From positions 1-39,432 of the forward strand of contig CALBIN010000144.1 in the NCBI GenBank assembly GCA_937893275.1: 39,432 nucleotides of DNA, written 5' to 3'. The position numbers and the translations under genes are program-made. Of the stretch, positions 1 through 39,432 are shown piece by piece. Under the pieces are notes generated by a model that ran no database searches, was not told the origin of the DNA, and was given only the letters and a program-made list of their open reading frames with translations. The DNA comes from an uncultured Opitutia bacterium. Its GTDB lineage: Bacteria; Verrucomicrobiota; Verrucomicrobiia; Opitutales; Seribacteraceae. Every line of letters starts with the position of its first letter. Position 1 is the first letter of the stretch.

Positions 1-358
1 TCCTACCTCCCGCAAAACCGGAAACCGCACCGTAGACTATGCCTATGGCAACGGATACGGCGGTGGCGATCAAGCCCACGAGGATGGAAACCTGTCCGCC
101 GTAAAGGATGCGGGAGAAGAGATCGCGACCGAGGGCATCCGTGCCGAACCAATGCTCTCCCGAGGAGGAAGCAAACTTGTTGACGAGATTCACCTTGTTG
201 GGATCCTTGCAGAACCAGGAGAAGACGAAGCAAAAGAGAATCATGAGCGCAATCACGCCCAAGCTGGCCATGGCGAACTTGTTTTGAGCCATCCGATGGC
301 AGGCGTCCTTCCAGAGGGAGGAGCCTTCCACGAACGTATTTTCGGGACTTTCGGGCAT
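1..358 (-). CDS. oppC: Peptide ABC transporter permease, OppC/DppC type (partial, N-terminal 119 residues)
   Basis: Inner-membrane permease half of a di/oligopeptide importer. The visible part starts MPESPENTF, has a basic stretch ending in RMAQNKFAMASLG and a first membrane helix (about residues 28-48). It then carries the OppC hallmark HWFGTDALGRDLFSRILYGG at about residues 70-89 and enters a second helix (GLIATAVSVAIGIVYG). The frame runs open through the left edge, so most of the permease, including the EAA loop that docks the ATPase, lies outside. The start is 4 bases after the stop of the upstream oppB, so the two are surely co-transcribed. Family assignment is strong from the DALGRDLFSR motif; the exact substrate is unknown. 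Confidence 0.9.
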   Translation of the reverse strand, partial: MPESPENTFVEGSSLWKDACHRMAQNKFAMASLGVIALMILFCFVFSWFCKDPNKVNLVNKFASSSGEHWFGTDALGRDLFSRILYGGQVSILVGLIATAVSVAIGIVYGAVSGFAGGR

Positions 359-362
359 GGCG

Positions 363-1292
363 TCAGTCGGCGTTGCCCGCTATGCGAACACGAGGATCGA
401 GAAGCCCTGTAAGGACGTCCGCGATCAGGTTCATGACAACGATGAGAAACCCGAAGAAGAGAGAGACGCCCAGCAGGAGGAACTCGTCGCGGGTGGTGGC
501 GGCATTAACGAAGTGCTGGCCCATGCCGGGCACTTGGAAGATGGTCTCCACGATGAAGGATCCGCTTATGAGGGCGGCGAAGGCGGGCCCGAGATAAGCC
601 ACGGCTGGAATGAGACCGCCACGAAGGGAGTGCTTTATGATGACCTTGGCAGGCGACAAGCCCTTGGCCCGAGCGGTGCGCACGAAGTCCTGCGAAAGGA
701 CTTCCAGAATGCCGCCTCGAGTGAGTCGAGCGAGGTATGCCGCTGAAACAAGACCGAGAGTAAAGGCAGGCAAAAGAACGTCTTGTGGACTCCCCCACCC
801 CGCCACTTTCAATCCGGGAACGTGGGCGGCAAAGTAGATTTGCAGAAGCGGCCCGATGGTGAAGGAGGGTACGCAGATGCCGACCATGGCCACAGCCATG
901 CAAGTCCAGTCCACCCAGCTGTTTCTGCGAACAGCGGAAAGCACACCAATGGGTACGCCTATGCCAACGGCGAAGCAAAGAGCACATAGACCGAGGAGAA
1001 GGGAATTGGGAAAGGACTGGGCGATGATGTCCCCAACCGGGCGACCCTTGCTGGTGGATACGCCGAAGGAACCCTCGGTGATTATGTTCTTGGGGTAAAC
1101 ATAGTACTGTTCCCAAAGAGGCTTGTCCAAGCCGTAGAGTTTGCGGATGTTGGCCTTGGTTTCCGCGGAAACGTTTTTCTCGGAGGTAAAGGGCTCACCC
1201 GGCATGGCCTTGGCGAGAAAAAAGGTGATTGTGTAAAGGGCGAACAGGACGAGCAAACCCTGGAGCAAACGACCTATGAGAAAACGAAACAT
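363..1292 (-). CDS. oppB: Peptide ABC transporter permease, OppB/DppB type
   Basis: Inner-membrane permease of an oligopeptide importer, 309 residues, the usual length for OppB. It opens with FLIGRLLQGLLVLFALYTI, the typical first helix, followed by the periplasmic segment GLDKPLWEQYY and the SFG motif (EGSFGVS). The EAA loop that contacts the ATPase is seen as FVRTARAKGLSPAKVIIKHS at about residues 203-222. The C-terminus LLDPRVRI is also typical. It sits between oppA (4-base gap before) and oppC (4-base gap after), which makes an oppABC unit read leftwards. No ATPase gene is visible on this strand; it may lie beyond the left edge, or the ATPases of the divergent operon may be shared (inference). 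Confidence 0.95.
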   Translation of the reverse strand: MFRFLIGRLLQGLLVLFALYTITFFLAKAMPGEPFTSEKNVSAETKANIRKLYGLDKPLWEQYYVYPKNIITEGSFGVSTSKGRPVGDIIAQSFPNSLLLGLCALCFAVGIGVPIGVLSAVRRNSWVDWTCMAVAMVGICVPSFTIGPLLQIYFAAHVPGLKVAGWGSPQDVLLPAFTLGLVSAAYLARLTRGGILEVLSQDFVRTARAKGLSPAKVIIKHSLRGGLIPAVAYLGPAFAALISGSFIVETIFQVPGMGQHFVNAATTRDEFLLLGVSLFFGFLIVVMNLIADVLTGLLDPRVRIAGNAD

Positions 1293-1296
1293 GCGG

Positions 1297-3204
1297 TCAG
1301 TCCTTCTTTCCCTCGGACCCCGGCTCGAGACGAAGAAATTTGTAGGGATGGTTGTCGAGGATGAGAGGATGCCAGCCTTTCACGTCCGGATGGAGCAAGT
1401 AATTGCGCGTGTACCAGTATACGGGAAGGATCGGGCGTTCCTTGAGGAATAGGGCCTCGGCCTTGGAGAGTAAAGAGTAACGGCCAGCGGGGTCCCCCGT
1501 TTCGGCGGCCTCGCCGAGAATTTTCTGAAATTCCTCGCTGTGCCAACCCGTCCGGTTGTTGCCCGCATCCTTCATCCACATATCGAGAAAAGTGAGGGGG
1601 TCCATGTAGTCGCCGATCCAGCCGCCTGCGGCGAGGTCGTAGTCCTTGTCGAACATGGAGGTGATGTAGGAGGTCCACTCCATTTGCTTGATCTTGATGG
1701 TGGCTCCGAGGTGTTCCTTCCACATAGCTTGCAACGCCTCGGCTGTTGCCTTGGAGGATTCTTTGTCCGTAGTTAGGAACTCGATGTCGGGAAGTCCCTT
1801 TCCTCCGGGATATCCCGCCTCCGCGAGTAATTTTCGAGCGCGTTCGGGATCGAAGGTCACGACGTCCGAGGCAGGATATTCGCCAAAAGGGGGAACCAGA
1901 CCGCCGGCAGGTTTTTGGCCGCCCTTTAGAACGTTGTCGATAAGGGACTTTTGATTGAGGGCGAGGGAGAAGGCGAGCCGTACTCGCGGATCAGTAAAAG
2001 GCTCGTGTGCAACATTGGTACGGATAAAGTACGTGCCGAGGTAAAGTTCGTTGCGAACATGCTCGGGGTAGTTTTTTCGGGAGTACTCGATGAGCTCGGA
2101 CGCAATGGTGTAGGTTACGTGCATCTGCCCGTCGTAGTACATGCGGTCCTCGGTGTAGAGGTTGGCGATGGGCAAATAGCGGATGCCGTTCAGGCCGACG
2201 TTCTCCTTGTCCCAGTAGCGGGGGTTGCGAGCCACCTCGATGTGGTCGTTGAAAAGCCAAGACTTGAGAATGAAAGAACCATTGCCAACGAGATTCCCGG
2301 GTTTCGTCCAGTCGGTGAAACGGTCTCCGATCTTACCATGCTCGAGAACCACGTGCCGAGGGACGGGATACCAAGTATAGTGCTTGGTTATCTCGGGTAG
2401 AAAAGGGATGGGGGAATTGAGCTTTACCTTGAGAGTGTGCTGGTCGGGGGCAGTGGCCCCGAAGTCGATGAGATTCCACAAGTCTCTTTTGCTTTCGGCA
2501 AAAACGAGATTCTTGGCGACAAGGGCGTAGCGAGTTTTGGTAAGAGCGGATTCGGGCCAAGCGAAAAGATCCGGATTGGATTTAAGCTTTTTTAATTCGG
2601 CAACGGTAAGAAAATCGAGGCCCTTGAAGTTGAAGGATCCCTCCTTGGCCTCTTCGTTCGGACCGAAGTCGACCTCCTTGAGGGAAGCCCACCATTCGTC
2701 GGTAAAATTGGCGTCGCCCCGGCTAAGTAGATAGGAACGCTGAGACTTGTGATAGGGTTCCGCGTCTCGAATGTAGTAAAGCATGAAAGAGTAGTCTGAC
2801 GCGAGGGCGGGGGTAAGCAGGCGACGAAAGGCGAAAAGAAAATCATCCGCCGTGAGTGGGGCGCCATCAGACCATTGGGCATCCTTGCGAAGCTCGAAGA
2901 CCCATTCGTCGGGGCGCTCGGGATTAGTGGGATACCACTTTTCGGCCACTCCCGGCAGTGCCACTCCATCCTTAGACGGATGGGCTCCGACCAATCCCTC
3001 GAAAAGCGCCCGAATGATATTGCTCTCTAGAACACCGCTTACAATGTGCGGGTCCAGTCCCTTGGGTTCGGCCGTATTTCCCATGATGAGAATCCCATCC
3101 CGTGAGGCCTTTTTTACCGGAGTTTCGCCTGAACATGAGCAAAGGAACAGGAATGCGAGCACACCCCATAACCATAACACGGAATGTTTTTCCTTTTTTT
3201 GCAT
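1297..3204 (-). CDS. oppA: Oligopeptide-binding lipoprotein of an ABC importer (SBP_bac_5 family)
   Basis: Periplasmic solute receptor that hands peptides to OppB/OppC, 635 residues. I start it at the ATG giving MQKKEKHSVLW because this yields a basic n-region, a hydrophobic core and a lipobox ending in Cys (LFLCSC). The frame stays open 42 codons further upstream, but that extension precedes the signal sequence. Family-5 binding-protein features are visible: GLDPHIVSGVLESNIIRALF near the N-terminus, WSDGAPLTADDFLFAFRRLL in the middle, PFTDPRVRLAFSLALNQKSL and the late ARKLLAEAGYPGGKGLPDIE motif. It is the first gene of the leftward oppABC unit and diverges from the Yej-type operon. No clear Shine-Dalgarno is seen. 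Substrate range cannot be told from sequence alone. Confidence 0.92.
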   Translation of the reverse strand: MQKKEKHSVLWLWGVLAFLFLCSCSGETPVKKASRDGILIMGNTAEPKGLDPHIVSGVLESNIIRALFEGLVGAHPSKDGVALPGVAEKWYPTNPERPDEWVFELRKDAQWSDGAPLTADDFLFAFRRLLTPALASDYSFMLYYIRDAEPYHKSQRSYLLSRGDANFTDEWWASLKEVDFGPNEEAKEGSFNFKGLDFLTVAELKKLKSNPDLFAWPESALTKTRYALVAKNLVFAESKRDLWNLIDFGATAPDQHTLKVKLNSPIPFLPEITKHYTWYPVPRHVVLEHGKIGDRFTDWTKPGNLVGNGSFILKSWLFNDHIEVARNPRYWDKENVGLNGIRYLPIANLYTEDRMYYDGQMHVTYTIASELIEYSRKNYPEHVRNELYLGTYFIRTNVAHEPFTDPRVRLAFSLALNQKSLIDNVLKGGQKPAGGLVPPFGEYPASDVVTFDPERARKLLAEAGYPGGKGLPDIEFLTTDKESSKATAEALQAMWKEHLGATIKIKQMEWTSYITSMFDKDYDLAAGGWIGDYMDPLTFLDMWMKDAGNNRTGWHSEEFQKILGEAAETGDPAGRYSLLSKAEALFLKERPILPVYWYTRNYLLHPDVKGWHPLILDNHPYKFLRLEPGSEGKKD

Positions 3205-3374
3205 GTGTTGTTCTACTTCGATGTTCACGAAAGGTGAGCACATGGGGCATATTGGCAAGCAAAAGGAAATGAAATTTAAGTCTGAAAAAGATTGGCTTAA
3301 AGGTACTGTTTGCCCTAACCCTTCGGTCATCGATCCATTTCCACATACGGTTAGTCAAAACGTTCTCGGCTCTC
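3205..3374. promoter_or_regulatory. Divergent intergenic region between oppA and the Yej-type operon
   Basis: These 170 bases separate the two head-to-head importer operons, so promoters for both should lie here. I see no convincing -35/-10 pair, no clear operator palindrome and no strong ribosome binding site for either flanking start. The regulatory role is inferred from geometry only. Confidence 0.4.
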
Positions 3375-4730
3375 ATGCGTGAATATTTCATTCGACGATT
3401 TCTCTTGATCCCACCGACTTTGCTGGGAGTTACCCTGCTGGTTTTTACGATTACCCGCTTCGTGCCCGGTGGCCCCATGGAACGAGCCTTGCAGGAAGCC
3501 CAGAAGGCAACCGAGGGCGGTGGAGCAGGTAGCGGTCAGATCGGTGGAGGAATGAGCGAAGAGCAAGTCGAGGAACTCGAAGAGGAGTACGGTTTCGACA
3601 AACCGATCCTTCAGGCCTACCTCCAATGGCTTGGGGCATTGCCCAGAGAACGCAGGTTGAGCAAGTCGGAGTTTCGCCCATTGGGCAAAGACAAGGTCGG
3701 TGAGGATCTTGTAAGCGATCCGAACAAGGAAACCTTAGTACTGCTCAAGGGCAGTGGTCGGCAGGCGAAAATCATTCGTGACGGCAACGTAAGCGAAGTA
3801 ATTTCAGCGACCTACTTGGACAATAATAAATCGATTGCCGAGGATGGTTGGGAAACCCGTATCGAGACGATCGAGGACCGTCAGGAGCGATGGGTTCGTC
3901 GCTCCGGCGACGACATCTCGAAAGCTCCCCAGAACTATGATGACCGGGCAATCGTCTACAAGACACGTTTCGCCGGCCTGCTACAGGGCGACCTCGGGCG
4001 ATCGACCGATTTCGGTGACCCCGTATGGACATTGATCAAGGGTCGCATCCCGATTGCACTTTATTTCGGCATCCTTACGGCATTGATCACTTATGGCATT
4101 TGTTTGCCATTGGGGATTCTCAAGGCGATCAAACACCGTACCGCGATCGACAACCTAACCTCCATCTTCATTTTCGTAGGATATGCGATACCCGGCTTTG
4201 CCTTAGGCGCCGTGATGCTCGTCTACTTGGGAGCCAGAGGCGGATGGTTTCCGTTGTTCGGGCTGACCGACCCAAATTTCGACGGCATGAGCCTCGGAGC
4301 GCAATTCGTTGACTTGGCCCATCACACCGTCCTCCCTCTTCTTTGTTACGTAGTAGGCGGATTCGCTTGGTTGACCATGATGATGAAGAACAACTTGATG
4401 GACAATCTGGCAGCCGACTACGTGAGGACGGCGGTGGCCAAAGGGGTCTCTTTCCGCAGCGCGGTATTCAAGCATGCCTTTCGGAATTCCTTCATTCCAA
4501 TCGCCTCCACCTTGGGGCAACTGATCACTATCTTGGTCAGCGGCAGCATACTGATCGAGTCCGTTTTTGACATTCAGGGATTCGGCCTCCTGCAGTACCA
4601 GGCCTTGTTGGGAAGAGACCAAACCGTGATCATGGGCACCCTGACCATCGCGGCCTTCCTGCTCGTTCTTGGCAACATCCTGTCCGACATGATCGTAGCC
4701 ATGGTTGATCCACGGGTTAAATTCAACTGA
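3375..4730 (+). CDS. yejB: YejB-type ABC importer permease with an extra periplasmic segment
   Basis: Inner-membrane permease of the YejABEF class (peptide and microcin C uptake in enterobacteria). The first helix MREYFIRRFLLIPPTLLGVT is followed by RFVPGGPMERAL and YGFDKPILQAYLQWLGAL, which match the N-terminal layout of YejB. The core has GLLQGDLGRSTDF, four to five further helices, the EAA loop DYVRTAVAKGVSFRSAVFKH and the C-terminus MVDPRVKFN. Length is 451 residues against about 364 for E. coli YejB. The excess is a Gly-rich and acidic stretch (about residues 45-70) and a hydrophilic insert at about residues 91-200, both on the periplasmic side. It is the first gene of a five-gene operon; yejE follows after 7 bases. 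The family call is firm; the substrate is open. Confidence 0.9.
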   Translation: MREYFIRRFLLIPPTLLGVTLLVFTITRFVPGGPMERALQEAQKATEGGGAGSGQIGGGMSEEQVEELEEEYGFDKPILQAYLQWLGALPRERRLSKSEFRPLGKDKVGEDLVSDPNKETLVLLKGSGRQAKIIRDGNVSEVISATYLDNNKSIAEDGWETRIETIEDRQERWVRRSGDDISKAPQNYDDRAIVYKTRFAGLLQGDLGRSTDFGDPVWTLIKGRIPIALYFGILTALITYGICLPLGILKAIKHRTAIDNLTSIFIFVGYAIPGFALGAVMLVYLGARGGWFPLFGLTDPNFDGMSLGAQFVDLAHHTVLPLLCYVVGGFAWLTMMMKNNLMDNLAADYVRTAVAKGVSFRSAVFKHAFRNSFIPIASTLGQLITILVSGSILIESVFDIQGFGLLQYQALLGRDQTVIMGTLTIAAFLLVLGNILSDMIVAMVDPRVKFN

Positions 4731-4733
4731 GGT
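4728..4733 (+). promoter_or_regulatory. Ribosome binding site of yejE
   Basis: GAGGT overlaps the stop codon of yejB and sits 4 bases before the ATG at 4738. It decides the start: an in-frame upstream ATG at 4705, inside yejB, has no such site and adds 11 non-hydrophobic residues. Confidence 0.6.
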
Positions 4734-4737
4734 CGTT

Positions 4738-6339
4738 ATGCTAAGAATCTTTGGAAGAATCTTCTTGTTCGGGGCAATACTGGGTGCTCTCGGCGAGATG
4801 CTTTCCATTGAATTGCCGACGGTACGATTTCCCTTCACCTTGAGCCGTGAAATCGGATTCTTGCACGCCGATCTGGAAAGTGGAAATACATTTCCGTGGT
4901 TTGGCTGGTTGACGACTATCGTGTTTCTCGGGATAGGGGTCTTCATCGAACTTACCTTTGCCAAAGGTTTTCGCTTCACCCCAATTACCCTGCGTAGGAT
5001 CGAGCGTTTCAAATCGATCAAGCGCGGTTATTATTCACTCATCGTTATCTTTGCCTTGGCTGCGTTAGCCTCCTTGGATCATCTACTCGTGGGGAATGAG
5101 GCCTTGGCCGTGAAACACAACGGGAGTTGGTCTTTCCCCGCCTTCACTAGGGAGATTGAAAAAGGCCATGCCTTCGGAATCAAGGGCGACGAGGGGCAAG
5201 GTCCCCCGAGTTACCGAGATTTGCAGACTAGTTTCGCCGATGAGAGTGGAGACAATCAAGTGGTCATGCCCCTCCTGCCTTATGCGCCGACCGGTGATAC
5301 AATTGCCGCTGTTTCGATCAAGTTGGAAGTTGACCCAAACGGCTTGGCGATGGACGGTGGCAAACCCTTTTCAGGCTTGGCGGCCAGAATCTATGACTCA
5401 GCCCAGCCGGAACGCATGCATTTGCGGTTTCGCTTTCGAAACGGGCGTAAGGACGGGCCTGCGGACGGGTGGGATCGTAACGGAACTCGAGTCTATGGGG
5501 GAGCTTATATCGCCGGTGAATTGGTGAAAGATTCGGAATCATGGAACGGTGCGGGCGATCTCGCAACCTTCTTGGGTCAAGACTCTGGCGAGCTGCGTCA
5601 AGTGCACTTTCCTCCATCCCCTCCTACTTTTGGTTCGGAGCAAACGCACGCTCTAGGCACCAACTCTAAAGGTTACGACGTCCTGGCCTACCTCTTCGGC
5701 GGCTTGCAGGTAAACTTCAAGGCAGCCATCGTCTATATCCCGTTAGTTTATGCCTTGGGCATATCGATCGGGCTACTGATGGGCTTTTTCGGCGGAGCCT
5801 TCGATTTAATCGTCCAGCGCCTGATCGAAATCCTGTCCAACATCCCCTTTCTATTCGTCGTTATGATTGCCAGTACGGCCATCCCGGAGCGGCTTAAGGA
5901 AACCGCAGGGCTATGGATTATCATAGGTATACTTTTACTATTCGGATGGATGGGCATGACCTACCTGATGCGAACGGCGGCCCTCAAGGAAAAGGCCAGA
6001 GACTACATCGCGGCCAGTCGGGTAATCGGAGCCTCCACCCCTCGAATTCTCTTTCGCCATTTGTTACCCAACTCGGTCGCCATCATCGTGACCTTGGTTC
6101 CGTTCTCCGTTTCCAGCCTCATACTCGCCTTGACCTCGCTCGACTACCTAGGTTTCGGGTTGCCTGCAAAATACGCTACTTGGGGTCAGTTACTTCGCGA
6201 TGGCCTGGACAATTTATCGTCCCCGTGGTTGGTCACCTCGTCTTTCATGGTACTGGTCGGGTTGCTCATCCTGATCACCTTCGTCGGCGAGGCCGTTCGA
6301 GAGGCCTTCGACCCGAAGAAATTCAGCTACTATCGTTGA
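4738..6339 (+). CDS. yejE: YejE-type ABC importer permease with N-terminal and periplasmic extensions
   Basis: Second permease of the Yej-type importer, 533 residues against about 341 in E. coli. Residues from about 85 on match YejE: RRIERFKSIKRGYYSL, a helix, then ALAVKHNGSWSFPAF, a YejE-specific signature. The C-terminal half has HALGTNSKGYDVLAYLFGG, the EAA loop DYIAASRVIGASTPRILFRH, LTSLDYLGFGLP and FVGEAVREAFDPKKF. Two features exceed the family: about 80 extra N-terminal residues with two predicted helices, and an extra block of about 100 hydrophilic residues (roughly 190-290) between the first core helix and the TNSKGYDVLA motif. The start follows a GAGGT site. The gene is followed by the binding-protein gene after a single base. 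Confidence 0.9.
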   Translation: MLRIFGRIFLFGAILGALGEMLSIELPTVRFPFTLSREIGFLHADLESGNTFPWFGWLTTIVFLGIGVFIELTFAKGFRFTPITLRRIERFKSIKRGYYSLIVIFALAALASLDHLLVGNEALAVKHNGSWSFPAFTREIEKGHAFGIKGDEGQGPPSYRDLQTSFADESGDNQVVMPLLPYAPTGDTIAAVSIKLEVDPNGLAMDGGKPFSGLAARIYDSAQPERMHLRFRFRNGRKDGPADGWDRNGTRVYGGAYIAGELVKDSESWNGAGDLATFLGQDSGELRQVHFPPSPPTFGSEQTHALGTNSKGYDVLAYLFGGLQVNFKAAIVYIPLVYALGISIGLLMGFFGGAFDLIVQRLIEILSNIPFLFVVMIASTAIPERLKETAGLWIIIGILLLFGWMGMTYLMRTAALKEKARDYIAASRVIGASTPRILFRHLLPNSVAIIVTLVPFSVSSLILALTSLDYLGFGLPAKYATWGQLLRDGLDNLSSPWLVTSSFMVLVGLLILITFVGEAVREAFDPKKFSYYR

Positions 6340-6340
6340 T

Positions 6341-8452
6341 ATGATGAAAGTTTGCTACGTACTCTCGGCTTGTTTTCTCTCCTTGTTCTTCCTTGGAGGA
6401 TGCGAACGGGTTGACGAGGGTCTTTCGACGGAGGCGAATTTCGAAGAATGGTACCCCCAGTATAATCGCTACATCCGCAATTGGTTGACCAAGAAAGTCG
6501 AGGAGATTGAAATCGAGATGGAGAAACTCAATGCCGAGCTTGCAGATGCCGACGACGATGAAGGGAAGAAAAAGATTCAGGAAGTGCTTCTCGAAAAGAA
6601 AAAGCTGCTCGAGCGCATGCAAAACCGCCAAGCGATGGGGGATTATTTCCAATTCAAGACGGTTGAGGATTTGCCGTCGGAACTAGTCTGGGAAAACGGT
6701 TTGAAACAACCTGAAATCGGTGATCCCAAAGCTAAAAAAGGGGGAGCTTTCCGCTATTTCATATCCTCTTTTCCTCCAACCATTCGTCCATTTGGTCCAA
6801 ACTCGAACAACTCCTTCCGCGGGGAACTTTATGACAACATCGAGATCGACTTGGTAGAACTGCACCCCGAGACGGGTGAGGTGATTCCCGGGGTGGCCAA
6901 GGAGTGGGCTACAGGTACTGACGGCAAGACGGTATTCTTCCGTCTTGATCCCGACGCCAAATACAACGACGGCGTAGCGGTAAAGGCAATCGACTTTATG
7001 TGGTGGGTCTATCTTCGCGCATCGGACAACGTGGTCACACCTTGGTTCAAGCAATACCTGCGCGAGCAAATGGCACAGTTCACCTTGTTCGGTACAGACA
7101 TCATCGCGATATCACTTCCCGAACCCAAGCCGAAACTTGCCTACTTTGCCAGTCTTCCGCCATCACCGCCGCATTTCTACAAACAGTATGGGCCCGACTA
7201 CAAGGAACGCTACCAATGGCGCGTCCCGCCCACTACCGCCGCCTACACGGTAAAACCTGAAGACTTGGTCAAAGGCGTCTCCATCACCTTGAGTCGAACG
7301 GACAACTGGTGGGCCAAGGACAGGAAATTCTTTCGTTACAGGTACAATGCGGATCGAATTAGATATACAGTGGTCAGAGATCGTTCCAAGGCATGGGAAC
7401 TATTTCGGGCTGGAGAACTCGACTATTTCCCGATCACGCTTCCCGAATACTGGTACCAAAAATCCGAGATGCCACCAGTGTTCGATGGCTATGTCGAACG
7501 TTACACCTGGTACAACCAGTTTCCTCGCATCCCATGGTCGCTTTACTTGAACTCGGCCAAGCCGCCCTTGGACAACCACGACGTAAGACTTGGCATTTGC
7601 CATGCCTCCAACTGGCAAAAGGTCATCGACGTGATTTTTCGTGGAGATGCATCTCGCCTACCGGGCTGGACCAAAGGCTATGGTCGCTTCGACAACCCTG
7701 AGATCATGGCACGTCCTTTTTCCATTAGCAAAGCCCGCGAACATTTCGTAAAAGCGGGATACGTCAAGGAGGGGGACGATGGCATTTTGATGAAAGAAGA
7801 CGGACAGCGCCTGGAAGTGGCGCTTACATTCTCCAGAATTCCCGTGAGGGAAAAGATGATGGTTATTTTGAAAGAGGAGGCGAAGAAGTCCGGGTTGGAT
7901 TTCATAATGGACGGTCTCGACCACACCGTGGTCTACAAGAAAGAAATGCAAAAGAACCATCAAGCCGTCTTCTCGGCATGGGGCTTCCAACCGCCTTACC
8001 CCAGATATTACGAGTACTTTCACTCCAGCAACGCCTACGACGACAAAGGGAACTTAAAGCACAACACCAACAACGTGTTCTCCTTTTCCGACGAGCGCAT
8101 GGACCAGCTATCAGTAGCTTTTCGAAACGCTCGCACGGAGAATGAGCTGGAGAAATATGCACACGAGATGCAGCAAATCATTCACGACTCCGGAGTTTAC
8201 GTTCCGGGATACATGACCGAGTTCTCTCGCATAGGCTGTTGGCGCTGGGTACGTTGGCCTGATTCAGAGTACACCGAATTTTGTCCGCCTCGAACCTATG
8301 TTCCTTTCGAGAGTTACGTTTACTGGATAGACGAGGACATTAAACGCGAGACGGAGACAGCCAGGCGTTCGGGCAAGAAGTTTCCCGAGGTGCAGGCGGT
8401 CAAGCAAAGGTACCGCATCAAGACTGAAACGAAAGGCGATGCCGGTGAGTAA
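6341..8452 (+). CDS. yejA: YejA-like solute-binding lipoprotein with coiled-coil N-terminal segment
   Basis: Extracytoplasmic receptor for the Yej-type importer, 703 residues (YejA of E. coli is about 604). The start MMKVCYVLSACFLSL gives a signal peptide with lipobox LGGC, so it is a lipoprotein; a second in-frame ATG follows directly. Residues about 45-95 are a highly charged heptad-like stretch (KKVEEIEIEMEKLNAELADA), probably a coiled coil, absent from ordinary YejA. The family-5 binding domain then starts at GGAFRYFISSFPPTIRPFGP, with GVAKEWATGTDGKTVFFRLD, WWVYLRASDNV and KAREHFVKAGYVKEGDDG. It overlaps the next ATPase gene by 14 bases, so translation of the two is likely coupled. Confidence 0.9.
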   Translation: MMKVCYVLSACFLSLFFLGGCERVDEGLSTEANFEEWYPQYNRYIRNWLTKKVEEIEIEMEKLNAELADADDDEGKKKIQEVLLEKKKLLERMQNRQAMGDYFQFKTVEDLPSELVWENGLKQPEIGDPKAKKGGAFRYFISSFPPTIRPFGPNSNNSFRGELYDNIEIDLVELHPETGEVIPGVAKEWATGTDGKTVFFRLDPDAKYNDGVAVKAIDFMWWVYLRASDNVVTPWFKQYLREQMAQFTLFGTDIIAISLPEPKPKLAYFASLPPSPPHFYKQYGPDYKERYQWRVPPTTAAYTVKPEDLVKGVSITLSRTDNWWAKDRKFFRYRYNADRIRYTVVRDRSKAWELFRAGELDYFPITLPEYWYQKSEMPPVFDGYVERYTWYNQFPRIPWSLYLNSAKPPLDNHDVRLGICHASNWQKVIDVIFRGDASRLPGWTKGYGRFDNPEIMARPFSISKAREHFVKAGYVKEGDDGILMKEDGQRLEVALTFSRIPVREKMMVILKEEAKKSGLDFIMDGLDHTVVYKKEMQKNHQAVFSAWGFQPPYPRYYEYFHSSNAYDDKGNLKHNTNNVFSFSDERMDQLSVAFRNARTENELEKYAHEMQQIIHDSGVYVPGYMTEFSRIGCWRWVRWPDSEYTEFCPPRTYVPFESYVYWIDEDIKRETETARRSGKKFPEVQAVKQRYRIKTETKGDAGE

Positions 8453-9413
8453 ATTGCTGGAGATTGAGGGTCTGGAGTCAGGCTTTGATACCGAGGGTGG
8501 CCTTGTCCGAGCGGTAGACGGCGTATCCTTCGAACTGGAAAAGGGTCGAACACTCGGAATCGTTGGCGAGTCGGGTTGCGGGAAGACGGTTTCCGCGATG
8601 TCGATTGTCGACCTGCTGCCAAAGCCCGCCGGACGCGTCTTGGGCGGCAGAATAAGCTTCAAGGGACAGGAGCTGCGAGATGCCGATCCCGAAGTAATGT
8701 ACAAGACCCGAGGAAATGAAATCGGGGTAATCTTCCAAGAACCGATGACCGCGCTAAACCCCGTCCAACGGGTCGGCAAGCAGATCACCGAGGCCTTGCT
8801 GCTTCACAAAGACGTCAGCAAGCGAGAGGCGCTTCAGCATGCGGTCGAATTACTGGATGCCGTCGGCATTCCTTCCCCGGAAAGACGGATATCCGACCAC
8901 CCGCATGAACTTTCGGGAGGAATGAGGCAAAGGGTGATGATTGCCATCGCCTTGTGCTGCGACCCCGACCTACTTATAGCCGACGAACCGACCACGGCTC
9001 TCGACGTCACCGTACAGGCCCAGATTCTCGACCTGATGTCGAAGATGCAGAAAGAACGCGGCATGGCTACTTTGCTTATAACGCATGACCTCGGAGTGAT
9101 CGCCGAACAGTGCGACGAGGTGGTCGTGATGTACGCCGGACGCATCGTGGAACGAGCCCCCGTGAAAGAACTTTTTGCCAAACCGAAACATGCCTACACC
9201 AAGGGATTGCTGGCTTCGATACCACGATTGACAAACGAGCGAAAAACCGAGCTGCGGACCATTCCCGGACAAGTTGCCTCCATTCAGGAATTCGTCTCCG
9301 GGTGCCGTTTCTGTCAACGCATGGAACGCGGAGGAGATACCTTGAACACTCGCCCCCGATACGAGGAAGTGGAGCCGGGGCGCTTTCTTGAGACCTGTCC
9401 CGCATGCACTTGA
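8439..9413 (+). CDS. oppD: Peptide importer ATPase, OppD/DppD type, with Cys-rich C-terminus
   Basis: Cytoplasmic nucleotide-binding subunit, 324 residues. Walker A is GESGCGKT (about 42-49), the Q loop is FQEPMTALNP, the signature is LSGGMRQRVMIAIAL and Walker B is LLIADEPTTALD, with the H loop ITHDLGV. The C-terminal extension typical of peptide ATPases holds two CxxC pairs, Cys289/Cys292 and Cys320/Cys323, the last two residues from the end. Extra cysteines in this extension bind a [4Fe-4S] cluster in at least one DppD; here the pattern looks more like a four-Cys metal knuckle. In E. coli the Yej ATPase is one fused protein; here two separate ATPases serve the operon. The ATG lies inside the end of yejA. 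Confidence 0.93.
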   Translation: MPVSKLLEIEGLESGFDTEGGLVRAVDGVSFELEKGRTLGIVGESGCGKTVSAMSIVDLLPKPAGRVLGGRISFKGQELRDADPEVMYKTRGNEIGVIFQEPMTALNPVQRVGKQITEALLLHKDVSKREALQHAVELLDAVGIPSPERRISDHPHELSGGMRQRVMIAIALCCDPDLLIADEPTTALDVTVQAQILDLMSKMQKERGMATLLITHDLGVIAEQCDEVVVMYAGRIVERAPVKELFAKPKHAYTKGLLASIPRLTNERKTELRTIPGQVASIQEFVSGCRFCQRMERGGDTLNTRPRYEEVEPGRFLETCPACT

Positions 9414-9419
9414 ACAGCC

Positions 9420-10412
9420 ATGACTGAACCTAGCGAAGACGGCGACATCCTGTCTGTGGAGAGCCTAAAGATGCACTTCCCTCTTCGGGGAGGCGTTCTC
9501 TATCGGCAGACTGGTTCGGTAAAAGCGGTCGATGGCGTAAGTTTATCCATCGGCAAAGGGGAAACCTTAGGCTTGGTTGGGGAATCGGGTTGCGGAAAAT
9601 CCACCTTGGGCAAATGCATCGTACGATTGTTGAACGCCACGGCAGGTCGGGTGGTTATCAAGGGACGAGACGTAACCGAGTTGTCCCAATCTCAATTGCG
9701 ACCCTTGCGGCAGGACTTTCAGATGGTCTTTCAGGATCCGGCCGAATCCCTCGACGCCCGCATGTCCGTAGGCGAACTGATCGCAGAACCTATGGTCATC
9801 CAGAAACTCGGAACACGAGAAACACGCAAAAAGAGAGTGGATGAACTATTGGAACTGGTAGCAATGCCGGCATCTGCCGCAAGCAAGTTCACCTTCGAGT
9901 TTTCCGGCGGGCAACGCCAACGAATAGGCATCGCTCGATCTTTGGCCGTTAATCCCGATCTTCTGATACTTGACGAACCGGTTTCCGCTCTCGACGTCTC
10001 CGTCCAGAGCCAGATCTTGAATCTCCTTATGGATCTGCAACGCGAATTGGGTCTATCTTATCTCTTCATTTCCCACGATCTTGCCGTCGTGAAACATGTC
10101 TCCGACCGCATCGCCGTTATGTATCTGGGAAAAATCGTTGAACTGGCCGCTGCGGAGGAACTTTATTCTAATCCGCGTCACGCTTACACCAAGGCTCTAA
10201 TCTCTGCCATTCCTACTCCCGACCCTGCCGTCGAGCGCCAACGAAATCCTATAGCGGGCGATGTTCCTTCTCCCATCGATCCGCCACCGGGTTGTGCTTT
10301 TGGGCACCGCGTATCAGCACCCAACTATGAAAAGAGCATAGGCATGGACATTCACCTTAGGGAAATAAATTCCGGACACTTGGTCTCCAACTGCCCGTGC
10401 TGCGTCGAGTAA
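9420..10412 (+). CDS. oppF: Peptide importer ATPase, OppF/DppF type
   Basis: Second nucleotide-binding subunit, 330 residues, expected to pair with the OppD-type protein 6 bases upstream. Walker A is GESGCGKSTLGK, signature FSGGQRQRIGIARSL, Walker B LLILDEPVSALDVSVQSQIL, H loop ISHDLAVV. The N-terminal ESLKMHFPLRGGVLYRQTG is the usual OppF opening. The C-terminal extension keeps GCAFGHR (Cys292) and ends in a Cys-rich NCPCC (Cys325, Cys327, Cys328), echoing the cysteines of its partner. Last gene of the Yej-type operon; I do not see a clear terminator after it. Confidence 0.93.
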   Translation: MTEPSEDGDILSVESLKMHFPLRGGVLYRQTGSVKAVDGVSLSIGKGETLGLVGESGCGKSTLGKCIVRLLNATAGRVVIKGRDVTELSQSQLRPLRQDFQMVFQDPAESLDARMSVGELIAEPMVIQKLGTRETRKKRVDELLELVAMPASAASKFTFEFSGGQRQRIGIARSLAVNPDLLILDEPVSALDVSVQSQILNLLMDLQRELGLSYLFISHDLAVVKHVSDRIAVMYLGKIVELAAAEELYSNPRHAYTKALISAIPTPDPAVERQRNPIAGDVPSPIDPPPGCAFGHRVSAPNYEKSIGMDIHLREINSGHLVSNCPCCVE

Positions 10413-10599
10413 AATTCTTTGCGAAAGACAGACCTAGCTTTACCGAGCGCCAATTAATTAAAAATTGCCGGCACGACAAATCAAGTTACTTGAAAAAAGG
10501 CTTGCGGGAAAACGCTCTAAGGAATTTCATTGACGGTCGCCCAACAGTCCAACGGAAAAAAACTTGGTAGTGCCTCATACAAGACTATTTAATTCAACT
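10413..10599. other. Intergenic region before the TPR-ExbBD cluster
   Basis: These 187 bases are AT-rich and carry no gene. A promoter for the downstream cluster should lie here but I cannot pin one. The short palindrome CAAGTtACTTG is too small to call. An in-frame TTG at 10564 was rejected as start of the next gene. Confidence 0.4.
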
Positions 10600-12399
10600 A
10601 TGGCAAGGAGTGTCTTCATCCTCGCAATGGTTGTATTCGGAAATGCATTTCATTCCGTCGGTATGGCCCAAAATGTGGAAGATATGCCCCTACGCCAAGT
10701 TATCTCAAGTGCCCAGTCTAAGATTGGGGAGGGAGATTTCGCAGGCGCGGCACCATATTTAGATGAGCTTGAAGTTCGTTTCGAAGACGAGAAAGATCCA
10801 GAGGTAGCCAAAATCCTTCAGCAATTTGGCTTTGTCAGAGGGATCGGATATTTACAAAGTTTTGCAAAGACTTCCGACCAAGGTTTCTTAGGTAAAGCTG
10901 CTGCCGCTTTTGCTTTCTTTGCGGAAAAATTCCCTGATGACCCAAAAGCCGTAATGGCCATGCAAAAGAGGACGATGTGCCTACGAGCTCTCAACGAGTT
11001 CAAGGAAGCAGCCAAAGTCATTGAAATTTTGCTCGACCCCAAAAAGCCCTACAGAAAGCAAATCTTAAAGCGTAGCGAACTTATGAACCTTTATTTTGGT
11101 AGAGCACAGTGCTACCACATTGAACAAGCGTGGGTTCAGGGTGAACCTGCGTTCAGGGAGTTACTAGTGGTTGCAGACAAAGCGAAGGACGAAGATCGGG
11201 CTGCCTACGCCGTATCCTGCTTGGTCGAAATGTTTGTGGTGAATAAGCGCATAGACGATGTGTTCCCCCTCCTGCCTAGACTTGCCGGAGATACCCCGGC
11301 CAGATACGACATTCGACTCAATGTCAATCTGATGACGGGAGCCGAACAACTAAAGACGGCGGGTCGTCACTTGGAAGCTTCTCTGTTTTTTGCCCTCACG
11401 ATGACCACCGAGGAAATAAAGAACTATTACGAAGAAAGGCTTAAACAATTAAAGACCGAGTTGACCACGCTTGAAAACTTCATGTCCCTGCGGGGAAAAG
11501 CTCTTCCACGTCGTCGAGCGGAGATTCTCAAGGATAGAATAAATGAATTGGCCATGAAGGTAACCAATGCCCAAGGCAGGCTAGACCAAATAGCTAAAAT
11601 ACCCTCCTTCACCACAACCTTAAGATGGCGGAAGGCTGAGAATTACAAGGAGACAAAACGGGACTGGGAAGCTTTTTGGGCCTTCTACTGGCTCTACAAG
11701 GACTTTCCCAAACACGATAACGTAGAAAACTTTCTTTATGCAGCCTTTGCTTCCGCAAATGGTGTAAAGCATAGAGAAAAGTCCATCGAGCTAGGAGAAG
11801 AGTACTTGGCCAATACGGATTGGAAAAGCTTTCGAGCCGATGTGACGTTTATTATGGCCAATGCCTACCAGTCCGAAGCGAAAGTACAGGACGCACTCGC
11901 AAAGTCTCTCGATGGCGCCATTAGCACGAAAGACCGGGAGGCGGGGTCGGTGGCAAAGACCAAGGCTGAAGAGTATTACAACCGTTTTTTCGAGCTTTGC
12001 GATCGATTTCTCGAGGTCATGCCTGAACACGAATATTCTCGAGACTTCATCAATATGATGGGTTCCGTTTACTTCGGCAGAAAAAGGTTTGACGACTTGC
12101 TGGTAAAGTTCGCGGGCGTTGAAAACGGTGTCATGGATAGATCCAAGGGGTACGTTAACAACGAGAAGTTCAACAAAAGCCCAGCCATGCCCCCTGCTCA
12201 CTATTTCAGTGGTCTGGCCCTTCTGGCTACGGGGAAATTCAACGAAGCAAAACCGCTTCTCGGCGCTTTGGTGGGAGTGAATGTGACAGGCCTGCCGGTC
12301 AAGGACCTTTCAGGCATTGACGGGCTTGGCGGCGAGAAAGAATTCGAGGAAAAACCATACGTGCCTGAAACTGACTCCAACCAGTCCGAAGACCTTTGA
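10600..12399 (+). CDS. Exported helical-repeat (TPR-like) protein with central coiled coil
   Basis: Function not known. 599 residues from the ATG that gives MARSVFILAMVVFGNAF, a clean signal peptide with a likely cut after SVGMAQ or one residue earlier, so the protein is periplasmic or outer-membrane associated. The mature part is rich in alpha-helical hairpins of TPR type, for example AAAAFAFFAEKFPDDPKAVM and FWAFYWLYKDFPKHDNVENF, both with the FP/D spacing seen in YbgF/BamD-like repeats. Around residues 275-340 lies a charged coiled-coil segment (YYEERLKQLKTELTTLENFM). It is the first gene of a co-directional cluster of three such proteins followed by exbB and two exbD genes, with the next gene starting one base after its stop. 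A role as scaffold or adaptor in an ExbBD-driven envelope process is inferred. Confidence 0.75.
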   Translation: MARSVFILAMVVFGNAFHSVGMAQNVEDMPLRQVISSAQSKIGEGDFAGAAPYLDELEVRFEDEKDPEVAKILQQFGFVRGIGYLQSFAKTSDQGFLGKAAAAFAFFAEKFPDDPKAVMAMQKRTMCLRALNEFKEAAKVIEILLDPKKPYRKQILKRSELMNLYFGRAQCYHIEQAWVQGEPAFRELLVVADKAKDEDRAAYAVSCLVEMFVVNKRIDDVFPLLPRLAGDTPARYDIRLNVNLMTGAEQLKTAGRHLEASLFFALTMTTEEIKNYYEERLKQLKTELTTLENFMSLRGKALPRRRAEILKDRINELAMKVTNAQGRLDQIAKIPSFTTTLRWRKAENYKETKRDWEAFWAFYWLYKDFPKHDNVENFLYAAFASANGVKHREKSIELGEEYLANTDWKSFRADVTFIMANAYQSEAKVQDALAKSLDGAISTKDREAGSVAKTKAEEYYNRFFELCDRFLEVMPEHEYSRDFINMMGSVYFGRKRFDDLLVKFAGVENGVMDRSKGYVNNEKFNKSPAMPPAHYFSGLALLATGKFNEAKPLLGALVGVNVTGLPVKDLSGIDGLGGEKEFEEKPYVPETDSNQSEDL

Positions 12400-12400
12400 G

Positions 12401-14566
12401 GTGAAGAGCTTCAACTACATTCCGATCTGCCTTACGCTAGCGGTCATATTATCCCTACAGGGGTGCGGAGGAGACGAGGAGCCATCGCTTCCCCCCAAAG
12501 AAGATAAGGCCAATTCCAAAGAAGATGTGCCCAAGGCTCCAAAAAAAGAAAAGCCTCCGGAACCGGAAGAAGAGCCGGAACCCGAACCCGTTCCAGACCC
12601 CAATGGGGTATATCTTCCAACTGATGAAGAATCCAGCGGCAAAACCGTTTACGCTGACGGCGATGGCTTTTACCTTTGGTTCAACGGTCTTGAATGGAGA
12701 ATTTCCGACAAAGTGGGAGGGGGTAAATCGGTGGCGTCAGGTAAAGCAGCCATTATGGACTCATGGACGAACGGGGGAAGAGTTCGCCATCATCCGTCCG
12801 AAGATTATGCAAAAGACGCGACTTTTAGATTGGCCGTCGCGTTTCAAGGGAGCGAAGATCATGTCAACGCCATCCGCCTGTTTAACCAATTCGTAAAAAA
12901 ATTCCCAAACGACGAGTTGGTTGCCGATGCGCATCTTAGCCTCGGAGATCTCTCAATCAGCGGTCTCAAGGGGGACGAAAAACCTAGTTATGAACAAATT
13001 TCAAATTCTCGGATGCATTATGGGAAGGTCCGGGAACTCACCCAAAAGGTAAACCTCATTCGTGATTCGTACTTCAACGAAGGTCAGCTAATAGAAAATG
13101 TCGCGGCAGATCCAGAAGGCTATGTTAATCAATACTTAACCTTCGATACAAATAAGAACGAAGAGCTTGAAAGCGTAGAATACGCAGCCACGGGGTTAGC
13201 CGACAAGTACCCCTTCTCTGAGGCCAATATAAACGGCGATAAAGTCGTAGATTGGGAAGAGCTGTACGAAGTCACCACTATTTCTCTTTATGCTTCGCTA
13301 GAAACCCTTTTTCGAGAATTCCTGGAGAAAATAGGGGATCAAGAGGCAGCAGGAGCCTCACAAGCCACCAAAAAAATAGGCATGGCTTGCGAGAAACAGG
13401 GGCGCCCGGCGGAAATGCTAAAGTTATACCATGCCGACATTAAGAAATTCGGGAATGACCCCGGAAGCATCGGCGTTGATGAAATCCTAAAAATCTATTC
13501 CGAAAAGTACGACCACTACGACAAACTATTCGGCAACACTTACAAACTCTTGACCATAATCAGAAATCCGGGTCAAGCCGTAGATTTTGCCTATAAGGAT
13601 CGCAAAGGGAGCGAATCCACGATTTCCGGAACGGTGGAAGAAATCCTCAAGGACCGACGCAAGTTGTTGCCTTGGTTAGGGTCTGAATTCAAGGGCATGG
13701 AGCAAGAAGTTTACGACAAAATGGTTCGTGCCCGTACGACCGTTTATTCTAATGGGAATACCAAAAAGGAATTTGATGGTTTGCGAAAGAAATATGAAAA
13801 ATTAGTGGCTAATTTTCCAAACGAACTTTCCCCGGCCCAAACATTCAAGGCTCTCTTCGACGAAGCAGAGTCGGCTGGGCAAACAGCCCTGTCCCTACGG
13901 ATGAGAGCCATGCTGGAAAAGGTGGGTGCCCCTGTATCCGGCACCTATGTCCCTAACCGGGGCGATTTCCCAAACGCAAGTCCCGGCGTACTTGTGTGGA
14001 TGGGCAAAAAGCTTCTTGCTCAAAACCAAACCGAGGATGCCATTGCAGCGATGGAACGCTTGGTTAATATGTATGGAGAAACAGGTGGTGAATTTCTTTT
14101 CGATGCTCACTACGTACTAGGGGAAGCCAGTGAGCGAGAACGCGATCACAAGGCCGCCGCCAACCACTTCGACCAAGCCTTGACCAACTCTTCTTGGCAC
14201 GAGGACGCGGGTTCAGCCAGAATCCGTATGGGAAGAGCTTATTTCGAAGTTGGAAAAACGGATAGAGACAAAAATTCTTTCGAACGCGCGGCTTCCGCTT
14301 TTGAACAAGTTCGTAATGACGCCGATATGGCTCTAGAACTCCGTGCCGAGTCCTCTTTTATGATGGGTGAATGTCTATTTGCTCAACGAGATGCAGGAGG
14401 TGCGGCTTACTATTATATGGATACGGCATTGAACTTCCCTGCAAGCATAACTTGGGCCGAAAAATCGTTTTTGCAAGCTATTCGATGTTTCGAGCAAGCG
14501 GGAAAGGGAAACGAAGTCAACAAAGTCGAAAAGCAGTATAATTCTTGGTCGGGTAAATATAAATGA
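12401..14566 (+). CDS. TPR-repeat lipoprotein with an embedded EF-hand pair
   Basis: 721 residues from the GTG start, chosen because it places a lipoprotein signal (FNYIPICLTLAVILSLQGC, Cys22) at the N-terminus; a TTG 84 bases upstream would bury it. After the Cys comes a charged, Pro/Glu-rich linker to about residue 68, which could span the periplasm or stand off a membrane. Helical repeats follow, such as AIRLFNQFVKKFPNDELVAD and AASAFEQVRNDADMALELRA. Residues 249-260 (DTNKNEELESVE) and 276-287 (NINGDKVVDWEE) fit the 12-residue EF-hand loop, each with acidic or Asn ligands at 1, 3, 5 and Glu at 12, so calcium binding is plausible. The stop overlaps the next start by ATGA, so the trio is translationally coupled. 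Function otherwise unknown. Confidence 0.75.
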   Translation: MKSFNYIPICLTLAVILSLQGCGGDEEPSLPPKEDKANSKEDVPKAPKKEKPPEPEEEPEPEPVPDPNGVYLPTDEESSGKTVYADGDGFYLWFNGLEWRISDKVGGGKSVASGKAAIMDSWTNGGRVRHHPSEDYAKDATFRLAVAFQGSEDHVNAIRLFNQFVKKFPNDELVADAHLSLGDLSISGLKGDEKPSYEQISNSRMHYGKVRELTQKVNLIRDSYFNEGQLIENVAADPEGYVNQYLTFDTNKNEELESVEYAATGLADKYPFSEANINGDKVVDWEELYEVTTISLYASLETLFREFLEKIGDQEAAGASQATKKIGMACEKQGRPAEMLKLYHADIKKFGNDPGSIGVDEILKIYSEKYDHYDKLFGNTYKLLTIIRNPGQAVDFAYKDRKGSESTISGTVEEILKDRRKLLPWLGSEFKGMEQEVYDKMVRARTTVYSNGNTKKEFDGLRKKYEKLVANFPNELSPAQTFKALFDEAESAGQTALSLRMRAMLEKVGAPVSGTYVPNRGDFPNASPGVLVWMGKKLLAQNQTEDAIAAMERLVNMYGETGGEFLFDAHYVLGEASERERDHKAAANHFDQALTNSSWHEDAGSARIRMGRAYFEVGKTDRDKNSFERAASAFEQVRNDADMALELRAESSFMMGECLFAQRDAGGAAYYYMDTALNFPASITWAEKSFLQAIRCFEQAGKGNEVNKVEKQYNSWSGKYK

Positions 14567-15795
14567 GCTTTTCCATTAACATTCTTCGGGCGTCACTAGT
14601 TCTTACAACATTAGGAACGAATGGCTTATCCGGGCAAGACTACTTCAAAACTTATGCCCCGAAACAGGGGTTGCCGGTTAAGGTTTACTATGTGAACAAC
14701 CCGAAACCGATGGAAACTCGGTTGTTAAGTGTAGACGATACCAAGGGCATACTTAAAACAACCCAATCGGAGTACAGCTTGAGGGAGTTGAAAACACGGA
14801 ATAACATCGATCGTTTTGTATACACCTTCCCCCCCCAGACTCTACAACAGTTAAAGTTTCTCTCGGACGAGCAGTACGACCCTCGCCTTCTGGATGCAAT
14901 TAGGCCCGTCATATACCAAATATTTCATTTCCACGAAATCAATCCGGAGTTCTTGCCCATTCACGACAATTGCCTAATATATGTTAGAGCTCTCATTGGC
15001 ATGGAGCAGTTCAATGAAGCGTTCACTCTACTTTATAAACTAAACCTTAAAAGACTGGATGATTTCGAATATCGGGAATTCTCGGATTCGGCTCTGGAAT
15101 TGGCAGGAAAGATGATAGCGGCTAATCCAAAGTCAGCCAATCATGTCAGGACTCTTTTAACCAAAATAAATATTCGAAATAATGGGGCCGACCACGAAGC
15201 CTACCTCAATCTTTGCGACTCCCTTCGGAGAAATAAACTGTTTCCGAATGCAATCGAAGCCTATGCCCGCTTGGGAGCAAACCTTCAAAACGCTTCAAAT
15301 AGTCCCCTCAAGGGAATTGTCGCTATTTGGCCAATCTATTGTCACCTGAAATTGTACGAGGCATATGCGCCCCACGCCGCCTCGAATCCTCAATACGCGA
15401 AAGCAGCCAGTCAATCGTTCAACACCGCCGCCCAAGGATTAAAGAAGCTCGAGGAGAATCCTCCCAAACGTCAAACCAATGAATACTCTCTATATAAGTT
15501 GTTGCGGGCTTTGCTGCGAATACAGTATGCAAAACGTTATGAAGCTCAAGGGAGCAAGGAGCAAGCTGCGGAATACTACAGGCAATCAGTGCTTGAAGTC
15601 ACCGAAGGCATAGTTATGGCGCGCGTGGGCTTGGATTGGTTGCCCGAATCTTTGCTCATGGCCGGAGGCGCCTATGAAAAACTGAATCTTAACGATGCAG
15701 CCCGCAACGTATACCGACAGGTAGAAATTTTCTATAAAGATTCAAATTGGGCGGCCGAAAGCAAGAAACGCATAGCTGCCTTGCCACCGTCTTGA
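14563..15795 (+). CDS. Exported helical-repeat protein, third of the TPR trio
   Basis: Function unknown; 410 residues. The N-terminus SINILRASLVLTTLGTNGLS is a signal peptide with a probable cut before GQDYF. Residues about 30-75 look like a small beta domain (GLPVKVYYVNNPKPMETRLL), the rest is helical with TPR-like pairs, for example AIEAYARLGANLQNA and AAEYYRQSVLEVTEGI, and a closing AARNVYRQVEIFYKDSNWAA. It starts inside the stop codon of the lipoprotein gene (ATGA) and is followed 61 bases later by exbB. The same order of exported repeat proteins and ExbB/ExbD suggests one assembly, but this is inference. Confidence 0.75.
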   Translation: MSFSINILRASLVLTTLGTNGLSGQDYFKTYAPKQGLPVKVYYVNNPKPMETRLLSVDDTKGILKTTQSEYSLRELKTRNNIDRFVYTFPPQTLQQLKFLSDEQYDPRLLDAIRPVIYQIFHFHEINPEFLPIHDNCLIYVRALIGMEQFNEAFTLLYKLNLKRLDDFEYREFSDSALELAGKMIAANPKSANHVRTLLTKINIRNNGADHEAYLNLCDSLRRNKLFPNAIEAYARLGANLQNASNSPLKGIVAIWPIYCHLKLYEAYAPHAASNPQYAKAASQSFNTAAQGLKKLEENPPKRQTNEYSLYKLLRALLRIQYAKRYEAQGSKEQAAEYYRQSVLEVTEGIVMARVGLDWLPESLLMAGGAYEKLNLNDAARNVYRQVEIFYKDSNWAAESKKRIAALPPS

Positions 15796-15856
15796 AATGT
15801 TTTACGTATTTGACGATAACGGCCCACCTATGACATCAGGTATTAACATTAAAATT

Positions 15857-16690
15857 ATGAAAATAGGAAGTTTACGACATTTACTATCAACGCTTGTCGC
15901 GTTCGCGGTTCTGTGCCCGGGCATGCTGGCAACAACGGCTCACGCCCAAACGAAGTCCTTCGGTCAGCAACTGATGGAGTCACTGGGCTGGACGTTCCTC
16001 ATCCCTTTTCTCCTCATGATTGTCGGAGGTATCACACTCATCATCTACAACGGCATAGCCATCAGAAAAAAGGCATTCGTGAAGGAAGAGGTCGTAGAGC
16101 CCATTCTTCAAGAAGTGAGCAGGCTTAACATCGATGGGGCGCGCGCACTTTGCGAACAGTACAAGCTTCCCGTAACTGCGGTACTGAAGGCAGGCCTTGA
16201 TAGAATCCAAGACGACGAACTGGATACCGATTCAATAGAAAAAGGATTGGAGGAAGCCTCGGCGATTGAATTGGCAAAACCTTATACCTGGATCAACATG
16301 TTGAATACCATAGGTTCGATCGCTCCTATGATTGGATTGCTCGGAACCGTTACTGGTATGATTGGAGCCTTCAACGTACTCACTGAATCCGGCATGGGTG
16401 GAGAATCCAGTCAGAAAATGGCAGGAAATATCGGTAGTGCCTTGTGGACCACTGCCTCCGGTTTGATTGTCGCCATACCTACCCTTGTCGCCTATTTTGT
16501 TTACAAAACAAAATTCGGTACCATTGCCGCTGAAGTAAATCGTGTAGCGGGCAACATGGTATTTACATTAGTTCGTGCAGCTCGCGGAGGATTCGATGAA
16601 GAAGGAGGTGAAGGAGAAGAATATTACGAAGAGGAGGAAGGCAACGCAATGGCTCCTCCTCCCCCTGGAATTCCTTCCCCGCCAGCTTAA
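15857..16690 (+). CDS. exbB: MotA/TolQ/ExbB proton channel protein with signal peptide and acidic-proline tail
   Basis: Inner-membrane proton channel subunit that with ExbD turns proton motive force into mechanical work. I start at the ATG giving MKIGSLRHLLSTLVAF, as this forms a signal peptide ending THAQ; two upstream in-frame ATGs (15797, 15830) add a hydrophilic leader without a ribosome site. The mature protein of about 247 residues has a first helix (LIPFLLMIVGGITLIIY), a cytoplasmic loop and the family core NTIGSIAPMIGLLGTVTGMI leading into GNIGSALWTTASGLIVAIPT. The last 40 residues are a low-complexity tail rich in Glu, then Pro. Two exbD genes follow at once. No tonB or tolA is in the window. 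Confidence 0.92.
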   Translation: MKIGSLRHLLSTLVAFAVLCPGMLATTAHAQTKSFGQQLMESLGWTFLIPFLLMIVGGITLIIYNGIAIRKKAFVKEEVVEPILQEVSRLNIDGARALCEQYKLPVTAVLKAGLDRIQDDELDTDSIEKGLEEASAIELAKPYTWINMLNTIGSIAPMIGLLGTVTGMIGAFNVLTESGMGGESSQKMAGNIGSALWTTASGLIVAIPTLVAYFVYKTKFGTIAAEVNRVAGNMVFTLVRAARGGFDEEGGEGEEYYEEEEGNAMAPPPPGIPSPPA

Positions 16691-16742
16691 GAATTTCCAA
16701 TTGTAGCTAAACACTAATTTCTAAAGTTAATCAGACTCCTTT

Positions 16743-17165
16743 ATGAAAGGGTTTCAGGCCGAAGAAAGCAACGATGCTCCTGATTTGACGCCAATGATCG
16801 ACGTCGTCTTCTTGCTGATCGTATTCTTCATGGTCGTTGCCCAGCAAATGTCCGAGCAATACGTAGAACTGGAAGAGATGGCTGTGGCTAGCCGATCTGC
16901 GGTGAAGGAGTCACCTCCACCGCGCACGATAATCACGATAGACGACACACCCGATGGACAAAAGTTCTACTGGGGAGAATCGGAAATCGATCTCAACCAA
17001 GTTGGTTTTTACGTCAGCAAACATCCCGAGTGGAAAGTTTTTTTAAGGGTTCATCCAAAAATCACCCACTCCTTGGTTCAAGACGTCTTGAAGGAAATAG
17101 GTAACGCTGGCCAAGCCGATATCATCTTTGGCACATGGCAGGTCGCAAACGGAGGAGGAGAGTAA
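16743..17165 (+). CDS. exbD: ExbD/TolR-family biopolymer transport protein (first of two)
   Basis: Single-helix partner of ExbB, 140 residues, normal for the family. The short cytoplasmic N-terminus leads into DLTPMIDVVFLLIVFFMVVA; Asp20 corresponds to the essential proton-carrying Asp of ExbD/TolR. The periplasmic part (residues 40-140) ends with VLKEIGNAGQADIIFGTW, the usual family pattern. It lies 52 bases after exbB and 4 bases before a second exbD. Two exbD paralogues after one exbB is a common arrangement in systems where the ExbD dimer may be a heterodimer. Confidence 0.92.
   Translation: MKGFQAEESNDAPDLTPMIDVVFLLIVFFMVVAQQMSEQYVELEEMAVASRSAVKESPPPRTIITIDDTPDGQKFYWGESEIDLNQVGFYVSKHPEWKVFLRVHPKITHSLVQDVLKEIGNAGQADIIFGTWQVANGGGE
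17151..17162 (+). promoter_or_regulatory. Ribosome binding site of the second exbD
   Basis: GGAGGAGGAGAG at the end of the first exbD lies 7-9 bases before the ATG at 17170. It is the strongest Shine-Dalgarno I see in the window, and it rejects an in-frame start at 17128 inside the upstream gene. Confidence 0.7.
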
Positions 17166-17169
17166 CGAT

Positions 17170-17646
17170 ATGGAATTCTTCAAGAAGCTCTTAAAGGAAG
17201 AGGATACTGTCGATCTTACTCCAATGATCGACGTAACATTCTTACTATTGATCTATTTCATGGTGACCACCATGTTGAAACAACCTGAAGCGGAACTCTC
17301 CATTCAACTCCCTGGCAAGCCTGCGAATAGCGATCTTAAGCCGATGCCCCTGCTTAGCGTCGAAATAGGCGATTATGGTCAAGTTATCTTAAATGGATCA
17401 GAAATTGAGCAAGCAACAACTTCAACGGGAGCTCCAAATTACGAAATGTTGGATTTGGTAGCCAATTTGAAGCAACAAAAGAGTATGCGGGATCAACTCA
17501 TTGCAAGTGGGGCCAGATCGAAGGAGGAAGCTGAATTAAAAGTCCAAATAGAATCTTCAGGCATTGCCGAGCATCAATCATCGATCAGCGTGTTAAATGC
17601 TTGTTCTACAGCAGGTATCGAAAAAATCACTTTTGCTTTCGAATAG
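17170..17646 (+). CDS. exbD: ExbD/TolR-family biopolymer transport protein (second of two)
   Basis: 158 residues. The helix VDLTPMIDVTFLLLIYFMVT carries the conserved proton-pathway Asp (Asp21). The periplasmic domain is longer than in the first ExbD by an Ala/Glu-rich helical stretch (about residues 95-130, including QQKSMRDQLIASGARSKEEA) before the closing VLNACSTAGIEKITFAFE, which matches the family end. It is likely translated together with the first exbD, which ends 4 bases upstream, and closes the TPR-ExbBD cluster. The sequences of the two ExbD proteins differ enough that they should not be interchangeable (inference). Confidence 0.9.
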   Translation: MEFFKKLLKEEDTVDLTPMIDVTFLLLIYFMVTTMLKQPEAELSIQLPGKPANSDLKPMPLLSVEIGDYGQVILNGSEIEQATTSTGAPNYEMLDLVANLKQQKSMRDQLIASGARSKEEAELKVQIESSGIAEHQSSISVLNACSTAGIEKITFAFE

Positions 17647-17719
17647 TACTTGTTTCCGAAGTTACGGAAGGCATCCCATTGTTCGTTTTTTTGTAACATC
17701 CCTCTTCCCCCCTTTTAAG

Positions 17720-18103
17720 ATGTCGATTGTAAAGAAATTCCTGCACACGCGGATGCGCGTTAACGATCTTGAACAAACGGTTGCCTTTTACCAAAAGGTT
17801 TTCGGGTTGGAAGTGACCAAGCGACACGAGTCCCCGCGCGGCTCAAAACTCGTTTTTCTCGCCGTACCGAATAGTGACGAGGAAATAGAAATCACATATT
17901 TTCCGGACTCAGGCTCGGTAGAAGTTCAAGAAGACCTTATGCACCTAGCGTTTGAGGTTGAAAACATGGACTCGTTCGGGGAACACATTCAATCGCTAGG
18001 AGTAGAATTCAGTGACGGCCCCACACAAAGTTCCACTGGATCGATTTTCGCTTTTGTAGATGCTCCTGAAGGTTACGAAATAGAAGTTATCCAGCGACCT
18101 TAG
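17720..18103 (+). CDS. gloA: Lactoylglutathione lyase (glyoxalase I), VOC superfamily
   Basis: Converts the hemithioacetal of methylglyoxal and glutathione (or another thiol) to the lactoyl thioester, a cytosolic detoxification step. 127 residues, close to E. coli GloA. The start MSIVKKFLHTRMRVNDLEQT aligns with the GloA N-terminus. The four metal ligands of bacterial glyoxalase I are all present: His9, Glu57 (EEIEITYF), His75 (LMHLAFEV) and Glu122 (GYEIEVIQ). FYQKVFGL and FVDAPEGYEIE are the usual flanking motifs. The longer open frame to 17597 overlaps exbD and is not used. It stands alone between exbD and the gluconokinase gene. Confidence 0.85.
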   Translation: MSIVKKFLHTRMRVNDLEQTVAFYQKVFGLEVTKRHESPRGSKLVFLAVPNSDEEIEITYFPDSGSVEVQEDLMHLAFEVENMDSFGEHIQSLGVEFSDGPTQSSTGSIFAFVDAPEGYEIEVIQRP

Positions 18104-18173
18104 AAGCTTTTTTGACCCTAACCAAATACTGAGGCTTCACGGATTATATGATCTGGAATTCCGCCCTGTCTCT

Positions 18174-18695
18174 ATGTATTTACCGGATCCCGTAATAGTT
18201 GTCATGGGTGTTTCCGGATGCGGAAAAAGCACAATCGGTTCTGCTCTCGCCGAACGTCTCAAGTGTTCGTTTCTTGAAGGAGATGATTTTCACCCCCGAG
18301 AGAACAAAGTCAAAATGGGCGATGGCATCGCCCTCAATGATAATGACAGAAAAGGGTGGTTCACGGCGATTAGAAACGCCTTGGAGAAGAAGTCGAGTCT
18401 TGTTGTAGTTTCATGTTCTGCCCTCAAGCAAAAGTACCGAAATTTTATTTCGGAATTAAACCGACCAGTCTTATATCTCCATCTTATCGGGAATCACTCA
18501 TTGCTAAAGGAACGGATTGAGAGCAGATCCGGACACTTCTTCGACTCAAAATTGCTTGATAGCCAAATTGAAACACTTGAGCCTCCTGCTGATGATGAGC
18601 TTGCCGTTATCATCGAAATTTCCGATACTGTTGAAAATGTCGTGAATTCCTGTATCCACGGTTTAAAACCATACCTACCTGCCTCACCAAGATAA
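18174..18695 (+). CDS. gntK: Gluconokinase
   Basis: Cytosolic kinase making 6-phosphogluconate from gluconate and ATP, feeding the pentose phosphate or Entner-Doudoroff route. 173 residues, matching GntK. P-loop GVSGCGKST (about 13-21), then FLEGDDFHPRENKVKMGDGI with ALNDNDRKGWF, the gluconate kinase signatures, VVSCSALKQKYRNF and the late SGHFFDSKLLDSQIETLEPP. The match runs end to end, so the call is firm. No gluconate permease or dehydratase is in the window. The DUF1080 gene starts 6 bases after its stop, so both may be one transcript. Confidence 0.92.
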   Translation: MYLPDPVIVVMGVSGCGKSTIGSALAERLKCSFLEGDDFHPRENKVKMGDGIALNDNDRKGWFTAIRNALEKKSSLVVVSCSALKQKYRNFISELNRPVLYLHLIGNHSLLKERIESRSGHFFDSKLLDSQIETLEPPADDELAVIIEISDTVENVVNSCIHGLKPYLPASPR

Positions 18696-18701
18696 GCCTC
18701 C

Positions 18702-19394
18702 ATGCATTACATGAAAACTACTCTCATTCGCTATGCCATCGTAACAGGCTTTTTACTTATCTTCGGTCTCTCATCCGGATGCATTACAAACACCACCAAT
18801 TCAGCAGAGGGCAAGGGTTCAGCGGGCAAGGAATGGAAATTCGTCTTCGATGGAAAAACACTGGGAGATTGGAAAGTAACCGACTATGCAGGCAGGGGTG
18901 AAGTTAGTTTCGATGAAAACGGGAGTCTCGTCCTCGGAATGGGGATCGAGTTGACAGGGGTCCACTTGCCGGGTGGAGGTGATTACCCAACCATCGATTA
19001 TGAAATTGCTCTACAAGCCAAGCGGGCACAAGGAGGCGATTTCTTCTGCGGTCTAACCTTTCCTTACCAAGATTCCAACGCCACCCTTATTCTCGGTGGA
19101 TGGGGGGGTGCTCTCGTCGGCATATCAAGCATCGATGACTTTGATGCATCCGAAAATGACACAGGAGACGTATATGTCTTTGAAGAGAATCGCTGGTACA
19201 ACATGCGTCTTCGTGTAACCAAGGCGAAGCTGGAGGCATGGATAGATGAAAAGAAAATTATAGACTGCGAAGTCGACAATCGAAAGATAAGCATGCGTGC
19301 AGGCGAAGTGGAACTCGCTGCCCCGCTAGGGCTTTGCAGTTATGCCACCACAGGAGTTATTCGTAATATGCGCATCCGAAAATTAACCCAGTGA
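18702..19394 (+). CDS. DUF1080 lipoprotein (3-keto-disaccharide hydrolase family)
   Basis: 230 residues from the first ATG; a second ATG three codons later (MKTTLIRY) is equally possible. The signal GFLLIFGLSSGC has a lipoprotein Cys. The mature protein is one DUF1080 domain with a concanavalin-like beta sandwich: WKFVFDGKTLGDWKV near its start is the family signature (FDGKTLxxW), followed by GGDFFCGLTFPYQDS and the closing APLGLCSYATTGVIRNMRIR. Members hydrolyse 3-keto-glycosides or bind sugar chains and are common in planctomycetes and verrucomicrobia. Which sugar is handled here cannot be told. It is adjacent to gluconokinase, hinting at sugar catabolism. Confidence 0.85.
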   Translation: MHYMKTTLIRYAIVTGFLLIFGLSSGCITNTTNSAEGKGSAGKEWKFVFDGKTLGDWKVTDYAGRGEVSFDENGSLVLGMGIELTGVHLPGGGDYPTIDYEIALQAKRAQGGDFFCGLTFPYQDSNATLILGGWGGALVGISSIDDFDASENDTGDVYVFEENRWYNMRLRVTKAKLEAWIDEKKIIDCEVDNRKISMRAGEVELAAPLGLCSYATTGVIRNMRIRKLTQ

Positions 19395-19465
19395 ACCTTT
19401 AAACCAAAAAAAGTAACCATTCGACAACATAACCTAAACTCCATCTTTACTAAACACTAACTACC

Positions 19466-19987
19466 ATGAAATCTATCCGCATTCTCTCTCTCGTTTCGCT
19501 CACGCTCGCCGCCACCGCGACATTCGCCCAAGACAAGGGTGCCAAACCAGTGGCAGCTCCACAGCAAAAACTGGAACTCGTCAAGGTTGCCTCTCTCAAT
19601 ACGATTGAATCGAATCAAGAATTTCAGAAAAATGTACAGCTCGTTCAACAACAGCGCACCTTAGCCGTTCAATTGCTCTCAAAACTTCAGAATGAGCAAG
19701 ACGAACAAAAGCACGCAGGATTGAAGAAACAATTGGAAGATCTTCAAGCCAAGTTGAATGAGAACAACAAGTTGATGTTCAAAACCTACGGTTTCACTCT
19801 AAACCGAAATTACGTACTGACTGTTGAAAAGGCACATGTCCACATGTGGGTTACCGCCGAGGAAGCAGCCGCGATCAAGGCACGCACTGCAACCACAGGC
19901 AAGGATGATAAAGGTAATGCAAAAAAAGACGATGGCAAAAAGCCTGGCGGTCTTCGCGGTCTTTTTGGCGGGAACAAGAAAAAATAA
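19466..19987 (+). CDS. Small exported coiled-coil protein with basic Gly/Lys tail
   Basis: Not recognised. 173 residues with a clear signal peptide (MKSIRILSLVSLTLAATATF, cut after FAQ). The mature part has a glutamine- and lysine-rich helical region (residues about 45-100, including LKKQLEDLQAKLNENNKLMF) likely to form a coiled coil, then TYGFTLNRNYVLTVEKAHVH and a disordered tail rich in Lys, Asp and Gly ending FGGNKKK. A hairpin terminator follows immediately, so this is probably a transcription unit of its own. The coding sequence is low in complexity at the tail but has an ordinary start. A periplasmic chaperone-like or nucleic-acid-binding role would be guesswork. Confidence 0.7.
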   Translation: MKSIRILSLVSLTLAATATFAQDKGAKPVAAPQQKLELVKVASLNTIESNQEFQKNVQLVQQQRTLAVQLLSKLQNEQDEQKHAGLKKQLEDLQAKLNENNKLMFKTYGFTLNRNYVLTVEKAHVHMWVTAEEAAAIKARTATTGKDDKGNAKKDDGKKPGGLRGLFGGNKKK

Positions 19988-20030
19988 GTCGCTTTTCCCT
20001 AATTGTCCCTTTGGGCATGGAGCGACTTTT
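19978..20030. terminator. Bidirectional hairpin terminator between convergent genes
   Basis: AAGTCGCT at 19986-19993 and its exact reverse complement AGCGACTT at 20021-20028 form an 8-base-pair stem around a 27-base loop. On the plus strand it is followed by a short T run; on the minus strand by ATTTTTTCTT, a better tract. It sits between the small exported protein gene (plus) and the metzincin gene (minus) and can serve both. Confidence 0.65.
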
Positions 20031-20062
20031 GGGCTTCAAATCTTAGATACCCTGAAAACTAC

Positions 20063-23000
20063 TTATTCCTCGTGGATTTCCTCCCAAGCATACGCACTGT
20101 ATCGATAAAATCTTCGTGGAGATTTTGAGGATGTGTCATAGTAAATCCATTCACCAGCACCGGATTCTGATTGGTAGAGATTGGGATATACATAAGAACT
20201 AGTCCATAGCCAACCGATCGTAGGGTCGTAAAGCCAAATTGAGTTCGTATCGGTATTCTCATTTTCACGGTAAATCCAACCGTGGTGCTCGTGGAACAAC
20301 CAGCCGAAGTTAGTATCGTAGTAGTTGCCAAACCATGTGAAGTTTCGCCAACCGTTACCCAAATTCTCGGCGTAATCCCAGGTGTGTTCGGCATGGTCGA
20401 GTACAAAAATGCGAACACTTGCGGGAGAGGTAGTGATGTTGCCGTCGGACAAGGTAACGAAAATGTCATAAACGTTGTCGGCATCGGCATCTGTCGGCAA
20501 CTCGAAGTCTGGGGCAATCTTGAACGAAAGTAGGCCAGAAGTTGTATTCAAATCGAACAGTTGAAAATCTCCCTCTTCCTGAAGGCTGAAAGTGATTGTA
20601 TCGCCATCCTCGTCCTCGCCAATGAATGTTAGAATTGTTCGATTGTTCTCAATAACATTTTCCTGAACTATGCCTGCGGTAAGATTATTCAAGAGTCTGG
20701 GCGAAACATTTAGCTTAGAAAAAACTGCCGTTATGCTCCTATTATCGTTCATGGTCACAGAAATGTTTGCAAAACTGCTGTTTGCATCTTCCTTCCATTT
20801 CGTAAAAACATGTCCCGAGAAGGGTGTTGCCACGAGAGTGATGTTTGAGTCAACGGCATAAAGGAAACTTGCGCTCGAGGAGATCGACTGTCCATCGGAG
20901 GTCAAAACTTCGCCCAATCCCTCAATTGCTACAGTCAAAGTGTAATCGGTTGGAGGTTCAAAAGTATCGTCAAGGATAGAGATTAGTAAAGTGGCGGCAG
21001 AACTATCGATGCCATCGGTAATAGTGATCTCCAAACCGTAAGCGTGGTTTTTGCCGGAATCGTCGGGGTTTTCGAAGTCGGGAGGGATAAGAAAACTAAG
21101 AATCCCCGTGCTTGAATTTAGGTCGAAACGGGCAGAATCCGTTCCGGAAAGAGCAAAGGTTACAGTGTCACCGTCTTCGTCGGATGCGTTAAGGTCTATG
21201 GCGATTATGGCATTTTCGGTCAAAGTGATGGAGAAGCTGCTATCGGTCAGCGTGTGCGAAAACTCAGGAACGGCATTGAGCTTGCTGAAGGCAGCGACAA
21301 CAGTCTTGTTGCCGTCCATTGTAAGCGTAAGAGGATTGTCGGTGCCGTTGGCATCTCCCGTCCACCTGGAGAAGACATAGCTTGTGCCCGGCGTTGCCGT
21401 AATGGAAGCAGTGTCGTGAAGCTCGTAGGTACCCTCGCCCGTATCCGAGACTGCCCCATCTCCTTCCGTTTGCGTGACAAGATTGACATAAATGGGGGTG
21501 TTGGAACCCGAATCGTTAACAGTAACTCGAAGTGTAATGGAGTTGGAAGGAGCTTCAGAATCAGTGTAAAAAACGGTGAGGTTATATATATTGTCTGAAT
21601 TTGAGTCGGCGGGAGAAGCGAAGCTGGGGGGGGTTAGAAATCGAATAACTCCGGTATCAGAGCCGATTGCAAAAAGAGATTCGTCTCCGGAGTCACCAAG
21701 GGTGAAGGAGATGGCATCGCCGTCCACATCGGAAACCGAAAGGGTCACTACGGATACATTGCCTTCTGTGGAAGTGACCGCCAGTTCACCCGCCTCTATC
21801 GAATTAGTAAGAACCGGTGCAGAGTTTATACGATATTCGTAAGCACCTAAGTCCGGACCGGAACCATAACGGGTTTTGCCTAGAAGATCGGAAGAGAGAT
21901 AGCCACTAGCGGAGAGGGACGCTTGATCGATTGCAGGAGAAGATGCCTGCAAACCAAGATCATCATCTTCCGTGCCGACTAAATTATCTGCTCCATCTGG
22001 ATCAATGAAGAGAGGATCGTCCGAAAGATTTGCGGTACCGCTTGGCAACCCTTGGGACTGCGAGGATAAGAAAATAGAATTATTAATCCGAGCGGTTCCC
22101 GTGTTTTTGTAAATATCCGGGAACGTATTTGCCGAATTATTCCAAATAATGGAGTTTTCGATTTCAATTGTTTCACCCGGAAAAAGGAGTGTTACACCAC
22201 CTTCTTGAGCCACATTCCCATATAAAGAACAGTTCACAAAGCGAGTAGTGCCATCAGCTTGAAGAACACCGCTCCTATAGTTTGCTTTATTTCCAGAAAT
22301 GACACAGTTGACAAAAGACGTCGACGTGGTGCCGTTTGCCAGCATAGCCATACCCCCACTGGAATCAGAACTCCCATTCGCCTCGTTGCCGATAAACCGA
22401 CAATTCGTAAAAGACATGCTCGTCGTTCCCCAAGCCGAAACAGCACCTCCAGAATTACTATAATTCCCAAGAAAGAGGTTATTTGTTGCCTGTAAGTTCT
22501 GTCCTCCGGAAACATAAATTGCACCACCATAATCGTTGGCAGAATTGTATCGAAATTCGTTGGCACTGAGCACTGGAAGAGAAGTCGAGTCAATTGAGAT
22601 AGCACCTCCAGAATTCGACGCAGCTGCATTCAGGGTAAAAATACAGTTCGAAATCGTGGGTGAAGCATTATTTAAATGGATAGCACCACCGTAGTTGTTG
22701 GCATTGGTAATGTTGCCAGTAAAGGAGCAACGTAAAATCGTTGGCGACGCATTTTTAAAATAGATGCCCCCTCCCCCATTCCAAGAAAGGTTTTGATTGG
22801 ATGTGAAATTGGAATCTGAAAGTGAGCCCGTAGTTTCTTCCCAAAGTATTGCCCCGCCTTCATGAGTAGCCTTATTTGCAGTAAAAGAGTTAAAAGATCC
22901 TGCTATGGAACCCCCTTTGAGCCGGATTGCCCCGCCACCGTTCGAATTAAGACTTTGGTTGGTGGAAAAAGAACTAGAGTTGAGTGTTATGTTCGAATTT

Positions 23001-25387
23001 AGGCTGTTAATAGCGCCACCGTAAAAATAGGAGTGATTTGAAACGAAGCTACAGGCAGTTAAGGCAAGAGTGGAAGAGTTTAGATCAACTGCGCCCCCAT
23101 CACCAGTTGAACCCGTTGTATTTCCGTTGAAAGTGCAATTCTCAAGCGTGGCGTTAGATTCATTCAAGAAGATGGCTCCTCCCTTTTGGTTCGCAACATT
23201 ACTGGAGAAAATGCAGTTTTTGATCGTAAAAGCCGAATACTCAGCCCAAATCGCACCTCCTTTACCTCGATCGTCAGAATAATTTTCACTGGCATTTCCA
23301 TTACTTATGGTAAAGCCGTCAAGGGTGGCATTCGTGGTGGGGATCACCACATGATAACAATTGTCGCCAGAAACATCAGGATCGCCGATATCGCCAGAGA
23401 GAATGGTTATATTCGCCGAGTAATCCCTTTGGCTTAGGGAGGTTTCCCCCCCCGCAAACCCTCCGTACAAAGGAATGTCCGGGGGAAGCAAAAAGGCCGA
23501 TGGTCGAACTGTTCCTGGCTTATATATGCCTTCGGCAACCCACACCTCTGAAAAGGGATGCGTTGATCGCAACGCAACAGCCAAATCCGTATAGGCATTA
23601 GCCCAACTTGATCCATCACCAGCGCCGGATGCATCAACGTCGACGTAAAGAATAGTTGACCGACTAGCGATAAAGTTGTGAGCGACTGAGTCTCCAGAAA
23701 GTGAAGTTACCGAAACAGTCGCAGGTAGAAAAGTGTGACCTATTTTGCTAGGTGTCATGATTCCACTCCAACCCTCGGCGACTTCATGCCGAAAGGTGCC
23801 ATTTGCGTCGGTTGCCACTGCTCCACCTCCATTAGAAAAAGTCATGGTGGCTCCAGAAATTCCGAAGCCGAGTGAGTTGGTCGCTAGACCTGCAATAAGG
23901 TGAGAATTTGTGGTGGTTGTCCCAGAATCCATTTCGGTTGCCAAGACCGTGGTCGAGTTGACGCCTGTTGCAGAAAGGATGATTGTGGCACTACCGTTGA
24001 CCGTATCAGAATCCAGACGGGCAGATATTTGCAAAGGATGCGGAAGGTTCCAATTGCTCGAGTCAAAGGTCATCGATGAAGGACTGGTTATCATCAAGTC
24101 GGCATCACCGCCGGCAACATGGGAAATGTTAACCGACAAGGGAGAGGTAGGCTTTACCGCAAGTCGGACGGAAAACGATGTTGAATTCCCTTCTTGGATC
24201 GCCACCGAAGAGAGGGAAGGAACAATACCCTGCACGACTGCGGAACGGAAATTGGCCACATAAGGGCTAGTAAACGCAAGAACCTGAGCGTTATCCTCCG
24301 AACCTATGTTTCCAGTCGCCGTTCCAAGATAAAAAACATCGGGATTGGAGAAGAAAGGTATTGTGTTAGGAAAGGTGGAGGTAGGTTCGGTATCGTATGA
24401 CATCACCGTAGCGTATCCGGGATTCCCTGAAAGCCATCGTTTACCATAGGAAAAAGATCTGAATTCATAACCGTCGTCCACACCACTGGAATCCTCTCTG
24501 TTATGCAAGCAACCCATGTTGTGACCGAGTTCGTGGGCCAAGGTGTATGAAGGAGCGCCGATTTGATCCCAAACGCTTACGCTGAATCCTTGAGAGGCGA
24601 AATCCAAACTGGGGTACATCATGGTATTGGCTAATCCTCCCGAGCTACTCTCAGTAGCAAGCATAGCCACGAGATCGGCACCATATTGATCGCGGAGGTC
24701 ATGGACATTATCCATATAGCCGTCATTCGGATTCTCGAGACGTGCTAAATCCGTTTCTAAATTTCCAGTTTGATTATAATTAATTTCCGAGAAATGAACT
24801 AGGCGAAGTTGCAGGTTCACGCGGCTGTTGCGATAACAAAGGTTGGCATCAGCCACAGCCTTGACTGCATCAGCTTCAAGAAGGGATAATCCACCGGCGG
24901 CAGTTGCCACAGAACCAGGAGAGACAATTAGTAAATCAATAAGATTACCATCCCCATTACGCCAAGTCTTGGTGCGACGATGCCGTCGTGGATCACTCGG
25001 CAAGTCTTTCTTGGTTAAGCAACCACCGCAAGGGCGTTTCTTCGAAATGACTTGCTTAATCTCAGGCTGTCTACGTTGCCCCCGTAAAGAATAGGCGCGA
25101 CCACTAGAAAAATGAATAGAACCACTGACCATGTTATCGACCTTGGCAAACGTAACAAACCCCGCAGTTGCCTTCATTAACTGCCCGGTCCAAGAAAAAT
25201 CTCCTCCACCTAAATCAGTACTGGAAATCCGCTGGGCTTCGACATTTTCTCCATTAGCCAATCGCAGGACGATATCAGCAGAGAGGAGGTTCGCGTCATC
25301 AAGCGAATCACTAGCGAAAGTGAATGATGAAAATATCGCCACCAGCAGGTAGGAGCCAAAAAAACAAAAAAAGGGTTTCATTGCCAT
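20063..25387 (-). CDS. Giant secreted metzincin protease with Pmp-like beta-helix, cadherin-like and bacterial-repeat domains
   Basis: About 1,774 residues from the ATG giving MAMKPFFCFFGSYLLVAIFS, a signal peptide; ATGs at 25381 and 25435 are alternatives. Numbering here is from the 25435 Met (subtract 16). A pro-segment ends near Cys136/Cys139 (RPCGGC). The zinc site HELGHNMGCLH is at 301-311 with a Met-turn YATVMSYD at 341-348, which defines a metzincin, nearest the reprolysin-like (M12B) bacterial group. Then come a Calx-beta-like domain (about 400-505), a carboxypeptidase-regulatory-like domain (512-590), a right-handed beta-helix opened by GDGSSWANAYTDLAVAL (607-623) and running to about 1200, three cadherin-like domains (about 1208-1310, 1390-1490, 1577-1680) alternating with two bacterial-repeat domains (RWTGDANG, KWKEDANS), and an aromatic C-terminal module. 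Probably an extracellular or surface-held protease or adhesin. Confidence 0.85.
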   Translation of the reverse strand: MAMKPFFCFFGSYLLVAIFSSFTFASDSLDDANLLSADIVLRLANGENVEAQRISSTDLGGGDFSWTGQLMKATAGFVTFAKVDNMVSGSIHFSSGRAYSLRGQRRQPEIKQVISKKRPCGGCLTKKDLPSDPRRHRRTKTWRNGDGNLIDLLIVSPGSVATAAGGLSLLEADAVKAVADANLCYRNSRVNLQLRLVHFSEINYNQTGNLETDLARLENPNDGYMDNVHDLRDQYGADLVAMLATESSSGGLANTMMYPSLDFASQGFSVSVWDQIGAPSYTLAHELGHNMGCLHNREDSSGVDDGYEFRSFSYGKRWLSGNPGYATVMSYDTEPTSTFPNTIPFFSNPDVFYLGTATGNIGSEDNAQVLAFTSPYVANFRSAVVQGIVPSLSSVAIQEGNSTSFSVRLAVKPTSPLSVNISHVAGGDADLMITSPSSMTFDSSNWNLPHPLQISARLDSDTVNGSATIILSATGVNSTTVLATEMDSGTTTTNSHLIAGLATNSLGFGISGATMTFSNGGGAVATDANGTFRHEVAEGWSGIMTPSKIGHTFLPATVSVTSLSGDSVAHNFIASRSTILYVDVDASGAGDGSSWANAYTDLAVALRSTHPFSEVWVAEGIYKPGTVRPSAFLLPPDIPLYGGFAGGETSLSQRDYSANITILSGDIGDPDVSGDNCYHVVIPTTNATLDGFTISNGNASENYSDDRGKGGAIWAEYSAFTIKNCIFSSNVANQKGGAIFLNESNATLENCTFNGNTTGSTGDGGAVDLNSSTLALTACSFVSNHSYFYGGAINSLNSNITLNSSSFSTNQSLNSNGGGAIRLKGGSIAGSFNSFTANKATHEGGAILWEETTGSLSDSNFTSNQNLSWNGGGGIYFKNASPTILRCSFTGNITNANNYGGAIHLNNASPTISNCIFTLNAAASNSGGAISIDSTSLPVLSANEFRYNSANDYGGAIYVSGGQNLQATNNLFLGNYSNSGGAVSAWGTTSMSFTNCRFIGNEANGSSDSSGGMAMLANGTTSTSFVNCVISGNKANYRSGVLQADGTTRFVNCSLYGNVAQEGGVTLLFPGETIEIENSIIWNNSANTFPDIYKNTGTARINNSIFLSSQSQGLPSGTANLSDDPLFIDPDGADNLVGTEDDDLGLQASSPAIDQASLSASGYLSSDLLGKTRYGSGPDLGAYEYRINSAPVLTNSIEAGELAVTSTEGNVSVVTLSVSDVDGDAISFTLGDSGDESLFAIGSDTGVIRFLTPPSFASPADSNSDNIYNLTVFYTDSEAPSNSITLRVTVNDSGSNTPIYVNLVTQTEGDGAVSDTGEGTYELHDTASITATPGTSYVFSRWTGDANGTDNPLTLTMDGNKTVVAAFSKLNAVPEFSHTLTDSSFSITLTENAIIAIDLNASDEDGDTVTFALSGTDSARFDLNSSTGILSFLIPPDFENPDDSGKNHAYGLEITITDGIDSSAATLLISILDDTFEPPTDYTLTVAIEGLGEVLTSDGQSISSSASFLYAVDSNITLVATPFSGHVFTKWKEDANSSFANISVTMNDNRSITAVFSKLNVSPRLLNNLTAGIVQENVIENNRTILTFIGEDEDGDTITFSLQEEGDFQLFDLNTTSGLLSFKIAPDFELPTDADADNVYDIFVTLSDGNITTSPASVRIFVLDHAEHTWDYAENLGNGWRNFTWFGNYYDTNFGWLFHEHHGWIYRENENTDTNSIWLYDPTIGWLWTSSYVYPNLYQSESGAGEWIYYDTSSKSPRRFYRYSAYAWEEIHEE
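20066..20368 (-). other. Trp/Tyr-rich C-terminal module of the metzincin protein
   Basis: The last 101 residues hold short aromatic repeats: NFTWFGNYY, FGWLFHEHHGWIY, SIWLYDPTIGWLWTS, YPNLY, EWIYYD and RRFYRYS. I know similar W-L-W/Y-P-x-L-Y endings from large secreted proteins of Opitutae, where they sit at the extreme C-terminus. It is likely a sorting, anchoring or binding module; the role is inferred. Confidence 0.55.
22346..23260 (-). repeat. Array of GGA[IV] / FxxN peptide repeats (chlamydial Pmp-like) in the metzincin protein
   Basis: Within about 305 residues the pair of motifs recurs roughly every 25-35 residues: GGAI or a close variant (GGAIW, GGAIF, GGAVD, GGAIN, GGAIR, GGAIL, GGGIY, GGAIH, GGAIS, GGAIY, GGAVS) alternates with F-x-x-N (FSSN, FNGN, FVSN, FSTN, FTAN, FTSN, FTGN, FTLN, FRYN, FLGN, FIGN). 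This is the hallmark of chlamydial polymorphic membrane proteins. The repeats are degenerate at the DNA level, so they are old coils of a beta-helix and not recent tandem copies. Confidence 0.8.
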
Positions 25388-25453
25388 AAATCTCTGCGTG
25401 GACTGATTTACGTTCAAGCCAAATCTAAAATTCATAAAAAATCATCTTCATTA

Positions 25454-28400
25454 CTAGTTCACTCCACTTCGAAGAAAAGCAAGTAGATCGAGAACTTCGT
25501 CTGGATTCATGGAGTTGATCAAGCCAGGCATCATAGCGGAAAGTTTGGATGGTTTAGTTTTCTTGATTTCTGCCTTAGGGATTTTAAGAATATGATCAGG
25601 AGCCATGGGCGTTGGCATAATGAGTATGTGACCATCTTCTTCTCCCAAGATTCGGCCGAACTGTTCGGTACCGTCATTTTTTTCTACCATGCTGTTGTGG
25701 TACTGGTCTGAAATCACATTGTTCGGGTTAAGGATGGCGTCCGCAAGGTCGCGAGTCCCAAAACGAGTTCCTGCACCGGTTAGGTCGGGTCCTCCCAAGC
25801 CTCCTTCGCTACCAAAGCGATGACAGTTTGCACACAAGCCAGCTTGAAACATGGCGTGTCCATTTTTTAGGTCTCGATCATTCAATCCCTCCTTTTCGGC
25901 AAGTTTGCCAACAGCTTCAACTGTCCATGTGCGGCCAGGACCCTTGGGTCTTGGAAGCACCGCGGCAATAGTAGTGGTAAGCTCTTCGCTTAAGGCTTCC
26001 AGTCGCGACCTTTCCTGAACCGGTACGTTTTTGAGGGCTTCCTTTTTTATATTATTGAGAAAGCCGGAGAAGCTGTTCCCGCCACGAAAACGTTTGGCAT
26101 TGTTAAACCAACTAAAGAAGCTTTTACGCAGATTAGGGGTCCAGCCAGCCTTGGCGACGCGGAGACAGTAAGCATAGTGAATTTGTTGTTTCTCGGGTCG
26201 CGAGTCTAGAGTGGCAAGGAAGGCATTTCCGTAGCCACTTCTTGCGAGGAGTTTAGCGTCAAGATAGTCGTCCTGTTCATTCCGATTTTGGGCTAACATG
26301 GGAATGGTTTTTGCAGGAACTGAATCGGCCTCAAGATAGGTAAGCATCGTGCAAAGCTCACGATTAAGTGCGTCGGTGGCTGCAGGGTAGTGGGGATCCA
26401 ATTTCCCGATTATCTTCAACGCAGTTTTTGGGGAAGGTCTACCAAGACGGGCAAAGACAAGACCATAGTTGCGCAAAAGATGCAATTGCTGAACCTCGCT
26501 TAGCTTAACCCAATCAAGACGAGCGAGAGCAATGAGGATTTTGTCTCGCAAGTCAGAGGAACCATTGCGAGCAAGAGCCGTAACAGCAGAAAGCAAAACC
26601 TGAGAACCCTTTTCGCCCAAAGCCTTGGACGACCATGTGTCAACTGGTTGATGTTCTAGAGCAACACGGGCAGCATTACGAATGAAACGATCTTCGCTGC
26701 CAAGGTTCTTCCAGATATTGTCAAGGTCTCCCTTGTTTCCCGGACGCTGCAAATCTTCCATTGAGTGACGGATCTTTCGGAGATCTTGTCCATCGACAAA
26801 GCTTCCGTAAACTGCCTTAGTTGATTCTTTGCCCGAGTAGGAAACTTTATAAAGAAAAGATTTCGATCCACGCCCGCCAACCGCAAAATACATAGATCCG
26901 TCTTGCGGGTGGATTATGGCATCAGTCACGGGAAGAGGTTTTCCGCCCACGAACTCTTCCCTCACTGCCTTGTAGGAACTGCCGTCGGGCTTCAAATGAA
27001 TGGCCCAAATGGAACCATAAGTCCAGTCGAGTGCGTAGATGGCCGATTGATACTTGGAAGGAAATTTTGCACCCGATCCTGAAATTACGCCCGTTGGAGA
27101 TCCGGGACCGATGTCCACCACCGCAGGCAAAGTATCGGCATAGTAAGGAGGAAACTTGCCAGACCCATTTCGCCAACCGAACTCTCCCCCATTCACGGCG
27201 TGGCAAATTCGCGTCGGGCGATACCATGGTGAGCCTGCATCCCATTCCATATCGGAATCGTATCCGAACAATTCGCCATCGCCATTGAAGGCAATTCCAT
27301 AGGTGTTGCGAAATCCAGTGCTCACCAACTCCCATGCTTTGCCCTCGGGGTCAGTTCGACAGATCCAACCTCCTGGAGCCATGACGGATCGAGCATGCCC
27401 CCGAGCATCAGGCATGCGGGGAAGCAATTGATCTTCCTGCCAAACCTTTGGCACCAAGAAGCCTTCCGGTGAAGGCAGTCGAGTCATATTCCCTGCGACA
27501 ATATAAAGTTTCTTTCCATTCGGTCCCAATTCCACATCGTGAGGCCCATGCTCCCCTCCCCCGGATATCGCTCTTAGTTTTTCAAATTTGTCGAACTGAT
27601 CGTCGCCAGTGGTGTCCTTAAGGCGATAAAGGCCGCTTCCGGGACCTCCATTAGCACATACATAAAGGCTATCGAATGCCCAAAGCATGCCCTGCCCACC
27701 CGTCATTTTAGCATCCATCTTCTCAACGGAAATTTCTTCTTCTCCACTTGGCAAAGTGATGCGAAAAAGACCCGCACGGCCTTGATCACTGGCGTAAATT
27801 CGACCTTTATCATCTACGGCAAGGCTCACCCACGAGCCCTGAGAACGCGGGACGTCATAAACCATTTCCACCTTAAATCCATCGGTGTGACGAAGTGTAT
27901 TGTTGGCGATCCCTGCGGGCCTAGATGCTGAGGGGTTTCCACCTCCACCTGAAAATACATTGCCCCATGGATCATCCCCAATCGTACCGACTACAACAGG
28001 TTCTTTTCCGTTGGGAAAACCTTCCATTTTCCAGTTGGTCGCCTCTCCAAGAAGATCCTTGGGAGCCTTATCGACAAAACGCCAAGAATCGTCGGTTACG
28101 ATCACGGTCTTCTTGCCATCCGCGTTAGTGACTTCCAATTGCAACACAAAACCCGCCGGACCACCGGCGTTTTGGGCTATAACCGCAATCACATTGCCAC
28201 CCTTCTTCAGCAGTTTCTTGACATCTGCAGATACCGCCGCATTCCAATTTCCACTGGAACCGATAGATTTACCATTAACGAATACCGTGCTGCTGTTATC
28301 GCAAGTAAACAGAATCTTGGCTGCTTTCGGAGCACTTGCCAAATCTACCGTTTTGGCAAAATAAAGTGGGTTGTTGGGCCGATCGCCTCGAGCATCCCAA

Positions 28401-28492
28401 ATCCATTTGGCTTTGGGTTGAGCGGCTTTCACGCCGAAATCAAGAAGAAAAGCTAACGCTAAGAAAATAGAAAGGATACGATAAGTAAACAT
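25454..28492 (-). CDS. PVC-type dehydrogenase: sugar-binding-like domain, beta-propeller, helical repeats, c-type haem domain
   Basis: 1,012 residues with a signal peptide (ILSIFLALAFLLDFGVKA). Residues about 27-160 are a beta-sandwich of glycosidase-accessory type (AKWIWDARG; VFVNGKSIGSSGNW). Residues about 200-560 form the propeller of PVC membrane-bound dehydrogenases (GSWVSLAVDDKGRIYASDQG; GGEHGPHDVELGPNGKKLY; NTYGIAFNGDGELFGYDSDM). A HEAT-like helical stretch follows (about 575-850). The C-terminal verrucomicrobial haem-binding domain (TIGR02603 type) has CANCH at 887-891 and GGLGGPDLTGAGTRFGTRDL; the end MNPDEVLDLLAFLRSG is typical. It likely oxidises an alcohol or sugar in the periplasm and passes electrons to a cytochrome; the substrate is unknown. 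No methanol-dehydrogenase-type PQQ motif was checked in detail. Confidence 0.87.
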   Translation of the reverse strand: MFTYRILSIFLALAFLLDFGVKAAQPKAKWIWDARGDRPNNPLYFAKTVDLASAPKAAKILFTCDNSSTVFVNGKSIGSSGNWNAAVSADVKKLLKKGGNVIAVIAQNAGGPAGFVLQLEVTNADGKKTVIVTDDSWRFVDKAPKDLLGEATNWKMEGFPNGKEPVVVGTIGDDPWGNVFSGGGGNPSASRPAGIANNTLRHTDGFKVEMVYDVPRSQGSWVSLAVDDKGRIYASDQGRAGLFRITLPSGEEEISVEKMDAKMTGGQGMLWAFDSLYVCANGGPGSGLYRLKDTTGDDQFDKFEKLRAISGGGEHGPHDVELGPNGKKLYIVAGNMTRLPSPEGFLVPKVWQEDQLLPRMPDARGHARSVMAPGGWICRTDPEGKAWELVSTGFRNTYGIAFNGDGELFGYDSDMEWDAGSPWYRPTRICHAVNGGEFGWRNGSGKFPPYYADTLPAVVDIGPGSPTGVISGSGAKFPSKYQSAIYALDWTYGSIWAIHLKPDGSSYKAVREEFVGGKPLPVTDAIIHPQDGSMYFAVGGRGSKSFLYKVSYSGKESTKAVYGSFVDGQDLRKIRHSMEDLQRPGNKGDLDNIWKNLGSEDRFIRNAARVALEHQPVDTWSSKALGEKGSQVLLSAVTALARNGSSDLRDKILIALARLDWVKLSEVQQLHLLRNYGLVFARLGRPSPKTALKIIGKLDPHYPAATDALNRELCTMLTYLEADSVPAKTIPMLAQNRNEQDDYLDAKLLARSGYGNAFLATLDSRPEKQQIHYAYCLRVAKAGWTPNLRKSFFSWFNNAKRFRGGNSFSGFLNNIKKEALKNVPVQERSRLEALSEELTTTIAAVLPRPKGPGRTWTVEAVGKLAEKEGLNDRDLKNGHAMFQAGLCANCHRFGSEGGLGGPDLTGAGTRFGTRDLADAILNPNNVISDQYHNSMVEKNDGTEQFGRILGEEDGHILIMPTPMAPDHILKIPKAEIKKTKPSKLSAMMPGLINSMNPDEVLDLLAFLRSGVN

Positions 28493-28530
28493 AGTGAAAA
28501 AAGAACGATAAGTGGTTAAACCAGCAAAGC

Positions 28531-28554
28531 AAAAAGCTACACTTTACAAGCTTT
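28531..28554 (-). terminator. Weak hairpin with T run downstream of rlmN
   Basis: On the minus strand AAAGCT (28554-28549) and AGCTTT (28538-28533) form a 6-base-pair stem around 10 bases, followed by TTTTT to 28531. The stem is short and AT-rich, so termination would be partial at best. If real, it separates rlmN from the dehydrogenase gene. Confidence 0.3.
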
Positions 28555-28610
28555 CGTTCCTAGATGAAAAGATGCTTCACACAGATAATTGAATTTCGAA
28601 ATAAACTCCT

Positions 28611-29684
28611 CTAAGGATTACAGCCTTCTACTTTTTGCTCTCTCAAGCGAAGCTGACCACAAGCTGCGTCGATGTCATGACCTTTCTCTGTGCGAAGAGT
28701 CACCGCAGGCGGGTGTCCTCTCTCTACAGTTTGAAGAAAGGTTCTGATACGGTTCTCGGAAGGTCGTTTCCATTCAAGCCCCTCAACCTTGTTATATGGA
28801 ATCAGGTTCACCTTGGCTCGAAGCCGGCGGGCGTGGGCAGCAAGCATTGTGGCTTGGACAGGATCATCGTTCACTCCGTCGATGAGAATGTATTCGAGCG
28901 TGATCATCTTGCGACGAGTTCGGACAAAGGTTTCACAGGCGTCGAGTAGCTCGGCCATGGGATAGCGCTTGTTGATCGGCATAATTTTCTCGCGAGTGGC
29001 GTCGTCGCCGCCATGAAGAGAGATAGCGAGGCGGATTTGCGCAGGGTAAGAGGCAAGTTCCAGAATACGCGGAACAAGTCCGCTCGTGGAAAGGGTTACG
29101 TGTCGGGCGCCGATTCCCAATCCCTTAGGAGATAGAATCACGTCGAGGGCGGGCAAAAGCGCGGGTAAATTTGCGAGAGGTTCGCCCATTCCCATGAAAA
29201 CGAGGTTGTCGACCCTCCGACTCGCCTCGTTCCTCGCGAGAAGGATTTGGCCTAAGATTTCTCCCGTCGAGAGGTTTCGCTTCAATCCATCGAGTCCACT
29301 TGCGCAAAACTTACACCCTAGAGCACACCCGACCTGAGTAGAAACGCAAAGCGTGAGGCGCGAAGCACGAGAGCCATCCGTACCGAGCGTGGCTGGAATC
29401 AGGACGCTTTCGATGAACTGCCCGTCACGCAAGCGCCATAAAAATTTGCGAGTTACGTCGGCAGACCCTTGAACGCGGGCTTGCTCCATTGGTCGAATCT
29501 CCCACTCCTTCGCCAAACGAGTACGGAGGTCAGCAGGTAAATTGGACATGGCATCGAAATCGAGTACCCCTTTATCGTAGACCCATTGACGAATTTGCTC
29601 CGCTCTATATGCGGGAACGTCGGGAAAGTCCCAATCCTCTGGAGATTTGTCTGTAAGAAGAGGACGTAAGGATGTTTCGCTCAT
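28611..29684 (-). CDS. rlmN: 23S rRNA (adenine2503-C2)/tRNA A37 methyltransferase, radical SAM
   Basis: Radical SAM enzyme that methylates C2 of A2503 in 23S rRNA and A37 in some tRNAs. 357 residues from the ATG (MSETSLRPLL), preceded by AGGTG 9 bases upstream; the GTG 12 bases earlier lies in that site and is rejected. The iron-sulfur motif CALGCKFC (Cys120, Cys124, Cys127) follows LCVSTQVG, and the second catalytic Cys is in HDIDAACGQL (Cys342). FIESVLIP and LVFMGMGEPLANL are further RlmN signatures, as are ISLHGGDDATREKIMPINKR and VNLIPYN. It lies between DUF1501 and the dehydrogenase gene on the same strand, an unrelated housekeeping gene among catabolic genes. Confidence 0.96.
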   Translation of the reverse strand: MSETSLRPLLTDKSPEDWDFPDVPAYRAEQIRQWVYDKGVLDFDAMSNLPADLRTRLAKEWEIRPMEQARVQGSADVTRKFLWRLRDGQFIESVLIPATLGTDGSRASRLTLCVSTQVGCALGCKFCASGLDGLKRNLSTGEILGQILLARNEASRRVDNLVFMGMGEPLANLPALLPALDVILSPKGLGIGARHVTLSTSGLVPRILELASYPAQIRLAISLHGGDDATREKIMPINKRYPMAELLDACETFVRTRRKMITLEYILIDGVNDDPVQATMLAAHARRLRAKVNLIPYNKVEGLEWKRPSENRIRTFLQTVERGHPPAVTLRTEKGHDIDAACGQLRLREQKVEGCNP

Positions 29685-29753
29685 TCGAACAAACACCTAA
29701 AGAATGCCCACGGTTTGCGCGAGCGGAATTGACCGAAAATCTGGAGCGAACCT

Positions 29754-31220
29754 TTAGGCTAACAGTTGTTCTATCGGTTCGGCGCCTTCTACCCCCACTA
29801 AGCGACGATCGAGGCCGCCATAGAAATAGCTTAGGGCATTGGGGTCGAGTCCCAGAAGATGTAAAATGGTGGAATGTAAGCGCTTGACGTGGAAGCGATC
29901 GACAACGGCGGCGCTACCAAGTTCATCAGTCTCGCCCACACTAATCCCGCCCTTTATCCCGCCACCGGCCATCCACATGGTAAAGCCGTAAGAGTTATGA
30001 TCCCGACCCGTGCCTTTCGCATATTCTGCAGTGGGTTGGCGACCGAATTCGCCACCCCAAACAACGAGAGTCTCATCGAGTAACCCTTGCTGTTTAAGAT
30101 CTTTTAGAAGACCGGCTATAGCTTTGTCCGTATTGCCTGCATGATAGGTGTGATTCTTTACAAGATCACCGTGTGCATCCCAGTTGGCGTCGTTGTGGTT
30201 TCCTCCTGAGTAAATTTGGACAAAGCGCACTCCACGCTCAACAAGACGACGAGCAAGTAAACATTTCCGACCAAAATCTTCGGTTTTGGAACCATCAATA
30301 CCGTAAAGCTTCTTGATGTGATCCGGCTCCTTGTCCAAGTCAACAGCCTCGGGAGCCGATGCCTGCATCTTATAAGCAAGCTCATAAGAGGCTACTCTAG
30401 CAGCAAGGTTAGTATTGTCGTAGCGCTCTGAAAGATGTCCCTCATTTATGTTTCGAAGGTGATCCAAAAGCGTACGCTGTTCGGTCTTGCTCATCCCATT
30501 TGCATTTTCGAGATCAAGAATTGGGGTTCCTTGAGAACGTAGAACCGTGCCTTGGTAACTAGCCGGCATATAACCACTGGACCAGTTCTTGGCACCGCTG
30601 ATAGGACCGCCGGTCTTATCAAGCATTACCACGTAACCGGGAAGATTCTCGTTAACGCTACCCAGACCGTAGTTTACCCATGAACCAATGGATGGATGGC
30701 CGGAAAGCACTTGGCCGGCATTCATCATTAGCATAGCGGAACCATGAATGGGTGAATCCGCAGTCATGGAATGGACGAAGGCAATATCGTCAACACAGGT
30801 AGCAACATTTGGAAAAAGGTCAGAGACCTCTTTGCCGCATTCGCCGTATTTGTTGAATTTCCATTTAGGTCCAACCACTCGGCTTTTGCTACGTTTACCA
30901 CCACGACCAAAAGTTTTCACATCGATGGTCTTTCCATCGAGAGGATAAAGCTTTGGCTTGTGGTCAAAAGTGTCTACGTGACTTGGGCCACCATACATGA
31001 AAAGAAAGATGACCGATTTGGCCTTACCTTTATAATGAGGCTCCTTGGGTGCTAGCGGATTGACGAATTTCGCCATTTCCTGAGCAGTGGCTTGTGACTG
31101 GAAAAAACCGTCCTGAGCGAGCATACCCGTTAGCCCAAGAGAGGCAAAACCTCCACCAATGTCTTTGAGAAACTCACGGCGATGCACTTGTCCGCAGAAT
31201 GTGTTTTGTGGCTTGTTCAT
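29754..31220 (-). CDS. DUF1501 protein with twin-arginine signal
   Basis: 488 residues. The N-terminus HRREFLKDIGGGFASLGL is a twin-arginine signal, so the folded protein crosses to the periplasm. The DUF1501 (sulfatase/alkaline phosphatase-like fold) body shows SVIFLFMYGGPSHVDTFDHK near the start, FVHSMTADSPIHGSAMLMMN, RGVRFVQIYSGGNHNDANWD, TLVVWGGEFGRQP and GRDHNSYGFTMWMAGGGIKG, all typical of the PVC family. In planctomycetes and verrucomicrobia it is nearly always next to a PSD1 (DUF1549/DUF1553) gene, as here, 37 bases downstream of it. The pair is thought to act on glycans or their sulfate groups but no reaction is proven. Confidence 0.92.
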   Translation of the reverse strand: MNKPQNTFCGQVHRREFLKDIGGGFASLGLTGMLAQDGFFQSQATAQEMAKFVNPLAPKEPHYKGKAKSVIFLFMYGGPSHVDTFDHKPKLYPLDGKTIDVKTFGRGGKRSKSRVVGPKWKFNKYGECGKEVSDLFPNVATCVDDIAFVHSMTADSPIHGSAMLMMNAGQVLSGHPSIGSWVNYGLGSVNENLPGYVVMLDKTGGPISGAKNWSSGYMPASYQGTVLRSQGTPILDLENANGMSKTEQRTLLDHLRNINEGHLSERYDNTNLAARVASYELAYKMQASAPEAVDLDKEPDHIKKLYGIDGSKTEDFGRKCLLARRLVERGVRFVQIYSGGNHNDANWDAHGDLVKNHTYHAGNTDKAIAGLLKDLKQQGLLDETLVVWGGEFGRQPTAEYAKGTGRDHNSYGFTMWMAGGGIKGGISVGETDELGSAAVVDRFHVKRLHSTILHLLGLDPNALSYFYGGLDRRLVGVEGAEPIEQLLA

Positions 31221-31257
31221 GATATTTTAGATAAGGGAGTAGAAAAATTATAAGGGC

Positions 31258-34221
31258 TTAGTCCAAGTAGACAAATTCATTAAGGTTGAGGGCAAGGAGG
31301 GCAAAGCGTTCCAAAGCGACTTCTGCGGAAACGCCGCCCTTAGATCGCATGTCTTTAATCATTGCCAAACCCGAACTGACTTCTTTGTCAGAGGGCTTCC
31401 TTGAGAAAGCGATCTCAAAAGCTCGAGCAACTTGATCCGCGGGAGCAGTACCAGCTTCGTCGCGAAGTCGCTTGGCAAAAACCTTCGCCGAATCGTTCAT
31501 GAACTTCCCGTTAAGCATATTTAGAGATTGCGTGGGCACGGTAGTGGTAAAGCGAACGGGGCAAGATGTATCCATGTCGGCCATGTCGTGGTTGATAAGG
31601 ATGGGCATTTGCATAGAACGCTTTACTTTTACGTAGACGCTCCGACGATTGGACTCTTCTGGAGAAGACCTACCCCAGCCCGCTCCTGGACGAGAGGCGG
31701 TTGCAAGTACGATCTGAGGAAGTGGCGGCGTAATGCTCGGTCCACCGGGCTTCAAGTTGAGAGTCCCGCACGCAGACAAAATGGAGTCCCGAACCTCTTC
31801 GGCGGTAAGTCGACGCATATCAAAGCGCCAAAAAAGGTTATTAACAGGATCTTTTTCGAAAGCTAAGTCATTGGGGGCAGATGAACGCTGATATGCGTTG
31901 GAAGTCATGATCAATTTGTGCATTGCCTTGATGTTCCAGTCGCGCCCCATGAACTCGAGTGCCAACCAATCGAGCAAAGCTGGGTGAGTGGGCTTTAATC
32001 CCTGAAAGCCATAATCGCTGGTGGTCCGCACAATACCGCGACCGAAATGATGCTGCCAAACGCGATTCATCATTACACGGGCAGAAATAGGATTGTCCTT
32101 AGAGGTAATCCATTCAGCAAGAACGCGACGGCGACCAGAGGTTTTGGGAGTCTTGTAACTATCCGGAATAACGGCGGCGGGTGGGCGTAAAACGCTCGGG
32201 AAAGAGGGTTGAACAACATCCCCTTCAAGAACAGGGTTCCCGCGATGCAAGACTTTGATAATGTTGTTTCCGGACTCGGCCACAGCCATAACTTCGTATT
32301 TGCTCGCCGATGGCTTTTGCCCGGCATGATTAGAAAGATCACGGGTAATGCGTCGATGGTTCTTCAGAGCTGAATCCCCTATGTAGTCCTTGCCAAACTT
32401 GCGCATCAGCGAAGCTAGATCAGCGAACTGATCGGAGGATGACACCCCGACGTCGACGAATTGTCCTCCCCCGGTTTGCAGGCAATGGACGGCGAGAACG
32501 TTTTTGCCAGTCTGAAGTACATCTGCAGCGACCTTGGAGACATCGTGCGTTTCATAATTGGAAACATGCCCAGCCAATTCCTTCACTAGTTTACCGTTGA
32601 GATAGATTTTCACGTCTTCGTCGTGATGAACGTTAAGCGAAAGATTGTTCGGAACAGCGGCCAGACGAAAACTTGTTCGCATCCAGATTGCCTTGCTACG
32701 CCATTCTGTTCGGACGACAGCACCCGGAGTGCCCTTGACTCCAAAACCTGCCTTTCCGGAATCCCACTTGGAGTCATCGTAGGCGATCTCGAACCAGTGA
32801 TCGTCTGGTTTTTTTGTGGAGTAATTCCAAGCAACTTCCCCGGAACGGGCATCATGCAGGATGATGTTCTGCTTTGCCTTGGTGTTTTTTCCGGGTTTGT
32901 TCACCTTGATCTCAGGTTGCCTCAGTTCAAGTTCCTCAAGAAAATCTTTCTCAATTTTATCTAATTGGCGGCGTAGATCACCATCCCTCTTTGACCACTG
33001 CTCAAACTGCTTGTCATACGCGCCATTTCCCGAAAAACTCTCGACCTTTACGAGGTTGGTTTTGCCTTTCCCATGGTTCGATACGTTGGCGAAGAAAGAA
33101 AGCAAGGAATAGTAATCCTTAGTGGGAATGGGATCGATCTTGTGATCATGGCAACGAGCGCAACCAATCGTCATTCCCAGAAAAACATCACTGGTAGTCC
33201 TCAGAATGTCGTCAAGATAATCGTATCTAGCTTTTTTTCGGTCTGCGGGTTCATCGTCCCAAATCCCTAGACGGTGAAAACCTGTGGCAGTAATGGCATC
33301 GGCATCGGCATCGGGTAATTCATCCCCGGCAAGTTGTTCCTGAACGAAACGGTCGTAAGGCTTATTGTCGTTAAAGGCCTTGATGACATAGTCACGGAAA
33401 CGCCAAGCCATCGGTTTTTCACTGTCTCTTTCATATCCATTTGTTTCTGCGTAGCGAACTAAGTCCAACCAGTGGCGGCCCCATTTTTCTCCGTATTGAG
33501 GGGAAGCTAGTAAACCATCGATAACTTCCTCAAAGGCATCGGCTGAATCATCGGCCAAGAAATCGCTCACTTGATCCGGACTTGGAGCGATTCCCGTAAG
33601 ATCGAAATAGGCTCGCCGAAGGAGGGCTTCCTTGGAAGCTAAAGGATTAGGCTTTAGACCCGAAGCATCGAGCTTCGCCAAAATGAAACGATCGATCGGG
33701 TGCTTAGCCGACTTGTCTTTCACCTCGGGCAATTCGATGCGCTTGGGCTTCACGAAGGCCCAATGCGACATAGTTCGTTCGTTCACCTTGGTGTTGTCTT
33801 CACCGGCGGCCACCTCATGTCCTTCCTTCCCAAGTATCTCGTCTTCGGAAGCGAAAGGAAGCCCAAGCTTGATCCATTTTTCGAGGACAGCGATTTCCGA
33901 GTCCTTCAGTTTGCCGATTGGCGGCATCTCGTGATCCTCATCCTTGTAAGAAAGCATCTCCAAGAGAAGACTGGTTTCGGGTTTCTCCAAGTTGACTGCG
34001 GCGCCTATTTCACCTCCAAGAAGCACACCCTCGCGCGTCGTCAGTCGAAGATCCCCTTTTATGCGTTCCTTTGCCCCGTGACACTTCCAGCAATTCTGTT
34101 CGAGCAAGGGTTTTGCTTCCTCTTTCCAGAAAGCAAGAGCTTCAGGGGAAACCTTCTCTTCTGCCGAAAGCCAGTTTACTAAAATTGAGAATGAGGCAAG
34201 AAGGAGAGTTTTCCTTCGCAT
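31258..34221 (-). CDS. PSD1 family protein (PSCyt1-DUF1549-DUF1553) with two haem-binding motifs
   Basis: 987 residues from MRRKTLLLASFSILVNWLSA, a signal peptide; an ATG nine codons earlier (34248) is possible. Numbering here is from 34248. The PSCyt1 cytochrome c domain has CWKCH (53-57) with MPPIGKL around 108-114, then the DUF1549 domain (about 180-400) with HPIDRFILAKL, GRHWLDLVRYAETNGYERD and a second haem site CARCHDHKIDPIP (363-375). A beta-sandwich insert at about 440-590 (VKIYLNGKLVKEL) resembles the N-terminal domain of the dehydrogenase three genes on. DUF1553 (about 720-980) has RRVLAEWITSKDNP, NRVWQHHFGRGIV and ERFALLALNLNEF. Translated upstream of and coupled by position to DUF1501; IclR precedes it on the same strand. 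Confidence 0.92.
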   Translation of the reverse strand: MRRKTLLLASFSILVNWLSAEEKVSPEALAFWKEEAKPLLEQNCWKCHGAKERIKGDLRLTTREGVLLGGEIGAAVNLEKPETSLLLEMLSYKDEDHEMPPIGKLKDSEIAVLEKWIKLGLPFASEDEILGKEGHEVAAGEDNTKVNERTMSHWAFVKPKRIELPEVKDKSAKHPIDRFILAKLDASGLKPNPLASKEALLRRAYFDLTGIAPSPDQVSDFLADDSADAFEEVIDGLLASPQYGEKWGRHWLDLVRYAETNGYERDSEKPMAWRFRDYVIKAFNDNKPYDRFVQEQLAGDELPDADADAITATGFHRLGIWDDEPADRKKARYDYLDDILRTTSDVFLGMTIGCARCHDHKIDPIPTKDYYSLLSFFANVSNHGKGKTNLVKVESFSGNGAYDKQFEQWSKRDGDLRRQLDKIEKDFLEELELRQPEIKVNKPGKNTKAKQNIILHDARSGEVAWNYSTKKPDDHWFEIAYDDSKWDSGKAGFGVKGTPGAVVRTEWRSKAIWMRTSFRLAAVPNNLSLNVHHDEDVKIYLNGKLVKELAGHVSNYETHDVSKVAADVLQTGKNVLAVHCLQTGGGQFVDVGVSSSDQFADLASLMRKFGKDYIGDSALKNHRRITRDLSNHAGQKPSASKYEVMAVAESGNNIIKVLHRGNPVLEGDVVQPSFPSVLRPPAAVIPDSYKTPKTSGRRRVLAEWITSKDNPISARVMMNRVWQHHFGRGIVRTTSDYGFQGLKPTHPALLDWLALEFMGRDWNIKAMHKLIMTSNAYQRSSAPNDLAFEKDPVNNLFWRFDMRRLTAEEVRDSILSACGTLNLKPGGPSITPPLPQIVLATASRPGAGWGRSSPEESNRRSVYVKVKRSMQMPILINHDMADMDTSCPVRFTTTVPTQSLNMLNGKFMNDSAKVFAKRLRDEAGTAPADQVARAFEIAFSRKPSDKEVSSGLAMIKDMRSKGGVSAEVALERFALLALNLNEFVYLD

Positions 34222-34307
34222 GTTTTTAAATAGGTCTGCTGAGGTCATAATTTTTTGGCAATTAAAGTTGTATTAGTAACATTTTATAAGTCAGGACAAC
34301 TATCATC

Positions 34308-35102
34308 TTAGGCTACCTTGAAAGATACGTAACCAAGGGCGTGCGAAATTTGATCTGCGTGGTCACGAATTTGGCTACCGATTCGGTGGAAATCCTTTTC
34401 TTCTAGCCGTACCGATGGGCCCGTAATCCAAATCGATCCCACTGGATAACCCCGGCGGTCCAAAACCGCAGCGCCTATACAGTGCTGACCTTCGATCTCC
34501 TCTGCATGATCTACCGAATAACCTAGATCTCTAGATTTATTAAGCTCTTCGGAAAAGTCTTTTTGCGAAGTTATGGTCCTGTCGTTGAAACGGGGGAAAT
34601 CCATATTACTTAAGAATTTTTCCCTTTCATCCAAAGGCAGTGCGGCGAGCATTGCCTTTCCAGGAGCAGCGCAATGGAGGTAAAAGCGTAGTCCGGGGTT
34701 CACCTTGAAACAAAAATTATGCGATCCGGGTACTTGTTCCAGCACGACGCCCCTATCTTCCAGCAACACACCTGCCAAGACAGTCTCCCTTGTCAAGTCG
34801 CGGAGTCGCCTCATGACGGGCAAAGCATTTTCGAGAAATCCCGGATCACCGGCAACGGGAGTCGCCAGAGAGAGAAACTTTTCCGAAAGCACATAACCGG
34901 AACCGTTTGGGTTTTTTCTAGCATAAGCACGCCGCTCGAGTGTGTGCATGATGCGGTAGACGCTGTTAGTAGGTAAATTCAACAACTCGGCCATTTCATT
35001 CACGAGCAAACCCTCAGGGTGCTCGTTCAGCAATTCGATGACAGACAGAGCACGGTCTAGTCCCGGCACTTGATAACGATTTTCAGAAGATGGACTGCTC
35101 AT
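34308..35102 (-). CDS. IclR-family transcriptional regulator
   Basis: 264 residues, normal for the family. Winged helix-turn-helix at about residues 14-75 (LDRALSVIELLNEHPEGLLV, NEMAELLNLPTNSVYRIMHT), then a GAF-like effector domain to the end with the family patterns LYLHCAAPGKAML seen here as FYLHCAAPGKAMLAALP, IEGQHCIGAAVLDRRGYPVG and SIWITGPSVRL. It is the first gene of the minus-strand run and lies 86 bases before the PSD1 gene, so control of the PSD1-DUF1501 unit by a small sugar-acid or aromatic ligand is a fair inference. A palindrome just before its start may be its own operator. Confidence 0.92.
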   Translation of the reverse strand: MSSPSSENRYQVPGLDRALSVIELLNEHPEGLLVNEMAELLNLPTNSVYRIMHTLERRAYARKNPNGSGYVLSEKFLSLATPVAGDPGFLENALPVMRRLRDLTRETVLAGVLLEDRGVVLEQVPGSHNFCFKVNPGLRFYLHCAAPGKAMLAALPLDEREKFLSNMDFPRFNDRTITSQKDFSEELNKSRDLGYSVDHAEEIEGQHCIGAAVLDRRGYPVGSIWITGPSVRLEEKDFHRIGSQIRDHADQISHALGYVSFKVA

Positions 35103-35352
35103 TGTAAAATTGAAACTTCAACTAACACTCAAATATCAAAAGGGTCAAGATTTAGGACATTGGATATGTTGTTTTACAATCGGGTAAGGCAACAAACGGA
35201 GTCCTTGACTAATCGTTTCGATACGGAACTGGCTCAAACTGGCAGAATCAGGTCAATTCTCGAAGGCAACCCGCGCTTCGAGTATCCCAACAAACGTCTC
35301 CATCAGGCATCAGCTTGATACGTATTTCGTCGATGGATTTTGTTGCGTGCAG
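35103..35352. other. Intergenic region upstream of iclR-type regulator
   Basis: 250 bases between the regulator and the deacetylase, both on the minus strand. It holds the palindrome at 35110-35121 and an inverted pair ATTGTAAAA (35101-35109) and TTTTACAAT (35172-35180) about 62 bases apart. I see no gene and no clear terminator for the deacetylase. Confidence 0.5.
35110..35121. promoter_or_regulatory. Candidate operator palindrome TTGAAACTTCAA
   Basis: A perfect 5-base inverted repeat with a 2-base centre ends 8 bases upstream of the IclR-type start codon. IclR-family operators are short palindromes of the TGRAA...TTYCA kind, so this is a plausible autoregulatory site. Support is positional and by motif only. 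Confidence 0.35.
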
Positions 35353-36087
35353 TTACTTTTCTGATGGCTTGGCAAATTTTAGGTCCCGCAAGGCAATGAC
35401 TCGGCACCCGCTGTCTCTCAAATGCTTCATGTATGCCTCGAATTTCTTCGGGTCGGTGTTCACCCAAGGATGCTGGACGTCGGGGACGCCATGAAAGGTC
35501 ATTACCGCGATTTTGCCGTCGCCGGCCTTGGCTACCGCCTCCTTGAACTGCTCCAGCGTGCTCTTCGGCTTACCGTCAAAGGCCTGTGGCATCAGCAGAG
35601 GATCGTCTTTTTCCGGATCATAAGCCTTGGCTCCGCCGGTTCGAGCGTAGCGATAGCCACGTTGCCGGAGTAGTTTCACGGCTCTCTCTGTCGTTTGGTA
35701 GGCTGGATAGCAAAAGCTGACCGGGCGGGGAATTCCATGCTTTTCGCATTGCTTCTCGATGTACTCGACATCGGCAGTGAGCTGCTCGAGCTTTTGTCTG
35801 CCCACCACGATGTGACGACGAGTGTGATTGCCGATCTCGAAGCCGTCCGCATGGAGCTTCTTGATTTGGTCCCAGGTCATGTAGTTCTTCTTGTCCTTGG
35901 CGAAATCAAAGCCCTCGGTGATGAAGAAGGTGGCTCCGAAGCCGTACTTCTTGAGCAGCGGAGCCACGTAATTTGCCTGACTGGCAACTGAGTCGTCGAA
36001 GGTTAAGACCACGGTTCCGGGATCCTTCTTTTCGGCGTCGAGGTTGATAAGGCACAACAGGAAAACAAGAAAAATTCTTAGCCTCAT
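35353..36087 (-). CDS. Exported polysaccharide deacetylase (NodB homology domain)
   Basis: Metal-dependent deacetylase of N- or O-acetylated sugars (family CE4). 244 residues from MRLRIFLVFLLCLINLDA, a signal peptide; an ATG at 36114 adds nine residues. Motif 1 is VVLTFDDS with both Asp, motif 2 is GNHTRRH (the HxxxH metal ligands), then YPAYQT in place of the usual RPPYG, and the late histidine motif MTFHGVPD. The NodB domain fills the protein from about residue 25. Its likely target is peptidoglycan or an exopolysaccharide in the periplasm. It diverges from the phosphodiesterase gene by about 120 bases. Confidence 0.87.
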   Translation of the reverse strand: MRLRIFLVFLLCLINLDAEKKDPGTVVLTFDDSVASQANYVAPLLKKYGFGATFFITEGFDFAKDKKNYMTWDQIKKLHADGFEIGNHTRRHIVVGRQKLEQLTADVEYIEKQCEKHGIPRPVSFCYPAYQTTERAVKLLRQRGYRYARTGGAKAYDPEKDDPLLMPQAFDGKPKSTLEQFKEAVAKAGDGKIAVMTFHGVPDVQHPWVNTDPKKFEAYMKHLRDSGCRVIALRDLKFAKPSEK

Positions 36088-36206
36088 GCAAAGGGATGGA
36101 GTTGCTGGGTTCATCTAAGTGATTTGTATAAGGATAATTGAATGATAAGCGACAGGCAATCTCGATCAGACTCGCGTTGAGTATGGATAGGTTATAGCGA
36201 AATGAG

Positions 36207-37001
36207 ATGATCAACATACCCCTAGCGGTAGCTTCATCCCTCTTAGCTTGTGTTCTTGCCTTGTACGCCGAGCCACTCGTCGTTGCTCATCGAGGCGCAT
36301 CGCGAGATGCCCCTGAAAACACTTTAGCTGCCTTCAAGTTGGCATGGGAACAGGGAGCGGATGCGATTGAAGGCGACTTTCTTCTCACTAAGGACAACAA
36401 GATCGTTTGCATTCATGACAAAAGCACCGAACGCCTAGCTGATCGGAAACTAATCGTCAAGGAATCGACACTGAGTCAATTGCGGGAACTGGATGTCGGC
36501 TTGGGCAAGGGCGGAAAATTCAAAGGTACGAAAATCCCTACGATTACCGAGGTGTTTGCAACGATTCCAGCAGGCAAGAAGATCTTCATAGAGATCAAGT
36601 GCGGAAAAGAAATCATCCCTCCTTTGCTCCAAGCAATCAAGAAATCCGATCTTAAGGACGAACAGGTGACGATGATTTGCTTCAACGCGGAAGTCGTCCG
36701 GTTGTTTAAGGCCAAGGCTTCCCGGCACAAGGCCTATTGGCTTTCCAACTTCAAACGAAATAAGGAAGGCCTTTGGTCTCCCTCCATCGAGACCGTACTC
36801 CAGACGCTGAACTCTACCAAGGCGGATGGGCTCGATTCCCATCATGTTATCCCCGATGAAATGGCAAAGCGCATCCAGCAAGAAGGCTTCGAGTGGCATG
36901 TCTGGACAGTCAACGACCTAGGAACTGCCAAACGTTTGAAAGAGCTCGGAGTGAAGTCGATCACCACCGATGTGCCGGGGGACTTGAAAATGGCCCTATG
37001 A
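36207..37001 (+). CDS. Glycerophosphodiester phosphodiesterase, exported
   Basis: Splits glycerophosphodiesters from phospholipid turnover into glycerol-3-phosphate and an alcohol. 264 residues with a signal peptide (MINIPLAVASSLLACVLALY). GDPD motifs are complete at the N-terminal end: VVAHRGASRDAPENT (His28, Arg29, Glu37), EGDFLLTKDNKIVCIHD (Glu55, Asp57, His70), then KIFIEIKCGKEI. The end EWHVWTVNDLGTAKRLKELG with ITTDVP is the family's closing pattern. Export points to periplasmic action like GlpQ. The lipase-like gene follows on the same strand after 137 bases. Confidence 0.93.
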   Translation: MINIPLAVASSLLACVLALYAEPLVVAHRGASRDAPENTLAAFKLAWEQGADAIEGDFLLTKDNKIVCIHDKSTERLADRKLIVKESTLSQLRELDVGLGKGGKFKGTKIPTITEVFATIPAGKKIFIEIKCGKEIIPPLLQAIKKSDLKDEQVTMICFNAEVVRLFKAKASRHKAYWLSNFKRNKEGLWSPSIETVLQTLNSTKADGLDSHHVIPDEMAKRIQQEGFEWHVWTVNDLGTAKRLKELGVKSITTDVPGDLKMAL

Positions 37002-37138
37002 ACTGTTCTCATTTTAAATACTACAAGAAAAGGCATGATGAAAGATAACCTGAGATCACTTCGACGCCTAGCCTTTGCATGGACTTCAACGTTTTCCTCG
37101 ACTTCTCGCTTGGACAAAGAGTCTGGAAAATAAAACCG

Positions 37139-37843
37139 ATGCCTCTCTGGGTTCTTCTTCTATTACTCCCTCTCATAATGAGCTGTTCGACCTCAAGACC
37201 TACCCAATCGGATGAATCGCAATCGGCGGAAAAGGAAACGATCGTCCTTTTGCACGGCCAAGGGCGAACGAGAGCCTCCATGCTCGTTTTGAGCAAGCGA
37301 TTCAAGGCCGCCGGTTACCAGACCGCGAATTTTTCCTACTTCCAGATGAACAAGCCCCTCGATCAGATATCCGGGGAGCTGATCGCCTTTATCCGGGAGA
37401 AAGTGCAGACCCCACGATACCACCTAATTGGCCATTCTCTCGGCAATGTCATTATCCGTGATGCGTTTCGGCAGGAATATCCCCCTGGTCTGGGACGAAT
37501 TGTCATGCTGGCGCCGCCCAACCGGGCGGCTCACCTCGCAAAGCGCTTTAAGAACAACTTGCTCTACCGCTGGTTTGCTGGTGACAGCGGTCAAAAACTA
37601 TCGGAGGAGGACTTCTTCCGCGAGCTACCCGTTCCGGTAGTTGAATTCGGGGTCATCGCCGGAGACAAAGGACAGAAAATAACTTTTTCCGAACCCAACG
37701 ACGGACTTGTTGCAGTGGAAGCCACCAAGCTTGAGGGGATGAGCGATTTCATTGTTCTTCATCATGCTCACACCTTCATCATGAACTGCAAGGACACCTT
37801 CGACCATTGTAGGGAATTCCTCGAGGAAGGGAGCTTCCAATGA
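37139..37843 (+). CDS. Lipase-like alpha/beta hydrolase lipoprotein
   Basis: 234 residues from MPLWVLLLLLPLIMSC, a lipoprotein signal with Cys16; the frame is open 20 codons upstream but that adds only a leader before the signal. Alpha/beta-hydrolase motifs: oxyanion HGQGRT (about 39-44), nucleophile elbow GHSLGN (Ser100), acid Asp188 in PNDGLV, and histidine His211 in HHAHTF. The spacing matches small triacylglycerol lipase and PGAP1-like esterases that act on membrane lipids. With the upstream phosphodiesterase it suggests handling of lipid fragments in the envelope. Substrate unproven. Confidence 0.85.
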   Translation: MPLWVLLLLLPLIMSCSTSRPTQSDESQSAEKETIVLLHGQGRTRASMLVLSKRFKAAGYQTANFSYFQMNKPLDQISGELIAFIREKVQTPRYHLIGHSLGNVIIRDAFRQEYPPGLGRIVMLAPPNRAAHLAKRFKNNLLYRWFAGDSGQKLSEEDFFRELPVPVVEFGVIAGDKGQKITFSEPNDGLVAVEATKLEGMSDFIVLHHAHTFIMNCKDTFDHCREFLEEGSFQ

Positions 37844-37967
37844 AGTTTAGACGCTCACTTTCAAGCGAGCGATCCTAGTTTACTTTTCCAGTCCTCGACG
37901 TTGGTAGTTTTCAACTGCATGAAGTAGAGCAGGAAAGAAAAGAAGGAAAATGGGGTTTCATTTCAGG

Positions 37968-39432
37968 CTATTTATTTTTCGTAGGTTTCTTTTTACTCTT
38001 TTGGGATTTCACCTTGAGATCGACCTCCTTGGCCCAATCTTGCCAGCGAGTCATCATTTGTAAAACCCGTTCGGGAAAAGCGGAGGCAAGATTTCTTGTT
38101 TCCGTGCGATCCCTGCTCAAGTCATACAACTGCCAAGGATCGCTCTTGTATTGAACAAGTTTCCAAGAATCTTCACGAATGACTTGCCAGCTCCCGTACT
38201 GAAAGAAGAGAGGCTTTTCGCGCTCGAGCTTTTTACCGGCAAAGGTAGGGGTAAGGCTGATGCCATCCAAAGGAGGAAGGTGTTTCGGGTACCTCGCCCT
38301 TTCACCAGCCAGTTCCATAAAGGTCGGCACGAAATCAATCAAGTGGCAAGGTTCGCGGGAAATCGAATTTTCGGGAACCTTAATGCCGTTGGGCCAATGC
38401 GCAATCATGGGCGTGCATATTCCTCCCTCCATTCCTTGCACCTTCCACTTTTTGAACGGGCTATTGGTGGCATTCGCCCATGATTGCCCGATGGCTTCAA
38501 AGGAACCCACGCTTCCCCATGTAGCAGCGGGGTCTTTCTTCCCTCTTTTGGGTCTCTCGTGACTGGCTCCGTTGTCGACCATGAAGATGATCAACGTATT
38601 TTCCAGTTTTCCGAGTTCACGCAACTTACCGAGCAAACTCCCGATGTTTTGATCCAATCGATCAACCATGGCGGCATGAATTTGCATGCGCAGGGCTTCC
38701 TCGTCTCTTTCTTTTGGAGATAGAGTTGTCCATAGCTTGTGTTCAGGTTCACTCAGGGGAGTCACCGCTTCGTCAAACAAACCGATCGCTAACTGTCTTT
38801 CGTATCGAGCTTTCCGAATAGCTTCGTACCCCGAGTCATAAGCTCCTTTGTACTTTGCGATGTCATCGGGATGAGCATGCAACGGCCAGTGCGGGGCGTT
38901 GTATGCCAGGTAAAGAAAGAAAGGGTCATCCGCCCTCTCCTTTTCGCCCAACCATTCAAGCCCCCAATCGGTAAACGCGTCGGTTGCATAAAAACCTTTT
39001 GCGGGAAGGTAAGGCTTTATCAACTTCTTATCAAAAGCCCAGGTATAGACGGCTTGCCAACCCGGGTTGCCTTCCCCTTCCCTAGCCTTGTCTCCGGGAT
39101 TCCAAAAATTGATGGCTCCACCCAGGAAACCGGAAAAATGATCGAACCCGTGTTCATATGGATTAAAAGAACCATGGTGTTTGCCGGACCACCAAGTCCG
39201 ATACCTAGCCGGCTTGAGGATTTCACCAATAAGTGCGGTATTGCTGAAGTCCCGGTCGCTTCGGTGGTGGTACAATCCGGTCAGCAAACTAATACGGGTC
39301 GTCCAGCACTTGGAAGTATTATAGGCTTGGGTGTAGCGAATTCCATTCTTCGCCAGACGATCTAGATTGGGTGTCCGGATTTCTCCTCCATAACAACCCA
39401 GATCCGAATACCCCATGTCATCGGCCATGATG
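37968..39432 (-). CDS. Sulfatase, S1 family (N-terminus cut by window edge)
   Basis: Formylglycine sulfatase that removes sulfate from a sugar or other ester. 487 residues are visible; the frame runs through the right edge with Ile before MADDMGYSDLGCYGG, which is the metal-binding start seen after a short strand in every S1 sulfatase, so a signal peptide and some ten or more residues are missing. The catalytic region is CWTTRISLLTG (Cys41 of the visible part), a CxTxR variant of the common CxPxR. Other motifs: SGKHHGSFN, FMVDNGASHERPKRG, QGMEGGICTPMIAHWP and LPPLDGISLTPTFAGK. A basic Lys-rich tail ends the protein. It faces the lipase gene across 124 bases. Confidence 0.93.
   Translation of the reverse strand, partial: IMADDMGYSDLGCYGGEIRTPNLDRLAKNGIRYTQAYNTSKCWTTRISLLTGLYHHRSDRDFSNTALIGEILKPARYRTWWSGKHHGSFNPYEHGFDHFSGFLGGAINFWNPGDKAREGEGNPGWQAVYTWAFDKKLIKPYLPAKGFYATDAFTDWGLEWLGEKERADDPFFLYLAYNAPHWPLHAHPDDIAKYKGAYDSGYEAIRKARYERQLAIGLFDEAVTPLSEPEHKLWTTLSPKERDEEALRMQIHAAMVDRLDQNIGSLLGKLRELGKLENTLIIFMVDNGASHERPKRGKKDPAATWGSVGSFEAIGQSWANATNSPFKKWKVQGMEGGICTPMIAHWPNGIKVPENSISREPCHLIDFVPTFMELAGERARYPKHLPPLDGISLTPTFAGKKLEREKPLFFQYGSWQVIREDSWKLVQYKSDPWQLYDLSRDRTETRNLASAFPERVLQMMTRWQDWAKEVDLKVKSQKSKKKPTKNK

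Follow-up and report, generated by a model that had tools for sequence, protein, structure and literature searches.

A TPR-linked ExbB-ExbD-ExbD gene cluster of Opitutales that lacks the linked vWA transducer of its relatives

Six co-directional genes of an uncultured Opitutia bacterium, coding for the TPR proteins T1, T2 and T3, an ExbB/TolQ-like motor subunit and two ExbD/TolR-like proteins (ExbD1 and ExbD2), probably specify a machine of the TolQR/ExbBD class that spans the envelope and is driven by the PMF; it would derive from a PVC system, have lost its transducer and have kept its TPR partners, reached either directly or through an unlinked transducer.

Results

Organization and setting of the six-gene cluster

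The window, that is, the whole stretch of 39,432 nt analysed here, is contig CALBIN010000144.1 of assembly GCA_937893275.1 (Opitutales, Seribacteraceae; family f1 hereafter). The genome is a draft of 3.56 Mb in 628 contigs, 84.6% complete, with nine MotA/ExbB matches. The family, placed in Opitutales (Verrucomicrobiota) by its named relatives, is known from MAGs and single-cell genomes, and the genome names of many members are marine. The cluster occupies positions 10600-17646 in the order T1-T2-T3-ExbB-ExbD1-ExbD2 (Table 1).

Table 1. Features of the TPR-ExbB-ExbD-ExbD cluster (window coordinates)
Feature	Position	Strand	Description
T1	10600..12399	+	ATG start; exported TPR protein, signal peptide ending ...GMAQ; weak Pfam TPR
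T2	12401..14566	+	GTG start; lipoprotein with TPR repeats; 1-base gap after T1
T2 lipoprotein signal	12401..12466	+	lipobox LSLQGC; Cys22 kept in T2 of the family; Gly at +2
T2 Pro/Glu/Lys-rich linker	12464..12604	+	47 residues; 28% Pro, 32% Asp+Glu; predicted disordered
T2 small beta domain	12668..12745	+	three-stranded (GFYLWFNGLEWRISD...); inserted where T1 and T2 part; modelled with low confidence
T2 EF-hand-like loop pair	13145..13261	+	DTNKNEELESVE ... NINGDKVVDWEE; insertion; by motif inspection, no Pfam match
T3	14563..15795	+	exported; beta domain at the N-terminus, followed by TPR-like helical repeats; ATGA overlap with T2
ExbB/TolQ-like motor subunit	15857..16690	+	ATG start; 61-base gap after T3
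ExbD1 (ExbD/TolR-like)	16743..17165	+	DLTPMIDV, Asp20; 52-base gap after ExbB
ExbD2 (ExbD/TolR-like)	17170..17646	+	DLTPMIDV; unlike ExbD1; 4-base gap after ExbD1
Glyoxalase/VOC protein	17597..18103	+	directly downstream of ExbD2

The ExbB start was taken at the ATG at 15857, because homologues align from about residue 17-20 of a longer ORF that begins at 15797. ExbB has a signal-peptide-like N-terminus (AHAQ) and an acidic, Pro-rich C-terminal tail. Pfam matches were found to MotA_ExbB (6.6e-28), to ExbD (6.4e-13 and 8e-19) and, for T2, to TPR families (8e-13), those of T1 and T3 being weak. The conserved Thr184, Thr218 and Thr219 of ExbB (numbering from 15797) are retained and the TM Asp is intact in both ExbD proteins; by these domains and residues, the window motor fits the ExbB/ExbD families. 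When the window was compared with another species of its genus, the six genes gave dN/dS values of 0.02-0.14, indicating that the set is under purifying selection. Neither tonB nor tolA nor a TonB receptor gene was seen beside the cluster among the ORFs and Pfam matches. A sequence-only reading of this DNA had described six genes in one direction with the tight joins of Table 1, a complete ExbB-ExbD-ExbD set with its motifs, a lipoprotein with a Pro/Glu linker, and no tonB, tolA or TonB receptor, and the present analysis agrees with it on each of these points.

Directly upstream of T1, at 3375-10412, lie oligopeptide-type ABC transporter genes (two permeases, a solute-binding protein and two ATPases), and the two ATPase genes adjoin the cluster in most other genomes of the window's family as well. 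The glyoxalase/VOC gene follows ExbD2 in f1, f18, f2 and f8, standing in f2 and f8 between ExbD2 and the vWA gene described below, and lies near the cluster in f13; it is probably a conserved bystander, without obvious role. A protein of 1790 aa, encoded at 20063-25435 of the window, combines a metallopeptidase domain of the M12 type (reprolysin-like) with InlB B-repeat (Flg_new_2) domains. At 29754-34248 there are a DUF1501 gene and a PSCyt1/PSCyt2/PSD1 gene, a pair typical of Planctomycetota and Verrucomicrobiota.

Conservation of the gene order

The six-gene order recurs in the loci examined of the window's family, wherever the contig is long enough, and the order T12-T3-ExbB-ExbD-ExbD, in which T12 is a single protein of about 1000 aa corresponding to T1 plus T2, was found in many other Verrucomicrobiota families and orders. 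Conservation across families and orders makes a functional linkage well supported, and chance adjacency of the TPR genes and the motor is ruled out by this synteny. The conserved unit proposed in the sequence-only reading was thus recovered in the family and well beyond it, and the scattering of TPR genes away from exbBD, which that reading had named as the opposite outcome, was not the case in the window's family.

The split TPR protein

On a profile built from the fused proteins, T1 covers model positions 10-496 and T2 positions 497-976. T1 stops exactly where T2 resumes on a protein that most other families and orders have in one piece. The pair makes a Rosetta-stone link, and T1 and T2 are by this collinearity the N- and C-terminal halves of one ancestral protein, T12, split at one point. 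Three exported TPR proteins had been counted earlier; three are present, but they represent two ancestral ones. The lipobox, the linker and the beta domain sit at the break between T1 and T2 and the EF-hand-like pair further into T2; all four are absent from the aligned fused relatives, including those of the sister family f18. The Gly at +2 suggests that T2 is anchored in the outer membrane.

The AlphaFold model of T2 (721 aa) consists of helical repeats (pLDDT 79), with residues 1-67 disordered, and that of T3 (410 aa; pLDDT 89) of an N-terminal beta domain followed by helical hairpins. Foldseek comparison of T2 and T3 with the PDB returned generic TPR folds only (BamD, PilF, OGT and others). 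T3 is about 740 aa long in f18 (L224:8571-10778, L052:9678-11930), a family that is also transducer-less, and its N-terminus there is Pro-rich, clearly so in L052.

The vWA transducer and its absence from the window's family

In most loci outside f1, ExbD2 (or, in some of them, the glyoxalase gene) is followed by a gene whose product has a conserved His in an N-terminal TM, then a Pro-rich linker and a vWA-like domain. Of the 40 cluster-linked copies that align at this TM, from Opitutales, Kiritimatiellales, Lentisphaerae and others, 39 have the His; one further copy was truncated. In E. coli, the corresponding His of TonB and TolA contacts TM1 of ExbB and TolQ (PMC12215075). No solved relative of the vWA profile was found by sequence.

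None of the window-family loci examined has this gene. Profile search of 41 window-family genomes detected no linked vWA protein, only unlinked ones, and those examined are without the motor-docking His; several genomes of 91-96% completeness gave no vWA match at all. When 177 Opitutales genomes were tabulated by hand (ExbB at E<1e-39 plus two contig-edge matches; strong vWA match at E<1e-70), motor and transducer occurred together in 42, the motor only in 20, the transducer only in none, and neither in 115 (Fisher P = 1e-25, a descriptive value only, the species not being independent). The motor-only genomes belong to f1 (15), to f18 (3) and to one genus of f24 (2). In the ExbB tree, which shows a long stem branch, f1 and f18 form one clade and f24 another, both inside transducer-bearing lineages, indicating two independent losses of the transducer. 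In the f24 genus the transducer is lost and T12 is unsplit; split and loss are therefore not causally tied, and the T2 linker is no proven substitute for the transducer.

A different arrangement was found in six genomes of family f16 (L225, L267-L271), in which T12-T3-vWA stay together, away from ExbB-ExbD-ExbD, and Gln replaces the motor-docking His of the vWA protein in 6/6 genomes examined. Taken together with the motor-only lineages, this family indicates that T12, T3 and the transducer form a cohesive module, and that T12, T3 and the motor can persist without the transducer.

Several genera of the window's family carry an orphan TM-vWA protein without the His (L100:6819-7940, L102-L104), encoded beside DUF1501/PSCyt-type genes and resembling the transducer in the linker and the start of the vWA domain. 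The copy of the window genome (C423) was rejected as a relocated transducer, being without the His and beside such genes; the orphan was also not found in most genomes of genus g3 or in two further genomes (G045 and G097). Among conserved residues of ExbB TM1, W66, M68 and S75 are lost in f1 and f18, and L71 in f1. As proof of lost docking these changes are suggestive only, since the stem is long and other conserved columns changed too, and the E. coli contact site (Ser34/Trp38) is not confidently mappable onto the window ExbB.

Other Ton and Tol motors in the same genomes

Genomes of the window's family contain a separate TonB operon, ExbB-ExbD-ExbD-TonB-TPR, with a TPR protein of about 455 aa (L228-L240). 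A tonB co-conserved with the window motor, the other outcome named beforehand, is thereby ruled out, as TonB has its own ExbB-ExbD-ExbD set elsewhere. The TM of this TonB is without an obvious His. The same genomes also encode a separate TolQ; TolA neighbours TolQ in other Opitutales and has moved away in most f1 genera, where a TolA-like protein, whose TM (SAAFHIVGLL) contains a His, is encoded at a locus away from its motor. This protein was ruled out as the missing dedicated transducer, since other families have it as the TolA of TolQR.

In the window genome, ExbB genes commonly have genes for TPR proteins as neighbours. A 1041-aa TPR-like protein is encoded with an ExbB at one locus (L070, C537); another (L072, C191) holds ExbB and ExbD together with a TPR-like fragment and genes for two large TM proteins. 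A third locus (L074, C378) holds a gene for an 867-aa protein, ExbB and genes for small proteins, ahead of a tuf gene.

Discussion

Proposed mode of action

Motors of the ExbBD and TolQR kind have a 5:2 stoichiometry and run on the PMF; they are thought to act by way of a transducer that is anchored by a TM and docked by a conserved His. By analogy in stoichiometry, an ExbB pentamer would surround the ExbD1-ExbD2 pair in the inner membrane, T1 and T3 would serve as periplasmic TPR scaffolds, and T2 would be a TPR lipoprotein that sits in the outer membrane and has a flexible linker. In the putative ancestor, TPR(T12)-T3-TolQ-TolR-TolR-vWA, an inner-membrane vWA protein with the motor-docking His would pass force to the outer membrane. 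In the window lineage, the transducer was lost and T12 was split and given a lipid anchor and a linker; the motor would most likely still drive the same TPR partners, making contact through the ExbD periplasmic domains or by way of an unlinked transducer. Envelope integrity and the handling of surface proteins or polymers are candidates for the powered process.

The more specific proposal, a motor working without any TonB-, TolA- or vWA-type transducer, in which the ExbD heterodimer drives outer-membrane TPR proteins directly and the T2 linker spans the periplasm, is tentative, and we think it conceivable rather than probable. Linkers are also found in ordinary outer-membrane lipoproteins, so that the one in T2 may have no part in force transfer. 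A transducer that has diverged or is encoded elsewhere may exist, the candidates being TolA and TonB in the genome and the orphan TM-vWA protein without the His in some f1 genera.

Supply of the transducer in trans, by which the motor would drive the TPR proteins through the TolA, TonB or orphan vWA protein of the genome and would be of the ordinary Ton/Tol type, with its transducer moved elsewhere, seems unlikely. The TonB and TolA of E. coli do cross-talk with both motors (PMC12215075), and f1 genomes encode TonB as well as the TolA-like protein whose TM bears the His; however, the neighbourhood of the latter with TolQ in other Opitutales assigns it to TolQR, TonB sits in an operon of its own, and the orphan vWA protein is without the His and was not found in most g3 genomes or in G045 and G097. 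It is unlikely, too, that a dedicated replacement has gone unrecognised in the window's family, having a new C-terminal fold and a gene elsewhere. The incompleteness of the window genome, the restriction of the vWA profile to vWA-type transducers and the long ExbB stem, as after a change of partner, would fit such a protein, but the loci of the genomes examined showed no conserved new gene for a TM with a Pro-rich linker. That the TPR genes and the motor merely share a transcript, or that the system is a decaying relic, is very improbable: the lost transducer and the frequency of TPR proteins beside ExbB genes in this genome would suit it, but conservation across orders, fusion or splitting in register, the low dN/dS and the intact ExbB Thr and ExbD Asp largely refute it.

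With the machine read as a derived TolQR/ExbBD-class device that kept its TPR partners, the locus offers a natural experiment, in which motor and partners outlast at least two independent transducer losses and the TPR protein was rebuilt in one lineage. Whether the transducer is needed, or whether ExbD/TolR can itself pull on partners, thus becomes testable.

Comparison with known systems

The cluster shares a TolQ/TolR-class motor with Tol-Pal (TolQRA, TolB, Pal, CpoB), and its TPR proteins are weakly similar to CpoB/YbgF. It is not Tol-Pal, however, as a different TolQ and a TolA are present in the genome and the motor scores 73 bits against the NCBIfam TolQ cut-off of 221. Nor is it a TonB-ExbB-ExbD system, with TonB in its own operon and an NCBIfam ExbB score of 42 bits against a cut-off of 206. 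An Opitutales isolate paper lists ExbB/ExbD genes under alginate transport, with no TPR link (PMC13274419).

The Vibrio TonB2 system with TtpB2/TtpC2/TtpD2 (PMC6957404) likewise has a TPR protein, TtpD2, that belongs with an exbB/exbD operon and is needed for function. In contrast to the window cluster, it has TonB2, serves iron uptake and carries the TPR gene after tonB; the ExbB-ExbD-ExbD-TonB-TPR operon of the window's family is closer to it. AglR-AglQ-AglS/Glt of Myxococcus xanthus (PMC3169522) also joins one TolQ-like and two TolR-like proteins to TPR partners with signal peptides, but its AglRQS genes form cluster M1, separate from the glt clusters, whereas the window motor is linked to its TPR genes. 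An FHA-domain protein like PglI/GltG was not seen at the window locus, and the window lineage is without evidence of gliding; the likeness, with Glt compared by description, lies in the motor subunits and the exported TPR partners (PMC3169522).

The nearest relative is a PVC cluster noted in Mol Biol Evol 2025 (Fig. 4a, PMC12204202), TPR-tolQ-tolR-tolR followed by a TM-vWA force transducer, with Tichowtungia as the example and a description from synteny and modelling only. Common to both are a TPR gene, one tolQ-like gene and two unlike tolR-like genes in the same order. The ExbB tree and the collinearity of T12 indicate common descent of the window motor and TPR proteins with transducer-bearing clusters, Tichowtungia being compared by its description only. 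Downstream of the motor, Kiritimatiellales, Lentisphaerae and other Opitutales relatives have the vWA protein with its His-bearing TM (SHLS-type), which was not encountered in the window or its family; the window cluster is therefore a derivative rather than a full member of the PVC system so described. It differs further in the split of T12 into T1 and the lipoprotein T2, which has gained a linker, a beta domain and an EF-hand-like insert, and in the second TPR gene, T3, which the available text of PMC12204202 does not mention for its cluster. "Undescribed", as the sequence-only reading had it, is thus only partly right, since it fails for the general PVC cluster; the transducer-less form with the split TPR lipoprotein, the T3 gene, the co-occurrence counts and the double loss were not found in the open-access papers searched. 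New here are the T12 split with its insertions, two independent losses of the transducer, and the presence elsewhere in the genome of Ton and Tol motors that have a TonB and a TolA of their own; and the vWA transducer family gains a defined partner set, T12 and T3, beyond the single TPR gene noted earlier for the PVC cluster.
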